A stretch of DNA of 64,000 nucleotides, taken from positions 1-64,000 of the forward strand of contig MPMR01000010.1 in the NCBI GenBank assembly GCA_002238605.1, in the 5' to 3' direction. Positions 1 to 64,000 of the stretch are shown here, piece by piece. The notes beneath the pieces are model-generated. The model had not been told where the DNA came from, searched no databases, and saw only the letters and a list, made by a program, of their open reading frames with translations. Position numbers and translations under genes: made by a program. Position 1 is the first letter of the stretch; every line of letters begins with the position of its first letter. This DNA is from BD2-11 clade cluster bacterium bin43 (GTDB lineage: Bacteria; Gemmatimonadota; Gemmatimonadetes; Longimicrobiales; Gaopeijiaceae).

Positions 1-704
1 TGCCGGGCGCCTACGTCTTTCCCGGGGGGCGGGTGGATGCTCAGGACGCCGATCCGGCCCTGGTCTCGCGCCTCGAGCGGCTCACGCCGGCGGAGGCGGC
101 CGACCGCCCCACCCCTTCCCCCTGGGGTGCCCCCCCCCCCCCCCCCCTCCCAGAGGCGACCCCGCCCGCCATCGCGTACTACCTGGCGGCGGCGCGCGAG
201 GCGTTCGAGGAGGCCGCCGTGTTGGTCGCCCGGCCCGGCGGACGCTTCCTGCCAGACACGGGCGCGGGCCGCGCGCACTTGCTTCGCCTGCGCGAACACC
301 TGCTGGCCGGCACCCTGGGCTTCACCGAAGTTCTCGACGATCTGGGGGTGGGCATCGACGGAGCCGCCCTCGAGTACATCGCCCACTGGATCACCCCCGA
401 GGCCGAGTCCCGGCGCTACGACACCCGCTTCTTCGCGGCGCTGGCGCCCGCGGGGTCGCGGTCCACCCCCGACCCCCGCGAGATGACCGATTCGCTCTGG
501 CTCTCGCCCGGGGAAGCCTTCGACCGGCACCGTGCGGGACGCCTTCCGATGATCTTTCCGACCATCCGCACGCTGGAGCAGCTCAGCGCGTTCTCGACGG
601 CGGACGCCGTGCTGGCGCACTACCGGACGCGCGACATCCCGGTCATCATGCCCGCCCTGGTGCGAACCGAGGCCGGGGTGAAGGTGAGTATCCTGGACGA
701 ATAG
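1..704 (+). CDS. NUDT19-like Nudix hydrolase, 5' end outside window
   Basis: The open frame (reading from base 3) is already running at the window edge, so the true start lies outside. The first residues read PGAYVFPGGRVDAQDAD, the conserved VFPGG-x-VD-x-x-D segment of NUDT19/RP2-type Nudix proteins, and AAREAFEEAAVLV further on is the Nudix-box helix with its metal-binding glutamates. The closing part (WLSPGEAF, FPTIRTLEQL) also fits that family. Members hydrolyse nucleoside-diphosphate-linked substrates such as acyl-CoA; the substrate here cannot be read from sequence. A GTG at 33 is an internal valine of the motif, not a credible start. A run of 18 C sits between the VFPGG motif and the Nudix helix, and the frame is intact on both sides. 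Confidence 0.82.
   Translation, partial: PGAYVFPGGRVDAQDADPALVSRLERLTPAEAADRPTPSPWGAPPPPPLPEATPPAIAYYLAAAREAFEEAAVLVARPGGRFLPDTGAGRAHLLRLREHLLAGTLGFTEVLDDLGVGIDGAALEYIAHWITPEAESRRYDTRFFAALAPAGSRSTPDPREMTDSLWLSPGEAFDRHRAGRLPMIFPTIRTLEQLSAFSTADAVLAHYRTRDIPVIMPALVRTEAGVKVSILDE
130..147. repeat. 18-base poly-C tract inside the Nudix gene
   Basis: An uninterrupted run of 18 C encodes most of a proline stretch (APPPPPLP). Both flanks read in one frame, so this copy number is ON. Such long homopolymers are prone to slipped-strand change and to assembly error. Confidence 0.9.
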
Positions 705-705
705 A

Positions 706-1899
706 TCAGCGTGGATCCGTCGCCAGGCGATGCACGCTGACGTGTTCCACGCCGAGCTCATCCCGGTATACCCCCGCCACAAGCCCGTCACGAATGCCGG
801 TCACGGTCATGCCACTTGGGGTCGCCACCACGCCCAGCCAGGCGCCCGCGGAGTCGAACAGGTCCCACGACGGCGGCTCGCGCGACAGCGGGTCGGCCGT
901 GAATCGCCGTGCCCACAGGTTGCCGCTGCCGTCCGCCAGCAGCCGGTCGAATGCCGGCTCGTGCGACGGAACCTCCATCTCGTCACGCCATTGGCGCCAG
1001 ACCGGCGCGGAACCCTGACCCAGTTCCACCAGGCTCTCGATCACCTGCGCCACATCCGATTCCGTCACCGGCTCGCGTTCGCGCGCGATCCGATATCGGG
1101 CCGCCAGCGAGCCGTCCGGATCGTGGACCGAAACCTCCGGTACCGACCCGCTGGCCACGGCGACCCGATTGCCCACGATCGCTCGCAGCGGCCGCGGACT
1201 GAACGGCACCGGCAGCATGGACTGGCCGGTCCACAGCCAGCGCTGGCCGAGAACCGCCGTCAGCCGAACCAAGCCATCAAGAGCCGGATCGTAGCGCGCG
1301 AGTTCAACCGAGTCGGTCCAGGTGATGCCGGGCTCAGTCGCCTGTATCACGACCGGAAGGGCGACCAGCCAGTAACCGTCGTCGAAGAGGCCGAAAGCCA
1401 CCAGCGGGGATCCGTCCGGACCGGACCGGCGCTCGGTGCCGAGCAGCTCTCCGCTCGGTCCCATGGTGGACACGCGCGAGAGCGCTCGGTCCCAGATCAG
1501 GAACCCACCGTCCTCCCGCCGCCCCAGATAGCGCGGGCTGCGGAATTCTCCCGGTCCCTCGCCGCGTCCCCCGGTGCTCCACAGGTGGCCGCCCCCGGCG
1601 TCGTAGCGACGCACCTCGGCGGTCCCGCCGTCCACGACGATGACCTCGCCTCTGGCGAGCAGCGCGACATCGAGGATCCGGAAAAAGCTGGAGGAGGATT
1701 CGGCCTCGGCGCCACCCAGCCTGAAGACGGGCTCGGGATTCACGCGCCACTCTGTCCCGGGCGGCCATGCCGGGGCTCGGCTCTCCACGACCCGGACGCC
1801 GGCGCTGTCGCGCTCGATGACGGCCCCCGGTTCCCGTTCGGCGCACCCCGTGGCGGCAACCAGCGCGAGCGCCGGCACGAGCGCGAGGCGGGAGCGCAA
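706..1899 (-). CDS. 6-bladed beta-propeller lipoprotein
   Basis: 397 residues. The N-terminus (MRSRLALVPALALVAATGC) is a lipoprotein signal with the lipid-anchored cysteine at residue 19, so the mature protein is predicted to be membrane anchored and exported. Propeller-like repeats follow, with segments such as EVIVVDGGTAEVRRYDAGG and GRGEGPGEFRSP, the latter typical of the 6-bladed beta-propeller (NHL-like) lipoproteins abundant in Bacteroidota and Gemmatimonadota. No catalytic motif is visible and the ligand is unknown. It starts 3 bases after the ETF-quinone oxidoreductase stop, so the two are probably co-transcribed, though no functional link is obvious. Confidence 0.72.
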   Translation of the reverse strand: MRSRLALVPALALVAATGCAEREPGAVIERDSAGVRVVESRAPAWPPGTEWRVNPEPVFRLGGAEAESSSSFFRILDVALLARGEVIVVDGGTAEVRRYDAGGGHLWSTGGRGEGPGEFRSPRYLGRREDGGFLIWDRALSRVSTMGPSGELLGTERRSGPDGSPLVAFGLFDDGYWLVALPVVIQATEPGITWTDSVELARYDPALDGLVRLTAVLGQRWLWTGQSMLPVPFSPRPLRAIVGNRVAVASGSVPEVSVHDPDGSLAARYRIAREREPVTESDVAQVIESLVELGQGSAPVWRQWRDEMEVPSHEPAFDRLLADGSGNLWARRFTADPLSREPPSWDLFDSAGAWLGVVATPSGMTVTGIRDGLVAGVYRDELGVEHVSVHRLATDPR

Positions 1900-1902
1900 G
1901 AC

Positions 1903-3564
1903 CTACATCCTCCGGTAGGCCGGCCCGCTGCCCCCTTCCCGCGGCGTCCAGCGCGGACCCAGCACGTCGGTCGCCTTGCAGTCCACGCAGTTGGGAGCGT
2001 TCACGACCAGCTCGCCGTCTTCACCCTCCTCGTACACGCCGGCCGGGCACATGCGGGCGTAGAACGCGGCTCCCTCGGGAGGCACCGCGTCGCCCGTGAG
2101 CACATGGCCGGGGATGTCGTCGCGCGTCTGGTTCCCGGACTTGTACACCGCGTCGACCTTTGAGAATGTGAGCTCTCCATCGGGCTTGAAGTCCGAGGGT
2201 GCGCCGGGGCGTCGCGCCTCCTCGGAGTCTTCCGATACCGGAATGCGGGCACCGGGAAAGGCCCCGCCCGTCACCGTCATCAGGCCCGCCCGGATCCCGC
2301 CCGCCCAGAAGCCTTTCTTGAAGGCCAGCCGCAGATTGCGGGTGCGGCGCAGGTCCTTCATCACATACGAGTCGTCCAGGGTTCGGCTGAATCCCGCCAG
2401 ACCGTCGCCCTCGCCCTTGAGTTCGGCGAAGATGGCGTGGGCCGCGTAGATGCCCGACTGCATCGCGTAGTGGATCCCCTTGAGAGAGGGAACGTCCACG
2501 AGGCCGGCCGCGTCGCCGCAAACCAGCGCGCCCTCCCCGTGGCGGCGCTCCGGAATCGAGTAGTAGCCCCCTTCGGGGATCGTCTTTGCGCCCCATTCCA
2601 GCATCTCGCCGCCCTCGAGCGTCGGGCGAAAGAGCGGGTGCAGCTTCATCCTCTGGAGAAGCTCGTGGACGTCGAGCGAGGCATCCCGGTAGTCCAGCCC
2701 CACGACCAGCCCCAGCGCGACCAGGTCGTCGGCGAGCGGATACATGAAGCTGCCTCCGAAGGCATCGCGCGGGAGGGGCCACCCGAGGGTGTGCACGACG
2801 CGGTCCAGGGGCCGGGGGGTGCGCCAGAGCTCCTTCACGCCGAGGGCGTAGATCTGGGGGTTGGGCGACCCGATGCCCTCCCGCTCCAGCCAGGCCTGGG
2901 TGAGCGGGCCGCGGGTGCCCTCGGCGAGCACGGTGACCGTGGCCGAAATGTCCATGGGCGGCTGGTAGCCCGCTCCCGGCGCGCCCTGCCGGTCGAGCCC
3001 GCCGGGTGTCGTGCGCACGCCCGTGACACGTCTTCCTTCAACCAGGAGCGAGTCGACCGGGAACCCCGGGAAGATGTTCACGCCCAGCTCCTCGGCCCGC
3101 TCGCCCAGCCAGCGCACCATCTCGCAGATCGAGCCCACGAAGTTGCCGTGATTCCGCATCGTGGGCGGCGTCGGCAGCCGGAACGCGTGCGCGCCGGTCA
3201 GGAGATACACCGCTTCACGGGAAACCGGGCGCGTGAAGGGAAAGTCGTCATCGGCCAGCTCGGGGAAGAGCTCCCGGAAAGCGCGCGGGTTGACCACGGC
3301 CCCGGAAAGGCTGTGCTCGCCGAGCTCGCCGGCCTTCTCGAGCACGCCGATCTCGAGTTCGCCCAGATCGCCCCCGGCCTCGCCATCCGCCTGCGCCAGC
3401 TTCGCGAGTTGTATGGCGCCCGCGAGCCCCGCCGGGCCGCCCCCCACGAAGACCACGTCGAGCGGGACGGCTTCAGCGTCCGGAGGCTCCTCGACGATGA
3501 AGCGATCGCCGGGCAGGGCCGGCTGCCAGACGGCGGGCCGCACGGACGGCGGAGGTTGCGACAT
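1903..3564 (-). CDS. Electron transfer flavoprotein-quinone oxidoreductase (ETF-QO), variant cluster motif
   Basis: 553 residues, the usual bacterial length. It should pass electrons from reduced ETF (fatty acid and amino acid oxidation) through FAD and an Fe-S cluster to membrane quinone. The FAD dinucleotide fold is VVFVGGGPAGLAGA near residue 38, and the family motifs SLSGAVVNPRA and GDAAGLVDVPSLKGIHYAMQSG are present. The C-terminal ferredoxin-like domain has CPAGVYE (Cys506) and NCVDCKATD (Cys526, Cys529). The fourth ligand, normally Cys in CVHCKTCD, is Thr532 here; I confirmed this on the DNA (aag gcg acc gac). The protein ends GGSGPAYRRM like its relatives, so this is not truncation. 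Either the cluster has another ligand, is 3Fe-type, or is absent. Confidence 0.9.
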   Translation of the reverse strand: MSQPPPSVRPAVWQPALPGDRFIVEEPPDAEAVPLDVVFVGGGPAGLAGAIQLAKLAQADGEAGGDLGELEIGVLEKAGELGEHSLSGAVVNPRAFRELFPELADDDFPFTRPVSREAVYLLTGAHAFRLPTPPTMRNHGNFVGSICEMVRWLGERAEELGVNIFPGFPVDSLLVEGRRVTGVRTTPGGLDRQGAPGAGYQPPMDISATVTVLAEGTRGPLTQAWLEREGIGSPNPQIYALGVKELWRTPRPLDRVVHTLGWPLPRDAFGGSFMYPLADDLVALGLVVGLDYRDASLDVHELLQRMKLHPLFRPTLEGGEMLEWGAKTIPEGGYYSIPERRHGEGALVCGDAAGLVDVPSLKGIHYAMQSGIYAAHAIFAELKGEGDGLAGFSRTLDDSYVMKDLRRTRNLRLAFKKGFWAGGIRAGLMTVTGGAFPGARIPVSEDSEEARRPGAPSDFKPDGELTFSKVDAVYKSGNQTRDDIPGHVLTGDAVPPEGAAFYARMCPAGVYEEGEDGELVVNAPNCVDCKATDVLGPRWTPREGGSGPAYRRM

Positions 3565-3782
3565 GCGGACTCCTGAACGGGCTTCCGGTCACCGCGGCCT
3601 GTTTGCGCCGTGGATCGAGCCGGCACGTGGCGGGCAGGATCCGGGCCCGGAAAGCGGGGTAGTCTGTCGAGGCCGCAGCGCCGCCCGACCCCGGGCAGCC
3701 GGCCTCCCGAAGTGCTACATCCTAGCCAATCCCGCGCCGGTCGTCACGGCGTCCTTCCAACCCCCGCTCCCCCACGACGAAC

Positions 3783-5252
3783 ATGACCCATCGCCGACCC
3801 GCCACGGTTCGGGAGTTGCGCGAATCCGGCTATCGCCCCCGCAGCGTCAAGGACGAACTGAGGGCCAACCTGGTCCGCAAGCTCCACGACGGGGAGGAGC
3901 TCTTCCCTGGCATCCTGGGCTACGACGACAGCGTGGTGCCGCAGATCGTGAACGGGATTCTGGCGCGGCACGACTTCATCCTGCTCGGGCTTCGGGGCCA
4001 GGCCAAGAGCAGAATCCTGCGCCAGCTGGTGGAGTTCCTGGACGACGAAATCCCGATTCTCGCGGGCAGCGAGATCAACGACGAGCCCTTCCACCCGGTG
4101 TCGCGCTACGGGCGGCTGCTGATCGAGGAGCACGGCGAGGACGCGCCGGTGGCGTGGGTGCCGCGGGAAAGCCGCTACGTGGAGAAGCTCGCGACCCCGG
4201 ACGTGAGCATCGCGGACATGATCGGGGATGTGGACCCCATCAAGGCGGCCCGCGGCGGACACATCCTGGCGGACGAGCTCACGGTCCACTACGGGCTGCT
4301 CCCCCGGGCCAACCGCGGCATTTTTGCGATCAACGAGCTTCCGGATCTCGCCGGCAAGATCCAGGTCGGGCTCTTCAACATCCTCCAGGAGGGGGATGTG
4401 CAGATCAAGGGCTATCCCATCCGCCTTCAGCTGGATGTCATGCTGGCGTTTACGGCCAATCCCGAGGACTATACCGCGCGCGGCAAGATCATCACGCCGC
4501 TGAAGGACCGCATCGGCACCGAGGTACGCACCCACTACCCGGCAACCCTTGCCGTGGGGCGGGCGATCACGGCACAGGAGGCGTGGGTCGAGCGGGGGGA
4601 TCTTGCGGTGGAGATTCCCGACTTCATCGGTGAGATCGTGGAGTCGGTCGCCTTTCTGGCCCGTGTCGACAAGCGGGTGGATCAGCGCTCGGGCGTGAGT
4701 CAGCGCATGCCCATCTCGGTGCTGGAGATCGCCGTGGCCAGCGCGGAACGGCGCGCGCTGCGCCTGGGGGAGAAGACCGTCGTGCCCCGCGTGAGCGATA
4801 TCTACGCGGCCCGGCCGGCGATCACCGGCAAGATGGAGCTGGAGTACGAGGGCGAGCTGCACGGACCCGACCGCATCGCCCGCGAACTGATCGCCCGGGC
4901 CGCGGGACAGGTCTTCGAGACGTACGCGGGCGGCGCCGACGTGGAACCGATTGTAGAGTACTTCGAAGAAGGCGGCGCGCTGCAGGTCTCCAACGACGCC
5001 GGAGCGAAGGCGTGCGTGAAGGGATTCGACAACGTGCCCGGACTGCTGGAGCTGCTCTCCAATGTCGGGCTGGCCGCGAAGAACGCCGGCGACGGCCACT
5101 GGGCGTCCGCCTGTGAGTTCGTGCTCGAGGCGCTGGTCGACGCCAAGTGCATCAGCCGCACCGACGGCGGAGGTTATGGGCGCGCGCGCCACGACGCGCC
5201 CGCGCAGGGGCAGGGATTCAAGGGATCAGGGCCGTTTCCGGCCCAGAGCTGA
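3783..5252 (+). CDS. MoxR/magnesium-chelatase ChlI-like AAA+ ATPase
   Basis: 489 residues. Walker A is GLRGQAKS around residue 68, the form seen in a ChlI/MoxR-like branch; a Walker B-type segment (GIFAINELPDL) and sensor-like AFTANPEDYTARGKIITPLKDR follow. Such ATPases act as chaperone-like remodelers with a VWA-domain partner that binds metal or substrate. The likely partner is the VWA protein at 7247-8536, separated from it here by two unrelated genes. The C-terminal half is helical and ends in a low-complexity Gly/Gln-rich tail. No clear Shine-Dalgarno precedes the ATG, so the start is less certain than the body of the gene. Confidence 0.8.
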   Translation: MTHRRPATVRELRESGYRPRSVKDELRANLVRKLHDGEELFPGILGYDDSVVPQIVNGILARHDFILLGLRGQAKSRILRQLVEFLDDEIPILAGSEINDEPFHPVSRYGRLLIEEHGEDAPVAWVPRESRYVEKLATPDVSIADMIGDVDPIKAARGGHILADELTVHYGLLPRANRGIFAINELPDLAGKIQVGLFNILQEGDVQIKGYPIRLQLDVMLAFTANPEDYTARGKIITPLKDRIGTEVRTHYPATLAVGRAITAQEAWVERGDLAVEIPDFIGEIVESVAFLARVDKRVDQRSGVSQRMPISVLEIAVASAERRALRLGEKTVVPRVSDIYAARPAITGKMELEYEGELHGPDRIARELIARAAGQVFETYAGGADVEPIVEYFEEGGALQVSNDAGAKACVKGFDNVPGLLELLSNVGLAAKNAGDGHWASACEFVLEALVDAKCISRTDGGGYGRARHDAPAQGQGFKGSGPFPAQS

Positions 5253-5271
5253 GCCAATCAGGAGAAGAACC

Positions 5272-5871
5272 ATGCGTTGTTTCACTCGTGTGTCCGTTTC
5301 CGCGCGGCCGATCGCCGCAACGAGTCGCCGGGGGCGGATGCTGGTCGCCCACGCCATGTTCACCTTCGCGGCCATGGCGGTCCTGGCGGTTCCCGCGCGC
5401 GCCCAAGGCATCTCCGGCTTCGGCGAGGAGCTGCGCGGCCAGTTCGAGGGGTCGGCGGAGAAGCTGGTGGCGCTGGCCGGGGCGATGCCGGCGGAGTCGT
5501 ACTCGTGGCAGCCGATGGAGGGGGTGTACACCGTGGCCGCCGCGTACATGCACGTCGCCCGCTACAACTACATGTATCCCGACATGTACCTTGGGGTCGA
5601 CGCGCCCGCCCGGATGGAGTACGGCTCGCTGGAGGAACGGGTGACCACCAAGGATGAGGCCGTGCGCATCCTCGCCGCCTCCATGGACCACGTTCGGGCC
5701 ATCATGGACTCGATGTCCGACGCTGATCTGGCGAAGCAGACCGAGCTGTACGGGCGCGAAGTGGAGAGCTGGGCGGTGCTGCTGCAGCTGGTTACCCACA
5801 TGAACGAGCACCTGGGCCAGGCGATCGCCTATGCCCGCATGAACAAGGTCGTGCCGCCCTGGTCGCGGTGA
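5272..5871 (+). CDS. Secreted DinB-family protein
   Basis: 199 residues from an ATG preceded by AGGAGAA. A basic N-region and hydrophobic core (MFTFAAMAVLAVPARA) end in an ARA-Q signal peptidase site, so the protein is predicted to be exported. The mature part is a four-helix DinB/DUF664-type domain: WQPMEG, HVARYNYMY and the closing HMNEHLGQAIAYAR provide the histidines expected to bind a divalent metal. Most DinB proteins are cytosolic thiol-dependent enzymes or stress proteins; periplasmic versions have no settled function. It lies 19 bases after the MoxR-like gene and may be read through from it. Confidence 0.75.
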   Translation: MRCFTRVSVSARPIAATSRRGRMLVAHAMFTFAAMAVLAVPARAQGISGFGEELRGQFEGSAEKLVALAGAMPAESYSWQPMEGVYTVAAAYMHVARYNYMYPDMYLGVDAPARMEYGSLEERVTTKDEAVRILAASMDHVRAIMDSMSDADLAKQTELYGREVESWAVLLQLVTHMNEHLGQAIAYARMNKVVPPWSR

Positions 5872-6004
5872 CCGCCGCACCTCCGTGACGGGGCCGCCCG
5901 TGCACGGCCGGAGCGTGAGGCGGGGGCGCGGCGGCCCGCACCGTGCGTCCGCGTCGGAGTCGCGCCGCTCGCCAGGGGCGGGGCCGCCCGCAGCCGCGTG
6001 AAGG

Positions 6005-7168
6005 TCAGAACCCCGCTGCCCGGGCGATGCGCTGCTGGGCGACCGGAAGGGGCAGGTCGGCCAGCTCGGAGGGGGTGACCCAGCGGCCCGCCTCCTCCTC
6101 CCACTCTCCCCCCACCTCGACCCGACAGGGCCGGTACACCGCCGTGAAATGCGAGAACCGGTGGGTGACCGCGGGCAACTCCACCACCGCGGCCGCGTCG
6201 GGCTCGGCGAGCCGCGCAGGTCGTGCGTCCGCCACCCGCCCCGTCGTCGACGGCGTGGAACTTCCCCTCACCGGTGGCCCGACCGGGGTGCCCGTGGCGT
6301 CTGCCGCCACTCCCGCCGCCCGGGCAGCGGGTGGTCTGATCAGCCGCGCCACCGCGCCCGGCCCGTCCACCTCCCCGTCCACCTCCACCGCCGGGAACTC
6401 CCACATCCCCCCAAGCAGTCCCTCCGGCGGCCGCCGCACCACCAGCGTCCTGCCCCGCGGCGAGACCGCGACCAGCACGCCCCAGATGCGGGTCGGCACG
6501 GCCTGCCGCCTCCTTCGCAGCGGCCGCTCCGCCACCGTGCCGGCCGCGCGCGCCCGGCAGCCCGTGGCCAGCGGGCAAGCCCCACACGACGGCGCCCGCG
6601 GGGTGCACACGGTGGCGCCCAGCTCCATCATCGCCTCGTTGAAGTCGCCGGGGCGGGCCGTGTCCATCAGGCCGGCCACGAGGTCGCGCACCTCCGCGAG
6701 CGATGGGTCGGGGAGGTCGCACAGCCGCGCAACCACGCGGCGCACGTTGCCGTCCACGGCCGGGACCGCCTCCCCGAATGCAATGCTCGCCACCGCGGCG
6801 GCGGTGTACGGCCCGACTCCCGGGAGGGACCTCAACTCCGCCGACGACGAGGGAAAATGCCCGCCGCAGCCCTCCCGCACCCGGCGCGCACACCGGTGCG
6901 CATTGCGTGCGCGGGCATAGTACCCCAGCCCCTGCCACAGCCGCAGCACTTCTTCCAGGTCGGCGTCCGCGAGCGCTCCGACATCCGGGAACCGCTCCAT
7001 CCAGCGCCGGTAGTAGGGGACCACGGAGCCGGCTCGCGTCTGCTGCAGCATGACCTCCGAGATCCACACCGCGTAGGGGTCGCCGACGCCGCGCCAGGGA
7101 AGGTCCCGCTTGTGCGCGTCGAACCACGCGAGCAGTCTTTCGTGGATGGCTTCCATTCTCCTGTGCAT
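6005..7168 (-). CDS. mutY: A/G-specific adenine DNA glycosylase MutY
   Basis: 387 residues. It removes adenine mispaired with 8-oxoguanine in base excision repair. Visible are the helix-hairpin-helix fold (LPGVGPYTAAAVASIAFG), the catalytic Glu38 in SEVMLQQTR, the catalytic Asp in VDGNVRR, and the 4Fe-4S loop C-x6-C-x2-C-x5-C (CTPRAPSCGACPLATGC). The C-terminal Nudix-like domain that reads 8-oxoG is present (RRPPEGLLGGMWEFPAVEV, VTHRFSHF), with an Ala/Pro/Thr-rich insertion between its halves. The start may be Met1 or Met5. The gene is divergent from the VWA gene and convergent with the DinB gene. Confidence 0.95.
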   Translation of the reverse strand: MHRRMEAIHERLLAWFDAHKRDLPWRGVGDPYAVWISEVMLQQTRAGSVVPYYRRWMERFPDVGALADADLEEVLRLWQGLGYYARARNAHRCARRVREGCGGHFPSSSAELRSLPGVGPYTAAAVASIAFGEAVPAVDGNVRRVVARLCDLPDPSLAEVRDLVAGLMDTARPGDFNEAMMELGATVCTPRAPSCGACPLATGCRARAAGTVAERPLRRRRQAVPTRIWGVLVAVSPRGRTLVVRRPPEGLLGGMWEFPAVEVDGEVDGPGAVARLIRPPAARAAGVAADATGTPVGPPVRGSSTPSTTGRVADARPARLAEPDAAAVVELPAVTHRFSHFTAVYRPCRVEVGGEWEEEAGRWVTPSELADLPLPVAQQRIARAAGF

Positions 7169-7246
7169 GGCCGGCCACGCCTTCCGTCGTTCGGGATGAT
7201 CGACCGGCGGGCGCGGGCGGGACGTTCACTCCGGGAGGGCAGGGCA

Positions 7247-8536
7247 ATGCGCTTCACGACCTACACAAAGTATCGGCCCGGCCTGCTCGACGCGCTGAAC
7301 CTCGAGGCCCTGCTCGAGCACCTCACCGACTTCCTGATGGACGGCGGCTTTGCCGGCGGTCCGCACTTCCATCCCTACTGGGGATGGTCCGGGACCGAGG
7401 ATACGAGCTCCTACGACGCCCTCCAGAGGGCGATTCTCGACGCCCTCATCGAGAGCGGACAGTTCACCCCGGAGATGTTGGACGAGCTCCGCGGCGAAGG
7501 CGAAGGCGACGAGGAGGTCCAGCGCCGGATCGCGCAACTCATCGACGACATCGTCCAGAAGCTCGTGGAAGAGGGATACCTGACCCTGGAGGGCGGCGAA
7601 GCCATGCCGGGGCCCACGCAGGAGATGACCGGCCAGGGGCACGTCGACGAGGCCAGGGACGCCGCCCGCAGCGTGAACTTCGGGCTCACCCGCAAGGGCG
7701 TGGATTTCCTGGGGTATCGCGCTCTGCGCAATCTGCTCTCCGCCAGCGGCACGTCCAGCTTCGGCTCCCACGAAACACCGAAGCTGGCGACCGGCGTGGA
7801 GGCCGACGCGGCGAGCCGTCCCTACGAGTACGGCGACGTCCTCAACCTCGACATTCCCGCAACCCTCCGGAGCGCGATCGAGAGGGAGGGGCTGTCCATC
7901 CCCATCGAGCTCGACTACCAGGACCTGATGGTGCATCAGACCGAGTACCGGTCCTCCTGCGCGACGGTGCTCATGCTCGACGTGTCGCACTCGATGATCC
8001 TCTACGGCGAGGATCGCTTCGGTCCCGCCAAGCGGGTCGCCCTGGCGCTGACCCACCTGATCCGCACGCAGTTTCCGGGCGATGTCCTCAAGGTCGTGAC
8101 GTTCGGCGACCGTGCCACCGAGATCCCGCTTTCGCAGCTGGCGCGGGCCCAGGTGGGACCGTTCCACACCAACACCGCGGAAGGCCTCCTGATCGCGCGC
8201 CGCCTGCTCAAGGCGCAGAAGAAGGACATGATGCAGATCATCATGATCACCGACGGCAAACCCTCCGCGGTGACCCTTCCCAACGGGCGCATCTACAAGA
8301 ACTCGGGCGCGCCCGACGGCCTGATTCTGCGGAGGACGTTCCGGGAAGTGGCGGCGTGCCGGAACGCGGGCATCCACATCAACACATTCATGCTCGCCCG
8401 CGACCCCTACCTGGTGCGCTTCGTGCGCGAAGTGGCCGAGATCTCCCGCGGAAAGGCCTACTTCACGAGTTCGCTCACCCTGGGGCAGTACATCATGATG
8501 GACTTCCTCAAGCGCAAGCAGCGCCGGATCGCCTGA
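7247..8536 (+). CDS. VWA-domain protein, likely partner of the MoxR-like ATPase
   Basis: 429 residues from an ATG with an upstream GGGAGG. The N-terminal half is acidic and helical ([14 protein letters not shown]). The C-terminal half is a von Willebrand factor A domain with an intact metal-ion site: DVSHS (DxSxS) in [18 protein letters not shown], the threonine in [12 protein letters not shown] and the aspartate in [16 protein letters not shown] proteins of this length and layout pair with ChlI/MoxR-like ATPases. The best candidate is the ATPase at 3783-5252. The substrate is unknown. Confidence 0.82.
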
Positions 8537-8621
8537 TCAGGAGCCGGCGGCCCGGCGACCAGGCCTTCACCGCCATCGCGCTGTCGTGCACGCCTTGTTT
8601 CGGCCCGGGCGGAACCGTGAC

Positions 8622-8650
8622 GAACTAATCGACCTTAGTCCGTTTAGTTC
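8622..8650. repeat. 7-bp inverted repeat between convergent genes
   Basis: GAACTAA and TTAGTTC are separated by 15 bases in a locally AT-rich pocket that touches the stop codon of the following minus-strand gene. It could form a hairpin in either transcript, but no T-tract makes it a convincing terminator. Confidence 0.4.
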
Positions 8651-9038
8651 ATCCAGAGTTCCGGGTGCGGCTCAGCCTGCCCGCGGGCCTCGGCACCAGC
8701 GCGGCGAGCACTTCGGCCAGTTCCCGCGTGCCGGCCGCGGCCTTCTCGCGATCCCCGCCCCCGGCCGCAAGCGCCGCCCGGGCGCAGGCCTCCAGGCTCT
8801 CGACCGTCGCCCAGTCGACGTCCAGGGCCCCCGCAAGGGTGGTGAGCAGCTCGTCGGCGTAGTTCAGGCGCGTGGCCCGGCGGCCGGCGTTCAGGTCGTC
8901 CCACGAGGACTGGCGCCTGCTCCGGGTCGGATCGCGGGCCTTCTCGCGCTCGTAGATGCCCCGCGCCAGTCGCTCCCGGAGCGCTCGGCGCAACTCCCGG
9001 CTGCGGTCCCCCGTGTCCCGGGCCGGGGCGCGTGTCAT
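8649..9038 (-). CDS. Small hypothetical protein after the HmuY-like gene
   Basis: 129 residues, charged and mostly helical (RSRELRRALRERLARGIYER, then an Ala-rich second half). No domain is recognised. The ATG overlaps the stop of the HmuY-like gene (ATGA), which supports translation and co-expression with hemA-hemB and the HmuY-like gene. The frame is also open upstream of this ATG, but that stretch is the antisense-side shadow of the HmuY-like gene. The protein is Arg-rich, has no signal peptide and is presumably cytosolic. Confidence 0.6.
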   Translation of the reverse strand: MTRAPARDTGDRSRELRRALRERLARGIYEREKARDPTRSRRQSSWDDLNAGRRATRLNYADELLTTLAGALDVDWATVESLEACARAALAAGGGDREKAAAGTRELAEVLAALVPRPAGRLSRTRNSG

Positions 9039-9700
9039 CGTTCGGCCGCGGACGGGGATGGGTCCCGGGGGTCCGGCTCGCGATTCACGACCGTGCCGGT
9101 TTCCCCGGGCGTACCAAGCGCGCGTCCGCCGGCGCCCTGGTAGACGTAGCGGAAGGTCAGGCATCCGGGCTGGGCGCCCGGGCAGTAGTACGCCAGCAGC
9201 TGCACCTTGGCGTAGCGCCCGTCCGCGGTCCTGACCCCATACACGGTGGGGTGGGGCGTCAGCAGGTGGCTGGTCCAGCCGTAGGCATACCAGCGCTCGA
9301 TGGCGGCGTTGACGGAATCGCGACGGACCCTGGTCTCCACGTAGGCCGCGTCGGGCAGCTCCGAAACCGCGTCGAAGTCGGCGCCCTCCAGGGGGATGAC
9401 CCCGCCGTCCCCGGAAAAGCCGGGGCCGCCGTTGGCGATGATGTGGAAGCGCCGGAAGGCCAGGTCCCAGTCGCGGGCCCCGGGGTCTCCCACCACCGAC
9501 CCGCGCGAGAAGTCGAAGAACTGCCATGCGTCGGTTGAGGTGGCGTCCACGGTGTACACGATGGGACCGACCAGCGTCTCGCCGACCTCGGAGGGGTTGG
9601 GGGGCGTCGGGACGTGCGCCTCGATCCCGGGCCGGCCGAACGACATGGTCACCAGCGCGACGGCCAGAACCACGATGATGCCCACCAGCGCGGCCGGCAC
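9035..9700 (-). CDS. HmuY-like membrane-anchored protein
   Basis: 221 residues from a GTG preceded by GGAG at 6-base spacing; a TTG at 9724 overlapping the hemB stop is an alternative. An N-terminal membrane helix (ALVGIIVVLAVALVTMSF) is followed by a domain with HmuY-type signatures: VDATSTDAWQFFDFSRG, DWDLAFRR and ANGGPGFSGDGG. HmuY proteins of Bacteroidota are surface haem-binding lipoproteins; the two haem-ligand histidines of Porphyromonas HmuY cannot be assigned by eye. Its place directly after hemB, and overlap with the next gene, suggests a haem-related job. This is inference. Confidence 0.68.
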   Translation of the reverse strand: MPAALVGIIVVLAVALVTMSFGRPGIEAHVPTPPNPSEVGETLVGPIVYTVDATSTDAWQFFDFSRGSVVGDPGARDWDLAFRRFHIIANGGPGFSGDGGVIPLEGADFDAVSELPDAAYVETRVRRDSVNAAIERWYAYGWTSHLLTPHPTVYGVRTADGRYAKVQLLAYYCPGAQPGCLTFRYVYQGAGGRALGTPGETGTVVNREPDPRDPSPSAAER

Positions 9701-9720
9701 CCGGTTCTCCGGGCGGATCC

Positions 9721-10704
9721 TCAACCGTCCTCGCGCAGCCAGCGTGCGGCCTCCACGGCGTAGTAGGTGACGATGATGTCCGCGCCGGCCCGCCGGATCG
9801 CGCCCAGGCTCTCGAGCGCCACCGCCTTCTCGTCGATCCAGCCGCGTTCGCCCGCGGCGCGCAGCATGCTGAATTCGCCGGAGACCTGGTACGCCGCGGT
9901 GGGCGCGCGGAAGGTATCCTTGACCCGCCGGATCACGTCCAGGCACGGGCCTGCCGGCTTCACCATCACAACGTCCGCGCCTTCCTCGAGGTCGGCCCGC
10001 ACCTCGCGCAGCGCTTCGTCGCTGTTGGCGGGGTCCATCTGGTGGGTGCGGCGGTCGCCGTGCGACGGAGCCGAGTGGGCGGCGTCGCGGAAGGGACCAT
10101 AGAAGGCGGACGCGTACTTGGCGGCATACGACACGATGGGGGTTGAGCCGTGACCCGCCTCGTCCAGGGCCGCGCGGATCACGCCCACGCGCCCGTCGAG
10201 CATGTCGCTCGGGGCCACCGCGTCCGCTCCCGCGCGAGCGTGCGCGACGGCCGCCCGCGCGAGCAGAGGAAGGGTGGCCTCCTCGTCCAGGGCGCCATCC
10301 GGCGTCAGCACGGCGCAGTGGCCGTGGTCGGTGTACTGGCAGAGACACACGTCGGTCCAGACGGGAAGGTCGGGATGATGCGCCTTGAGTTCGCGCACCG
10401 CCCGGGGTACGAGGCCGTCGTCCGCGCAGGCTTCGGAGCCGAGCGCGTCCTTGCGGTCGGGCACTCCGAAGAGGAGCACCGCGCCCACGCACGCGTCCAC
10501 GGCCGCTGCGGCCTCCTCCACCAGCAGTTCGCGGGAAAGGCGGTGTACGCCGGGCATGCTGGGCACGGGCTCGCGCCGTTTTTCGCCCGGCACCACGAAG
10601 AGCGGATACACGAGATCACGCGCCCGGAGCACGCTCTCGCGTACCAGGCGACGCCAGGCCGGCGACTGCCGGAGGCGGCGGAGACGGTGCTGCGGATAGG
10701 CCAT
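9721..10704 (-). CDS. hemB: Porphobilinogen synthase (delta-aminolevulinate dehydratase)
   Basis: 327 residues, standard length. It condenses two 5-aminolevulinate molecules to porphobilinogen in haem synthesis. The two Schiff-base lysines are Lys196 in SYAAKYASAFYGPFR and Lys249 in VMVKPA. The metal-site cysteines 120, 122 and 130 in DVCLCQYTDHGHC indicate a zinc-type enzyme. GADAVAPSDMLDGRV and YQVSGEFSML are further family motifs. It starts 46 bases after hemA and is probably in one operon with it, the HmuY-like gene and the small gene that follows. Confidence 0.97.
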   Translation of the reverse strand: MAYPQHRLRRLRQSPAWRRLVRESVLRARDLVYPLFVVPGEKRREPVPSMPGVHRLSRELLVEEAAAAVDACVGAVLLFGVPDRKDALGSEACADDGLVPRAVRELKAHHPDLPVWTDVCLCQYTDHGHCAVLTPDGALDEEATLPLLARAAVAHARAGADAVAPSDMLDGRVGVIRAALDEAGHGSTPIVSYAAKYASAFYGPFRDAAHSAPSHGDRRTHQMDPANSDEALREVRADLEEGADVVMVKPAGPCLDVIRRVKDTFRAPTAAYQVSGEFSMLRAAGERGWIDEKAVALESLGAIRRAGADIIVTYYAVEAARWLREDG

Positions 10705-10750
10705 GCGTCGGGATGCCGCCGGTTTGCGGGAGGGCCGTCCGTCGCGGCGC

Positions 10751-12082
10751 TCAGCCGGCGCCGTTGCGCGCGCGGTCGCCGTTGGACTCGGCCGGCTCGT
10801 CCGGCGTCAGCTGGAAGATCTCCTTGACCGCGGCCAGGCTGGAGACCCCCTCGGAAGTCTCCAGGTCGAGCTCGCGCAGGTGGCAGGTGGGCTGGTGCAG
10901 CAGCCGGGCCACCAGCGAGCGGGTGTAGCGTTCCAGGCGGTCGCGGCTCGACTCGTCGAAACCGGGCAGGTGCCGGCGCACTTCCTCTTCGGCGATCCGG
11001 TAGAAGCTCTCGCGCAGCGACCGGAGCACCGGGACCACCTGCAGCGTTTCGAACCAGTCGACGAAGTTCTGGAGTTCTTCCTCGACGATGCGCTCGACGT
11101 GGGGAATCTGCTTGCTGCGGCGGATCAGGTTCTCCTGCACGATGTCGCCCAGGCTGTCCAGGTCGCGCAGGAAGACGTTGGGAATGCGGCCGGCTCCGGA
11201 TTCGACATCCCTGGGATTGGCGATGTCGATGATCACCAGCGGCCTTCCACCCCGCTCGCGCATTATGGCGCAGAGCGTCGCGGCGGTGATGACCGGGTTC
11301 GGGGCGGAGGTCGCGGTCACCACGACGTTTGCCGTCCCGAGCGCGGCGTGGAGTTCGCCGAAGGGCCGCGCGGCCCCGCCGAACTCGTCCGCCAGCGCCC
11401 GCGCGTGTCCGGCGGTGCGGTTGACGATGGTCAGGCTGCGGGGCTTCTGCGCGGCGAAGTTGCGTGCCGCCTGAGCGCCGGTGCGTCCCGCGCCCACCAC
11501 CAGCACGGCCTGCTCGGAAAGGTCGGAAAGGATGTTGGTGGCCAGTCGCACCGCGGCGAACGCCACCGACGCCGATCCCTTGCCGATATCCGTTTCCGCG
11601 CGCGCCCGCTTCCCCGTGCGCACGGCGGACTGGAAGAGGCGGGTGAGGGGCGGGCCGCAGGTTCCCTCTTCCGCCCCCAGCGCATAGGCCGGGCGTACCT
11701 GTCCCAGCACCTGCGGCTCCCCGATCATGAGCGAATCGAGCCCGGCGGCCACGCGGAAGAGATGATGAGCCCCCTCGCGTCCGCTCAGGGAGAACGTGTG
11801 ACGTTCGGTGGATACGGCGTCGTTTTCCTTGATGTCGCGCAGCTTGTGGCGCACCAGTTCGATGGCCCGTGCGGGCTCCCGCGTCCAGGCGAAAATCTCG
11901 GTCCTGGTGCAGGTGGAGAGGACCACGCTTTCGCGAATCAGGCGGTCGCCGTGGGCGCCGTCGCCATGCATGTCGACGAGCGTTCCGAGCAGCTTGCGCG
12001 TTTCCTCCCCGGAAAGCGCCAGCCGGTCCCGGGCCGCGGCCGGGGCGACCCTGTGGTTGGTCCCGAATACGAGGAGTTCCAC
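10751..12082 (-). CDS. hemA: Glutamyl-tRNA reductase
   Basis: 443 residues from the GTG at 12082. It reduces Glu-tRNA(Glu) to glutamate-1-semialdehyde, the first committed step of C5 tetrapyrrole synthesis. The start is chosen because the family begins near LLVFGTNHRVAP; the frame is open for about 40 more codons upstream, but that part does not resemble the family. The catalytic cysteine is Cys58 in VVLSTCTRTEIF. SLMIGEPQVLGQVR and the NADPH fold VLVVGAGRTGAQAAR are clear, and the C-terminal dimerisation helices are complete. It heads the minus-strand hem operon. A plausible promoter lies upstream. Confidence 0.96.
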   Translation of the reverse strand: MELLVFGTNHRVAPAAARDRLALSGEETRKLLGTLVDMHGDGAHGDRLIRESVVLSTCTRTEIFAWTREPARAIELVRHKLRDIKENDAVSTERHTFSLSGREGAHHLFRVAAGLDSLMIGEPQVLGQVRPAYALGAEEGTCGPPLTRLFQSAVRTGKRARAETDIGKGSASVAFAAVRLATNILSDLSEQAVLVVGAGRTGAQAARNFAAQKPRSLTIVNRTAGHARALADEFGGAARPFGELHAALGTANVVVTATSAPNPVITAATLCAIMRERGGRPLVIIDIANPRDVESGAGRIPNVFLRDLDSLGDIVQENLIRRSKQIPHVERIVEEELQNFVDWFETLQVVPVLRSLRESFYRIAEEEVRRHLPGFDESSRDRLERYTRSLVARLLHQPTCHLRELDLETSEGVSSLAAVKEIFQLTPDEPAESNGDRARNGAG

Positions 12083-12169
12083 CGTCTCCCTGGATTGAAG
12101 CGACGTGCTCGGCCCGATCCGTTCCGGGCGAGTCCCGAACCTTTCGGGAAAGCGGTCAGGCAGAAGATG

Positions 12170-12199
12170 ATAATAATTGTCGGTACGGCACGCCTTCAA
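12170..12199 (-). promoter_or_regulatory. Probable sigma-70 promoter for hemA operon
   Basis: On the minus strand TTGAAG (12199-12194, 4/6 to TTGACA), an 18-base spacer and TATTAT (12175-12170, 5/6 to TATAAT). A small hairpin (CCCGAA/TTCGGG, 12134-12148) lies between it and the hemA GTG. Confidence 0.5.
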
Positions 12200-12282
12200 C
12201 CTTGCCCGGTTTCGCGGTCCTGAAGAAGTTGAGCGGTCCGAGTCGGCACCGGCGAGGACTTTACTCCAGCGACGGGATCCCG

Positions 12283-12528
12283 GTGAGCGACATTCAGGAG
12301 CGACGCGTCGGAGACCTTCTGATCCAGATCGACCGAAACCTTTGCGTGGGATTCGGCGACTGCATCGAGGCCGCGGAAGCCGCCTTCGAGCTGGACGACG
12401 AGGGGGTTGCGGTGTTCAGGGAAAGCATCGACGGGGTGGACCGCGAGACCCTGCTGGCCGCCTGCGACGAGTGTCCCGTGGACGCCATTGCCGTAATCGA
12501 TTCCGACGGAAGGCAGCTCCTACCCTGA
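12283..12528 (+). CDS. Small single-cluster ferredoxin
   Basis: 81 residues from a GTG; the Shine-Dalgarno is weak, so the start is tentative. Cluster ligands are in CVGFGDC (C-x5-C, without the middle cysteine) and CDECPVDAI. This is the layout of the 3Fe-4S/4Fe-4S ferredoxins that serve P450s and some radical enzymes. The fold (FELDDEGVAVF) matches this small ferredoxin family. It opens the long plus-strand cluster, 23 bases before the Mrp-type ATPase. An electron-donor role for the radical SAM enzyme at 16818-18266 is plausible but inferred from position only. Confidence 0.8.
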   Translation: MSDIQERRVGDLLIQIDRNLCVGFGDCIEAAEAAFELDDEGVAVFRESIDGVDRETLLAACDECPVDAIAVIDSDGRQLLP

Positions 12529-12551
12529 CCCGCCGCCCGGGCCCCGCGACC

Positions 12552-13460
12552 ATGAGGAAGATCCGCACCTACCACGAGGTGGAGTCGCAGACGGGCGACC
12601 TGCTCGTGGATCAGATCCGAGGCCAGCGCCAGCGACTCGAGAGCCGGCTGGCCGGGATTCGCAGTCTGATCGCCGTCGGGAGCGGCAAGGGGGGGGTCGG
12701 CAAGAGCCTGGTGACGGCCAACCTGGCTGCCGCCCTCGCCGGAGAGGGCTGCTCGGTGGGTGCGCTGGACGCGGATCTGAACGGCCCGTCCCTGGCCCGC
12801 ATGCTGGGCGCGTCCGGGGAGCGGCTGGTGGATGGGGCCGAGGGCGTGGTTCCGGCGCCGGCCGCCTGCGGTGTCCGTGTCATGTCGATGGAGCTGCTTC
12901 AGAACGACGCCGACGCTCCCCTGCGCTGGCGCGCGCCCTCCGGCGACGGCTTCCTGTGGCAGAGCTCGATCGAGACCGGAGCCGTGCGGGAGTTTCTGTC
13001 GGATGTGGCGTGGGGCGAGCTCGACTTCCTTCTGATGGACCTGCCGCCGGGCACCGACAAGATGGATCGCATCTTCCAGCTGCTGCCGGGGCTCGGGACC
13101 CTGCTTCTGGTGACGACTCCGTCCGAGATGTCGCGCCGGGTCGTGGCCCGGGCGGCGCGCCTGGCGCGCGAGCAGGGAATCCCGCAGGTGGGGCTGGTGG
13201 CGAACATGACCGAATACGTCTGTCCGTGTTGCGGTCACTCGGATCCCCTCTTTCCCGGGGACGGCGTCACGCGCCTGGCGGGAGCCACCGGCCTGGAGAT
13301 CTGGAGCCGGATCCCCTTCGATCCCCGTCTGGGCGAGGGATCCGACCGCGGGGTCCCCGCCGTGATCGCCGGAGGGGATTCGCCGGGCGCGCGCGCCTTC
13401 CGGGCGCTGGCCGGGAGGCTCGCCGATCTCGGGCGGACCGGGAAGGAGGATGGCCGATGA
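12552..13460 (+). CDS. Mrp/NBP35-type Fe-S cluster carrier ATPase
   Basis: 302 residues. The deviant Walker A GSGKGGVGKS (43-52) and MDLPPGT mark the Mrp/NBP35 branch of MinD-like P-loop ATPases, which hold a bridging 4Fe-4S cluster at a CxxC motif in a dimer and pass it to target proteins. The CxxC is visible in YVCPCCGHSD. There is no N-terminal DUF59 domain. Its neighbours include a ferredoxin, a radical SAM enzyme and cytochromes, so a dedicated rather than general Fe-S delivery role is possible. Its stop overlaps the next start (ATGA). Confidence 0.9.
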   Translation: MRKIRTYHEVESQTGDLLVDQIRGQRQRLESRLAGIRSLIAVGSGKGGVGKSLVTANLAAALAGEGCSVGALDADLNGPSLARMLGASGERLVDGAEGVVPAPAACGVRVMSMELLQNDADAPLRWRAPSGDGFLWQSSIETGAVREFLSDVAWGELDFLLMDLPPGTDKMDRIFQLLPGLGTLLLVTTPSEMSRRVVARAARLAREQGIPQVGLVANMTEYVCPCCGHSDPLFPGDGVTRLAGATGLEIWSRIPFDPRLGEGSDRGVPAVIAGGDSPGARAFRALAGRLADLGRTGKEDGR

Positions 13461-13909
13461 AATTTCTCTGCATCCAGTGCGATCACATCATGGCCTTCGC
13501 GGAACGCCAGCTGCCCGGGGACGGCACCCTGGCGGCGGTGTTCGAGTGCTCGGCGTGTGGGCGCGACATCGCCATGCTCACCAACCCCATGGAGACCCAG
13601 CTGGTGAGCAGCATGGGCATCGAAATCGGGGGCCGGACGGTGCCCGAGCAGCCCATGGAACTGGTGCGGGGCAACCTTGAGGGGGCGCGGCAGGACGCGT
13701 TTGTGGAGGAGGAGCCCCCCGCTCCCGTCCGTCCCGGCCGGGTCGAGTGGACCCCGGATGCGGTGGACCGGCTCGGCCGGGTGCCGTCCTTCGTGCGCGG
13801 CATGGTCAAGCGCATCTATACCGACTACGCCCGCGAACGAGGCATCGACCGCATGACCCCGGAGGTCATGGACACGGCACGCTCGGATCTGGGGCTGGAG
13901 GGAATGTGA
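13457..13909 (+). CDS. Zinc-ribbon protein with C-terminal PCP_red-like domain
   Basis: 150 residues. The N-terminal zinc ribbon has Cys5, Cys8, Cys31 and Cys34 (CIQC, CSAC). A linker rich in Glu and Pro leads to residues 97-142, beginning EWTPDAVDRLGRVPSFVRG and ending TPEVMDTAR. This has the pattern of the PCP_red module at the C-terminus of the BchB/ChlB subunit of dark protochlorophyllide reductase (W-T-x2-A, RL-x2-VP, R, AR, T-x2-VM). The same pattern ends the proteins at 14701-16818 and 16818-18266. No enzymatic residue is seen; an adaptor or tetrapyrrole/Fe-S handling role is possible. The start overlaps the Mrp stop. Confidence 0.78.
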   Translation: MKFLCIQCDHIMAFAERQLPGDGTLAAVFECSACGRDIAMLTNPMETQLVSSMGIEIGGRTVPEQPMELVRGNLEGARQDAFVEEEPPAPVRPGRVEWTPDAVDRLGRVPSFVRGMVKRIYTDYARERGIDRMTPEVMDTARSDLGLEGM

Positions 13910-14358
13910 CCGATTCGAGCCGGGGCCTCGCCCCGCGGCAGGCGCGGCCCGCCGGGCGGGAGCAGGACCGGGGGCCCGCCCCGGGACACGGCGATGCGCG
14001 CGCCCGCAAATTCCGGCAGGCCGCCTTCTGGTATCTGCACGTCGGGCTGCTCTACGAGGCGGCCGTGGTCGCCATGTGGCGCAACGGGCTCGTCAACCCG
14101 ATCCGCGGGCCCATCGTGCTCTGGCTCCTGCTTGGAGCTGCGATCGTGGCGCTGGTCTTCTGGGGCCTCTGGTTCCGGCGAAGCGTGTGGCTGGCCCGCG
14201 GGATCTGGGGGCTGCACGCGCTGCGCCTGCCGAGCATGATCGAAGGCGCGTTCCTGCCCGGACCCGATGCAGCGCTGCCCGCAGCCTTCTACCTGACGGC
14301 CATCGTCGTCATCGTCATCAACCTGTGGCTGCTGGCGCGCGCCGGATGGGATCTCTGA
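13906..14358 (+). CDS. Small integral membrane protein, unknown
   Basis: 150 residues from a GTG overlapping the previous stop (GTGA). The first 35 residues are polar and Arg/Pro-rich, followed by about four membrane helices: WYLHVGLLYEAAVVAM, GPIVLWLLLGAAIVALVFWG, a weaker amphipathic segment, and FYLTAIVVIVINLWLLAR. No family is recognised. It is translationally coupled to the zinc-ribbon/PCP_red gene, so it may anchor that assembly at the membrane; this is inference from layout. Confidence 0.7.
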   Translation: MTDSSRGLAPRQARPAGREQDRGPAPGHGDARARKFRQAAFWYLHVGLLYEAAVVAMWRNGLVNPIRGPIVLWLLLGAAIVALVFWGLWFRRSVWLARGIWGLHALRLPSMIEGAFLPGPDAALPAAFYLTAIVVIVINLWLLARAGWDL

Positions 14359-14700
14359 CCCGGGGCGGGGCGATTTCCCGGAGTGGATCCGGGCCTTCAC
14401 GCGCCGTCCCCGCACACCTCCGGGACGTTTGACATCGATCAGCGATTTCCGGTATAATCTGCCCGGCTCCGCAAGGGCCGACACATGGGATCTGAACGAG
14501 CGGGCCCGGGCGCCCGCTCATGTTATGTAAGCCGACCTATCGGCGACCGCCTTCGGGGACTTGGCCCTGCCTGACTTGCCGAACCAAGTGGACTGTCTCG
14601 TGCTCTCTTCTTGCCTTGGCGGACATGCGTTCGCCGCTCGCGAGTTGCATGGCTGAACCACACGCGCCAGGTCCCTCGAAAACCCCCAATCGAGGCAGCC
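14359..14700 (+). promoter_or_regulatory. Gene-free region: promoter plus long 5' leader of the universal-stress gene
   Basis: 342 bases without a credible gene. It holds a consensus promoter (14429-14458) and then a leader of about 235 bases to the ATG at 14701. The leader has a GC hairpin (GAGCGGG/CCCGCTC, around 14498-14520) without a following T-run, so it looks like mRNA structure rather than a terminator. I see no tRNA, SRP, 6S or known riboswitch core in it. A short GAGGCAG before 14701 serves as ribosome site. Confidence 0.55.
14429..14458 (+). promoter_or_regulatory. Perfect consensus sigma-70 promoter with overlapping FNR-like half-sites
   Basis: TTGACA (14429-14434), an 18-base spacer and TATAAT (14453-14458): 12 of 12 consensus bases. 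The -35 is also part of TTGAC-ATCG-ATCAG (14429-14442), matching 8 of 10 bases of the FNR/ANR consensus TTGAT-N4-ATCAA. The site is too close to the start point for class II activation, so if real it would more likely repress. Confidence 0.72.
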
Positions 14701-16818
14701 ATGTACCGTGAGATCTTTGTTCCAGTGGATAACTCGCCCTGGTCGGACTGGGCGGTGGATCGCGCCATCGAACTTGCTTCGCGCTCCGACGGAAGCGTCA
14801 CCGGAAACCACGTGTACGCCGCGCGCCTGCACGACATCCGCTTCCGCCAGCTCGAGACGGGCCTTCCCGCCCAGTTTCAGACCGAGGCCGAGATCAAGCG
14901 GCAGCGCAAGATCCACGACAAGCTGATCGAGAAGGGGCTGCAGCTCATCTCCGATTCGTTCCTGGACCAGGTCGACCGCCGCTGCCAGGATGCCGGCGTG
15001 CCTCTGACGCGCCAGCTGCTGGAAGGCATCAACTACGAAGAGATCGTGAGCGAGGTGAACTCGGGCGAGGGCCACCTGCCGAGCCTCATCGGCTTCGATC
15101 CCAACATCGCCTCGAGCTACGACGGGGGCGACAAGGTGCGCAGCGACGTGCGCCTGGGCGCGGACGGCCGCATCGTCGCGGAGGACGAGGACCACGACGA
15201 GAAGCTGGCCGGATCGAGTGGCCGCGACTACGACTTGATGGTCATCGGGGCGCACGGCATCGGCCATCAGCCCTTCTCCCAGCTCGGCGGCGTGGTGGCG
15301 CGCGTTCTTCAGAAGGTGGACAAGGACGCCTTGGTGGTGCGGAACGAGCGGCCGCTCGCCGGGGGCAGCTTCATGGTGTGCGTGGACGGCTCCGCGTACA
15401 GCTACAAGGCCATGCGCCTCGCCCTGGAGATGGCCTCGGAGTACGGGGCGAAGCTCTACGTGGGCTCATCCTTCGATGTCGAGTACCATCACGCGGTCTT
15501 CGGCAACATCAAGGACGTGCTCTCGGTGCAGGCCTCGAAGATCTTCAAGTTCGAGGAGCAGGAAGAGCTTCACAACAACATCATCGACAAGGGACTGCTG
15601 AAGCTCGCCCAGGCCAACGTGAAGCGGGCGCGCATCATGGCGGAGGAGTATCCGGAGGTCGAAGTCGAGTCCCAGGTGCTCATCGGCAAGCCCTTCCAGG
15701 TCATCCTGCAGTGGGCCGAGGAAGTCGACCCCGGCCTGCTCATCCTCGCGCGCCACGGCGCGCACCGCATCGAGGGCACGGACCTGGGATCCCAGGCGCA
15801 CAATCTGCTGCGGCAGTCGGACGCGAACATCCTCCTCATCGGCACCACCGACGTTCGTCCGGAGGAGATTCCCTGGATCGAGGAAGACGGCGAGATGGGG
15901 CTCGAGTGGGCTCCGGAGGCGGAGGTCCGCATCCTGCGCGTCCCGCCCTTCGCTCTCGGCATCGCCCGCAAGGCGGTGGAGGAATACGTGCTGGAGAACT
16001 GGCGCCCGCGGGAGGAGGCGTCCGAGCCGTCCGCCAACGGATCCGGCGCCGGCGGAGCGCGCGCAAATGGTGCGTCGGGCGCGCACGCGAACGGGTCCGA
16101 CGGAGCCGAACCGCCGCTCCTGGAGCCCGGGCGCGACACCGGCGCCACCCTGCCCATGGTGACGAGCGAGTGGCTGGACGAGGCGATCGCCAAACTGCTT
16201 CCCACCCACATGCAGCTCATCATGGGGATCGGCACGGCCGAGGAGCTCGCGCTCGCCGAAGTGAAGGCGGGGGAGGCCATGAAGCGCACGGTGGTCGAGG
16301 GCAACGACGCCGACCCCGTGCCTGCCAGCCCGACCATCGAAACGACGTGCCCCTATACCGGGCACGTGCATGAACGGGTGCGCACGGCGGCCGACCCGGT
16401 GGTGTGGACCGAAGAGGCCTTCGACCGCCTGGGCGCGGTGCCGCTCATCGCCCGCCCCCTGGCGCGCAACACGGTGGAGCGCTTTGCCCGCGACCACGAT
16501 TTCTGGCGCATCACCACGCGGGTCATGGACGAGAACAAGCAGGCCATGATGGAGGCGGACACCTTCGACACCGACACCATGCTGGTGATGTTCCGGGAGC
16601 TGCAGACCAAGCAGCTCAAGGCCGCGGCCGAAGGCGTCGACGGGCTGACTCCCGAAATGCGCAAGTTCATCGAGGAGGCCAAGGCTTCGGGCGTGACCCG
16701 CTGCCCGATCCGCGACGTGGCCGAGCAGGCCGACGACTGCCCGGTCGACTTCAAGACCGTCAGCCCCGCCGACGCGAAGGCCGCCGTCGAGCAGTTCATG
16801 CGCCGGGAAGAGGCCTGA
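14701..16818 (+). CDS. Double universal-stress protein with C-terminal PCP_red-like domain
   Basis: 705 residues. Two UspA-type domains: the first from MYREIFVPVDNSPWSDWAVDRA with a long acidic insertion and DYDLMVIGAHGIGHQPFSQLGG, the second from GGSFMVCVDGSAYSYKAMRLAL to LLILARHGAHRI and ANILLIG. A low-complexity linker (residues about 440-480, Asn/Gly/Ala-rich) leads to a C-terminal region. There VVWTEEAFDRLGAVP to RVMDENKQAM (about 567-616) matches the PCP_red-like module of the neighbouring proteins. The tail has Cys in RCPIRDV and DDCPVDF. Usp domains bind ATP or sense stress; a fusion to PCP_red is unfamiliar to me. Its stop overlaps the radical SAM start (TGATG). Confidence 0.82.
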   Translation: MYREIFVPVDNSPWSDWAVDRAIELASRSDGSVTGNHVYAARLHDIRFRQLETGLPAQFQTEAEIKRQRKIHDKLIEKGLQLISDSFLDQVDRRCQDAGVPLTRQLLEGINYEEIVSEVNSGEGHLPSLIGFDPNIASSYDGGDKVRSDVRLGADGRIVAEDEDHDEKLAGSSGRDYDLMVIGAHGIGHQPFSQLGGVVARVLQKVDKDALVVRNERPLAGGSFMVCVDGSAYSYKAMRLALEMASEYGAKLYVGSSFDVEYHHAVFGNIKDVLSVQASKIFKFEEQEELHNNIIDKGLLKLAQANVKRARIMAEEYPEVEVESQVLIGKPFQVILQWAEEVDPGLLILARHGAHRIEGTDLGSQAHNLLRQSDANILLIGTTDVRPEEIPWIEEDGEMGLEWAPEAEVRILRVPPFALGIARKAVEEYVLENWRPREEASEPSANGSGAGGARANGASGAHANGSDGAEPPLLEPGRDTGATLPMVTSEWLDEAIAKLLPTHMQLIMGIGTAEELALAEVKAGEAMKRTVVEGNDADPVPASPTIETTCPYTGHVHERVRTAADPVVWTEEAFDRLGAVPLIARPLARNTVERFARDHDFWRITTRVMDENKQAMMEADTFDTDTMLVMFRELQTKQLKAAAEGVDGLTPEMRKFIEEAKASGVTRCPIRDVAEQADDCPVDFKTVSPADAKAAVEQFMRREEA

Positions 16819-18266
16819 TGGCCGATTCGCCCACCGCCGTTCTCCCCACTCTGGGGCGCGACGGCTTCTCCGAACCCTCGGCCACCCCCTCCCTCCGCTG
16901 GGTCGCGGAAGGGGTGTCGGCGGATTCGGGGGCGGCGCCGGGGCTCCCGCACATCATCGCGTGGAACCTCACCCGGCGCTGCAATCTGGAGTGCGCGCAC
17001 TGCTACATCTCCGCGGGATCCTGGCACCTGGCCGACACCGAGCTCTCCACCGCGGAGTGCCATCGCGTGCTCGATCAGGTTCTGGAGGTCAACCCGAACC
17101 CGGTGCTCATCCTCTCGGGTGGGGAACCGCTTCTGCGCGACGACCTGGAGGAGATCGCCGCCAGGGCGAGCGCCGGCGGGGCCACGGTGGTGGTGGGCAC
17201 CAACGGCACCCGCCTCAGCGACGCGCGCATCGAGTCGCTCATGGAAGCGGGGGTGAAGGGGGTCGCGGTGAGCGTGGACTCGCTGGTCGACAGCTACCAC
17301 GACCGCTTCCGCCACGGGTCGGGGGCGCTCTCCGACACCCTGGACGCGGTGGACCGGCTGGCCGCGCACCGCCTGGACTTCATCGTCCAGACCAGCGTCA
17401 CCCGGGGCAACCGGGGGGAAGTGGCGGATATCGCGGCCTGGGCGGAGAGCCGGGGCGCGGTTTCGTTCAACCTGTACTTTCTGGTGCCCACCGGGCGCGG
17501 GGAGCGCATGCAGGGCCTCGCCCCGGAAGAGAACGAGGCCGTGCTTGCCGAACTCGTGGAGCTCGAGCGCGAGTACCGGGGCCGAATGATGGTTCGCTCC
17601 AAGTGCCAGCCGCAGATCATGCGCCACGTGATCGAGGGCGGGGAGGAGTCGCCGCTGCTGAACTACGGCACCCGCTGTCCGTGCGGCGTCCACTACTGCC
17701 GCATCACCCCGGAGGGCAAGGTCACCCCCTGTCCCTACACGCCGGTGGTCGCGGGCGACCTCACCACCACCCCGTTCCGCCAGGTCTGGGAGTCGTCCCC
17801 GGTCTTCACCCGGTTGCGCCGGGGCGATCTGGGCGGGCGCTGCGGGCGCTGCGAGTACCGCGCCGTGTGCGGGGGCTGCCGCGCGCGCGCCCACGCCCTT
17901 ACCGGCGACCTGCTCGGGCCCGACGACTCCTGCGCGTACGATCCGGCCGGCGACCGGGAGGTCATCGAACCGCGGCGCCAGGTCGTGTACGGCGACGACA
18001 CCGTCCCCGGCCTCCCCTGGACCGAAGAGGCGCGCGCGCGCCTCTCAGTCGTGCCCAGCTTCGTGCGCGGAGTGGTGTCGAATCGCGTCGAGTCGTTCGC
18101 GCGCAAGCGAGGGTACACGATGGTGACCGCCAGGGTCATGGCGGAGGTGCGCCGCGGCATGCCGGTTGATTTCTCCAGGCGACTCCCTTTCTTCCTACGC
18201 AACCAGATGTCCGCGGCCGCATCGCGCGACGGAATTCCGGAGGAGGACGATGCTCCCCGGAGTTGA
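16818..18266 (+). CDS. NirJ/AhbD-like radical SAM/SPASM enzyme with C-terminal PCP_red-like domain
   Basis: 482 residues. The radical SAM cluster is Cys55, Cys59 and Cys62 in NLTRRCNLECAHCY, followed by VLILSGGEPLLRDDLEE. The wording IIAWNLTRRCNLECAHCYISAG and NLYFLVPTGRG closely resembles NirJ/AhbC/AhbD enzymes that modify haem side chains. A SPASM-type auxiliary-cluster region is present (RCPCGVHYC, CPYTPVVAGD, CGRCEYRAVCGGCRARA). Residues about 398-440 (PWTEEARARLSVVPSFVRG to TARVMAEVRRGM) repeat the PCP_red-like module. Function is not proven: a tetrapyrrole substrate is likely from family and context, a peptide substrate is the alternative. It runs directly into the bd-like oxidase gene. 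Confidence 0.85.
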   Translation: MADSPTAVLPTLGRDGFSEPSATPSLRWVAEGVSADSGAAPGLPHIIAWNLTRRCNLECAHCYISAGSWHLADTELSTAECHRVLDQVLEVNPNPVLILSGGEPLLRDDLEEIAARASAGGATVVVGTNGTRLSDARIESLMEAGVKGVAVSVDSLVDSYHDRFRHGSGALSDTLDAVDRLAAHRLDFIVQTSVTRGNRGEVADIAAWAESRGAVSFNLYFLVPTGRGERMQGLAPEENEAVLAELVELEREYRGRMMVRSKCQPQIMRHVIEGGEESPLLNYGTRCPCGVHYCRITPEGKVTPCPYTPVVAGDLTTTPFRQVWESSPVFTRLRRGDLGGRCGRCEYRAVCGGCRARAHALTGDLLGPDDSCAYDPAGDREVIEPRRQVVYGDDTVPGLPWTEEARARLSVVPSFVRGVVSNRVESFARKRGYTMVTARVMAEVRRGMPVDFSRRLPFFLRNQMSAAASRDGIPEEDDAPRS

Positions 18267-20142
18267 CCAGACCTCGGAGGGAAATGTGCCCAGCAGTCCG
18301 TGGATGAATCCGCCCGTGCATCGAGAGCGAGGAGGCGCCGCCAGACCCGGCCTGACCTGGTGCGCGCGCGTCGGTCCACTTCTCCTGGTTGCGGCGCTCG
18401 CCCTGTTGGTGATGGCCGAGCCCGCATTCGCCCAGGTTCCCGCCGGCCGCGACTACGGCGACTTCCCGATCATCGGCGGGCGGGCGGCGGTGTGGATCGC
18501 GGCCCAGGTGCACCTGCTCTTCGCCGCGTTCGTGCTGGGCGTGCCCATGTTCGCGGTGGTCACCGAGGCCATCGGCATGTTCGGCGGCGACGACCGCTAC
18601 GACAAGCTGTCCAAGGAGTTCACCCGGCTCCTTCTGGTCGCATACTCCGCGACCGCCATCTGGGGCGGCATCCTGCTCTTCCTGCTGATCACCATCTACC
18701 CCACGCTCTTCAGCTATCTCGCGCAGATCTTCAACCTGTCGATGTGGATCTACGTGGGGCTCTTCTTCTTCGAGTCCTTCACGCTGTACCTGTACTACTA
18801 CGGCTGGGACCGCTGGAAGAAGGGGCGCGCCAAATGGTTCCACTGGGGGCTGGGCATCGCCCTGAACGTCTGGGGCACGATCGTCATGTTCATCGCCAAC
18901 GGCTGGCTGACCTACATGATGAGCCCGCCGGCCGAGGTCACGGTCGACACGGCCCCCCAGATGGTGAATCTGTGGATGGCGCTCACCAACGCGACCTGGA
19001 TGCCCATCAACATCCACCGGCTGATCGCCAACGTCGTGTTCGGGGGGGCGGTGGTCGGCGCCTACGCCGCCTACCGCTTCCTGGCGGCAAAGAGCGACGA
19101 GGAGCGGGCCCACTACGACTGGATGGGCTACGTGGGCAACATGATCGCCATAGGCGCGCTCATCATCCTGCCCTTCGCGGGCTACTGGCTGGGCCGGGAG
19201 ATCTACGAGTTCAACCAGCAGATGGGCATCACCATGATGGGCGGGTTCATGAGCTGGCTGTGGATCATCCAGGCCTTCCTGATCGGGGTGCTGTTCCTGG
19301 CGGGCAACTATTACCTGTGGGTGGGGATGGGCCGAATACCCGGGGCGGAGCGCTTCATGCCCTACACGAAGTACATGCTGGCGGTGCTCATCGTGGGCGT
19401 GATCGTGTGGGCGACGCCCAACACCATGATCGCCAGCCGCGAGGAGTTCGCGGCGATGGGCGGCACGCACCATCCCTTCCTGAGCGTCCTCGGGCTGATG
19501 AGCGGCAAGAACACTGCGGTCAACTTCATGATCCTGACCACCTTCCTGTCGTTCCTGCTCTACCGGCGCGCCAACAAGGAACCGGTGGTGCCCTGGGCGC
19601 GCACGGGCACGATCGTGCAGGGGGCGATCTTCATCGTGGCCTCCGCGATCGTGCTTTTCTACGGGATCTACGGCTACATGGTGCCGACCCTCGTGCGCAT
19701 CGGCTTCTCGGTGTACCAGGTACTCACGGTGCTCGCGTGCATCATCGGCGTGATCACCATCGACATGCTGATGTTGCGCGGCGCCACCTCCAGAGGCGAG
19801 ATCCAGTGGGGCCGCATGCCGGCTCGGTCCCAGTACGCGCTCTTCATCCTGGCGGTGACGTTTACCTGGCTGATGGGCCTCATGGGCTTCGCCCGCAGCG
19901 GCATCCGCCAGCACTGGCACGTCTTCGAGGTCATTCGCGACACCAGCCCCTGGGCGGCCACCCCCGCGCTCGGATATTCGTCGGTGGTCATCTCCGCCTG
20001 CGTGCTCATCTTCTTCGGGCTGGTGGCCTTCATCTTCTGGCTCGGCTCGCTGGCCGAGAAACCCGTGATTTCGTCGGTTGGGCAGGCCGCGGCCCCCGGC
20101 GGGATGCAGAGCGAACTTCAGCCGGCACCCAGCGAGGGATAG
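18250..20142 (+). CDS. Cytochrome bd-like (CydA superfamily) membrane subunit, non-canonical
   Basis: 630 residues with about 14 membrane helices. CydA features are visible: His88 in AAQVHLLFAAFVLG (haem b595 ligand position), Glu175 in GLFFFESFTLY followed by GWDRWKKG, FIANGWLTYMM, and His256 in NIHRLIANVVFGG (haem b558 ligand position). The quinol-binding Q-loop and the GRQPW motif of quinol oxidases are not seen, and there is no CydB neighbour; c-type cytochromes follow instead. This fits the divergent cytochrome-associated branches of the superfamily known from Nitrospirota and others. The ATG at 18250 follows AGGAGG by 3 bases and overlaps the radical SAM gene; a GTG at 18286 with GGAGG at 5 bases gives a shorter N-region before the signal-like helix and may be the true start. 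Confidence 0.85.
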   Translation: MLPGVDQTSEGNVPSSPWMNPPVHRERGGAARPGLTWCARVGPLLLVAALALLVMAEPAFAQVPAGRDYGDFPIIGGRAAVWIAAQVHLLFAAFVLGVPMFAVVTEAIGMFGGDDRYDKLSKEFTRLLLVAYSATAIWGGILLFLLITIYPTLFSYLAQIFNLSMWIYVGLFFFESFTLYLYYYGWDRWKKGRAKWFHWGLGIALNVWGTIVMFIANGWLTYMMSPPAEVTVDTAPQMVNLWMALTNATWMPINIHRLIANVVFGGAVVGAYAAYRFLAAKSDEERAHYDWMGYVGNMIAIGALIILPFAGYWLGREIYEFNQQMGITMMGGFMSWLWIIQAFLIGVLFLAGNYYLWVGMGRIPGAERFMPYTKYMLAVLIVGVIVWATPNTMIASREEFAAMGGTHHPFLSVLGLMSGKNTAVNFMILTTFLSFLLYRRANKEPVVPWARTGTIVQGAIFIVASAIVLFYGIYGYMVPTLVRIGFSVYQVLTVLACIIGVITIDMLMLRGATSRGEIQWGRMPARSQYALFILAVTFTWLMGLMGFARSGIRQHWHVFEVIRDTSPWAATPALGYSSVVISACVLIFFGLVAFIFWLGSLAEKPVISSVGQAAAPGGMQSELQPAPSEG

Positions 20143-20151
20143 GGAAGGCAG

Positions 20152-20952
20152 ATGCTAAAGACCAACCTGAGTATCCTGGCGGTGGTGATCGGCTGCCTGG
20201 GCGTGTTCACCTGGGTCGCCAACGCCATTCCGCAGATTCAGTCGGACGTACCGGAGGATCTGGTGTTGTCGGACGACGTCAGCCCCGAGGAGCTCATTGC
20301 GGCGGGCGAGGAACTGTATAACGGCGGAGGCGGCTGCACGGCCTGCCACGGTCTGGGCGAGCGCGCCCCGAACCTGCTCACGGACCACGGCGGAACCGGG
20401 CTCATCGGCGAGCGCTGCGCGAACCGCGTGGCGGGGCAGGACTGCAAGCAGTACCTGCATACCTCGCTGGTCGACCCCAACGCCTACCTGGTGGAAGGGT
20501 TCGCGCCGATCATGCTGGATGCGAGCCGCACCCTCTCCTCCGTGCAGATCTGGGCGCTGGTGGCCTACCTGGAGTCCCTGGGCGGGGATGTCACGGTTAC
20601 GGGAGCGGATTTCGCGGATGGCGGCGACGCGCCGCCCGCCGGCGGCGCGATGGCGACTGCGGCCGCGGCTCCGGCGCTGGGTCCGACCGGGGACCTCGAT
20701 CCGGAAGCGCTTCTGACCCAGCACACCTGCAGCACCTGCCACACGCTCACCGGGCCCTCGCCGCTCGGGCCGTCCTTCGAGGGCATGGGAGCTCGCCTGA
20801 CCGCCGATGAAATCCGGACGTCCATCCTCGATCCCACTGCGTCTGCGGCCGAGGGATTCGAGGCGATGCTCGGGCTGATGCCCCCGATCTTCGGGAACAT
20901 CCCGGCGGCCCAGCTCGAGTCGATCGTGCAGTTCCTCGCATCGCAGAGATAG
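20152..20952 (+). CDS. Membrane-anchored dihaem cytochrome c
   Basis: 266 residues. An N-terminal uncleaved helix (NLSILAVVIGCLGVFTWV) anchors two c-type haem domains with CTACH (62-66) and CSTCH (193-197), joined by an Ala/Gly-rich linker. Both domains end in the usual helical closing (WALVAYLESLGG and ESIVQFLASQ). It lies 9 bases after the bd-like gene and probably carries electrons to or from that subunit on the periplasmic side. Confidence 0.9.
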   Translation: MLKTNLSILAVVIGCLGVFTWVANAIPQIQSDVPEDLVLSDDVSPEELIAAGEELYNGGGGCTACHGLGERAPNLLTDHGGTGLIGERCANRVAGQDCKQYLHTSLVDPNAYLVEGFAPIMLDASRTLSSVQIWALVAYLESLGGDVTVTGADFADGGDAPPAGGAMATAAAAPALGPTGDLDPEALLTQHTCSTCHTLTGPSPLGPSFEGMGARLTADEIRTSILDPTASAAEGFEAMLGLMPPIFGNIPAAQLESIVQFLASQR

Positions 20953-20980
20953 GAGACGCGCCGGTGAGGGAGGAGAATCG

Positions 20981-21784
20981 ATGAACACCAAGCCCTGGAA
21001 GCATCCGCTGGGCCAGGCGGCCATCGTCGTGGTTCTGGCGTACCTCGTGTTCGAATGGGGGATCTGGCTCCTGCCGCCCCTCTTCGGGGTCGCCAGCGCC
21101 CCGGTCCCCGCCACCGTGGTTCTGCAATACATGGGAACCGTCGTGGTGGGCGTGCTGATCTGGGTCAGCGACTCGGAGGAGCGCTGGAAACAGTTCAAGG
21201 CGCCGATCCACCGGGTCATGGTGGATCCGCGCCAGAAGGTCCTGCGCACGGCGCTCATGGTCACCATTCCCCTGCTGGTCGCCTTCATGACCTTCGACCG
21301 GGTGCGCCCCACGGTCTCGGCGCCGGCGGCGCTGCGTTCGGTACACCCGGCGCCTCCCGGACAGATCGACTTCCGGGGGGAGACCATGGTCCTCAACGGG
21401 CTCGAGAACCCGCTCCGGCACGAGGGCGACTTCAACGAGCACTACGAGGAAGGCAAGAGGGTCTACGTCCAGAACTGCATGCCCTGTCACGGCGACGCGC
21501 TGGACGGGCAGGGCCACTTTGCGAGCGCCTTCAACCCCGCGCCCCTCAGTTTCCAGGATCCCGGGACCATCGTACAGCTGACGGAGAGCTTCGTCTTCTG
21601 GCGCATCGCCAAGGGCGGTCCCGGGCTCCCGCGCGAAGCGACGCCGTGGGACTCCGCGATGCCCGCATGGGAGGATTCGCTGACGGCCGAGGAAATCTGG
21701 CAGGTGATCATCTACCTCTACGAACAGACCGGCTGGGAGCCGCGCACCTGGGAGGAAGAGGGCGCCGAAGGGGAGGAGCACTGA
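20981..21784 (+). CDS. Membrane cytochrome c with multi-helix N-terminus
   Basis: 267 residues. Three membrane helices (AAIVVVLAYLVFEWGIWLL, TVVLQYMGTVVVGVLIWV, ALMVTIPLLVAFMTF) precede a monohaem domain with CMPCH (166-170) and GDALDGQGHFASAF. The Met axial ligand is probably in DSAMPAWEDSLT. The multi-helix start suggests tight docking to the bd-like subunit. The stop overlaps the next start (TGATG). No named family is recognised beyond cytochrome c. Confidence 0.87.
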   Translation: MNTKPWKHPLGQAAIVVVLAYLVFEWGIWLLPPLFGVASAPVPATVVLQYMGTVVVGVLIWVSDSEERWKQFKAPIHRVMVDPRQKVLRTALMVTIPLLVAFMTFDRVRPTVSAPAALRSVHPAPPGQIDFRGETMVLNGLENPLRHEGDFNEHYEEGKRVYVQNCMPCHGDALDGQGHFASAFNPAPLSFQDPGTIVQLTESFVFWRIAKGGPGLPREATPWDSAMPAWEDSLTAEEIWQVIIYLYEQTGWEPRTWEEEGAEGEEH

Positions 21785-23388
21785 TGCGGGCGCGAGCGAG
21801 CAGTCCACGGGCTGCCATGATACCCGGTTTCGTATTCGCAGCGGCGATGGCGTGCGCCGGCTCGGCGCCCCTGACCGCCCAGGAAGAGAACGCGCTCGGG
21901 CGCGACGTCTACGACCGCTGGTGCGCGTCCTGCCACGGATACGAAGGTCTCGGCGACGGCTACGCGGCGGAGTACATGCTCCCGCGGCCGCGGGACTTCA
22001 CCCAGGCGCTCTACCAGATCCGCACCACCCCGAGCGGGCAGCTGCCGACCGACGACGACATCATGCGGGTCATCAACGAGGGCATGCCGGGCACGACCAT
22101 GCCCGGATGGGAGGAAGAGCTCAGCCTCGAAGAGCGGCTGGCGCTCGTCGACTACCTGAAGAGTTTGTCCCGGTTCTTCGCCACCGGCGAGGCCCCCGAG
22201 CCCATGACCTTCAGCAGCCCGACCCGGGCGACCGAGGAAGCCCTGGCCGACGGACGGGAGGTCTACGAGCTCATCGAGTGCAATCGCTGCCACGGCGCCG
22301 ACGGCCGGGGCGACGGCACCTCCTCCCCGACGCTGGTGGACGACACCGGCATGCCCATCTACTCGGTGGACCTGACCGAGAACTGGTACTTCAACGGCGG
22401 CGGCACGGTGGAGGACATCTACCGGCGGCTGCGCACCGGCCTGGACGGAACGCCGATGCCGTCGTTCACCGACCTCATCGACGCCGGCGTCATCACCGAC
22501 GAACAGCTGTGGAACCTCTCCCACTACGTGCGCAGCTTCGCTCCCGAGGACCCGCCGGGCATCACCGAGGTGATCCGGGCCGGCCTGGTGGAGGATGCGC
22601 CCCTGCCGCAGGGCGTCGACGACCCGATGTGGGAGTCGGCGGAGGCGTTCTACATCCCGATGGGCGGGCAGATCATCCAGAGCCCGCGCTGGTTCGTCCC
22701 GCAGGTGGCCGGGCTGTGGGTGCGCGCGCTGCACGACGGCGGCGAGCTCGCGGTGCACGTCTCCTGGAGCGACCACTCCGAGAGTCCCGATACCGCGTGG
22801 GCCGACTTCCAGGCCCGGGTCCTGTCGGCGGTGGGACCCGACGAGGGCGACATGGAACCGGGTCCGCGACCCGACGGCCTGTACGTCCAATTCCCCATGG
22901 AAATCCCCGAGGGAATGGACAAGCCCTACTTCCTCCTGGGAGATCCCCTGGAGCCCGTGTACCTGTGGCACTGGGAGAGCACGGCCGGCGCAGCGCACGA
23001 GGCGGACGCCCGCGGACTGGGCACCACGGCCCCTCAGGGCGACGCGAGCCAGTCGCTTGCGTCGGAGGCGGCGTTTTCGGCGGGGCGCTGGGCTGTTATG
23101 TTCCGCCGCGCTCTCGAGACCGAGGATCCGGGGGACCTGCAGTTCCGCGTCGGCGAGCCGGTGCCGGTTGGCTTCGCCGCCTGGGACGGTGACAACGGAG
23201 AATCGGGGTCCCGGGGCTCGATCAGCTCATGGCATTACATTTTCCTGCAGGAACCGACGCCAGCCACCGTGGTGGTCGCGCCGCTCATCGCGACGCTGCT
23301 CACCGCCGGGCTGGGCGTCCTGCTTGTGGCCCGGGCCCAGAGGCGCGTGCGGGAAGGCGCCGAAGGCGCGGATGAAGGAAACGCGTAG
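21784..23388 (+). CDS. Dihaem cytochrome c fused to ethylbenzene dehydrogenase gamma/NxrC-like domain
   Basis: 534 residues. A signal peptide (IPGFVFAAAMACAGSAPLTAQ) is followed by two cytochrome c domains with CASCH (47-51) and CNRCH (166-170). Residues about 275-495 match the periplasmic gamma-subunit haem domain of DMSO-reductase-family enzymes (PF09459 type): DPMWESAEAFYIPMGGQ, ELAVHVSWSDHS, DGLYVQFPMEIPEGMDKPYF, AAWDGDNGESG. A C-terminal helix (VVVAPLIATLLTAGLGVLLVA) anchors it. No molybdopterin or Fe-S partner subunits are in the window, so the gamma-like domain serves here as a relay within a cytochrome complex or docks to an enzyme encoded elsewhere. Confidence 0.88.
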   Translation: MRARASSPRAAMIPGFVFAAAMACAGSAPLTAQEENALGRDVYDRWCASCHGYEGLGDGYAAEYMLPRPRDFTQALYQIRTTPSGQLPTDDDIMRVINEGMPGTTMPGWEEELSLEERLALVDYLKSLSRFFATGEAPEPMTFSSPTRATEEALADGREVYELIECNRCHGADGRGDGTSSPTLVDDTGMPIYSVDLTENWYFNGGGTVEDIYRRLRTGLDGTPMPSFTDLIDAGVITDEQLWNLSHYVRSFAPEDPPGITEVIRAGLVEDAPLPQGVDDPMWESAEAFYIPMGGQIIQSPRWFVPQVAGLWVRALHDGGELAVHVSWSDHSESPDTAWADFQARVLSAVGPDEGDMEPGPRPDGLYVQFPMEIPEGMDKPYFLLGDPLEPVYLWHWESTAGAAHEADARGLGTTAPQGDASQSLASEAAFSAGRWAVMFRRALETEDPGDLQFRVGEPVPVGFAAWDGDNGESGSRGSISSWHYIFLQEPTPATVVVAPLIATLLTAGLGVLLVARAQRRVREGAEGADEGNA

Positions 23389-23422
23389 ACATCGAAGTTC
23401 AAATAGCACCACGGAGGAAGGA

Positions 23423-24301
23423 ATGAGAGACCTGTTCGGAGGCGGTCGGGCCACGGTTATGGCGACGGCGGCGATGTTCGCCATCGCGTGCGGTGGCGGC
23501 GGCGGAAGCGAGGCCGGCGGCGGCATGGAGGAAGAGGCCGCGGGCGAGGAGATGGCCTCTCCCGTCGACATGGCCACCGCGGGCGGCATCCACGCGATGG
23601 TGATGTTCGAGGGCATGGCGCCCGAAATGGATGTGATCGACATGGCGTCCGAGCCCGATTGCGCGGCCCGGTACACCGACACCCCGATGTCCGAGGAAGT
23701 CGTGGTGGGTGACGGCGGCGGACTCGCCAACGTCTTCGTCTACGTGAGGGAAGGCGTCGACGCGGGCATGAACTTCCCCACGCCCGGCGGCGCGGTGGTG
23801 ATGGACCAGATCGGCTGCCGCTACGTCCCACGGGTCGTGGGCGTGCAGTCGGGGCAGGACCTCACCTTCCGCAACTCGGACGGCCTGCCGCACAACATCA
23901 ACGCCTCCCCCAGCACCAACCGCGGCTTCAACGTCAGCCAGCCGGTGAACATGGACACCAACCGCAGCTTCCCCATGGCCGAGGTGATGGTCCCGGTGCG
24001 CTGCGACGTGCACGGCTGGATGAGCGCCTACGTGGGCGTGCTGGATCACCCCTTCCACGGGGTCACGGACATGGCGGGAGGCGCCGACCTGGGCATGCTC
24101 CCGCCCGGTGAGTACGTGGTCGAGGCCTGGCACGAGCGCTATGGAACGCAGACCGCCAGCGTCACCGTCACCACCGCCGAGACGGCGATGGTGAGCTTCT
24201 CCTTCTCGGAGGCGATGGCGGCCAACGCCGTGGTGCCGATGGGCGAGCCGATCGATCCCCACGGTCTCGGAGCCCACGCTCTCGCTCCCGAGACCCATTA
24301 G
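23423..24301 (+). CDS. Cupredoxin-like lipoprotein
   Basis: 292 residues from an ATG after GGAGGAAGG. A lipoprotein signal ends at AMFAIAC and is followed by a Gly/Glu/Met-rich stretch. The core resembles the plastocyanin/azurin-like 'methylamine utilization' family: GQDLTFRNSDGLPHNINAS supplies His, and VPVRCDVHGWMSAYVGV supplies Cys, His and Met at type-1 copper spacing (C-x2-H-x2-M). A carboxypeptidase-regulatory-like closing (LPPGEYVVEAWHERYGTQ) follows, then a Met/His-containing tail. Placed between the cytochromes and oxidase subunit II, it could be a copper electron carrier to CuA; copper binding itself is not proven. Confidence 0.8.
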   Translation: MRDLFGGGRATVMATAAMFAIACGGGGGSEAGGGMEEEAAGEEMASPVDMATAGGIHAMVMFEGMAPEMDVIDMASEPDCAARYTDTPMSEEVVVGDGGGLANVFVYVREGVDAGMNFPTPGGAVVMDQIGCRYVPRVVGVQSGQDLTFRNSDGLPHNINASPSTNRGFNVSQPVNMDTNRSFPMAEVMVPVRCDVHGWMSAYVGVLDHPFHGVTDMAGGADLGMLPPGEYVVEAWHERYGTQTASVTVTTAETAMVSFSFSEAMAANAVVPMGEPIDPHGLGAHALAPETH

Positions 24302-24415
24302 ACACGAGCCGCCGAGGACGGGCGGGCGTCTCCCCGCGGGGGCGCCGGCCCGGCACGCGACCGGGTACACAGCCCGGCCGGCATCACTACCGGCAGCGAG
24401 CAGGAGAACACCGAC

Positions 24416-25117
24416 ATGAGCTGGATGCTCCCCGAAAGCTTTTCCACCTTTGGGCCGGACGTCGACTTTCTGTACTACGCGATCCTCGTGGTAACGGGAG
24501 TGGTCTTCGTGATCACCGAGGCGCTCCTGGTCTATTTCGTCATCCGCTACCGGCGCCGAGACGGACAGAAGGCCACCTACATCCACGGGTCGACGAAGGC
24601 GGAGATCATCTGGACTACCGTCCCCTTCATCGCCGTGCTGGGGCTGGCGTTCATCAGCATTCCTTCGTGGAACATGATGAAGAACCCGGACAGCGTGCCC
24701 GCCGACGCCCTCGACTACATCGTCAACGCGAAGCAGTTCGAATGGGAGATCACCTACGCCGGCGCGGACGGGGTCACCGGCACCGCCGACGACATCTCGA
24801 CGATCAACATCATGCACGTCCCGGTGAACCAGGCCGTCAACATCACCCTCCGGTCCGAGGACGTGCTTCACTCCTTCTTCCTGCCCGAGATGCGGGTGAA
24901 GCAGGACGCCGTGCCCGGGATGGACATCACCGTCTGGTTCGAGGCGACGGCCGCGGGCGCGTATCCCATCGGTTGCGCCGAACTCTGCGGCAATCTGCAT
25001 ACGACCATGGGCGGGACCCTCAACGTATACGAGGCGGCCGACTTCGAAGCGTGGGTCGCGTCCCAGAGCGCGGACGCCGACGACGCCGACGACGCTGACG
25101 ATCAGGAGGACCAGTAG
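24416..25117 (+). CDS. coxB: Cytochrome c oxidase subunit II (CuA)
   Basis: 233 residues. Two membrane helices (YYAILVVTGVVFVITEALLVYF and TTVPFIAVLGLAFISI) precede the cupredoxin domain that takes electrons from cytochrome c or copper carriers. CuA ligands are complete: His152 (VLHSFF), Cys187, Glu189, Cys191, His195 and Met198 in CAELCGNLHTTM. No fused cytochrome c domain. The tail is Asp/Ala-rich. It ends directly against the subunit I start. Confidence 0.96.
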   Translation: MSWMLPESFSTFGPDVDFLYYAILVVTGVVFVITEALLVYFVIRYRRRDGQKATYIHGSTKAEIIWTTVPFIAVLGLAFISIPSWNMMKNPDSVPADALDYIVNAKQFEWEITYAGADGVTGTADDISTINIMHVPVNQAVNITLRSEDVLHSFFLPEMRVKQDAVPGMDITVWFEATAAGAYPIGCAELCGNLHTTMGGTLNVYEAADFEAWVASQSADADDADDADDQEDQ

Positions 25118-26878
25118 ATGGACGCGCACGCGCACGCCCACGAGATGCCGTGGATTCGGCGCTACATCTTCTCGACCGACCACAAGACCATCGCCATCCA
25201 GTTCCTCCTGATGAGCCTGTTCTTCCTGGTCGTGGGGGGATTGCTGGCGATGATGATCCGGTGGCAGCTGGGCTTCCCGAGCGAGCCCATGCCCGGAGGC
25301 ATGCTCCTGCCCGACGAGATGATGGCGCCCACGCCCGACGGGGCCATCATGCTGCCCGAGTTCTACAACTCGCTGGTCACCATGCACGGCACCATCATGA
25401 TCTTCTTCGCGATCATGCCGCTGCTGGTGGGGGTCTTCGGCAACCTGCTGATCCCGCTTCAGATCGGTGCCGACGACATGGCCTTCCCGCGCCTCAACAT
25501 GGCGTCATTCTGGATGGCGTTCCCGGCGGGGCTGCTGATGCTCGCGAGCTTCGCGGTCGAAGGGGGCGCGGCCGGCGCGGGCTGGACGTCCTACGCCCCG
25601 CTCAGCGCGAGCGGTGAGTACACCGGCGTCTACCTGGGGCAGCAGCTCTGGCTGATCAGCCTCACCATCCTGGGCTTCGCGTCGCTGGCAGGCGCGGTCA
25701 ACTACATCACAACCATCATCAACATGCGCGCGCCGGGGATGACCTGGTTCCGGTTGCCGCTGGCCACCTGGGCGCTCTTCATCACCGCGATCCTGATCCT
25801 GCTGGCGATTCCGATCCTGGCGGGCGCGCTGATCATGCTGCTCTTCGACCAGACCATCGGGACCGGGTTCTTTCTGCCGGCCAGCGACGGCGAGCCGCTC
25901 CTCTGGCAGCACCTGTTCTGGTTCTTCGGACACCCGGAGGTCTACATCCTCATCCTGCCCGCCATGGGCATCACCTCCGACGTCCTGGCCAACGGCGCGC
26001 GCAAGCCCGTCTTCGGCTACCACGCCATGGTGCTGGCGATCGTCTCCATCGCCTTCCTGTCCTGGATCGTGTGGGGGCACCACATGTTCCAGAGCGGGAT
26101 GAACCCGATGCTCGGCACCACCTTCATGATCACGACCATGGTCATCGCGGTGCCGTCGGCCATCAAGGTGTTCAACTGGCTGGGGACGATCTACAAGGGG
26201 AACATTCACCTGCACACCCCCATGCTGCACGCCCTGGGCTTCGTGTCGATGTTCATCATCGGCGGGCTCTCCGGCGTGTTCATGGCCTCGACCCCGGTCG
26301 ACGTCTACATCCACGACACCTACTTCATCGTGGCGCACATCCACTACGTGCTCTTCGGCGGCAGCCTGTTCGCGATCTTCGCCGGCGTCACGTTCTGGTA
26401 CCCGAAGATGTTCGGCCGCCTCATGAACGAGAAGTGGGGCAGGATTCACTTCGTGCTGACCCTGATCCTGTACAACCTCGTGTTCTGGCCCATGCACTCG
26501 ATCGGGATCCAGGGGCACATGCGGCGCATCTACGATCCCACGCAGTACGAGTTCCTGCAGCCCCTGCAGCCCATCAACCAGTTCATCACGGTGGCCGTCT
26601 TCGCGCTGGTGGCGGTTCAGGCGATCTACGCCCTCAACTTCATCATCAGCATCTGGAAGGGGAAAAAGGCCGGCAACAACCCGTGGAAGGCCAACTCCCT
26701 GGAGTGGACGGTGCCGTCGCCGCCGCCGCACGGAAACTTCGAAATGGTGCCCATCGTGTACCGCGGGCCCTACGAGTACTCCGCGCCGGATGTGGAAGAG
26801 GACTACTGGTTGCAGGATGCGCCCCCGCCCAGCGAGACGGTCGCGCCTGTTCCCGAACCCCAGCCCGTGGCGGACTAA
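25118..26878 (+). CDS. coxA: Cytochrome c oxidase subunit I (haem-copper, A family)
   Basis: 586 residues, 12 or more helices. Low-spin haem ligands His90 (LVTMHGTIM) and His409, high-spin haem His407 (VAHIHYVLF), CuB ligands His272, His321 and His322 (GHPEVYILIL, WGHHMFQ). Glu274 in GHPEVY and Asp120 in GADDMAFPRLN support an A1-type D-channel, and Tyr276 is the cross-linked tyrosine position. The second Asn after the D-channel Asp (usually NN) is Met here (RLNMASFW), a small departure. It reduces O2 to water and pumps protons. Confidence 0.97.
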   Translation: MDAHAHAHEMPWIRRYIFSTDHKTIAIQFLLMSLFFLVVGGLLAMMIRWQLGFPSEPMPGGMLLPDEMMAPTPDGAIMLPEFYNSLVTMHGTIMIFFAIMPLLVGVFGNLLIPLQIGADDMAFPRLNMASFWMAFPAGLLMLASFAVEGGAAGAGWTSYAPLSASGEYTGVYLGQQLWLISLTILGFASLAGAVNYITTIINMRAPGMTWFRLPLATWALFITAILILLAIPILAGALIMLLFDQTIGTGFFLPASDGEPLLWQHLFWFFGHPEVYILILPAMGITSDVLANGARKPVFGYHAMVLAIVSIAFLSWIVWGHHMFQSGMNPMLGTTFMITTMVIAVPSAIKVFNWLGTIYKGNIHLHTPMLHALGFVSMFIIGGLSGVFMASTPVDVYIHDTYFIVAHIHYVLFGGSLFAIFAGVTFWYPKMFGRLMNEKWGRIHFVLTLILYNLVFWPMHSIGIQGHMRRIYDPTQYEFLQPLQPINQFITVAVFALVAVQAIYALNFIISIWKGKKAGNNPWKANSLEWTVPSPPPHGNFEMVPIVYRGPYEYSAPDVEEDYWLQDAPPPSETVAPVPEPQPVAD

Positions 26879-26954
26879 CCCGATGCCCGTCTTCGTTTCG
26901 TCGGCGGAGCCGCATTCTCTCCAGTGACCTGGAACTTCAGGAGATAGCTGACGC

Positions 26955-27590
26955 ATGAGCCAAGCAGCCGCATCGACAGCCGACCGGCACCCCATGCCGG
27001 GGATGATGGTCTACAACGTCAAGCTGGGAATGTGGATCTTCCTGCTGTCGGAAGTGATGTTCTTCACGGCCCTGATCGGGTCGTACATCATCCTGCGATT
27101 CGCCCACCCGGATCATTTCGCCGAGCCCGGAGCGGTGTTGAACGTGCCGCTCACGGCCTTCAACACCTTCGTCCTGATCTGTTCGAGCGTGTCGATGGTC
27201 AAGGCTTACGCCGCGATCACGCAGGGCGATCAGAAGGGGCTCAAGTTCTGGCTTCTGGTCACGATTCTCCTCGGCACGTTCTTCGTCGGGGTTCAGGTCG
27301 TCGAGTACATCCTCCTGGCCCAGGAGGGATTCGTTCCCGTCGCGGAGCTGTACGGCGTCGCGCACGAGATCGAGGGAGGCGCCCTGTACGGCGCCACCTT
27401 CTATACGATGACGGGATTCCACGGCACCCACGTCACGATCGGAATCCTGTGCATGTGGTTCGTGCTGTACCGGGCGTGGCAGGGCAAGTACTCGGCTGAC
27501 AACTACGGAGCGGTGGAGATCGTGGGTCTCTACTGGCACTTCGTCGACCTGGTCTGGATCCTTCTGTTCACCATCGTATACCTGATCTGA
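26955..27590 (+). CDS. coxC: Cytochrome c oxidase subunit III
   Basis: 211 residues with about five helices, a short-form subunit III lacking the first two helices of the long type. Family signatures: KLGMWIFLLSEVMFFTALIGSY, TFYTMTGFHGTHVTIGILCM with the conserved Glu and His region, and WHFVDLVWILLFTIVYLI at the end. AGGAGA precedes the ATG. Part of the II-I-III-IV operon. Confidence 0.95.
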   Translation: MSQAAASTADRHPMPGMMVYNVKLGMWIFLLSEVMFFTALIGSYIILRFAHPDHFAEPGAVLNVPLTAFNTFVLICSSVSMVKAYAAITQGDQKGLKFWLLVTILLGTFFVGVQVVEYILLAQEGFVPVAELYGVAHEIEGGALYGATFYTMTGFHGTHVTIGILCMWFVLYRAWQGKYSADNYGAVEIVGLYWHFVDLVWILLFTIVYLI

Positions 27591-27633
27591 TCATCGGGGC
27601 GGGCCGCCGCTCGAAACCCAAGGAGATACCCGG

Positions 27634-27900
27634 ATGGCAGGCAACGGAGAACAACCCAGATATTTCCTGATCTGGTTCGTACTGTTCGTTTTGACGATGG
27701 CGGAGGTGGGATACGCATTCCTCGCCCTGCCCCAGTGGCTGCTCGCCACAGGCTTGATCCTGATGGCGGTTTGGAAGGCTCTGCTGGTGGCGCTCTACTA
27801 CATGCACCTGAAATACGAGCCCAAGCGACTCTGGCTTCTGGCCGCCAGCCCGTTGCCGCTGGCGGTGATTCTGGTGATCGCCGTTCTGACGGAGTTCTGA
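27634..27900 (+). CDS. coxD: Cytochrome c oxidase subunit IV, prokaryotic type
   Basis: 88 residues, three helices (YFLIWFVLFVLTMAEVGYAF, LLATGLILMAVWKALLVALYYMHLK split by a turn, and LAVILVIAVL). KALLVALYYMHLKYE is the hallmark of the small bacterial subunit IV (PF03626). AAGGAGA precedes the ATG. It ends the respiratory cluster; the terminator is 63 bases on. Confidence 0.9.
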   Translation: MAGNGEQPRYFLIWFVLFVLTMAEVGYAFLALPQWLLATGLILMAVWKALLVALYYMHLKYEPKRLWLLAASPLPLAVILVIAVLTEF

Positions 27901-27962
27901 TCGGCTGACGGCGAGGAGGGCCGCCGGCCGAGCGAGCCGCGCCGCTCTTCCAACAGCCACGC

Positions 27963-28002
27963 AAAGCCCTGACCGTGCCCGGTGCGGCGCGGTCAGGGCT
28001 TT
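27963..28002 (+). terminator. Strong hairpin terminator of the respiratory cluster
   Basis: A 13-bp perfect stem AAAGCCCTGACCG / CGGTCAGGGCTTT around a 14-base loop, with AAA and TTT flanks, 62 bases after coxD. It should stop transcription in either direction. Confidence 0.85.
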
Positions 28003-28128
28003 CTGGTGGGTGGATCCGCCCACTCTTGCGGCACCGGGGCCTCCGGGCCCAACCTCACTGATAGCCATGGGCCATGTCGCGCGTTCGGGGACGCTGGTCT
28101 ACGCCGGTCCAACTGAAGGAGGCAGTCC

Positions 28129-29085
28129 ATGTTCATGAAGCGGTTCTTCTATCCGGGAGCCCTGTCGGGCATGCTTGGCGCCGTTGCGATGGCGCTGTGG
28201 TTTCTGGCCATCGACGCCTCACAGGGGCAGCCCTTCCGCACCCCGGCGTTCCTGGAAGCCGCCCTCCTGGGTCGTGACACGGTCGCCGTGGCTCCGGGCA
28301 ACGTCGTGCTCTACTCCGTGATTCACCTGGCGCTCTTCGCGCTGGCCGGTGTGGCGGTCGCCTGGCTGCTGGGCAGGATCAAGGCGGTGCCCGGCGTGCT
28401 TGCGGGGCTGATCGTCGGATTCGTGCTGTACGAGCTGGTGTTCTTTGCGAGCGTAGCGGTGACCGGGGTGGACATCGTCGAGAACCTGGGCTGGCTGGAG
28501 TATCTGACCGGCAACCTGATCGCGGGCGTAACGCTGGTCGGCTACCTGCACATGATGGGGGCGGCCCCGGAGGTTCACTGGTGGTCGATCATGCGCCGCC
28601 AGCACATCCTGACGGAGGGGATCGTCGCGGGCCTGATCGGCGCGGCCGTGGTGGCCGTCTGGTTCCTGATCTTCGACGCGGTCTCGGGCCAGCCCTTCTT
28701 CACGCCGAGCGCCCTCGGCTCGGCCCTGTTCTTCGGGGTCACCGACCTCGACGCCGTCTCGATCCACATGGGGGCGGTGGTGGGCTATTCCGCCGTGCAC
28801 CTTGGCGCGTTCGCGGTGATGGGGGTGGTCGCCTCGGCCGTCCTTACGCAGGCGGAGGAAGTTCCACCACTCCTGCTCGGCGCCGTGCTCCTGTTCGTCG
28901 CCTTCGAGGCCGCCTTCATGGGCTTCATCGCGCTCGGGGCCGAGTTCCTGCTGGGTCCCCTGGCCTGGACCTCGATCGCCTTCGCGAACGTGCTGGCCGC
29001 GGGCGGGATGGGCTACTATCTGTGGCGCAAGCACCCGAAGCTGCGCGCCGCCTTTGCCGCGAATCCGCTCGACAGGACGGCCTGA
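28129..29085 (+). CDS. Internally duplicated membrane protein
   Basis: 318 residues, about eight helices. The two halves are clearly repeats: GMLGAVAMALWFLAIDASQGQPFRTPA (residues 14-40) and IGAAVVAVWFLIFDAVSGQPFFTPSA (about 176-201), each followed by a Val/Ser-His helix (YSVIHLALFALAGV and YSAVHLGAFAVMGV). No named family is recognised. The repeated GQPF-TP loop and the H in the following helix are the best candidates for function. It stands alone after the oxidase terminator with a good Shine-Dalgarno (GAAGGAGG). Confidence 0.78.
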   Translation: MFMKRFFYPGALSGMLGAVAMALWFLAIDASQGQPFRTPAFLEAALLGRDTVAVAPGNVVLYSVIHLALFALAGVAVAWLLGRIKAVPGVLAGLIVGFVLYELVFFASVAVTGVDIVENLGWLEYLTGNLIAGVTLVGYLHMMGAAPEVHWWSIMRRQHILTEGIVAGLIGAAVVAVWFLIFDAVSGQPFFTPSALGSALFFGVTDLDAVSIHMGAVVGYSAVHLGAFAVMGVVASAVLTQAEEVPPLLLGAVLLFVAFEAAFMGFIALGAEFLLGPLAWTSIAFANVLAAGGMGYYLWRKHPKLRAAFAANPLDRTA

Positions 29086-29199
29086 GGGGGACGCCGGCGC
29101 CAGGCGCCCGGGTTGGATTGAGCGGCGCGAACCCCTGCCGGGAGTCGGCGGGCCCGTAGCGCGGCCCTGGCGAGCGGCCCGCGAACCGACCGCGTTTTC

Positions 29200-30954
29200 C
29201 TACCGCCCGCGCACCTCGTGCCGCCGCAGCACCCGCCCCGGGAGGGCACCGGTAAGCTCGCCTCCGTCGACCACGGCCTCGCCGTTCACGAACACGTACT
29301 CGATGCCCTCGTTTCCGCCGCCCGGGTTGAGGATCGTCGCGTGGTCCTGCACCCGGGGATAGTCGAAGGCGACCAGGTCAGCCTTCTGTCCCGGACGGAT
29401 GTACCCGCGGTCGGGAAGCCCGATAATCTGCGCGGGCAGGCCGGTCGAGGAGCGCACGAAGAACGGCAGCGTGATCGTGCCCTTGTCGCGGACGTAGGTC
29501 GCGATCTTGTGCGGGTAGGTGCCGTAGTAGCGGGGATGCTGTCCGGGAGCCGGGTTCGGGACGATCCCCCCATCCGTGCCGGTCGCCGTGAAGTCCTGGC
29601 GCATGTAGCGCTCGACATCCTCCGGGCTTCCCGCCAGGGGACGGAAGCGAACGCCCGAGCGAAGCGAGGGTTCGCTGTCGAGCGCGAAGTGGATGACCTG
29701 TTCCACCGGCGTCAGCCCGTTGGCCTTGGCAACCTCCGCCAGGGTGCGGCCGACGAGTGACTCGTCCTGCGGCGAGATGACGATGATGTGCCGGTCCGCG
29801 CCGCCCTGGAGGTCGAGGATGTACTCGATGTCCATGACCATTTCACGGTGGAGGTCGGGGTCTTCCATGTGGGCGCGCAGGTTCTCCTTGTAGTTCCCGA
29901 AGAGGTCGTCGTCGCCGCCCCGCCACCTGGGATCGTCGAGCCCGCCCTCCCGGCTCTCGCCCGGGGGCGCGTAGTACCATGCGGGGATGACCACGGCCGA
30001 GCCGCCCCCGAAGGTCTCGTAGGGATACTGGTCCAGGTAGACCTGTACGCCTTCCGCGCGGGCTCGCCGGATCGCGGCCACGTCGGTCGCCGACTGGCCC
30101 CAGGTGGTCGGGCCCTTCGCCTTGATGTGGGTGCCGACCACGCGGATGCCGGTCTCGCGCCCGATGCGGATGGTTTCGTGCATGCCGTCGGTGGCCGTGA
30201 GTCTCCAGCCCGGCGGCCAAGTCGGGGGCGGCGTGTACTCGTCCACGATGCTCGGGGTGAGCCACAGCGGAAGCGGGGACTGGCTGCGCTGGTGGGAGTA
30301 GTAGAAGCCGTCGTAGTCGGCCACCACGTGTGCGAGAGCGATGATCTCCCCGGTCGTGGAGAAGCGTCCGGGCCGGTACTCGGGTCCCGCGCCCAGCCCC
30401 CAGGCTCCGGCTTCCATCCCCTTTCGGACCTCGGCGACCATCACCGCGATCTCCTCCGGGGTCGCGTGGCGCTCGTAGTCGTCGCCCATCGCGACGGTCC
30501 GAACCGTGGCGTGGCCGACCATCGGAATCACGTTCAGCGCCGTGCCCCCGTTCTCGTATCCGGCGATCTCATCTTCCAGGGGCCAGGCGGGATTTCGCCC
30601 GTCCGGCCCGAACACGACGGTCGTGATCCCCTGGGCGACCAGGTTGGATGCCCGCCGGATCTCGATGTCCCCGTTGAACAGGCTGCGGTCGGCATGCGAA
30701 TGCATGTCGATGAAGCCGGGCGAGACGTGGAGGCCGGTGGCGTCGATCTCGCGCGCCGCGCTCGCCCCGGCCAGGTCGCCCACCGCAACGATCTCGCCTC
30801 CGGCAATGCCGACATCCGCCACAAACGCCGGATTGCCGGTCCCGTCCATCACCCGTCCGCCCCGTATCAGCAGGTCGAAGGACTGGGCATGGCCAGCGAG
30901 GGGATAGCCGGCGATGGCGAGCAGGACGGCGAGCGAAAACGTGATGCGGCGCAT
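29200..30954 (-). CDS. Secreted N-acyl-D-amino-acid deacylase (D-aminoacylase family)
   Basis: 584 residues from the ATG at 30954 preceded by GGGGAGGAA. A signal peptide (RRITFSLAVLLAIAGYPLAGHAQS) leads to an amidohydrolase-fold enzyme: FDLLIRGGRVMDGTGNPAFVADVGI, PGFIDMHSHAD (HxH metal site), GHATVR and the C-terminal FVRSSTGLPAQIIGLPDRG. Such enzymes release D-amino acids from N-acyl forms. The frame is open far upstream without a plausible start there. A paralogue with the same layout lies at 35685-37466. Confidence 0.88.
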   Translation of the reverse strand: MRRITFSLAVLLAIAGYPLAGHAQSFDLLIRGGRVMDGTGNPAFVADVGIAGGEIVAVGDLAGASAAREIDATGLHVSPGFIDMHSHADRSLFNGDIEIRRASNLVAQGITTVVFGPDGRNPAWPLEDEIAGYENGGTALNVIPMVGHATVRTVAMGDDYERHATPEEIAVMVAEVRKGMEAGAWGLGAGPEYRPGRFSTTGEIIALAHVVADYDGFYYSHQRSQSPLPLWLTPSIVDEYTPPPTWPPGWRLTATDGMHETIRIGRETGIRVVGTHIKAKGPTTWGQSATDVAAIRRARAEGVQVYLDQYPYETFGGGSAVVIPAWYYAPPGESREGGLDDPRWRGGDDDLFGNYKENLRAHMEDPDLHREMVMDIEYILDLQGGADRHIIVISPQDESLVGRTLAEVAKANGLTPVEQVIHFALDSEPSLRSGVRFRPLAGSPEDVERYMRQDFTATGTDGGIVPNPAPGQHPRYYGTYPHKIATYVRDKGTITLPFFVRSSTGLPAQIIGLPDRGYIRPGQKADLVAFDYPRVQDHATILNPGGGNEGIEYVFVNGEAVVDGGELTGALPGRVLRRHEVRGR

Positions 30955-31127
30955 GGGTCGTTCCTCCCCTGGATTCCCTGACGTGGCCAGAACGGCAGCG
31001 GCCTGACCGACCTCTCTAACAGAGTACGCGGGCGACAGGGCTCCGGCGAGACGGAGGAAGTGAGCCGGCAAGGGCCGGTGGAAGGAATCCCGCCCGCGAG
31101 GTCTCTTCGCCGGGACGGGTGGCGGGG

Positions 31128-31331
31128 CTACCGCCTCCTGCCCGCGAGAAAGTCCGCCAGCCGGGACAGGTAGTACGCGAGCAGGATGCCCAGCGTCAGG
31201 AAGACGATCCCCAGAAGGAGATCGCCGAGCGAGGACGAGCGCGAGTACTGGACGAACTCGTAGGCCGCGAATGCGAGGCAGAACGTGATGCCCGAGTAGA
31301 TGAGAAAGCGGTGGAAGCCGATCAGGGACAT
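31128..31331 (-). CDS. Small two-helix membrane protein
   Basis: 67 residues: FLIYSGITFCLAFAAYEFVQY, a short polar turn (SRSSSLG), then LLLGIVFLTLGILLAYYLSRL and a basic C-terminus. No family is recognised. The fold suggests a hairpin in the membrane with the basic end inside. Convincing amino acid pattern for a real protein, but no conserved catalytic residue. Confidence 0.6.
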   Translation of the reverse strand: MSLIGFHRFLIYSGITFCLAFAAYEFVQYSRSSSLGDLLLGIVFLTLGILLAYYLSRLADFLAGRRR

Positions 31332-31409
31332 GAGGTAGTGTGGTTTCCCCCAGGCGCGACGTTACGCAGCCGGGCGCCTTCGAGTGATGGCGGGATTTCG
31401 TCCGATGCG

Positions 31410-31664
31410 TCAGAGGTTGTCGACGGCAATGGCTTCGTCGATGAGCATGATGGGAATGCCGTCCCGTATCGGGTACAGGACGGCGCCGTCCTCCCGGACC
31501 AGGCCCGCCTTCACCGGATCGGTCAGGAGTTCGCCGCGCCGGTTCCGTACCGCACCCCCTTCGACGGCCCGATTGAGGGCGCTCAACAGATCGTCGTCGG
31601 CCACGCGCAGCGGGGTGCGCGTTTCGGGGCAGACGAGGATGTCGAGGAGTTCGGGGTCGAGCAT
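31410..31664 (-). CDS. Trm112/UPF0434-like small protein
   Basis: 84 residues. LDILVCPETRTPLRV at the start and GAVLYPIRDGIPIMLIDEAI at the end are the signature of the Trm112p-like/UPF0434 family. Most members have a zinc ribbon or a remnant; here only Cys12 remains, so metal binding is unlikely. Relatives act as partners of methyltransferases or in lipid A kinase loci. The role here is unknown. Confidence 0.82.
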   Translation of the reverse strand: MLDPELLDILVCPETRTPLRVADDDLLSALNRAVEGGAVRNRRGELLTDPVKAGLVREDGAVLYPIRDGIPIMLIDEAIAVDNL

Positions 31665-31890
31665 GCGGGTTCCCGTACCTGGGTGATCGGTCTGCTCGGA
31701 GCGGGCCTGCGGAGACCGACCTGCCGATTCGCGGGCCTTGTCGTCCGTGCGCGCCCTTCCGCGAAGACATCCATAAGTTATCATTGCTGTCGAATCGATG
31801 GAAACGTCGTGTCCGTCCGCTGCGCCGGACGGCGTCGACGCCCGATCGGCATCCGGATACGACGATCCACCCACCCTCGGCAGGCAATCG

Positions 31891-32460
31891 ATGTTCTCCC
31901 AATCCGCGCGTCATAAGTCTCGCGACCGGAACCGGCCACGGTCCCCGCACTTCCTTCTGTTTCCGGAGACCCGCCGTCCGCTTCTCGTTCTGTTGCTGTT
32001 GGCGCTGCCGCTGCTGGGCTGTCGCTCGAACGGGTCCGAGGGCGATGCGCAGTCCGGGTCCGAGGCGTCCGAAGCGGTCATGCCGATGGGCCCCGGCCGC
32101 GACCTTGCCTGGGTGATCATCGGCGCGGATACGGTGGTGGTCGAGGTCGCGCGCACGCCGGATGAACGCAGCCAGGGGCTCAAGGACCGCGACTTCCTCG
32201 CGCCCGGCGCCGGAATGATCTTCGTGTTCGACGACGAGGAAGTCCGGTCCTTCTGGATGCAGGACACCTACATCCCGCTCGACATCGCCTATCTGGACGC
32301 GAACGCCCGCATCATCGACATCCAGCAGATGGAGCCCGAGAGCACGCGCCTCTACACTTCCTCCGGCCCGGCAATGTTCGCGCTGGAGGTGCCGCAGGGC
32401 TGGTTCTCGCAGATGGAGATCGAGGTCGGGGCCCAGGCGGAGATCGTGTTCGGGACCTAG
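31891..32460 (+). CDS. DUF192 lipoprotein
   Basis: 189 residues from the ATG at 31891; the frame is open to 31798, but the shorter start puts the lipoprotein signal (LLVLLLLALPLLGC) nearer the N-terminus. The mature protein is a DUF192 domain: VEVARTPDERSQGLKDRDFL, GMIFVFDDEEVRSFWMQDTYIPLDIAYLD and FALEVPQGWF. This family is secreted in many bacteria and has no settled biochemical function. Confidence 0.82.
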   Translation: MFSQSARHKSRDRNRPRSPHFLLFPETRRPLLVLLLLALPLLGCRSNGSEGDAQSGSEASEAVMPMGPGRDLAWVIIGADTVVVEVARTPDERSQGLKDRDFLAPGAGMIFVFDDEEVRSFWMQDTYIPLDIAYLDANARIIDIQQMEPESTRLYTSSGPAMFALEVPQGWFSQMEIEVGAQAEIVFGT

Positions 32461-32542
32461 TCTCGCGCGATGATGGCCTCGTACACGAGCGGTCTCGGAA
32501 GGCGATCGAGCGGTGCCCCGCCCTACAGCCCGTTGCGCCCGC

Positions 32543-32962
32543 TCAGCTCCCGGCCCCGCCCATGCGGTGGTCGAGGGTCATGTGGTCCTCATCCATCGTG
32601 CCCCATAGCACGGCGGCGCCCGCCGCGATGATGATCGACGGATAGAAGAGCACGTTCGCGCCCTCGATGAACCAGCCCCAGGGGTCGAGCACCGATCGCC
32701 ACACGGCCACGGCGGTGACGCCCAGAATGAGGAACATCACCGGGTAGGCGCGCCTGCGCCAAAGCCCGAGCACGACCAGCACGCCGAGCAGCGCCTCCGC
32801 CACGCCGAACACGTTGAGGAAGATCGGGCTGCTGCCGATCCCGCCGTAGAACGAGTCGGCAACCGCGACGCCGTGGTCGACGTTGACGAGTTTGTCGAGC
32901 CCCCACATTACCAGCAGGTATCCCGTGCTGACTCTCAGTACCAGCAGTCCCCAACGTTTCAT
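32543..32962 (-). CDS. DoxX-family membrane protein
   Basis: 139 residues from an ATG with a perfect AGGAGG. Four helices: LLVLRVSTGYLLVMWGLDKL, IFLNVFGVAEALLGVLVVLGL, YPVMFLILGVTAVAVW and LFYPSIIIAAGAAVLW. The first-helix pattern GYLLVMWGLDKL fits DoxX/DUF417-like proteins, thought to link membrane quinone and thiol chemistry. No stronger assignment is possible. Confidence 0.75.
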   Translation of the reverse strand: MKRWGLLVLRVSTGYLLVMWGLDKLVNVDHGVAVADSFYGGIGSSPIFLNVFGVAEALLGVLVVLGLWRRRAYPVMFLILGVTAVAVWRSVLDPWGWFIEGANVLFYPSIIIAAGAAVLWGTMDEDHMTLDHRMGGAGS

Positions 32963-33154
32963 GTCGGCCTCCTGTAGTGAGCCGGCGGGCCCGCCAGCGG
33001 GGCGCCGTCGTGGGCTTGCCGGCACGCTGACCGGCAGCCAATCGCAGGTGGCATTCTTTGACGGGCGGTACGGGCGCGTCAAGCCGGCTGCCGCGTGTCC
33101 CGTCGTGCGACCGGACCTGCCTCCGCTCCGGCCCGCGGAAGGGGACGCCGCCCG

Positions 33155-33646
33155 CTAGAAGCCCTCGTCCGCCGACGGCCCGTACATTCCCGGCACCGGG
33201 ACATCGCACTCGCGCAGGTAGATGGCGAGCTGGGCGCGGTGGTGCACGATGTGGTTCATGACGAAGAAACGGAATACCAGGCCCTTGGGCATGGTGAAGT
33301 GGACGGTGTCGCCGGAGCGAAGGGTCCACATCTCCTGAAAGGTCTCCGCCGAGGCCGCTTCCAGGGCTTCGCGCGCGTCGGCGATGGTCGCGTCGAAGGC
33401 GGCGACGATCTCGGCCGAGTTTGCGAACTGCTGAGGCTCCCAGGGCTGGGAAAGGTCGATCTCGTCCTGCTCGAAGGTCGGCCGGGTCCAGCCTCCCACG
33501 GTCGCGACGTGGGTGGCGAGCTCCCGCATGGTCCACGACTTCTCGTGGGGCCTGTAGTCGAGGTGCTCGTCGGGGATGGCATCGAGCATCCGGCGGGTGT
33601 TCGCGTTCTCGTGGTCGAACTCGGGAAGAAGCATGGCTCCTTGCAT
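33155..33646 (-). CDS. Cytosolic DinB-family protein
   Basis: 163 residues. A DinB four-helix bundle: DYRPHEKSWTMRELATHVAT supplies one metal histidine, and FFVMNHIVHHRAQLAIYLRE supplies the His pair of the last helix. Family members include metal-dependent thiol transferases; substrate unknown. No signal peptide, unlike the exported DinB protein at 5272-5871. The start could also be Met5. Confidence 0.85.
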   Translation of the reverse strand: MQGAMLLPEFDHENANTRRMLDAIPDEHLDYRPHEKSWTMRELATHVATVGGWTRPTFEQDEIDLSQPWEPQQFANSAEIVAAFDATIADAREALEAASAETFQEMWTLRSGDTVHFTMPKGLVFRFFVMNHIVHHRAQLAIYLRECDVPVPGMYGPSADEGF

Positions 33647-33780
33647 GTCGGCGTGTCCTGTGCGAGGGTGCGGGAAGGGCGCGAAAGGCAGGGAACCAAT
33701 CTAGCGAGCGCGGATCGACTGTGGGAAGCCATCGACCAACCGAACCTCCCGGACGGGAACAGGGGAGCGACGGGAACGGC

Positions 33781-34212
33781 ATGTCGTCGAATCAGACGGG
33801 GGGCGCCGCCGCCCGCCCGCCGGTGGAGGCGGACGCGATGACGATCACGGTTCGTCCCGAGTACGCGACCCGATACTCCGATCCCCGCGTCTCCCAGTTC
33901 GTCTTCACCTACGACGTCACGATCGAGAACGTGGGAGACGAGGTGGCGCAGCTCCTATGGCGCCACTGGCTGATCCATGATCCTGTGGCGGGCGATCATG
34001 AAGTCGAAGGGGAGGGCGTCGTGGGCGAGTTCCCGATCCTGCGGCCGGGCGAAGCGCACCGCTACCAGAGCTTCTGCGTACTCCGCGGTCCGAATGGCCA
34101 CATGGAAGGGTTCTACCACTTCCGGCGGCGGGACGGCTCCGTATTCCGCGCTCCGGTCCCGCGCTTTCACTTCCATGCCCCGCCCGAGGCGGCGGGCACC
34201 CTTTTGAACTAG
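33781..34212 (+). CDS. apaG: ApaG-domain protein
   Basis: 143 residues. After a 19-residue variable leader, ITVRPEYATRYSDPRVSQFVFTYD begins a complete ApaG fold with the family motifs TIENVG, LLWRHWLIHD, GVVGEFPILRPGEAHRYQS and MEGFYHF. ApaG is a fibronectin-III-like domain linked to Co/Mg resistance and also found in F-box proteins; its mechanism is unclear. A second ATG at 33838 is possible. Its stop overlaps that of the convergent aminotransferase by 4 bases. Confidence 0.88.
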   Translation: MSSNQTGGAAARPPVEADAMTITVRPEYATRYSDPRVSQFVFTYDVTIENVGDEVAQLLWRHWLIHDPVAGDHEVEGEGVVGEFPILRPGEAHRYQSFCVLRGPNGHMEGFYHFRRRDGSVFRAPVPRFHFHAPPEAAGTLLN

Positions 34213-35390
34213 CGGTCCACGGGCTGCCGGGACGGCAGCACCGACCGCAACGCATCCCACAGCGCCGTCATATCCGCCTGGTCGTTGTAGACGTGGGGCG
34301 AGATGCGGAGCGCCGTGCCGCGCAACGACACATGGACGTTGCGGGCGGCCAGAGCTTCGCTCACAGCCCTCGGGTCCAGGCCGGAAGGGGCGTGGAGTCC
34401 GAAGAGATGGGAGGCGCGCCAGGGTCCGTCCTCGACCCCGAATCCGGCTTCGTGCGCCCGCTCGACCAGCTCCGCCGTGAGGTTGCCACAGTACTCGGCG
34501 ATGCGTGAGGGCGTCCACCCGAGTACGAGCTCGAGCGCCGCGTTCATCATCGGCACCAGGATGAAGTTGCTGCGCTCGCCGACGTCGAAGCGGGTCGCAC
34601 CGGGTTCGTAGCCGTCGGGGTAGTTGCCCGCGAGGCCGGCGAAGTCGCGGCTGCCCTCGCGGCCGATCCACGTCTCCTCCAGCGGGACGCCGTCCAGAAG
34701 GCGCGGTCCGAAGTAGGCCAGGCCGATGGAGTAGGGCCCCATCAGCCACTTGTAGCCGGAGCAGATGAGCGCGTCGGGCCGGATGCGGGCCACGTCGAAG
34801 TCCATGGCCCCGACCGACTGGGTGCCGTCGATGATGAGGTACGCCCCGACTTCCCGGGCGCGCGCGGCGATCGCATCGATGTCGAAGACGGTGCCGTCGG
34901 TCCAGTGGACGGCGCCCATGGTCACGACCGCGGTGTCGGCGTCGATGGCCTCGAGGATGCGGGTGCTCCACCGCTCGCCGCAGCCGGGACCAGGACGCGC
35001 ATCGACAACCCGCAACGCCGCCCCACGCTCACGGGCGAGCCGTCGCCAGCTGTGCACGTTTCCGGGGAACTGCCGCGCGGTGAGCACGATGTTGGCGCCG
35101 CGGCGCGCGTCGATGTTGCGGGCGCAGGTCGCCACCCCGTACGAAGCCGCGGGAATGATGGCGATGTGGTCGGCGGGAGCGTTGACCAGGCGGCCGAAAC
35201 GGCGGCGCAGCTCGTCGCAGGGGTCGAAGAAATCCGCGGGCGTGATCCCGCTGGGCGCGCACTTGGCGCGAATGCCCCGGATGCCGGCTTCCTCGACCGC
35301 GCGCGCGAGGGGACTCAGGTACGCGCAGTTGATGTAGTGGATGCCCGGGTCGAGGGAGAAGGCGGACTTCTGGCAGGCGAGTGGCGTCAT
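34209..35390 (-). CDS. Class V aminotransferase (PLP)
   Basis: 393 residues from the ATG at 35390; in-frame ATGs at 35426 and 35444 give up to 18 more residues and none has a clear ribosome site. Cysteine-desulfurase/isopenicillin-epimerase-like fold: INCAYLSPL at the start, AASYGVATCARN for phosphate binding, DGTQSVGAMDFD with the PLP-ring Asp, and SGYKWLMGPYSIG with the Schiff-base lysine. The GERSNFILVPMMNAAL and SLRGTALRISPHVYN segments fit the wider family. The exact reaction cannot be told; kynureninase, epimerase or desulfurase relatives all look alike at this level. Confidence 0.87.
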   Translation of the reverse strand: MTPLACQKSAFSLDPGIHYINCAYLSPLARAVEEAGIRGIRAKCAPSGITPADFFDPCDELRRRFGRLVNAPADHIAIIPAASYGVATCARNIDARRGANIVLTARQFPGNVHSWRRLARERGAALRVVDARPGPGCGERWSTRILEAIDADTAVVTMGAVHWTDGTVFDIDAIAARAREVGAYLIIDGTQSVGAMDFDVARIRPDALICSGYKWLMGPYSIGLAYFGPRLLDGVPLEETWIGREGSRDFAGLAGNYPDGYEPGATRFDVGERSNFILVPMMNAALELVLGWTPSRIAEYCGNLTAELVERAHEAGFGVEDGPWRASHLFGLHAPSGLDPRAVSEALAARNVHVSLRGTALRISPHVYNDQADMTALWDALRSVLPSRQPVDR

Positions 35391-35554
35391 GGGGCGTGTG
35401 ATTGGGTCACCGGGGGTTGCGCGCATTGGCTGACCGGATGACATGTGTGCCGTTCAGGGCCACCAATTGTAAGGCACCCCGGTCGGTTGGCATACGCCCG
35501 GCCGTTGAAGCTCCGACAGCCCGTGGGAAGGAACCTCCCGCGTTCCCTGACGGC

Positions 35555-35570
35555 CCGGGTCGCGACCCGG
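35555..35570. repeat. Perfect 16-bp palindrome upstream of deacylase gene
   Basis: CCGGGTCGCGACCCGG reads the same on both strands, 115 bases before the start of the deacylase at 35685. It could be an operator or a short hairpin in the leader; in GC-rich DNA chance is a fair alternative. Confidence 0.4.
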
Positions 35571-35684
35571 TTCGGCATCCGGTATTGTGACCGGGCGTTC
35601 CCGCGCCGCTGCCCGGCCGGTCCGCCCTGGCCGGGACACGTCACGCGCCCATCACACGTCGCCCATCGGCAGAGGCTCCCCTTC

Positions 35685-37466
35685 ATGGACATCGCGCGCG
35701 CTCCCCTGGCCCTCCTCTCCCTCGTCCTTCTGACCACCAGCCCATTGCGGGTGTCGGCCCAGATCGACCCGGGTCCCTACGACATCCTGATCACGGGGGG
35801 GCGCATCGTGGACGGCACCGGCAACCCGTGGTTCTCGGGAGACGTGGCCATCCGCGACGACCGCATCGTGGCGGTGGGGCACCTTGCCGATGCGGACGCG
35901 ACAAGGGTCATCGACGCGACCGGACTCGTCGTCGCGCCCGGGTTCATCGACCTGCACACGCATTCGGACGGTCGGCTGCTGGACGACGGCACTGCGCAGA
36001 GCAAGGTGCGGCAGGGCGTGACCCTGGACGTGGCCGGCGAGTCGAGCAGCCAGGCGCCACGCGATGGGCTGGACGCTGCAGGCGGCGGAGGCTGGACCAC
36101 CTTTACCGGGTATTTCGAGCGACTCGAGGAAGGCGGCATCTCGATGAACCTCATTTCCCACGTCTCCTACCATCAGATCCGCCGCGTGGTGAAGGGCTTC
36201 GACGAGAGCCCGGCGACCCCCGCCGAGCTGGAGCGCATGAAGGAGCTGACCGCCCGGTCGATGGAGGAAGGGGCCTGGGGCCTCGTGACCCGCTTCGGAA
36301 GCGGCGGTCCCCGCCACCCCGACGAGGTGCTGGAGCTGGCCCGGATCGTGGCCTCGTACGGGGGCAACTATACGTCGCATCACGGCAGCGAGGGCTACCA
36401 GCAGGAGCAGGAGATCGATTTCGCCATCCGCGTGGCCGAGGAAGTCGGCATCCCGGTCCATCTGTTCCACTTCAAGATCCGGGCGCGGAACAACTGGGGC
36501 ACCATCGATCGCTACATTGGTCAGATCGCCCGGGCTCGCGCCCGGGGTCTCGACATCACGGCGAATCAGTACCCGTACACGGCCATGTTCCACGGGTGGA
36601 GTTCCTTCTTTCCGCTCTGGGTCCGGGAGGGCGGGCCCGACGCGTTCGCCCAACGCCTCCGCGACGAGTCTCTGCGCGAGCGGATCAAGAACGACGCCGA
36701 CTTCATCGCCTGGGCCGAAGAGCACGGCTGGTGGGAGGGCATCGTGCTCGCCCGGGCGAGCCTGCCCGAGGTTCGCCGCTACGAGGGCATGCGCGTGGCC
36801 GAGATCGCCGAGTCGGTGGGCGTGGACGACCCCGCCGACCTGGTGATCGACCTGATGGTGGCCGAGGGCGGCAGCATCAGCGGCGTCTTCCACACCATGT
36901 CGGAGGAGGATGTGCGCCAGATCATGCGGCAGCCCTGGGTGGCCCACGCCAGTGACGGATCGGCCATCAACCTGGACGCCCCCGGCATCCCCCATCCACG
37001 CAACTACGGAACGGTCCCACGGGTGCTCGGCCACTACGTTCGCGACGAGGGCGTGCTCGATCTGGAAGATGCCGTCCGCAAGATGACCTCGCTGCCGGCG
37101 CAGATCCTGGGGATTGCCGACCGCGGCCAGATGCGGACGGGCTTCGTCGCCGATGTCACTCTGTTCGACCCGGTCGGGATCGCCGAGACGAACTCGTTCG
37201 AGAACCCCAAGTCCTATCCGGTGGGGATTCCCTACGTGATCGTCAACGGGACCCTGGTGATCGACGGGGGCGAGCACACGGGAGCGCGGCCGGGAAGGGC
37301 TCTTCGCGGGAGGGGCTTTCGGCCGGGAGGACCTTTGAGCGATGGGGCGGGGGGTGATGAGAGGGGTCGGTACGGCGCGGGGCTGTTGACGGCTGTTGAC
37401 GATCTCCGGGCCGTGCCATCCCCTCAGATGAGAAATGTAGTTGTCAATTGGTCTGACCAGATGTAA
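35685..37466 (+). CDS. Secreted N-acyl-D-amino-acid deacylase, second copy with aberrant tail
   Basis: 593 residues. A signal peptide (APLALLSLVLLTTSPLRVSAQ) and amidohydrolase fold: YDILITGGRIVDGTGNPWFSGDVAI, PGFIDLHTHSD (HxH), HFKIRARNNWGTI, ANQYPYTAMFHGW, HASDGSAIN and SLPAQILGIADRG. Up to about residue 545 it follows the paralogue at 29200-30954; after GARPGRALRG, where that protein ends within a few residues, this one runs about 50 residues into Gly/Arg-rich, then ordinary sequence. The tail contains a tandem 10-bp repeat and ends inside the promoter of the next gene, suggesting the original end was replaced when the island to its right arrived. Confidence 0.86.
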   Translation: MDIARAPLALLSLVLLTTSPLRVSAQIDPGPYDILITGGRIVDGTGNPWFSGDVAIRDDRIVAVGHLADADATRVIDATGLVVAPGFIDLHTHSDGRLLDDGTAQSKVRQGVTLDVAGESSSQAPRDGLDAAGGGGWTTFTGYFERLEEGGISMNLISHVSYHQIRRVVKGFDESPATPAELERMKELTARSMEEGAWGLVTRFGSGGPRHPDEVLELARIVASYGGNYTSHHGSEGYQQEQEIDFAIRVAEEVGIPVHLFHFKIRARNNWGTIDRYIGQIARARARGLDITANQYPYTAMFHGWSSFFPLWVREGGPDAFAQRLRDESLRERIKNDADFIAWAEEHGWWEGIVLARASLPEVRRYEGMRVAEIAESVGVDDPADLVIDLMVAEGGSISGVFHTMSEEDVRQIMRQPWVAHASDGSAINLDAPGIPHPRNYGTVPRVLGHYVRDEGVLDLEDAVRKMTSLPAQILGIADRGQMRTGFVADVTLFDPVGIAETNSFENPKSYPVGIPYVIVNGTLVIDGGEHTGARPGRALRGRGFRPGGPLSDGAGGDERGRYGAGLLTAVDDLRAVPSPQMRNVVVNWSDQM

Positions 37467-37469
37467 AAT
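37441..37469 (+). promoter_or_regulatory. Promoter of a leaderless AAA/DUF4143 gene
   Basis: TTGTCA (37441-37446, 5/6), a 17-base spacer and TAAAAT (37464-37469, 5/6). The ATG at 37476 is 7 bases past the -10, where transcription should begin, and no Shine-Dalgarno precedes it. GGTC-T-GACC in the spacer is a possible operator. Confidence 0.68.
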
Positions 37470-37475
37470 ACGCCT

Positions 37476-38681
37476 ATGATTGGGCGTTGCCTGTGGCTTG
37501 CGAGAATCCGAGAGGCATGGTCGGAGAGACCTGTCGTCTGGCTGTCCGGTGTGAGGCGGGTCGGCAAGACCTCGCTTGTCCGGATGGTGCCGGACGTGGT
37601 CTACCTGAACTGCGACCTGCCTTCCACCAGGCGTGCTCTGGATGACCCGGAACTCTTCCTCGAAGGCCAGAGGCCGGGTACGTCGCTTGCGTTCGATGAA
37701 GTACACCGCATTGCCGATCCCAGCCTGCTGCTCAAGATCGCCGCCGACGAGTATCCGGAGCTTCGAATCCTGGCGACCGGCTCGTCCACGCTTGCCGCGA
37801 CGGGGAAGTTCCGGGACTCGCTGACCGGACGAAAACGGGCGATCTACTTGTGTCCAGTGCTGTGGGAGGAGTGCGAAGAGCCGTTTGGAATCGCGGACCT
37901 TGACCGTCGGCTGCTGCACGGTGGACTGCCGGAGTCACTTCTGCGGCGAAGAAAATCCCCGCACGCGTTCGCCGAATGGATCGACAGTTTCTACGCCAGG
38001 GACATTCTCGAGCTGTTTTCGGTCCGCAATCGCCAGGGCTTTCTCTCGCTGTTCCGCCTGCTGCTGAGATGGAGTGCCGGGCAGGTCGACTACAGCCGGC
38101 TGTCGCGGTTGACGGAGCTGAGCCGACCGACGGTCAAGTCCTACATCGAGGCCCTGGAGATCGCCCATGCCATCCACCTTGTGCGTCCCTTCCGGGGTGG
38201 AGGCGGTGGCGAGATCGTAAGCCGTCCCAAGTGCTACGCATTCGACACGGGTTTCGTGACCTTCGAGAAGGGTTGGACCCGCATCCGCGAAGACGACCGC
38301 GGCCTGCTGTGGGAGCACCTGGTGCTCGATTCCCTTCGGTTTCGCCACCTGGACGAAAACATCTTCTACTGGCGTGACAAGGCGGGACGCGAGGTCGATT
38401 TCGTGGTGCCCCGGCAGGAGGGACGCCTGGATACGTTCGAGTGCAAGATCGATCCGGATGAGGTCGATCCACGCGCGGTCATTGCGTTTCGGCGGCGGTA
38501 TCCGGAGGGGAGGGACTACGTTGTGGTTCCGGTTGTGAAGCGGCCTTACCGGATCCGGCGGGGTGGTCGGGAGTTCGCGGTGTGCGGGACGGGTGGGTTG
38601 CCGGGCGGTGGGGTTGGGGACGGTTCCACCGACAGCCTCGACCAAGGAAGGGAGGCTCTCGGCGACGACCGCGAGTCGTGA
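37476..38681 (+). CDS. AAA ATPase with DUF4143 domain
   Basis: 401 residues. N-terminal P-loop GVRRVGKTS (25-33), Walker B SLAFDEVHRI and sensor ILATGSSTLA; a central winged-helix-like part (LSRLTELSRPTVKSYIEALE); and a C-terminal DUF4143/PD-(D/E)XK-like part with REVDFVVPRQ and FECKIDP. The family is widespread in accessory DNA and of unclear function, perhaps regulatory or defence-linked. The last 30 residues are low complexity. Base use is less GC-rich than in the neighbours, consistent with transfer. Confidence 0.86.
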   Translation: MIGRCLWLARIREAWSERPVVWLSGVRRVGKTSLVRMVPDVVYLNCDLPSTRRALDDPELFLEGQRPGTSLAFDEVHRIADPSLLLKIAADEYPELRILATGSSTLAATGKFRDSLTGRKRAIYLCPVLWEECEEPFGIADLDRRLLHGGLPESLLRRRKSPHAFAEWIDSFYARDILELFSVRNRQGFLSLFRLLLRWSAGQVDYSRLSRLTELSRPTVKSYIEALEIAHAIHLVRPFRGGGGGEIVSRPKCYAFDTGFVTFEKGWTRIREDDRGLLWEHLVLDSLRFRHLDENIFYWRDKAGREVDFVVPRQEGRLDTFECKIDPDEVDPRAVIAFRRRYPEGRDYVVVPVVKRPYRIRRGGREFAVCGTGGLPGGGVGDGSTDSLDQGREALGDDRES

Positions 38682-38748
38682 TCCAGTTCGGGACCGCTAT
38701 CGGCTCTCGTTCGGATGGCTTGGCTCGATTGTTCCGGTCGCTGCGGGT

Positions 38749-38934
38749 CTATCTCCGGTCGTTAGCGGTATCCGATGCGCGACGACGAATAACCTTCAAT
38801 TCCTTTGCCACCCTTTCGATGAGCGCCTTGGCGCGGTCGCTTCCCAGGAGTTCTCGGGCATCGACTGAGTGACCTCCACCGGGCGTGTGGCGGACCGTCC
38901 GTCGTTCGGTCTCTCTCGTGTCGGCGTGGGTCAT
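38749..38934 (-). CDS. Small basic protein downstream of PIN toxin
   Basis: 61 residues with a strong ribosome site (GAGGAGG, 6 bases before the ATG), 28 bases after the PIN gene. The sequence is polar and charged (RETERRTVRHTPGGGHSVDA) with a C-terminal helix KALIERVAKELKVIRRR. No domain is recognised. It may be a third component of the toxin module, for example an unusual downstream antitoxin. It could also be unrelated. Confidence 0.5.
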   Translation of the reverse strand: MTHADTRETERRTVRHTPGGGHSVDARELLGSDRAKALIERVAKELKVIRRRASDTANDRR

Positions 38935-38962
38935 CGAGTGCCTCCTCGGTTGGCGCTCAGCT

Positions 38963-39430
38963 TTAGCGAGGCTGTTGGTCGACGTATTCGTATCTCAACC
39001 ACACGCCGTCCAAGTGCCCAAAATCTCTGTCGGTCGACAGGAGAATCGCACCGGTGACGTGAGCGGTAGCAGCAATCCACAGGTCGTTCTTCGACATTCG
39101 AACCGCTGGTCTCGGAGGAGCTGCTCCCCCCGGGGCGACTACCGGGATTCCGCGGCTCCACGCGTCAATTTGGGCGTATGCTCTAAGAATGTCAGGATCC
39201 TTGATCGGGAGATCGGGGAGTTCCGCGAGTGTCCTTTCAAGGTTGGTTCTCTTCTTCGGTCCCCAGCCGTTCCGTTCTGCGATGGAGAAGATCTCACCTA
39301 TGCACACCACGGACGTGAAGGAGATGACCGCGGGATCGCCCAAGCTGAACTGGTCGTATACGCGACGGGCCCAGGAAGCTCCTCGTGCAAGTCCTAGCAG
39401 GATATTCGTATCCAGCAGGAAGCGCCGCAT
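38963..39430 (-). CDS. PIN-domain ribonuclease (VapC-like toxin)
   Basis: 155 residues. The acidic residues of the PIN active site are present: Asp in FLLDTNILLG, Glu in VCIGEIFSIA, Asp in MSKNDLWIAATA and Asp in LSTDRDFGHL. Such toxins cleave RNA and are held in check by a partner protein. The expected small VapB-like gene upstream is missing; instead a 307-residue protein precedes it by 12 bases. No Shine-Dalgarno is seen before the ATG, which suggests coupling to the upstream gene. Confidence 0.85.
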   Translation of the reverse strand: MRRFLLDTNILLGLARGASWARRVYDQFSLGDPAVISFTSVVCIGEIFSIAERNGWGPKKRTNLERTLAELPDLPIKDPDILRAYAQIDAWSRGIPVVAPGGAAPPRPAVRMSKNDLWIAATAHVTGAILLSTDRDFGHLDGVWLRYEYVDQQPR

Positions 39431-39442
39431 CGTGGCTGGAGA

Positions 39443-40366
39443 CTAATCCAGTTGGGCCAACAGTTCATCGATGGGCTCATCGCCGGGCCATGCGCCCCAA
39501 AGCACCATCGGATCAACATGCGACAATGCCTTGACGGCAGTGCTCTTTCTCGTGTCCACTTGCCCGGTCGTTTCACCTTGGGGTAGGGTCTCGAAGATAG
39601 AGTCACCTTTGGTACGGGCGCTGATTCGGTACGCTTCGATCAGGCGCGGCTGACCGTTGGGTTTGAAGTGGACCAAGCCTTGCGCCGTGGCCGATTTGCC
39701 CCAGAGAGGCCGGAGCAACTCGACGTCGAGGGAGGCGCGACGTAGCTGACCTGGAAGGGAACGCCCGTGGCCCATCAGGAGTCGGAAACGACCCTGGCCG
39801 TGTCCGATCTCGTCGAGTCGCCCGCTCACAACGGCAGCGCGCGAGGCCGGGATTAGATCCAACCGATGTCGGAGCCCGGGGCATTCGGAAGTTCTGAGGA
39901 CAAATCCGCTCCGGGTTCCGTTCTCCGGAATCAACTCGTAGCGGACTTCCTTCGCTCCCTCAGCGGCTCTCCCGAGTTTGAGGATCTCATGGAGGATGGA
40001 ACTGTCGTAGTAGTCGCCGGTTGCATGGGAACTTCGGGCTTCTCTGATGGCGCGGGCTCCCAGATCAAGTGCCGTGTCTTCCGGTTCAGGTTGTTCCAGC
40101 CAGAAGTCCCGTTGCCCAAGTTCCTCGTGGACGTCTCCGAGCTTCGGCGCCTGGATATCGAGAGTAGTGGATCCTGTCCCGAGTCCTGTAACGGTGACGT
40201 CCATCGCTGCCTTGAGCCAAGCCGGCCTTCGGCCCCTCGCAACGCTACGACCTGTGGCTGCTAGCCGTGTGGCTCGCTCGGCCGTTCCCAGGAGGGCCCC
40301 CAAAGCACGCACCAAGGTCTCCGCCCGAACGTGTCCCCCGGCTTCGCGCAGCCCTTCAAGCCGCAA
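39443..40366 (-). CDS. Unknown 307-residue protein upstream of PIN toxin
   Basis: Given from the TTG at 40366. A CTG at 40387 has a better-placed GGAGAG and would add LTKQAYK, so the real start is unsure. The first 60 residues are helical (RAETLVRALGALLGTAERATRLA); the middle and end look like a mixed beta fold (QGLVHFKPNGQPRLIEAYRI, TKGDSIFETL). It ends GAWPGDEPIDELLAQLD, a pattern reminiscent of antitoxin tails that bind a toxin. No known domain is recognised. GC content is lower than in the surroundings. Confidence 0.68.
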   Translation of the reverse strand: MRLEGLREAGGHVRAETLVRALGALLGTAERATRLAATGRSVARGRRPAWLKAAMDVTVTGLGTGSTTLDIQAPKLGDVHEELGQRDFWLEQPEPEDTALDLGARAIREARSSHATGDYYDSSILHEILKLGRAAEGAKEVRYELIPENGTRSGFVLRTSECPGLRHRLDLIPASRAAVVSGRLDEIGHGQGRFRLLMGHGRSLPGQLRRASLDVELLRPLWGKSATAQGLVHFKPNGQPRLIEAYRISARTKGDSIFETLPQGETTGQVDTRKSTAVKALSHVDPMVLWGAWPGDEPIDELLAQLD

Positions 40367-40443
40367 TTTGTACGCCTGCTTGGTCAGTTGTCGCTCTCCT
40401 GTTGTGCCAGGGTATCAAGGATCAGCCGCCGCCAAGCGAGAAA

Positions 40444-40459
40444 CCGCCCGTGTGGGCGG
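40444..40459 (-). terminator. Probable terminator of the TRAP/amidohydrolase operon
   Basis: On the minus strand CCGCCC-ACAC-GGGCGG followed by TTTCTC, 39 bases after the amidohydrolase stop. The T-tract is short, so efficiency is uncertain. Confidence 0.55.
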
Positions 40460-40497
40460 ATAGGATACACCGACCTTGGCGGATGGTCCAGCAGTCC

Positions 40498-42201
40498 CTA
40501 CCGCTCGTAGACCACCCTTCCCCCCACGACCGTCATGTCGACCTGCATGGCCTCCAGGCAGGGGTCTTCGCAGTCGAGGTAGTGCTCCGCCGTCACGATC
40601 AGGTCGGCGAGCTTGCCGACCTCGAGTGTTCCCTTTTCGGCTTCCTCGAAGGTGAGGTGGGCGTACCCCCGCGTCATGGCGCGCAGGGCCTCTTCGCGGG
40701 TGATGCGCTGGGAGGCGCCATGGACGCCGGCGCTGATGGTCCCCCGCGTGGTGAAGTGGTGGAGCACGGACCAGGGATCCCACGGGACGACGGGCGAGTC
40801 GCTGCCCAGGGAGACCGGGATGCCGGCGTCGAGGTATGCGCGCACCGGGGTGGTCCAGGCGGCGCGGTCCGCGCCCCAGTACTCCACCAGGCTCGGGGCG
40901 GCGACGTACAGGTGGTGCTGGGCGGTGACGGCGAGAGCGAGGTCGCGCATGCGCGTGAAATGGTCGTCGCGCGGGATGAAGCCGTGCTCGATGACCCAGC
41001 GCAGGCCGTCGATAGGCGCGTCGGCGTTGGCGGCCTCGTAGCCGTCGAGGACGAGGTCGATGGCGGCGTCTCCCACCGCGTGGGTGGCGACCCTCCAGCC
41101 CTGACGGTGAAGATCGCGCACCGTGGCGATGTAGTCGTCGGTGGGCATGGTCTGCAGGCCGTGGAACGTGCCGCCCTCACCCCACGGCTCTTCGTACGGG
41201 TCGCGCATCAGGCCGCCCTCGAAGCCACCGTCCACCCCAAGCTTGACCCCGCCGACCCGGAGCCACTCGTCGCCGTCGCCCATGGCCGGCCAGGTCGCGA
41301 GGGCTTCGGAGAGCGCTTCGACGCCGCCGGCGCGCGGGCCCCGGAACAGGTAGTTGACGCGTAGCGTCATGCGGCCCTGCTCTCGCAGGCGCTCGAGCGC
41401 GCGGTACTGGTCGACCGACCCGCCGGGATGGCGGATGCCGGTCAGGCCGCGCGCGTTCAGCCGGGCGTGCTCGGCGGCCAGGTCGTCGAGGAGGGTGGTG
41501 GGGTCGGGGGCGGGGATGGGCGGCAGGGTGACCAGGTCCTTGGCGCGGTCCACCAGCTCGCCGTTCAGGCGGCCGTCCGGGTCGCGGCCGATGCGGCCAC
41601 CGGGGACCTCCGGCGTCGACTCGTCGATCCCCCAGTGCGCCAGCGCGGCGCTGTTCAGCACGTACTGGTGGCCGCCGCGCACCACCACGACCGGGTGCCG
41701 GGCCGCGGCCAGGTCGAGATCGTCGCGGTACGGGAGCCGCTGCTCGCTCAGCTGGCCTTCATGCCAGTTCGAGTTGGTGACGATCACCTCGCCTGGCGGC
41801 GTCGCGCGCGCGGCGGCCGCGATCCGTTCGATGATGTCCCGTAGCGACCGCGCCCCGGACAGGTCGACGCCGGGACCGCCCCCGATGCCGTGGTAGTGAT
41901 TGTCGGTCAGCCCGGGCAGGACGGTGCGTCCGGCCAGTTCGACCATCCGCGTCGCCGGGCCAGCCCGCCCGAGCACCTCCTCCGAGGTCCCGGCGGCCAC
42001 CACCCGGTCGCCCCTGACCGCGAGCGCCTCTACCACCCCGGGGGATCCCATGGTAACGACATCCCCGCCCAGAAGGATCAAGTCCGCGGGCGCCTCGGCG
42101 CCTCGACCACACGCGACTGCGGCGAGGGCCATCAGCCCTGTGGTTCCCCGTGCAATTGCCCGCGTCAGAGAGACACGGCATCCGAAGGGTGAGCGAATCA
42201 T
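40498..42201 (-). CDS. YtcJ-like amidohydrolase lipoprotein
   Basis: 567 residues from an ATG after GGAGGGAGG. The signal ends LMALAAVAC (lipobox), so the enzyme is probably anchored on the outer face of a membrane. Amidohydrolase-3 family: LTDNHYHGIGGG (HxH), GVKLGVDGG, THAVGDAAIDLVL, VIEHGF and SLGSDSPVV. Relatives include N-substituted formamide deformylase; the substrate is unknown. It is third in an operon with a TAXI binding protein and TRAP permease, suggesting that its product or substrate is what the transporter imports. Confidence 0.87.
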   Translation of the reverse strand: MIRSPFGCRVSLTRAIARGTTGLMALAAVACGRGAEAPADLILLGGDVVTMGSPGVVEALAVRGDRVVAAGTSEEVLGRAGPATRMVELAGRTVLPGLTDNHYHGIGGGPGVDLSGARSLRDIIERIAAAARATPPGEVIVTNSNWHEGQLSEQRLPYRDDLDLAAARHPVVVVRGGHQYVLNSAALAHWGIDESTPEVPGGRIGRDPDGRLNGELVDRAKDLVTLPPIPAPDPTTLLDDLAAEHARLNARGLTGIRHPGGSVDQYRALERLREQGRMTLRVNYLFRGPRAGGVEALSEALATWPAMGDGDEWLRVGGVKLGVDGGFEGGLMRDPYEEPWGEGGTFHGLQTMPTDDYIATVRDLHRQGWRVATHAVGDAAIDLVLDGYEAANADAPIDGLRWVIEHGFIPRDDHFTRMRDLALAVTAQHHLYVAAPSLVEYWGADRAAWTTPVRAYLDAGIPVSLGSDSPVVPWDPWSVLHHFTTRGTISAGVHGASQRITREEALRAMTRGYAHLTFEEAEKGTLEVGKLADLIVTAEHYLDCEDPCLEAMQVDMTVVGGRVVYER

Positions 42202-42336
42202 GTAGCCTCCCTCCGGCCCGCAGCTTCCGCCAGCGCGATCAGCGCCCCCGGACGGCCGCGCGGTGGTCCGCAGGCGCACGCCCGGCCGCTGATGTGAAGC
42301 TGTTCGATCCCGACGCTGTCGCGGAGCGCGCGCGTC

Positions 42337-43293
42337 TCAACGGTCTGCTCCCCGGCCGGCAAGCCACGCCTCCGTAGCCGAGTGCAGCGGAACGGGAGCG
42401 TCATCCAGAAAAGCGAAGTCCACCTGCTCGACCATGCGGCTGACCCGGACCAGGATCTCCCTCTCGTTCTCCAGAATCCCGAGCACATGGTCCACCACCG
42501 GTGCCTCCAGATGATCCATGGAGATGATCCAGTTCATCATCGCGATGGTCTGGAGCGGCTCGTCGGCACCCGGATAGATTCCCCCGGGGAGGTATCCGCG
42601 CGAGTAGTACGGATAGGTGGAGGTCATCGCCTCGATGGCTTCGTCGGAGAGGGCGAGCAGGCGCGCCCCGCCGGTGGTGGTGGCCTCGAGCACGGCGGCG
42701 GCCGGGTATCCGACCGAGATGATGGACCCGTCGATGGCGCCGTCCCGCAGCGCGTTGGCCGACTCGGTGAAGGTGAGATACTGGACGTTGATGTCGTCGT
42801 AGCTGATCCCGTGGGCGAGCAGCAGCTGGCGCGAGGACTGCTCCGTGCCGCTTCCCGCGGAGCCCACGCTCACCCGTCCTCCGCGCAGCTCGGAGATGTC
42901 GGTTACCGTGGATCCCTGGGGCACCATCACGTGGGTGATATTCGGATACAGGGGCGCGACCACGCGCAGCCCCTCGATCGGCGCGTCGTAGTCCCCGATG
43001 CCGCGGTAGGCCTCGTACATGGTGACCGAAAGGGCGATGCCGAGGTCCATCTGACGCGCGTTCAGGCGGGCGATGTTCTCGACCGATCCACCCGTCACTT
43101 CGGCCGTGTACTGGCTGGCGCTGTCGAGCACCGAGAGGCGGCTCGCGATGGTCCCGCCCAGCGGATAGTAGATGCCGCCGGTGCCCGCGGTGCCGAGGCT
43201 CCGGAACTGCCTGCCTCCCCCGGATCCGTCTCCACATCCGGCGGCAGCCAGGGCCGCGATCAGAGCGCACGCGATGAGGGTTCTTCTGGTCAC
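42337..43293 (-). CDS. TAXI-family TRAP solute-binding lipoprotein
   Basis: 318 residues from a GTG with AGGAG at 7 bases. The lipoprotein signal (LIACALIAALAAAGC) is followed by the TAXI signature GTAGTGGIYYPLGGTIA and GGSVENIARL, then GRVSVGSAGSGTEQSSRQLL. The family binds small organic acids or amino acids such as glutamate and hands them to a fused TRAP permease. The ligand here is unknown. Confidence 0.92.
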   Translation of the reverse strand: MTRRTLIACALIAALAAAGCGDGSGGGRQFRSLGTAGTGGIYYPLGGTIASRLSVLDSASQYTAEVTGGSVENIARLNARQMDLGIALSVTMYEAYRGIGDYDAPIEGLRVVAPLYPNITHVMVPQGSTVTDISELRGGRVSVGSAGSGTEQSSRQLLLAHGISYDDINVQYLTFTESANALRDGAIDGSIISVGYPAAAVLEATTTGGARLLALSDEAIEAMTSTYPYYSRGYLPGGIYPGADEPLQTIAMMNWIISMDHLEAPVVDHVLGILENEREILVRVSRMVEQVDFAFLDDAPVPLHSATEAWLAGRGADR

Positions 43294-43378
43294 TGGGTCT
43301 CCTGCGAAGCTGGGTGGCCCGCCGCAAACGTACAAACTCGCGACAAAGTATAACCCTGCCGCGCGACTCGCGATTGCG

Positions 43379-45259
43379 TCAGCCCGAAGGAGTCGGCTCG
43401 GAGGCCTCCGGCTTGAGTCCCAGCCACATCCAGAGCCCGATTCCCAGGACGGCCCCCACGGCATCGAGCACCGCTGATGGCCCGAAGAGCGCCGCGCCGG
43501 CGACCACCACCGCCGCGCGCTCCCACACCGCCAACGGCCTTCGGATGTAGCCGATCGCGGCTCCGGCCATGGCGCTGATGCCCAGGGCGCCCGTTCCCGA
43601 GGTGAGCACGATCGCCACGATGGATCCCTCCAGCAGGAGAGGTGGCGCGTACACGAACAGGAACGGCACCAGGAACCCGGCCATCGCCAGCAACATCGCC
43701 GTAAGCGCCGTTCGCATGGGTGGAGAGGACGCCACCCCTGCCGCTGCATATGCCGCCAGCGACACCGGTGGGGTCACGTTGGAGATGCAGCCGAAGTAGA
43801 AGATGAACAGGTGCGCGGCCAGCAGCGGCACGCCCAGCTCGACCAGCGCCGGAGCTCCGAGCGCGGCCAGGACCACGTACGCGGCAGTCGTCGGCAGCCC
43901 CATCCCCAGGATGATCGAGCCCGCCGCCGTGAGCAGCAGCGCGGGGAAGAGCTGGCCCTGCGAGATGACGACGATGAACTCCGACATCCGCAGCCCGATC
44001 CCGGTCAGCGACGCCACCCCCACGACGATCCCCGCTGCGGCGCACGCCGCCGCCACCTGAACGGCCCCCGAGGCTCCGGCGAGCGTCGCCTTCAGGTAGT
44101 CGCTGCGTTTCATGCGGGTCGAAGGCACCGCCAGCGAGAGCAGGAGCGCCGTGCTCACGCCCCAGAAGGCCGCGCGCATCGGTGAACGGCCCTGCGCCAG
44201 CAGCACGACGATGATCAGCAGCGGGACAAGGAGGTGCAGCTTGCTGATGACCGACGGTCGGTCCTTGTCGACCACCGGGTCGAGTCCCTGCTGCTCTGCC
44301 CGGAAGTGGATGGCGGCGAAGAGGGCCACGTAGTAGAGCACGGCCGGGATGGCCGCCGCCAGCGCGACCGTGCGGTACGGGATGTTGGTCCAGGTCGCGA
44401 GGATGAACGCGCCCGCCCCCATTACCGGTGGCATGAGCTGCCCGCCCGTGCTCGCCGCCGCCTCGATGGCGCCCGCGAAGAAGGGCCGGAACCCCGCCCG
44501 GCGCATGAGCGGGATGGTGAAGGTGCCGGTCGTCACCACGTTGGCCACGGCGCTCCCCGACAGAGAGCCCATGAATGCGCTGGCGACCGCCGCCGTCTTC
44601 GCCGGCCCTCCCCTTGTTCGCCCCGCGACCCGGTCGGCGAGCGCGATCAGGAGCGCCCCTCCGCCCGCCATGTCCAGCACCGCCCCGAAGAACACGAACA
44701 GGTAGACGAAGTCCGCGGACACCCCCAGCGGAATGCCCCAGATGCCCTCGGTGGAGAGGTAGAGCTGCTCCAGCAGCCGCTGCGGGCCGTACCCCCGGTG
44801 GGCCAGAATGCCGGGCAGCCAGGGTCCTGCGAGCGCGTAGGTGATGGAGAGGATCGCCACCGCCACGATGCCCCACCCCGTGGCCCGGCGCGCGAGCTCC
44901 AGCACCGCCAGGAGGGTGATCGCGGCCGCGATCAGGTCGAGCGTGGTCGGCGATGCAGAGCGGCTCACCAGCGCCTCGTTCTCCGACACGAGGTAGGCGC
45001 AGCTGAGGACCGTCCCCACCAGCAGCGTCAGGGAAATCACGTGCCGCACCGGGAAGCCGCGCTCGGGATCTTCCACGGTGCCGGGCTTCCGATACAAGCC
45101 GCGCGCGCCGCGCACCCCGAGGCCCAGGAAGCCGAGCGACGCCATGAGCGCGAGGTGGACCGGACGCTGGATGAGCGCGGTGAAGGGCGCTACTCCCGCC
45201 ACGTAGAGGTGGTAGCAGGCCGCAATGACGGCGATGGCGAGGACGATGGATCGGATCAT
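43379..45259 (-). CDS. Fused TRAP permease (DctQM type, 4TM/12TM)
   Basis: 626 residues with about 16-18 helices: a short Q-like N-terminal part and a long M-like part. Conserved segments include AFMGSLSGSAVANVVTTGTFTIPLM, EAAASTGGQLMPPVMGAGAFI and GSIILGMGLPTTAAYVVLAALGAPALV. The first gene of the operon with the TAXI protein and amidohydrolase. It drives secondary uptake using an ion gradient. Confidence 0.94.
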   Translation of the reverse strand: MIRSIVLAIAVIAACYHLYVAGVAPFTALIQRPVHLALMASLGFLGLGVRGARGLYRKPGTVEDPERGFPVRHVISLTLLVGTVLSCAYLVSENEALVSRSASPTTLDLIAAAITLLAVLELARRATGWGIVAVAILSITYALAGPWLPGILAHRGYGPQRLLEQLYLSTEGIWGIPLGVSADFVYLFVFFGAVLDMAGGGALLIALADRVAGRTRGGPAKTAAVASAFMGSLSGSAVANVVTTGTFTIPLMRRAGFRPFFAGAIEAAASTGGQLMPPVMGAGAFILATWTNIPYRTVALAAAIPAVLYYVALFAAIHFRAEQQGLDPVVDKDRPSVISKLHLLVPLLIIVVLLAQGRSPMRAAFWGVSTALLLSLAVPSTRMKRSDYLKATLAGASGAVQVAAACAAAGIVVGVASLTGIGLRMSEFIVVISQGQLFPALLLTAAGSIILGMGLPTTAAYVVLAALGAPALVELGVPLLAAHLFIFYFGCISNVTPPVSLAAYAAAGVASSPPMRTALTAMLLAMAGFLVPFLFVYAPPLLLEGSIVAIVLTSGTGALGISAMAGAAIGYIRRPLAVWERAAVVVAGAALFGPSAVLDAVGAVLGIGLWMWLGLKPEASEPTPSG

Positions 45260-45337
45260 CGCGGAGGGATCCCGGGTGAATGCGGTGAAGCCGGTATAAG
45301 ATGGTGTCTCAGGCCAGCGCCGCCAGTAGCGCCTCCG

Positions 45338-46021
45338 TCATGACACCATCGACGTGATCGCCGCCGTCCCCAGCGCGAACACGCAGTAGAGCACCATCAC
45401 GACCGTGAACGCCCCGCCCCAGCCGCGCGTGGGCTGGATCCTGGTGACGCCGATCGCCATCAGCATCGCGCACCAGATGCCGAAGAGTCCGATGGCGCTC
45501 AGAAAGCTCAGGAGAAAACCATCCTGCAGAAACGGAGCGAAGGTCCCCAGGCTGAGCACGAGCTCCATGTCGCCGGCGCTCCGCTTGAGGGGCACCTGGA
45601 TGAGGGCGCCCACCGAAGAGACCAACAGCGCGTGCACGACGACGGAGAGATACTGGCGGAAGCGACCGTTGTCACCGAGCAGCGTGGAGAAGACGAAGAA
45701 CAGGGCCGCGCCGATGATGAAGCTGCCGACCGCGCCCATCACGCCGGCCATTGCGATGCCGGCGTAACGGCCGACCGTGACCGCCACGGCGATCTCGTCC
45801 TCCCCCATTCCGGCATCCCCAACGCTCCGCCGGATCTGCTCCTCGAAGAGCTCCGCGGGGATGAGAAACATCATGATGACGTTCAGTATCACCAGAAGGA
45901 GCATGGTAGCCCCCCACACGGGCTTGTCGCGCAATTGCTCGAACAGCCTGCCCGGGGAGACGAATACCGCGACGATTCTTCCGGGCAGCGAGGGCAGGGA
46001 CGGGGACGATGAATCGGACAT
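45338..46021 (-). CDS. YIP1-family membrane protein
   Basis: 227 residues. Begins with a Ser/Pro-rich stretch, then VFVSPGRLFEQLRDKPVWG, the usual start of bacterial YIP1 (PF04893) proteins. Five helices follow, among them TMLLLVILNVIMMFLIPAELF, AMAGVMGAVGSFIIGAALFFVFS and GAFTVVMVLYCVFALGTAAI. Function in bacteria is unknown. It has its own -10 element upstream. Confidence 0.8.
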   Translation of the reverse strand: MSDSSSPSLPSLPGRIVAVFVSPGRLFEQLRDKPVWGATMLLLVILNVIMMFLIPAELFEEQIRRSVGDAGMGEDEIAVAVTVGRYAGIAMAGVMGAVGSFIIGAALFFVFSTLLGDNGRFRQYLSVVVHALLVSSVGALIQVPLKRSAGDMELVLSLGTFAPFLQDGFLLSFLSAIGLFGIWCAMLMAIGVTRIQPTRGWGGAFTVVMVLYCVFALGTAAITSMVS

Positions 46022-46077
46022 GGCATCCTCCTGCGGTGCGATGGGTGAGCGTGTGATGGGGTCCGTCGGCTCGAACC

Positions 46078-46083
46078 ATTATA
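46078..46083 (-). promoter_or_regulatory. -10 element for the YIP1 gene
   Basis: A perfect TATAAT on the minus strand, 57 bases before the YIP1 start. No good -35 is seen at the right distance. Confidence 0.4.
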
Positions 46084-46145
46084 GCCTGTAGCTGCCGGGC
46101 TGGTTATCGTCAGGTGCCCAACAAGAAAACCCATGAGGGAGAAGC

Positions 46146-46700
46146 ATGAGCTTCAGAACCAATCCGGACCGCATCCTGGAAAACATCGATCGCCAGAGGA
46201 ACCGCGATCTCAATCTGGAACATTATGCGCGCGCGGCCACCGGACGCGAACTCGACAGTGAAACCCCGGAAGCCGACGCCACTCCGACCGAGCGGCTGCG
46301 GCGGATCTTCAGTCTGACCAACCGTGGCTACATGTCCGCGGCGCAGAGCATGGACATCAAGCGGCTGGCGTCGCGATTCCGCGCGATCGGCGACATCAGC
46401 CACTGCCACGCGCGGGGGGATGTCTCGGTCTCCATCCAGTACCTGGATTCGGAGCGCTACGACGACATCGGCATCGTGCCCTTCGAGATCCTGCCCGCCG
46501 ATCTCGTGGAAATGCGCAAGCAGACGCGGACGACCAGACCTGACGCGAACGCGCTCAACCTGCTGCGAACCCACCTGCGCAACGGGGTGATGGCGGCCTA
46601 CGGCAAGCTGGAGCCGAGGATTCGGGAAGCCGTGCGCTCGCGTGCGGATCTGGGTCACCTGGCGGTGCAGATCACCATCGACGTGAGGCCGGCCGAGTAG
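46146..46700 (+). CDS. Hypothetical protein
   Basis: 184 residues from an ATG preceded by GAGGGAGAAGC. Soluble and charged, with a helical N-terminus (RILENIDRQRNRDLNLEHYA) and a beta-alpha C-terminal part (SVSIQYLDSERYDDIGIVPF, HLAVQITIDVRPAE). No domain is recognised. Codon use and ribosome site support a real gene. The next gene downstream is a pilus-type ATPase, but 132 bases and two short repeats lie between. Confidence 0.65.
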   Translation: MSFRTNPDRILENIDRQRNRDLNLEHYARAATGRELDSETPEADATPTERLRRIFSLTNRGYMSAAQSMDIKRLASRFRAIGDISHCHARGDVSVSIQYLDSERYDDIGIVPFEILPADLVEMRKQTRTTRPDANALNLLRTHLRNGVMAAYGKLEPRIREAVRSRADLGHLAVQITIDVRPAE

Positions 46701-46727
46701 CCTTCGCCGCGCCGGCCGAGTAGCCTT
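46688..46727. repeat. 17-bp direct repeat at gene end
   Basis: GCCGGCCGAGTAGCCTT occurs at 46688-46704 (including the stop codon) and again at 46711-46727, period 23. A second, unrelated 16-bp repeat (CCGCGAAGCACGCCCA, period 21) lies at 46839-46854 and 46860-46875 in the next gene's first codons. Confidence 0.85.
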
Positions 46728-46832
46728 TGCCGGGCCGGCGGGCGTACCGAGCCGACGTGCCGGACCGACCGGATCGCCGGTGGGTCGCATTCTTCCATTC
46801 CAGCGCCCGCGCCGGGCGGCGAGCTTTCGTGC

Positions 46833-48641
<1,809 letters not shown>

Positions 48642-49712
48642 GCTCGTCGATGCGCCGTTCGTCGGGTGCAACCCCGATCCCCGGACCGGAGGGGGGCGTC
48701 ATCATCCCGTCGACGACCTCGAACTCGGGGTCCACGATATCGCGCTCCCAGTATCGCCGGCTGGCCGAGATGTCGCCCGGTATGGTGAAGCCCGGCAGCG
48801 TGGCGAGCGCGATGTTGAAGGCCCTCCCGACGCCCGACTCGAGCATCCCGCCGCACCAGACCGGCACGCCGCGCGCATGGCAAAGGTCGTGAATGCGACG
48901 CGACGAGCCCAGCCCGCCCACCCGCCCCGGCTTGATGTTGATGATGCGGCAGCTGCCCAGTTCCAGCGCCAGCTCCGCGTCGCCGGCCGAGCGGATGGAC
49001 TCGTCCAGGCACACCGGAGTCTCGAGACTCTGCTGGAGGCGCGCGTGCTCGTGCAGGTCGTCCCAGGCGAGGGGCTGCTCGATCATCAGCAGATCGAGAT
49101 CGTCCATTTGCGCGAGGCGATCCCGGTCGGCCAGCGTGTAGGCGGAGTTGGCGTCCACCATGAGCGGCGCGCCGGGGAAGACCTCGCGCACGGCGCGCAC
49201 CATCTCCACGTCCCGCCCCGGCTTGATCTTGAGCTTGATCTTGCGATAGCCCTCCGCGAGGAACCCGCCGACCTTGTCGACCAGGAGGCCGTCGCTCTTC
49301 TGCAGCCCGACGCTCACCCCCACGGGCACGGGGTCGCCGGAGCCCCCCACGGCCTCCGCGAGGGAGAGGCCGCGTCGCCTGGCCTCGAGGTCCCAGCACG
49401 CCATTTCGAGACACGCCCTCGCCATGGGGTGGCCACGAACGTGCGAGAGTCGCCGCTCCACGTCCGCGGGTCCCTCCACCTCTGCTCCCAGGAGCACGGG
49501 AATGAGAAACTGCGAGAGAACGTGCCACGCGGTTTCCGTGGTCTCGTACGAATACCCGGGGTCCTCGCCGGCCACGCACTCCGCCCAACCGGTTTCGCCG
49601 TCGGCGTGCAGCCTGACCAGCAGGATGCGCCGTTCCTCTGAGTATCCGCTCGAGATCTCGAAGCGCTCGCGCAGCGGGAGCCGGATTTCCCGGACTTCGA
49701 CGGCGTCGATCT

Positions 49713-50948
49713 TCACGAGAGGGCGTTCGGCGTCACCTGTGCTCCCAGCGGCCCGAATACCTCGTCGACCTGCTCCCATCCCACGCGCATGAGGAAGGTG
49801 CTGTTCCGGCCGTACGACTTGGATCCCAGAATCAGAAAGCCGGGTTCGGGGTTGTCGAGCGTGCTGGCGCCGAAGCTCGTCTGGTCCATGCAGTCGTCGC
49901 TCGCGGAGCCGGCGAGCAGCGCCGCGGAGAGCTTCATCGGCGCCGCCGTCGCGTAGCATTCGTGCACCTGGAGCTGCCGGTAGAGGCCGTGGTCGCCGAC
50001 GTAGCCGCACATGGAGACGATCCGGTCGACCCGGCGCACCATGGTGGAGCCGCCCCGCTGCCTCAGGATCACGTTGAGGCCATCGCCGTTGCGCTCCATT
50101 CCGTTGACCGTGAAGCCCGGGAGGACTTCGAGACCGGACGCGTCGCTCGTGGCCAGCCGCCGGGCGGCGAGGGTGAGACGGCTGCGTGCGGGCAGGCGGT
50201 CGCCGGCAATGGGCTGAAGGCGCAACTCGGGATGTCTCAGCGCCCAGGTCACCCGGGTAGCGGGGGTTCGCTGAGCGAGGGCGGCGAGCGACCGCGCGAC
50301 CGTCTGTCCGGAATGGCCTCCCCCGACCAGCAGGATGCGCTTCCCGGCCCATTCGCCCGGATTGGCTTCGACATCCGGAATGTGGCGGACGATCCTGTCT
50401 TCCGCGGCCGCCTCTCCCGGAGCGGGAATGCCGCCTTCGCCTAGCGCGTTGGGGACGTCCCAGGTGCCCGTGCAGTCGACCACCATGTCCGCGCGGTCGA
50501 TCCGCTCCCCGCCGGAGGTGCGCACCAGCAGGCGGAACGGCAGGTTGGCGCGCTCGGCGCTGGCGATCTCCTCGTGCTTCAGGAGTCCTTCCCGGGCCAC
50601 CGACAGCACCCGCGCGCCGAGGCGCAGGCGGTCGGCGATGACGGGCAGGGCCGCGATCGGCTGAAGCACCCTCGCGACCAGCTCCTGTCCGGTCGGAGGC
50701 TCGTCTCCGGAGGGGATCTCGTGCCCCGCGCGCCCCAGCCATCGCCGCATCCGTCGCGAAACGTTCAGATCCCAGCCCGTGAACAGGGCGACGTGTCCCC
50801 ACGAGAGCACGTTGTTGCCCACATGCGCGCCGGCTTCGTACAGGGTGAACGACACCCCGGCTTCGGCCGCGGCCAGCGCCGCCTCGATCCCCACGGGACC
50901 GGCACCGACGATGGCCACGTGGAGCGAGTCGAGTTTCCTTTCATTCAT
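49713..50948 (-). CDS. FAD-dependent oxidoreductase (flavin monooxygenase-like)
   Basis: 411 residues. N-terminal FAD fold HVAIVGAGPVGIEAALAAAEAG and a second dinucleotide fold RILLVGGGHSGQTVARSLAA for NAD(P)H. Other segments (DMVVDCTGTWDVPNALGEGG, IVSMCGYVGDH, GSKSYGRNSTFLMRVG) fit the flavoprotein family related to K+-transport-like and flavin monooxygenases. The substrate is unknown. It lies between the GNAT and MenC-like genes and is translationally coupled to the latter. Confidence 0.82.
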   Translation of the reverse strand: MNERKLDSLHVAIVGAGPVGIEAALAAAEAGVSFTLYEAGAHVGNNVLSWGHVALFTGWDLNVSRRMRRWLGRAGHEIPSGDEPPTGQELVARVLQPIAALPVIADRLRLGARVLSVAREGLLKHEEIASAERANLPFRLLVRTSGGERIDRADMVVDCTGTWDVPNALGEGGIPAPGEAAAEDRIVRHIPDVEANPGEWAGKRILLVGGGHSGQTVARSLAALAQRTPATRVTWALRHPELRLQPIAGDRLPARSRLTLAARRLATSDASGLEVLPGFTVNGMERNGDGLNVILRQRGGSTMVRRVDRIVSMCGYVGDHGLYRQLQVHECYATAAPMKLSAALLAGSASDDCMDQTSFGASTLDNPEPGFLILGSKSYGRNSTFLMRVGWEQVDEVFGPLGAQVTPNALS

Positions 50949-51025
50949 CGATCAGTCCTGTCAAATGCGAGCCGGGGCGGCGTCTCCGGTTCGGGCGCGC
51001 CGGTCCGGTCTCGACGAATCCAGGT

Positions 51026-51865
51026 TCAGGCGCGCGTCTTCTCGATTCTCCTCAGGAGATAGTGTGAGACGCGCGCTCCCCGAATGAGCTCGCAAACTTC
51101 GTACCCGTCCGAAAGATAGCTCCGCAGGACCGAACGCGTGGCCGCCCGCCAGCGCGCCGCAAGTTCCGGAGAAGCCGACTTCAGCGCCTGGATGTCGGAG
51201 GGGATGGCCGCCATGACTTCGTCCGCCCGTGGCGTATCCCGGGTCTCCGGTTCGGGCCAGCCCGAAGATGGCCCGGGCGCGCCGTCGAGCACCCGCGGCA
51301 CCTCCGCAAGGTCGTCGAGGGCGGGGGGCGACTCCTCTTCCGCCAACCGTCGCTCGACCCGGCGTGCGTCCAGTTGCCAGAGGGCCACGAACCTGTCGGT
51401 GCCGATCCCCCGATGCAGCGGAGAGTCGGTCCGGCCGTACATGTTCTCGACGTACTCGCGCGCGACGATGCCCAGCCTGGCCAGGTTGATGTAGGCGTTC
51501 CGGGACTCCAGCGGATCGAAGGTCCAGTACATGCGCCGGATCCCTTTCTCCAGAACGGCGTCGCGCTGATAGCTCTTGAGGCGGATTCCAAGGCCCCGTC
51601 CCCGGCAGTCGGACCGCACCGCCAGCATGTCGGACCAGTGTACCGGGGTTCCGTTCTCGATCCCGGAGAGGCCGAAAATGAACCCGGCGAGGGACCCGTC
51701 GTCGTCGAAGGCGCCCGCCGCGACGCCGCCCAGGCGCTGGCTCACGATCATGAGCGCCATGGGCACCCGCTCGGAGAAGCCGGCGCCCCAGGTCGCCTCC
51801 TGGAGCGCGATGCAGGCCCGGTAGTCCTGATGGGTCCGAAAGGGACGGATCGACCACCGGGGCAT
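51026..51865 (-). CDS. GNAT acyltransferase, candidate D-amino acid N-succinyltransferase
   Basis: 279 residues from the ATG at 51865, 4 bases after the GlcF-like stop. An N-terminal GNAT domain with the CoA-binding turn SDCRGRGLGIRLKSYQRDAVLE, flanked by HWSDMLAVR and WTFDPLESRNAYINLARLG, which are characteristic of the COG3375 branch. Members of this branch accompany MenC-like N-succinylamino acid racemases and, in Geobacillus, succinylate D-amino acids. A long C-terminal extension of unknown role follows. Substrate assignment is by family and context. Confidence 0.78.
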   Translation of the reverse strand: MPRWSIRPFRTHQDYRACIALQEATWGAGFSERVPMALMIVSQRLGGVAAGAFDDDGSLAGFIFGLSGIENGTPVHWSDMLAVRSDCRGRGLGIRLKSYQRDAVLEKGIRRMYWTFDPLESRNAYINLARLGIVAREYVENMYGRTDSPLHRGIGTDRFVALWQLDARRVERRLAEEESPPALDDLAEVPRVLDGAPGPSSGWPEPETRDTPRADEVMAAIPSDIQALKSASPELAARWRAATRSVLRSYLSDGYEVCELIRGARVSHYLLRRIEKTRA

Positions 51866-51869
51866 CGGA

Positions 51870-53264
51870 TCAGCCGCCACCCCGCGAGCCGGACGAGCCG
51901 TGCGCGGACGCGTCGTAGAGTCCGGCCGCCCGGTAGCTCTCGTCGAGGAGCGCAACCGGATGGCAGGCCTCGACGTTCGCCCCTCTCATGCGCAGTCCTC
52001 CGCCGATCTGCATCATGCACCCGGGGTTGGAGGTCGCGACCACGCTCGCGCCGGTGCCCACCACCGCGTCGACCTTGTCCGCTCCGATCTCGCCCCCGAG
52101 CCGCGGATGGGTGATGCCGTAGGTGCCCGCGCCCCCGCAGCATTCGTCGGCGCGGGGCAGGGGGACGAGTTCGAGTTCGGGAATCGCGCGCAGAACCTGG
52201 AGCGGGGGCTCCGAAACCCGTTGGGCGTGGAGGAGATGGCAGGGCGCATCCCAGGTCACCGACAGCGGGAGCGGCGCCCCCCGGCGGGGTCCGGCCTCGG
52301 CCAGGATTTCGGAGATGTCGCGCGCCTTCCCGGCCACGCGGGCCGCCCGTCGCGCGTAGCGTTCGTCGTCCGCGAGCAGTTCTCCGTAGTCCTTGAGCTG
52401 CGCGCCGCACCCGGCGGCGTTGACCGCGATGATCTCGGCCCCGGCCCCCAGCATGGCGTCGATATTGATGCGCGCGAGGCGGCGGGCGCCCTCGAGGTCT
52501 CCGCCATGGGCGTGGAGCGCGCCGCAGCACCGTTGCCCGGAGGCGTCCACGACGTTCATTCCGTTGGCCCGGATGACCCGGCGGGTGGCGTCGTTGACGT
52601 GCCCCAGCAGGCCGGCCTGCACACACCCGTTCAGCACCGCGACGCGGGTGCCGGCGAGCGAATGGCGTCCTGGCGGGCTCGGCGCGGGACCCGGGCCCGC
52701 CTCCGGGGAGGAAGCGGATGACGCGGCATTGCGGGCCGAGCGCCCCCGGCGGGTCGAAGCCAGCATCCCGAGCCCGAGGCGCACCCGACCCAGCCGTGCA
52801 GGCAGGAAGCGCGCCCCCAGCGCGGGGATGCCCGTGGCCCGCAGGAGGCGTCCGAGCGCCATCAGCGCGAAGAGCAACTTGCGCCGGGCGAAGAGCCAGA
52901 GGATGGCCCGCGCCGCGCCGCCCGCGGGCCTGGCCTCAACCGCGGCCTCGCGGGCGTGCTCGAGGAGCGAGCCGTACTCCACCCCCGCCGGGCATACGGG
53001 TTCGCAGGCGCGGCATCCCAGGCAGCGGTCAATGTGGGTCTGAAAGGCGTCCGACGCGGGATCGAGCCGTCCCTCGACCACCGCGCGCATCAGGTAGAGG
53101 CGGCCGCGCGGCGAGTCGGCCTCGTCGCCCAGGCGGACGTAGGTGGGGCAGGCAGGGAGGCAGAAGCCGCAGTGCACGCAGCTCATCAGCCGCTCCTCGT
53201 GCTCCGCCAGCGAGTGGGCCAGGGTCGTGGCCGCGCTCCCCGCGCCCGGCTCAGCGCCGGCCAA
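51870..53264 (-). CDS. GlcF-like iron-sulfur subunit (glycolate/D-lactate oxidase type)
   Basis: 464 residues. Two 4Fe-4S motifs near the N-terminus (CVHCGFCLPACP and CLGCRACEPVCP), then two CCG domains (QRCCGALHAHGGD and DECCGGAGTYGI with the partner cysteines in NGCVQAGLL, NAAGCGAQL, PCHLLHAQ and NPGCMMQIGGG). This layout carries electrons from a GlcD-type FAD subunit to the quinone pool. No GlcD/GlcE gene is in the window, so its partner is encoded elsewhere. The start overlaps the M28 peptidase stop by 14 bases; an Ala/Ser/Pro-rich insertion lies between the two halves. Confidence 0.88.
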   Translation of the reverse strand: MAGAEPGAGSAATTLAHSLAEHEERLMSCVHCGFCLPACPTYVRLGDEADSPRGRLYLMRAVVEGRLDPASDAFQTHIDRCLGCRACEPVCPAGVEYGSLLEHAREAAVEARPAGGAARAILWLFARRKLLFALMALGRLLRATGIPALGARFLPARLGRVRLGLGMLASTRRGRSARNAASSASSPEAGPGPAPSPPGRHSLAGTRVAVLNGCVQAGLLGHVNDATRRVIRANGMNVVDASGQRCCGALHAHGGDLEGARRLARINIDAMLGAGAEIIAVNAAGCGAQLKDYGELLADDERYARRAARVAGKARDISEILAEAGPRRGAPLPLSVTWDAPCHLLHAQRVSEPPLQVLRAIPELELVPLPRADECCGGAGTYGITHPRLGGEIGADKVDAVVGTGASVVATSNPGCMMQIGGGLRMRGANVEACHPVALLDESYRAAGLYDASAHGSSGSRGGG

Positions 53265-55014
53265 GCACCGCCGAGAGCGTCACCCGCTCCCCCTCCCGCA
53301 GCACCACGATCTCGACCCGGTCCCCCGGGGCGTGGGCGCGCAGCGCGTAGGTGTACTCGTACAGGTCGGCGATCTCCCGGCCCGCAAACGCTACGATGAC
53401 GTCCCCGGCCTCAAGACCCGCGATCGCGGCGGGGCTGGCCTCGCGCACACCGGTCAGCCGAACCCCTCCCTCGGCCATGCTCATGTCGGGGATGGTGCCC
53501 AGGTAGGGACCGTAGCCCGAGGACGCGGCCTCGGCCGGAGTGTCCCCGGCCTCGGGCGGCGGGGCGGGGCGGGCGCCCACATCGGCGACCGGGGTCAGCG
53601 CAACGACCTGATCGGCGATCCCGGCGATCCCGATGGTTGTGTACGCCACCAGCTCGGCGATTCGCTCCAACCCCTCCGCCTCCACCTTCTCCCAGTCGTC
53701 GGATGGACGGTGATAGTCCTCGTGGGTGTTGGTGAAGAAGTGTAGGACCGGCACGCCCCTGCCGTAGAAGGAACTGTGGTCGGAGGGGCCGAAGCCGTCC
53801 GGGTTCAGCGCCAGGTCGAAGGGCCGCGCGAGGAGGTTGTTGACTTCGGCGAGAAGCTGGGGCCACTCCTCGGCGGTGCCCGTCCCGAAGACGGCCAGGC
53901 GGTTGTCCTGCAGGCGTCCCACCATGTCCATGTTGATCATGGCGACCGTGCTGGACGCCGAAAAGAGCTCGCTGTCCACGAAGGCCTGTGAGCCCAACAG
54001 CCCCATCTCCTCCCCGGAGAAGGCCACGAAGACGACGCTGCGCGCGGGCCTCGCGGAGCCGCGGGCCAGGCGGCCGGCGATGTCCATGAGCGCCGCCGTG
54101 CCGCTGGCGTTGTCGTCCGCCCCGTTGTGGATCGCGGAGCTGCCCGGCGCGAGCGACCCCGCCCCGCCGAGGCCCAGGTGGTCGTAGTGGGCGCCCACCA
54201 CCACTTCCCCGTCCTCCCCGTCCGTCCCGGGGAGCCGGGCCACCACGTTCCTCGCCTCCAGCGTAAGGGCCGTCAGTTCGGCCATCAGCTCGATGTCCCC
54301 GCCCGCGCGGGCGGTGGCGCGCAGGGCCTCGGCGGCCGTCCCCCGCACCGCCGCGACCGGAATGGCCGCCCGCGGCCGGGTCTCGCTGGCCAGCTCCGGC
54401 AGATCGCCGCCGTCCGCCAGCAGCACGACCAGGCCGGCCGCCCCCCGGCGCGCGGCGACCGAGGCCTTGTAGTGCGCCTGGCTCTCGAGCGACGTGCTCT
54501 CGGGCGAAAGCGGGTCCCCGTCCTCCACCACCACCAGGCGACCCTCCAGCTCCAACTCGCCGTACCCCTCGCCGGCGTTCCCCGCCCGGTCGATGCCGTG
54601 CCCCCCGTAGACGGCCGCGGCTGCCGCGTGTCCGGTCGCCGAGAAGCCGTAGGGCCGCCACTGGACATCCAGCTCGGCCACGTCGCCCTCCACCGCACGC
54701 AGCAGGTTGTGCGTGCCCAACGCCGCGCCCCCGCGGATCGAAAAGCTCTGGAAGAAGGAGCCGCCGTCTCCGCCGCCCTCGAGCCCGGCCCCGGCGAACA
54801 CCGAAGCGATGTACTCTGCCGCGCAGCGCTCGCCCGTGCTCCCGGAAGCCCGCCCTTCGAGTGCGTCGTCTGCGAGGTAGCGCACGTGCGCCAGCGGGGG
54901 ATCCAGCCCTTCCGTGAGCGTTTGGGGAGCCGGACAGGAGGTCGCGGACTGGGCGTTGAGCGTGGCCGCGCCCGCCGCGAGCAGGGCGAGAAGACCCGGG
55001 ACGACCCGCTTCAC
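53251..55014 (-). CDS. Secreted M28 aminopeptidase with PDZ domain
   Basis: 587 residues from the GTG at 55014 with GAGG upstream; the frame is open farther, but the signal peptide (VVPGLLALLAAGAATLNAQ) starts here. After a PA-like insert, the M28 dizinc site is complete: GAHYDHLG, NGADDNASGTAAL, FSGEEMGLLGSQAF, INMDMVGRL and PSDHSSFYG. The C-terminal 95 residues form a PDZ domain (GVRLTGVREASPAAIAGLEA to LREGERVTLSAVLG). It trims N-terminal residues from peptides outside the cytoplasm. It heads the minus-strand operon that includes GlcF, GNAT, flavoprotein and MenC-like genes. Confidence 0.92.
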   Translation of the reverse strand: MKRVVPGLLALLAAGAATLNAQSATSCPAPQTLTEGLDPPLAHVRYLADDALEGRASGSTGERCAAEYIASVFAGAGLEGGGDGGSFFQSFSIRGGAALGTHNLLRAVEGDVAELDVQWRPYGFSATGHAAAAAVYGGHGIDRAGNAGEGYGELELEGRLVVVEDGDPLSPESTSLESQAHYKASVAARRGAAGLVVLLADGGDLPELASETRPRAAIPVAAVRGTAAEALRATARAGGDIELMAELTALTLEARNVVARLPGTDGEDGEVVVGAHYDHLGLGGAGSLAPGSSAIHNGADDNASGTAALMDIAGRLARGSARPARSVVFVAFSGEEMGLLGSQAFVDSELFSASSTVAMINMDMVGRLQDNRLAVFGTGTAEEWPQLLAEVNNLLARPFDLALNPDGFGPSDHSSFYGRGVPVLHFFTNTHEDYHRPSDDWEKVEAEGLERIAELVAYTTIGIAGIADQVVALTPVADVGARPAPPPEAGDTPAEAASSGYGPYLGTIPDMSMAEGGVRLTGVREASPAAIAGLEAGDVIVAFAGREIADLYEYTYALRAHAPGDRVEIVVLREGERVTLSAVLGRR

Positions 55015-55312
55015 GCTCGGTCCACCTCGGGCGCCGCCGGTGAGGCCAGCCCGGCCTCCACCCGCCCTTCTCAGGCCCTGGTGGACCCCGGATTGAGAAT
55101 CGAGAACCATCTGCCCTCCGTTGCTGTTCGTGCCCCGCTCCGTATTCGGCCGCAGGGCTCCGGCGTCCGTGGCGCGGCGCGCATTACGCGCGACCCCTGC
55201 CGGCGCGGTCGCACCCTCCGCGCCCGCCGGCACGTGCCGCGTTCCCGTACTTGCACGGGCGTGCGTCGGGTGGAAATTAGCAGATTACCAGCGACTTGGC
55301 CCGGAGGAGCCC

Positions 55313-57037
55313 ATGAACCGCTATACGAGAGGAGAGTTTCTCGGCATCGGCGCCGCACTCGCCACCGGCTTCGGCGTGGGCGACTTCGAGTTGCGCGGAT
55401 CGGACGCCAGGCTCGCCCGCGCGCGCTCCAAAGCGCCCCTTCAGGAAGCGGGCGACGTCACTCCCGACCTGATCCTGGTCGGCGGGCGCGTCTACACCGT
55501 GGACGACGACCTCCCGCAGGCCGAGGCCTTCGCGGTCAAGAACTCGCGCTTCATCACGGTCGGGTCGAGCGACGACATCCGCAACCTGGCCGGGCCCGGC
55601 ACCGAGGTCATCGACGCCGGGGGCATGACCGTCACCCCGGGGTTCATCGACGCCCACCTCCATCCCGCGTCGGGCGGCGTGCGCGAGCTCACCGAGGTCA
55701 ACCTGGACGTGCGTTCCATGGCCGAGATCGGGGAGCGCCTGCGCGAGGGCGCGGCCGCCAGGCCCCCGGGCGAATGGATCCTGGCCTTCAAGTACGACGA
55801 CACCAAGGTGCGCGAGGGCCGCCGCATCACCCGCCGCGACCTGGACGAATGGGTGCCCGACCACCCGGTGCGGGTCTCCCACCGGGGCGGCCACCTCTAC
55901 TGGTACAACAGCCGCGCCTTCGAGCTCGCGGGCATCACCGCCGAGACCGAATCGCCCCCCGGCGGCCACATCTATCTCGACGACGGCGAGCTGAACGGGC
56001 TGCTCGCCGAGAACGCCAACGACCTCTTCCAGGGGCTCCTCCCCTCCGGTTCCACCCGCGAGGAGCGCCAGGCAGGGGTGAAGCTCATCTCCGAACTGGT
56101 CACCGCGGCCGGCCTCACCTCCCTGCACGACACCGGCTGCAGCACCGATTACGCCATCGCCTACCAGGACGCCTACAAGGCGGGCGAGCTGCGCTGCCGC
56201 ATCGCCATGTACTCGCTGAGCGACATGACCGCCGGGCTGAAGGCGGCCGGCATCCACAGCGGCCTGGGCGACGAGTGGGTGCGCGTGGGGGGCGTCAAGT
56301 ACACCGCCGACGGCTCCGCCTCAGGGCGCACCATGGCCATGAGCACCCCCTTCATCGGCCGCCCGGACGACTACGGCATCCTCACCATGACCCAGGAGGA
56401 GATCCACGAGGTCGTGGAGGACGCGCACCGCCACGACCTCCAGATCGGCATCCACTGCAACGGCGACGTCGCCATCGACATGGTGCTGAACGCCTACGAG
56501 CGCGTGCAGCGCATGTGGCCGCGTCCCGATCCGCGCCATCGCCTCGAGCACTGCACGCTCGTGAACCCCTCGCTGCTCGCCCGCATTCGCGACACCGGCT
56601 CGGTGCCGACCCCGTTCTGGACCTACGTCTACTACCACGGCAACAAGTGGGTCGAGTACGGCGAGGAGAAGATGCGCTTCATGTTCGCCCACCGCTCCTT
56701 CCTCGACTACGACATCCCGGTGGCCGGCGCCTCCGACTACGTGCCGGGGCCCTACGAGCCGATGATGGCGCTGCAGTCGATGGTGACCCGCACCGACTCC
56801 GAGGGCCGGGTCTGGGGGCCCAACCAGCGCGTGACCGTGAGCGAGGCGCTGCGCATCGCCACCATCAACGGGGCACGCGCCTCCCACGAGGAGCACCTCA
56901 AGGGATCCATCACCCCGGGCAAGCTGGCGGACTTCGTGATCCTCGCCGAAGACCCCCACGAGACCGACCCCGAGGCCTTTCAGGAGATCGGCATCGTCCG
57001 CACCGTGGTCGGCGGGCGCACGATGCACCTGGCCTGA
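55313..57037 (+). CDS. YtcJ-like amidohydrolase
   Basis: 574 residues from an ATG after GGAGGAG. An N-terminal segment (RGEFLGIGAALATGFGVG) is Tat-like in layout but lacks the paired arginines. Amidohydrolase-3 fold: LILVGGRVYTVDDDLPQAEAF, PGFIDAHLHPASGG (HxH), RVGGVKYTADGSASG with the metal-bridging lysine, IHCNGDVAIDMVL, RLEHCTLV and GASDYVPGPYEP. Related to the enzyme at 40498-42201 but not a close copy. Substrate unknown. Its TGA overlaps the first of two mini-cistrons. Confidence 0.87.
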   Translation: MNRYTRGEFLGIGAALATGFGVGDFELRGSDARLARARSKAPLQEAGDVTPDLILVGGRVYTVDDDLPQAEAFAVKNSRFITVGSSDDIRNLAGPGTEVIDAGGMTVTPGFIDAHLHPASGGVRELTEVNLDVRSMAEIGERLREGAAARPPGEWILAFKYDDTKVREGRRITRRDLDEWVPDHPVRVSHRGGHLYWYNSRAFELAGITAETESPPGGHIYLDDGELNGLLAENANDLFQGLLPSGSTREERQAGVKLISELVTAAGLTSLHDTGCSTDYAIAYQDAYKAGELRCRIAMYSLSDMTAGLKAAGIHSGLGDEWVRVGGVKYTADGSASGRTMAMSTPFIGRPDDYGILTMTQEEIHEVVEDAHRHDLQIGIHCNGDVAIDMVLNAYERVQRMWPRPDPRHRLEHCTLVNPSLLARIRDTGSVPTPFWTYVYYHGNKWVEYGEEKMRFMFAHRSFLDYDIPVAGASDYVPGPYEPMMALQSMVTRTDSEGRVWGPNQRVTVSEALRIATINGARASHEEHLKGSITPGKLADFVILAEDPHETDPEAFQEIGIVRTVVGGRTMHLA

Positions 57038-57098
57038 TGCAGGGCGAATCGGAGGTGCCGGTCTGATGCCCGGTGATGCAGCGGGGGTGCTGGCCTGA
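57037..57098 (+). other. Two tandem mini-cistrons linking amidohydrolase to MoxR gene
   Basis: Reading frames of 9 and 10 codons (MQGESEVPV at 57037-57066 and MPGDAAGVLA at 57066-57098) are joined to each other and to the flanking genes by TGATG overlaps. The second repeats the first nine codons of the MoxR gene (MPGDAAGVL) with only synonymous changes. They may be duplicated start regions that pass ribosomes by reinitiation. Confidence 0.6.
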
Positions 57099-58099
57099 TG
57101 CCGGGAGACGCCGCGGGAGTGCTGGAGCGGGAAGCCGGCGCCGGGGCGGCGGGGGTTGGGCTCTCGCGCCGGGTCACAGCCGCGGTGCGCGAGCGCGTGG
57201 TGGGCCAGGACCCGGCGGTCGAGGCCCTGCTCATCGCGCTTCTGACGGGAGGCCACGTGCTGCTCGAGGGCCTTCCGGGGCTCGCCAAGACGCTCATGGT
57301 GCGCACGCTGGCCAGCGCCATCGACACCGGCTTCAGCCGCATCCAGTTCACGCCCGACCTGCTCCCGAGCGACATAGCCGGCACCCCCATCCTGGACCCG
57401 CGCACGGGCGAGTTCCGCGTGCACAAGGGGCCGGTCTTCTCCAACATCGTGCTCGCGGACGAGATCAACCGCGCCCCGCCCAAGGTGCAGGCGGCGCTGC
57501 TCGAGGCGATGGAGGAGCGCCAGGTGTCGATCGCCGGCGACACCTTTCCGCTGGCCGATCCCTTCATGGTCCTGGCGACGCAGAACCCGGTGGAGCTGCA
57601 CGGAACCTATCCGCTGGCCGAGGCGCAGCTGGATCGCTTCGCCATGAAGCTGGACATCGGCTACCCCTCTCGCGACGAGGAGAAGGAGATCGTGCGCTGG
57701 GCGGGAGACCGGGCCGGAACCCCGCTCGATGCCGTCGCGACCGTGGACGAGGTGTTTCGCGCCCGCAGGCGGGTCGCTGCGGTGCACGTGGAGGAAGCCG
57801 TGCTCGACTACATCGTGGAACTGGCCTTCGCCACCCGCGAGCCGGCCAGGTACGGGCTCGATGAGCTGGAGAGCCTGATCGATTTCGGGACTTCGCCGCG
57901 GGCATCCATCTTCCTCGCGCGCACTTCCCGGGCCCGCGCCTGGCTTCGCGGCCGCGGTTTCGTGATGCCCGACGACGTCAAGGCGATGGCGCCCATGGTG
58001 CTGCCGCACCGACTGCGCACCACCTACGAGGCCGACGCGCGCGGCATCGGCACGGACGAGGTCGTCCGCCGGGTGCTGGAGGCGGTGCCTGCGCCATGA
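57098..58099 (+). CDS. MoxR-family AAA+ ATPase
   Basis: 333 residues. Walker A LEGLPGLAKTLMV, Walker B VLADEINRAPPKVQAALLEAMEE, sensor 1 VLATQNPVELHGTYPLAEAQLDRF, and sensor 2 in the C-terminal lid. MoxR ATPases act as chaperones for VWA proteins and metal insertion. First gene of a MoxR-DUF58-BatD-like-VWA-VWA-TPR operon of the Bat type. The start is preceded by the mini-cistron duplication. Confidence 0.93.
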   Translation: MPGDAAGVLEREAGAGAAGVGLSRRVTAAVRERVVGQDPAVEALLIALLTGGHVLLEGLPGLAKTLMVRTLASAIDTGFSRIQFTPDLLPSDIAGTPILDPRTGEFRVHKGPVFSNIVLADEINRAPPKVQAALLEAMEERQVSIAGDTFPLADPFMVLATQNPVELHGTYPLAEAQLDRFAMKLDIGYPSRDEEKEIVRWAGDRAGTPLDAVATVDEVFRARRRVAAVHVEEAVLDYIVELAFATREPARYGLDELESLIDFGTSPRASIFLARTSRARAWLRGRGFVMPDDVKAMAPMVLPHRLRTTYEADARGIGTDEVVRRVLEAVPAP

Positions 58100-58221
58100 G
58101 GAGAGGCGCACCGGATCCCGGCTCGCGGCTGGCGGGGTTCTCGCGGCCGAGGGCGTTCCGCGGTGCGCCAGGCTCCATCCGCGCGACCGGGCCGCTCCGC
58201 TCCGGGTAGCCGGAGGCCGCC

Positions 58222-59166
58222 GTGCCCGCAAGACAATCCATCGCGCGCGAGCATCCCCGGGTCTTCGCCGCCCGTGTGAAGCAGATCGAACTGCGTACCC
58301 GCGGGCTGGTGGAGTCGCTCTTCAGCGGCGAGTACCGCTCGGTGTTCAAGGGCCGCGGCCTCGAGTTCTCGGAGGTGCGCGAGTACCAGCCGGGCGACGA
58401 CATCCGCTCCATCGACTGGAACGTGACCGCGCGCCGGGGCCGCCTCTTCATCAAGCAGCACGAGGAGGAGCGCGAGCTCACCGCCATGCTCATGGTGGAT
58501 CTGTCGGGATCGCAGGATTTCGGCACCGGGGTCGCGTCCAACGCCCGCATCGCGAGCGAGATCGCCTGCATCCTGGCCCTCTCGGCCGCGCGCAACAACG
58601 ACCACGTCGGGCTGCTGGTGGTCAGCGACCACACGGAGCTCTTCATCCCTCCCGACACCGGCCGCCGCCACGCCCTGCGGCTGATCTTCGAGTTGCTCTC
58701 GCTCAAGCCCGCGGGCCGGCGCACCAAGCTCTCGTCCGGGCTGGAGTTCCTGGCGAAGGTGCTGCGGCGACGGGCGGCGGTCTTCCTCATCAGCGACTTC
58801 CTGGTCGATTTCGAGGCCGATCTTCGCCTGGCGCGCATCGCGAGCCGCTTCAGCTTCCAGCACGACCTGGTGCCGATCCGTCTGAACGATCCCGGGCAGA
58901 TGGGGCTCCCGGATGTGGGTCTGGTGCGGGTGGTGGACCCGGAGTCGGGGGAGCGCCGCATCGTCGATACCGGGCGGGCAGGGGTGCGCGGCGCCTATGC
59001 GCGGCAGGCCGGCGAGGCGCGGGAACGACTGACCCGGCTCTTTCGCGAGCTGGGACTGGAGGTCGTGGAGGTAGGGTCCGATGAGGATTACGTGCCCGTG
59101 CTGGCGGAGTTCTTCCGGGCGCGCGAGCGGACGCCGGGGCGGCGACGCGGGCGGGCGTTTCGATGA
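58222..59166 (+). CDS. DUF58 protein of MoxR operon
   Basis: 314 residues from a GTG with CGGAGG upstream. DUF58 signature GRGLEFSEVREYQPGDDIRSIDWN followed by a VWA-like fold with MVDLSGSQDFG (DxSxS type) and VFLISDFLVDFE. It is the usual partner of MoxR in this operon type. Its role is probably as a client or adaptor at the membrane. The stop overlaps the next ATG (ATGA). Confidence 0.88.
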   Translation: MPARQSIAREHPRVFAARVKQIELRTRGLVESLFSGEYRSVFKGRGLEFSEVREYQPGDDIRSIDWNVTARRGRLFIKQHEEERELTAMLMVDLSGSQDFGTGVASNARIASEIACILALSAARNNDHVGLLVVSDHTELFIPPDTGRRHALRLIFELLSLKPAGRRTKLSSGLEFLAKVLRRRAAVFLISDFLVDFEADLRLARIASRFSFQHDLVPIRLNDPGQMGLPDVGLVRVVDPESGERRIVDTGRAGVRGAYARQAGEARERLTRLFRELGLEVVEVGSDEDYVPVLAEFFRARERTPGRRRGRAFR

Positions 59167-60488
59167 AGGCCTGGGACAAACGGGCACGGCACGGAGGGGC
59201 CGCGTTGTCAGGGTGTCGATCGGCGGGCGCCGGCGCTGGGATGAAGGTTTGGGTCGGTGGGCTGACCGTGATCGCGTCCATGGGAATGTTCGCGACGGAT
59301 GCACTCGGCCTGCAGGAGCGGGCGGCGGTTCAGGCGGTGCGCGTGTCCCCCGACACCGTGGACTTGGGAGATCCCTTCACCCTCCATGCGACCGTCTACG
59401 TGGGTCCCGGACGGGAGCTGCGCGTGCCCGCGACGCTTCTTCCGGAGTGGGGCGTGGAGAGCCTGCGGCGCGTGCGGACCGATGTGGTCGAAGTGGGAGA
59501 CGGGTCCCTCCAGGTCGCGCTCGAATACGACCTGATTCCCTTCGAGATCGGCCTCGCGGCGACTCCTCAGTTGGAGATGAGCAGCGGGGAGGCGGAGGTG
59601 GGCGCGGATCGGGTTCGGGTGGAGGACGTTCCAGGGGCGAACACGGACCCGGTCGGGGCCTCGATTACACAATTTACACAAAATACGCAAAATACGCGGA
59701 ACGGGAGTCGGACCGGAGAACGGATCGGTGCTGATGCCGGGCTGCGGCCGGGCCCGGCCGCGCGTCCCCGGGACCGGCTGGTGATCGCCGGGCGGCGGGT
59801 CTTCGTGACCTCGCCCATCCTGCTCGGCGACATCGCGCGCGGCCTGCAGCCGAGCCCGCCCGCCGACGTGGTGGGTTTCAGCTGGAACGTCCCGGCCGTG
59901 TTGGGCGCCTCGCTCCTGTCCCTGCTGCTGCTCGGCGTGGTGACGGTGCAGGCGCGGGAGTGGCTGGCGGCGCGCGCGCCGGCCGCGGTCCAGGTTGAGG
60001 CCCCGCCGGAGACGCCGGCAGAGTGGAGAGAACGGGCGCTCGCCGAACTCGACCGCGTGCTCGCGGGCGGCCACCACCGGGCGGGACGGCTGCGCGACTT
60101 CTACGAGGACGCGGGGGATGTAATACGCGGGTACCTGGCGTGCTTCGACCCCGCATGGAGCTGCAGCCGGACGAGCACGGAGCTGATGCGCGACCTGTCC
60201 GCGGCGCCGGGCTGGCCCGACCCGGGCGATCTGGCCCGCGCGATGGGGCGGGGGGAGGTGGCGAAGTTCGCCCCACCCGCCGGCCCGTCCGCAGCCGCAG
60301 CCGGCGAGCAGGGAGGTGCCGCGGCCGAGCGTGACTTGGGGGCGATGCGGGCATGGGTGGACGCCTCGGGGCAGGCGCCGGCGTTCGTCTCGACGGCGGC
60401 TGAGATCGACCGGGACCGCGACGCCCTGACTGAAGGGTCCGGCGACGACATGCCCGGCGACGCCGGCTCTTCCGGAGGCTCTCGGTGA
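59163..60488 (+). CDS. BatD/DUF4381-like membrane protein
   Basis: 441 residues. A second Met at residue 27 may be the real start, since a signal-like helix (VWVGGLTVIASMGMFATDALG) follows it. An exported beta-domain (RVSPDTVDLGDPFTLHATVYVG) resembles BatD/oxygen-tolerance proteins, then a membrane helix (VLGASLLSLLLLGVVTVQA) and a cytosolic DUF4381-like part (EWRERALAELDRV, YLACFDPAWSCSRTSTELMRDL). An AT-rich stretch near 59670-59700 encodes repeated QNT and is unlike the rest of the gene. Overlaps flank it on both sides. Confidence 0.72.
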   Translation: MKAWDKRARHGGAALSGCRSAGAGAGMKVWVGGLTVIASMGMFATDALGLQERAAVQAVRVSPDTVDLGDPFTLHATVYVGPGRELRVPATLLPEWGVESLRRVRTDVVEVGDGSLQVALEYDLIPFEIGLAATPQLEMSSGEAEVGADRVRVEDVPGANTDPVGASITQFTQNTQNTRNGSRTGERIGADAGLRPGPAARPRDRLVIAGRRVFVTSPILLGDIARGLQPSPPADVVGFSWNVPAVLGASLLSLLLLGVVTVQAREWLAARAPAAVQVEAPPETPAEWRERALAELDRVLAGGHHRAGRLRDFYEDAGDVIRGYLACFDPAWSCSRTSTELMRDLSAAPGWPDPGDLARAMGRGEVAKFAPPAGPSAAAAGEQGGAAAERDLGAMRAWVDASGQAPAFVSTAAEIDRDRDALTEGSGDDMPGDAGSSGGSR

Positions 60489-61462
60489 GCGTCCAGCTGG
60501 CCCACCCGGAGTGGTTGGTTCTCCTCGCGGTGGTGCCCCTCTGGCTGTGGTGGATCCGGCCGCGGCGCGCCTCCGGCCTGCTCCTGGCATCGGCGGGGTC
60601 GGTGCGGCTGCGGGGGAGCTGGCTCTGGGCGATGGTGGATGCGCTCCCGCGCGCACTGCGCGCCGCCGCGCTGGCCTGCCTGATCGTCGCGCTCGCGCAC
60701 CCGCGTCTGATGCGCGCCCACGAGGAGCCGGTGGAGGGCGGGACGGGGATCGTGGTGGCGGTGGACCTGTCCACGTCGATGTGGGCCGACGACATGGAGG
60801 GATCACCCACCCGCCTGGAGGCCGCCAAGGCCGCGGCCAGGCGCTTCGTGGCGGGCCGCGCCGACGCGGTCGGCCTGGTCACCTTCGCAGGCGAGGCGCT
60901 CACCCGGCTGCCCCTCACCCGCGACCACTACCTGGTGGACCACGCCATCGACGGGATGGAGGTGGGGCTGCTCATCGACGGCACCGACATCGCGGGTGCG
61001 ATCGCGGCGGGCGCGGCGCTGCTGGAGGCGGCTCCCCACGACTCGAAGGTGCTGGTCCTGGTCACCGACGGCGCGCACAACCGCGACGGGCTGGTTCCCG
61101 CCATGGCCGCGCGCGCGGCCGCGGCCGTGGGCGTGCGCGTCTACCCGGTCGCGATCGGCCGGCCCGACCCGCCCGACCCGGCTGACGGAGCTGGGGGCGC
61201 CAGCGCGCCGACACGGCTCCAGCGCATGGAGACCGTGCTCACCCAGGCCGCGCGCATCACGGGCGGGCGCTACTTCTCGGCAGCGGATGTGGCTGCCCTC
61301 GACTCGATCTACGCGGAGATCGACCGCCTCGAGACGACCTCGCGGGAGACGCGGCTCACCACCGCTCTGTTGCCCCTCCGTTTCTGGCTGGTCGCCGGGG
61401 CGCTGGCGATGCTGATGGGGGCGGTCGGAGTGCGCGCATCACGCTGGGCGGTGCTGCCGTGA
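60485..61462 (+). CDS. BatA-like membrane VWA protein
   Basis: 325 residues from a GTG overlapping the previous stop (GTGA). N-terminal helices (HPEWLVLLAVVPLWLWWIRP, RALRAAALACLIVALAHP) and a periplasmic or cytosolic VWA domain with intact metal site: VAVDLSTSMWADD (DxSxS), IDGTDIAGAI and LVTDGAHNRDG. A last helix FWLVAGALAMLMGAVGV closes it. Typical BatA in a MoxR/Bat operon. Confidence 0.9.
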   Translation: MSVQLAHPEWLVLLAVVPLWLWWIRPRRASGLLLASAGSVRLRGSWLWAMVDALPRALRAAALACLIVALAHPRLMRAHEEPVEGGTGIVVAVDLSTSMWADDMEGSPTRLEAAKAAARRFVAGRADAVGLVTFAGEALTRLPLTRDHYLVDHAIDGMEVGLLIDGTDIAGAIAAGAALLEAAPHDSKVLVLVTDGAHNRDGLVPAMAARAAAAVGVRVYPVAIGRPDPPDPADGAGGASAPTRLQRMETVLTQAARITGGRYFSAADVAALDSIYAEIDRLETTSRETRLTTALLPLRFWLVAGALAMLMGAVGVRASRWAVLP

Positions 61463-61574
61463 GGGGCGCGGAGCGGTTCGGGGCCCTGGCGAAGGGGCGG
61501 GCTGCGTCGCCCGGGCCGGTCGCGGGCGCCGGGCACGGGCGGGCGGAAGTGCCCGGCGGGGCGGGGAGGGCGCC

Positions 61575-62777
61575 ATGACGTTTGCGCGTCCCATCCTCCT
61601 GCTCCTTCTTCCGGTCGCGCTCGGCCTGATCGCGTTTGCGCTGGCCCGCAGTACCCGGCGGCTGCGCCGGCTCGCGGAAGGGTTCGGGGGCGAGGAGGCG
61701 GCCGGGCGCCTGACCACCCGCGAACTGATGGACTTCCCCCGGCGGCGGCTCCGGATCCTCGGCCTGGCGGTGACCGTGATGGTCCTCGCGGCCGCCGGGG
61801 TGCGCTTCGGGCCGGGGATCGGCCTGAACGCCTCGCGTCCGGTCGACGTGGTGGTTGCGCTGGACATTTCCGCCTCGATGGCGGCGCAAGACGTGCCGGG
61901 CGGGCGGATGGCGCGTGCCAGGGAGGCGATCGGGGCGCTCCTGGAGGCGCTGCCGGGCGAGCGTGTCGGCCTGGTGGTGTTCGCCGACTGGCCCCACACG
62001 CTCGCCCCGATTACCGACGACCAGCAGGTGGTGCGCTTCTTCGCCGACTCGCTGTCGGAGAACTTCCTGGGCGAGCGCGACCAGGGCACCCGCGTGAGCG
62101 CTGCCATCGGCGAGGCGCGCCGGCAGCTCGACGCGCGCCGGGAGGATGGGAGGGAGCGCGTGATCCTTCTGGTGACCGACGGCGAGGCGCACGAGGACGG
62201 GTTCGCCGTGGCGGACAGCGCGGCCATCGCGGCCGCCGGGGACGTTGGCATCTGGGTCGCGGGGATCGGCACGGCGGAGGGGGCGGGGCTGGGGGGGGAC
62301 GGCGCGGGCGCTCCGGTCACGGACGCAGGCGGCGCACCATTGGTCTCGCGGCTCAATGAACGGCTGCTGCGGGGTGTCGCCCGCGCCGGCGGGGGCGGCT
62401 ACCTGGACGCATCCGACGACCGCGGCCTGGCCCAACTCGCCGCCCGCTTCCGCAGGGTCCCCGAGGACGGAGAGGAAGGCGGCGGCCCAGGCGACCCGGC
62501 GACCTGGCTGATCCTCCTCGCGCTCCTGCTCGTGGCCGCCGACGGCCTGATGGACCGCCCGGGCCGCGCCCGTCTGCGACCGTCGCCCGGTGCGAGGCCA
62601 TCCTCGCGCTGGTGGCGCCCGCCTTGGCGGCCGGTTCTCAATGACCTTGGAGCTGGACGCGTGCTCGGCGGATCGGTGATCGGGTCGTGGTGGCACCTGC
62701 TACGCAGGCTTGCCGCCCCGGACCGATCATCACGGCCTTCGGGTTCCCGCGTGCAGTCCCCCGAGGCCGGCCCATGA
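61575..62777 (+). CDS. BatB-like membrane VWA protein
   Basis: 400 residues. Helices LLLLLPVALGLIAFAL and ILGLAVTVMVLAAAGVRF, then a VWA domain with VALDISASMAAQD (DxSxS), DQGTRVSAAIGEA and ILLVTDGEAHEDG. A terminal helix (TWLILLALLLVAADGLM) is followed by a long basic, low-complexity tail that is unlikely to be structured. Its stop overlaps the TPR gene start (ATGA). Confidence 0.9.
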   Translation: MTFARPILLLLLPVALGLIAFALARSTRRLRRLAEGFGGEEAAGRLTTRELMDFPRRRLRILGLAVTVMVLAAAGVRFGPGIGLNASRPVDVVVALDISASMAAQDVPGGRMARAREAIGALLEALPGERVGLVVFADWPHTLAPITDDQQVVRFFADSLSENFLGERDQGTRVSAAIGEARRQLDARREDGRERVILLVTDGEAHEDGFAVADSAAIAAAGDVGIWVAGIGTAEGAGLGGDGAGAPVTDAGGAPLVSRLNERLLRGVARAGGGGYLDASDDRGLAQLAARFRRVPEDGEEGGGPGDPATWLILLALLLVAADGLMDRPGRARLRPSPGARPSSRWWRPPWRPVLNDLGAGRVLGGSVIGSWWHLLRRLAAPDRSSRPSGSRVQSPEAGP

Positions 62778-63625
62778 CCACCCGCACCCGCCTGGGGCTC
62801 GCGGCCGTCCTGGCCGCAGCCCTCGCCGCGGTCGTCTTCGCCGAGCGCGCAAGCGAGGAGCGCGCCAACCGCCTGCACCGCCGCGGCGACTGGAGTTCGG
62901 CCGCCCGCATCTATCGCGCGCGCCTTCAGGCAGAAGTCCCGCTGGCTACGGGCGAGCGGGACGCCGAGTCGCCCGCCGTGCCGGAGGACCCGGCTCCCGA
63001 CGCCGGGCCGGCACCGGCGGTGACCCCTCCTGCCCCGCATCTCCACTACAACCTGGGCACCACCCTGCTCGAACTGGCCGAGGGATCCGACGCCCGCGTT
63101 CGCCTCTCCCGCGGCGCAGCGGGTCCCGACGACGAACTTCGCTCGCTCGCCTGGTACAACCTGGGCGTGGCCAGCCTGCGCGCCGCCATCGCCGCGCCAG
63201 GGTCCGACTCCGCTCTGGTCCACGTCGTGGCCGCCATGGAGGAGAACCGCAACGCCCTGCGCCTGAGCCCCGGCCGCGAGGACGCGGCCTGGAACCTCGC
63301 CTTCGCCCGCCGCATGCTCGATTCGCTCGACACCGGCGGCCGCCGCGGCGTACAGGCGGGCGAAGCCTTCTCGGACGCCGAGTTGACGGGGGACGACACC
63401 CGGGCGGAAGGCGAGTCCGGCGAGATCATGGCGCCTCCCGGCATGCTCGGCGAGGAGGAGACCGTCGTCGGCCCGGAAGGCGAAGAAGCGCTCTCCCTCG
63501 CCGAGGCGGCCGCGATCCTGAACGGCATCCGCCTCGACGGCGAACTGATCACCCGCAAGCTGCTCGGGCTCGCCAGCCGGTCGGTTTGGGGGACTCGCGC
63601 CCGAACCCTCGGACGCCGCTGGTAA
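62774..63625 (+). CDS. TPR protein of the Bat operon
   Basis: 283 residues. One N-terminal helix (LGLAAVLAAALAAVVFA) and tetratricopeptide-like units: ANRLHRRGDWSSAARIYRARL, LHYNLGTTLLELAEG, LAWYNLGVASLRAAI and RLSPGREDAAWNLAFARRML. An acidic Gly/Glu-rich region follows. This is the BatC/BatE-like last gene, probably a scaffold for the VWA proteins. It ends 3 bases from the convergent amidase gene. Confidence 0.82.
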   Translation: MTTRTRLGLAAVLAAALAAVVFAERASEERANRLHRRGDWSSAARIYRARLQAEVPLATGERDAESPAVPEDPAPDAGPAPAVTPPAPHLHYNLGTTLLELAEGSDARVRLSRGAAGPDDELRSLAWYNLGVASLRAAIAAPGSDSALVHVVAAMEENRNALRLSPGREDAAWNLAFARRMLDSLDTGGRRGVQAGEAFSDAELTGDDTRAEGESGEIMAPPGMLGEEETVVGPEGEEALSLAEAAAILNGIRLDGELITRKLLGLASRSVWGTRARTLGRRW

Positions 63626-63628
63626 TCC

Positions 63629-64000
63629 CTACGCCAGATCCGGATGCATCCTGTGCCAGTCGGTAACCGACTGGTAGGCGTGCGCCACGCTCAGAATCCT
63701 GTCGTCCGTGAACAGGTCGCCGATAATCGTCGTGCAGATGGGCTGCTCGTGGTCGAAGTCGTCCTCGGTGTTGCCGTCGCCGAAGTCGTAAGGCAAGACC
63801 ACCGCCGGATGTCCGGTCTGGTTCGTGAGCCGCGTCTCCCCGGATCCGGTCACGAACATGTCGAAGCCCTCCATCGCCTGCGCCATCTCCTTCATCAGGA
63901 TGTGGCGGCGCCTCAGCGACTGGACGTAGTCGAGCGCGAGGATGTCACGTCCGCGATGGAACCGGGGCGGGCGGGCTTCCTCTCCCTCCTGCGGCTCGGG
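63629..64000 (-). CDS. Amidase-signature enzyme, C-terminal part only
   Basis: The last 123 codons of a gene that continues beyond the window. RRRHILMKEM, ETRLTNQTGHPAVVLPYDFG and ILSVAHAYQSVTDWH match the C-terminal part of the amidase signature family (GatA, glutamyl-tRNA amidotransferase and related hydrolases), in which LTG-PAV lines the closing of the active-site domain. The Ser-Ser-Lys triad lies outside the window. An internal ATG at 63895 is not the start. Confidence 0.75.
   Translation of the reverse strand, partial: PEPQEGEEARPPRFHRGRDILALDYVQSLRRRHILMKEMAQAMEGFDMFVTGSGETRLTNQTGHPAVVLPYDFGDGNTEDDFDHEQPICTTIIGDLFTDDRILSVAHAYQSVTDWHRMHPDLA

Follow-up and report, generated by a model that had tools for sequence, protein, structure and literature searches.

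Four copies of a chlorophyll-enzyme domain beside a bd-like oxidase gene: a probable haem-handling group in Gemmatimonadota

INTRODUCTION

PCP_red (PF08369) is a small domain best known as the tail of the chlorophyll enzyme BchB. The contacts that BchB is known to make with its pigment lie upstream of this domain, and we know of no settled function for PCP_red itself. What, then, is it doing on three adjacent proteins of a bacterium whose genome encodes no BchB-type protein? The proteins in question are encoded in the stretch of DNA analysed here—'the window', the first 64,000 nucleotides of contig MPMR01000010.1 of the Gemmatimonadota bacterium bin43—within a run of genes that leads into a bd-like oxidase gene and a set of cytochrome genes. 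The shared domain, the co-inheritance of the set with the oxidase, and the haem-biosynthesis genes that often adjoin it suggest that this is probably an undescribed group of proteins that handles or alters haem for the bd-like oxidase. A search of the literature found nothing relevant on PCP_red or PF08369, and no description of such a system, although absence there is not proof. Four PCP_red copies in a conserved operon without chlorophyll synthesis offer a route to learning what this domain does.

ORGANIZATION OF THE GENES

The genes form one tightly packed run on the + strand, from Fdx to CoxBAC, in which several neighbours overlap: Mrp and ZnP (ATGA), ZnP and TMP, UspP and rSAMP, and rSAMP and CydA. 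Fdx (12280..12528, predicted start approximate) is a small 4Fe-4S ferredoxin (Fer4_13, E 5e-9; Fer4_15, E 3e-9). Mrp (12552..13460) is a P-loop ATPase, probably of the Mrp/ApbC/NUBPL Fe-S carrier type (PF10609, E 4e-65), that scores 210 bits against the NCBIfam equivalog for MrpORP (cut-off 450) and 159 bits against that for ApbC (cut-off 348). ZnP (13457..13909) combines a zinc ribbon with a C-terminal PCP_red; the four ribbon cysteines, C5, C8, C31 and C34, are invariant in 71 homologues from the best 80 of 131 loci. TMP (13906..14358), a small membrane protein, has no Pfam match. Between TMP and UspP lies a gap of 342 bases containing a promoter-like site, TTGACA-18-TATAAT (14429..14458, + strand; 12/12 matches), that congeners also have, two of them in a form with one mismatch; the leader of UspP has no match in Rfam.

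UspP (14701..16818) has two Usp domains (PF00582, E 4e-29) and two PCP_red copies (PF08369, E 7e-13). Its AF2 model resembles tandem Usp proteins, and the ATP-binding Usp motif, GxxG-x9-G(S/T), is degenerate in both domains (GAHG...GG and ARHG...GS). It possesses three conserved Cys-Pro pairs, at C550, C668 and C680; Cys-Pro is a motif known in haem sensors, and found also at metal sites. rSAMP (16818..18266) is a radical SAM/SPASM protein (PF04055, PF13186) with PCP_red at residues 401–445.

Next comes the bd-like CydA homologue (18250..20142; PF01654, E 9e-21), followed by a di-haem cytochrome c (20152..20952), a second cytochrome c (20981..21784), and a protein with two cytochrome c domains and a haem-binding domain of the ethylbenzene-dehydrogenase type (21781..23388; PF13442, PF09459). 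A conserved cluster protein (23420..24301, predicted start approximate) looks cupredoxin-like by eye and has a carboxypeptidase-regulatory-like match below cut-off; CoxB, CoxA and CoxC of a haem-copper oxidase (24416..27590; PF00116, PF00115, PF00510) complete the run. On the – strand, divergent from it, lie hemB (9721–10704; PF00490) and hemA (10751–12199; PF05201), which together occupy 9721..12199.

THE SHARED MODULE

A preliminary description of this DNA had proposed that ZnP, UspP and rSAMP end in a common PCP_red-like module, present in three copies. The module itself is confirmed: each of the three proteins exceeds the curated Pfam cut-off for PF08369, 32.5 bits, at residues 98–142 of ZnP (53.4 bits, E 2.6e-14), 569–613 of UspP (48.8 bits, E 7.1e-13) and 401–445 of rSAMP (55.7 bits, E 5.1e-15). 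The pattern given for it, WT-x2-A-x2-RL-x2-VP, is matched exactly in each—WTPDAVDRLGRVP in ZnP, WTEEAFDRLGAVP in UspP and WTEEARARLSVVP in rSAMP—and its T-x2-VM part reads TPEVM, TTRVM and TARVM, respectively. The count and the placement need amending. UspP holds a second, weaker copy at about residues 401–433 (window 15907–15999; E 7.7e-4), making four copies within 4.4 kb, and the module is C-terminal only in ZnP; about 90 residues follow it in UspP, and about 37 in rSAMP. With a profile built in this analysis, the weaker copy of UspP was seen in 81/81 Usp homologues, each of which has at least two, and one copy each was found in 71/71 ZnP and 71/71 rSAMP homologues from the best 80 of 131 loci; in one genome (G257) the second UspP copy exceeds the Pfam cut-off. 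Across the whole 4.47-Mb genome these four copies are the sole PF08369 matches at E<0.01—the next best has an E of 0.14—and since all four recur in relatives, chance can be excluded.

In the comparisons listed, copies from different proteins share a mean identity of about 29–39%, and copies share 29–36% with BchB. In a rough tree they cluster by protein type, which implies, to the extent that trees of 50 residues can (they are weak evidence), that the duplications are older than the radiation sampled. The AF2 model of rSAMP renders PCP_red as three helices between 403 and 447, with a pLDDT of mostly 91–96. Its relatives in the PDB are BchB chains and two NMR structures in which PCP_red was solved alone: 2KRU, a BchB tail, and 2L09, from the Asr4154 protein. 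The domain has thus been a structure target outside BchB before; what sets the copies in the window apart from those in 2KRU and 2L09 is their fusion to Usp, radical SAM and zinc-ribbon partners within one operon.

The same small domain is C-terminal in BchB/ChlB of DPOR and in BchZ of COR (PDB 2XDQ, 3AEK, 2YNM). Among the nitrogenase-like proteins examined, those that carry it are tetrapyrrole reductases: BchB and, with a weak match, BchZ. DPOR, like the set described here, draws on a ferredoxin and a P-loop ATPase, but here the ATPase is of the Mrp/NUBPL type rather than BchL. A true BchB has the nitrogenase-type catalytic domain PF00148 in addition to PCP_red, and Pfam finds no PF00148 in ZnP, UspP or rSAMP.

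CONSERVATION AND CO-OCCURRENCE WITH THE BD-LIKE GENE

Using UspP as query, we compared the best 80 of 131 loci in named genomes, assigned to Gemmatimonadota by synteny; nearly all of the records are titled Gemmatimonadota, and a few Gammaproteobacteria or plain bacterium. In nearly all of these 80 the order UspP-rSAMP-CydA is constant, with ZnP, Mrp and Fdx upstream and the c-type cytochromes and CoxBAC downstream. Where there is enough DNA to tell, a script counts UspP and rSAMP as consecutive in 73/76 and rSAMP and CydA in 59/65; five of the six exceptions in the latter we ascribe to reading frames that, being drawn from stop to stop, extend into the gene before. ZnP is present in 57/58 of the loci that have more than 7 kb of upstream DNA, and 71 ZnP-bearing loci include Mrp in 70/71 and Fdx in 69/71. 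The position of TMP is variable, and in many other lineages an ABC ATPase and an ABC2 permease lie between ZnP and UspP, replacing or joining it.

A survey of 298 genomes of the phylum Gemmatimonadota extends this picture. Of these, 74 combine at least three PF08369 matches with the bd-like gene; three have the matches alone, four have the bd-like gene alone and 217 have neither. Put the other way, 74/77 genomes with at least three matches have the bd-like gene, and 74/78 with the bd-like gene have at least three matches (Fisher P 5e-61, a value overstated by the relatedness of the genomes). Where there are only one or two matches, the genome usually encodes BchB, to judge by the few examples inspected. 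Within families the set is patchily distributed, which probably reflects repeated joint gain or loss. The expectation that the three genes would stay together, and keep company with the bd-like gene, has thus been borne out in this phylum.

The bd-like CydA has 14 predicted transmembrane segments after an initial hydrophobic one. Its similarity to PF01654 spans the N-terminal half, and two invariant histidines, H88 and H256, fall within the stretch that aligns with the N-terminal half of bd oxidases. No cydB (PF02322) is found in the window's genome. A PF01654 match, candidate haem-ligand histidines and the absence of CydB mark the protein as a bd-like, non-quinol CydA. In Nitrospina, Nitrospira and Kuenenia, bd-like proteins have been described next to nitrite oxidoreductase (PMC3578206), and there are also the uncharacterised CydAA' oxidases of the OR-N type (PMC10839748, PMC12342949). 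By its features, the CydA of the window fits with both. These reports describe clusters made up much like this one, of a CydA-like protein with multiple transmembrane segments, mono- and di-haem cytochromes c, and cupredoxin-like and zinc-finger proteins, and their accessible text makes no mention of PCP_red proteins (PMC3578206, PMC10839748, PMC12342949). Unlike the clusters of Nitrospina, Nitrospira and Kuenenia so described, that of the window has no nitrite oxidoreductase.

LINKAGE TO HAEM-BIOSYNTHESIS GENES

The presence of hemA and hemB beside the set had been noted at the outset, and this pairing proves to be a local one. The arrangement found in the window is confined to the window's genus, and we reject it as a fixed feature; what recurs instead, in at least six lineages, is linkage of varied kinds to haem genes (hemA, B, E, L, ChdC, hemY-like). 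In five loci (L042, L043, L046, L049 and L052) a series hemB-ChdC-hemE-hemY-like-hemL reaches Fdx, and in two (L051 and L057) ChdC alone is directly upstream of Fdx. The order ChdC-Fdx-Mrp-ZnP also occurs (G029, L156). hemE, hemA and ChdC are near the locus in L087, and hemA in L083, while L092 has hemB and then hemE-hemL immediately before UspP. When the best 80 of 131 loci are clustered at 90% UspP identity, a haem gene lies beside the locus in 8/34 clusters; against an assumed chance rate of 2–4%, this gives a rough P of 3e-7 to 5e-5. Such linkage might also just reflect the demand of a cytochrome cluster for haem.

THE RADICAL SAM ENZYME

The NCBIfam models that rSAMP matches best are those for NirJ2 (TIGR04055, 267.5 bits) and AhbD (TIGR04545, 267 bits), well short of their equivalog cut-offs of 500; models for peptide maturases score 150 bits or less. 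Ten cysteines are invariant in 71 sequences from the best 80 of 131 loci: C55, C59 and C62, which form CX3CX2C, and C287, C305, C342, C345, C351, C354 and C372, which follow the seven-cysteine SPASM pattern save that the third spacer is CX2C, usually CX3C. Three clusters are predicted from this set, one of the radical SAM kind and two SPASM auxiliary ones. The AF2 model has a mean pLDDT of 82. The nearest solved structures are of RiPP/peptide maturases (Z about 25–27), and neither NirJ nor AhbD is among the matches listed. These structures, and a score of 267 against a cut-off of 500, are points against a tetrapyrrole role.

AhbD and NirJ/NirJ2, the nearest profiles, are likewise radical SAM/SPASM enzymes, and they modify tetrapyrroles (PMC7242693). 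rSAMP differs from them in falling below the family cut-offs, in its PCP_red tail, and in lacking siroheme decarboxylase partners: neither the window's genome nor any other set-bearing genome searched has AhbAB/NirDLGH (PF17805). ChdC (PF06778), on the other hand, is in 14/14 genomes tested, whether rSAMP is present or not. Given these two facts, rSAMP is probably not a haem b synthase or haem d1 enzyme of the canonical kind, and with the low scores they lead us to reject its identity as a canonical AhbD or NirJ. Plausibly, the tetrapyrroles available to it are haem b and coproheme.

WHAT THE SET MIGHT DO

The margin of more than 100 bits by which NirJ2 and AhbD outscore the peptide maturases favours reading rSAMP as an enzyme of tetrapyrroles. 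For PCP_red, a tetrapyrrole role is indirectly suggested by its presence on BchB and BchZ, by the linkage to haem genes, and by the Cys-Pro pairs of UspP; the position of the BchB pigment contacts, upstream of the domain, weighs against it. We infer that PCP_red either binds a tetrapyrrole or docks a partner that handles one, with a haem as the substrate and the bd-like protein as its recipient. We put at about even the chances that the set is a dedicated module for maturing a haem (tetrapyrrole) and delivering it to the cytochrome-c-linked bd-like oxidase cluster, a reading based on homology, on a shared gene order, on inheritance together with the bd-like gene, on haem-gene linkage and on the absence of the siroheme route. 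Fdx and Mrp would supply rSAMP with electrons and Fe-S clusters. rSAMP, nearest to NirJ2 and AhbD and with three predicted [4Fe-4S] clusters, would be the catalyst, acting on haem b, on its precursor iron-coproporphyrin, or on haem in the course of its placement in the bd-like protein. ZnP and UspP, with the three other PCP_red copies, would serve as carriers or scaffolds for the tetrapyrrole or for rSAMP, and PCP_red, on all three proteins, might hold either the tetrapyrrole or the proteins together.

A bolder version, which we entertain only tentatively, is that the operon makes a novel modified haem, chlorin-like or altered in a side chain, for example, and installs it in a bd-like oxidase fed by cytochrome c, with PCP_red serving several enzymes as a general adaptor for handling tetrapyrroles. 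We know of no biochemical characterization of bd-like oxidases from nitrite oxidisers and related bacteria, nor of an enzyme responsible for the haem d found in ordinary bd oxidases. If true, this would be, to our knowledge, the first case in the bd oxidase superfamily of machinery dedicated to modifying a haem. A conserved radical SAM gene beside bd-like and haem genes makes the hypothesis directly testable.

Alternatively, rSAMP might modify a protein rather than a haem, introducing a crosslink or other change into the bd-like protein or a cytochrome, with PCP_red used for recognition or docking only and UspP and ZnP acting as chaperones. The full set of SPASM cysteines would suit such an enzyme, as would the likeness to peptide maturases in structure and the strict adjacency to the bd-like gene, but the profile scores point the other way, no gene for a short precursor peptide was noticed, and the recurrent linkage to haem genes does not favour it; we consider it unlikely. 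Nor do we think it likely that the PCP_red proteins serve haem supply or regulation alone, as sensors or carriers of ordinary haem b for the many cytochromes of the cluster, with no new haem made. The cluster does encode several c-haem sites besides the haems of the bd-like protein and CoxA, haem-biosynthesis genes do adjoin it in several lineages, and Usp domains and Cys-Pro pairs would become a sensor; supply alone, however, leaves a radical SAM protein with three predicted Fe-S clusters, Mrp and the ferredoxin unexplained, and also the strict pairing of the set with the bd-like gene.

Much less probable is that rSAMP is a diverged AhbD, a coproheme decarboxylase providing an anaerobic alternative to ChdC for haem b: only NirJ2 rivals AhbD among the profiles that it matches best, and ChdC adjoins Fdx in some lineages, but ChdC is present in the genomes tested regardless of rSAMP, the score is well below the cut-off, and siroheme decarboxylase of the AhbAB type is missing. 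A remnant or side branch of bacteriochlorophyll synthesis is scarcely credible, even though PCP_red is best known from BchB and some Gemmatimonadota carry BchB and BchZ, since the window's genome and most set-bearing genomes have no BchB-type match and two genomes that have both set and BchB (G126 and G213) carry them on different contigs; as the two occur independently, we reject a role in chlorophyll synthesis.

Plasmid searches with UspP returned Usp-domain matches only, and those with rSAMP returned radical SAM proteins, none of which, among the matches listed, spans the PCP_red tail. In a divergent relative of UspP (L150, in genome G053), three PCP_red copies accompany a Usp domain and a zinc ribbon. 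The Cys-Pro pairs of UspP are not evident in it, the zinc ribbon being there instead, and this speaks against the hint of a haem sensor. A plasmid search with this divergent zinc-ribbon protein found BchB tails only. The variant is seen in 1/298 genomes, so its contig may be foreign to the G053 bin; it adjoins homologues of ZnP, Mrp and rSAMP, which suggests that the kit occurs in other lineages.

The leader of the double-Usp gene

Between the promoter-like site (TTGACA-18-TATAAT) and the gene for UspP, the double-Usp protein, lies an untranslated leader (window 14459–14700) that is strongly conserved among congeners and includes hairpin-forming stretches: GAGCGGGC...GCCCGCTC and GCCGA...TCGGC. 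An Rfam search of this stretch returned no match; possibly, it is a regulatory leader.

Related proteins in other genomes

A divergent version of the set occurs in genome G053 (L150:8126–9577 and 936–2323, both on the minus strand), perhaps on a foreign contig. One protein there combines a Usp domain, three PCP_red (PF08369) copies and a HypA-like zinc ribbon; at the opposite end are homologues of the zinc-ribbon protein ZnP, the P-loop ATPase Mrp, and the radical SAM/SPASM protein rSAMP. Genome G184 encodes an rSAMP homologue (L148:7846–9150, plus strand) whose PCP_red tail is a strong match at 68 bits, and a search of this genome for the bd-like (CydA-homologous) gene found none at the cut-off used. 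G016 has two such genes, the second (L022:16237–18243 and L023; ~50% identity) placed, with its own cytochrome set, between ZnP and UspP, an arrangement that resembles a CydAA' pair.

Among chlorophyll enzymes, the tail of BchZ, a chlorophyllide reductase subunit (L141:169–1683, plus strand), is weakly PCP_red-like (21 bits), and a second PF08369 match close to BchB in G074 (34 bits) may be a tail of this type. Elsewhere, coproheme decarboxylase (ChdC) is fused to a C-terminal Rieske domain (L087:3233–4270, plus strand).
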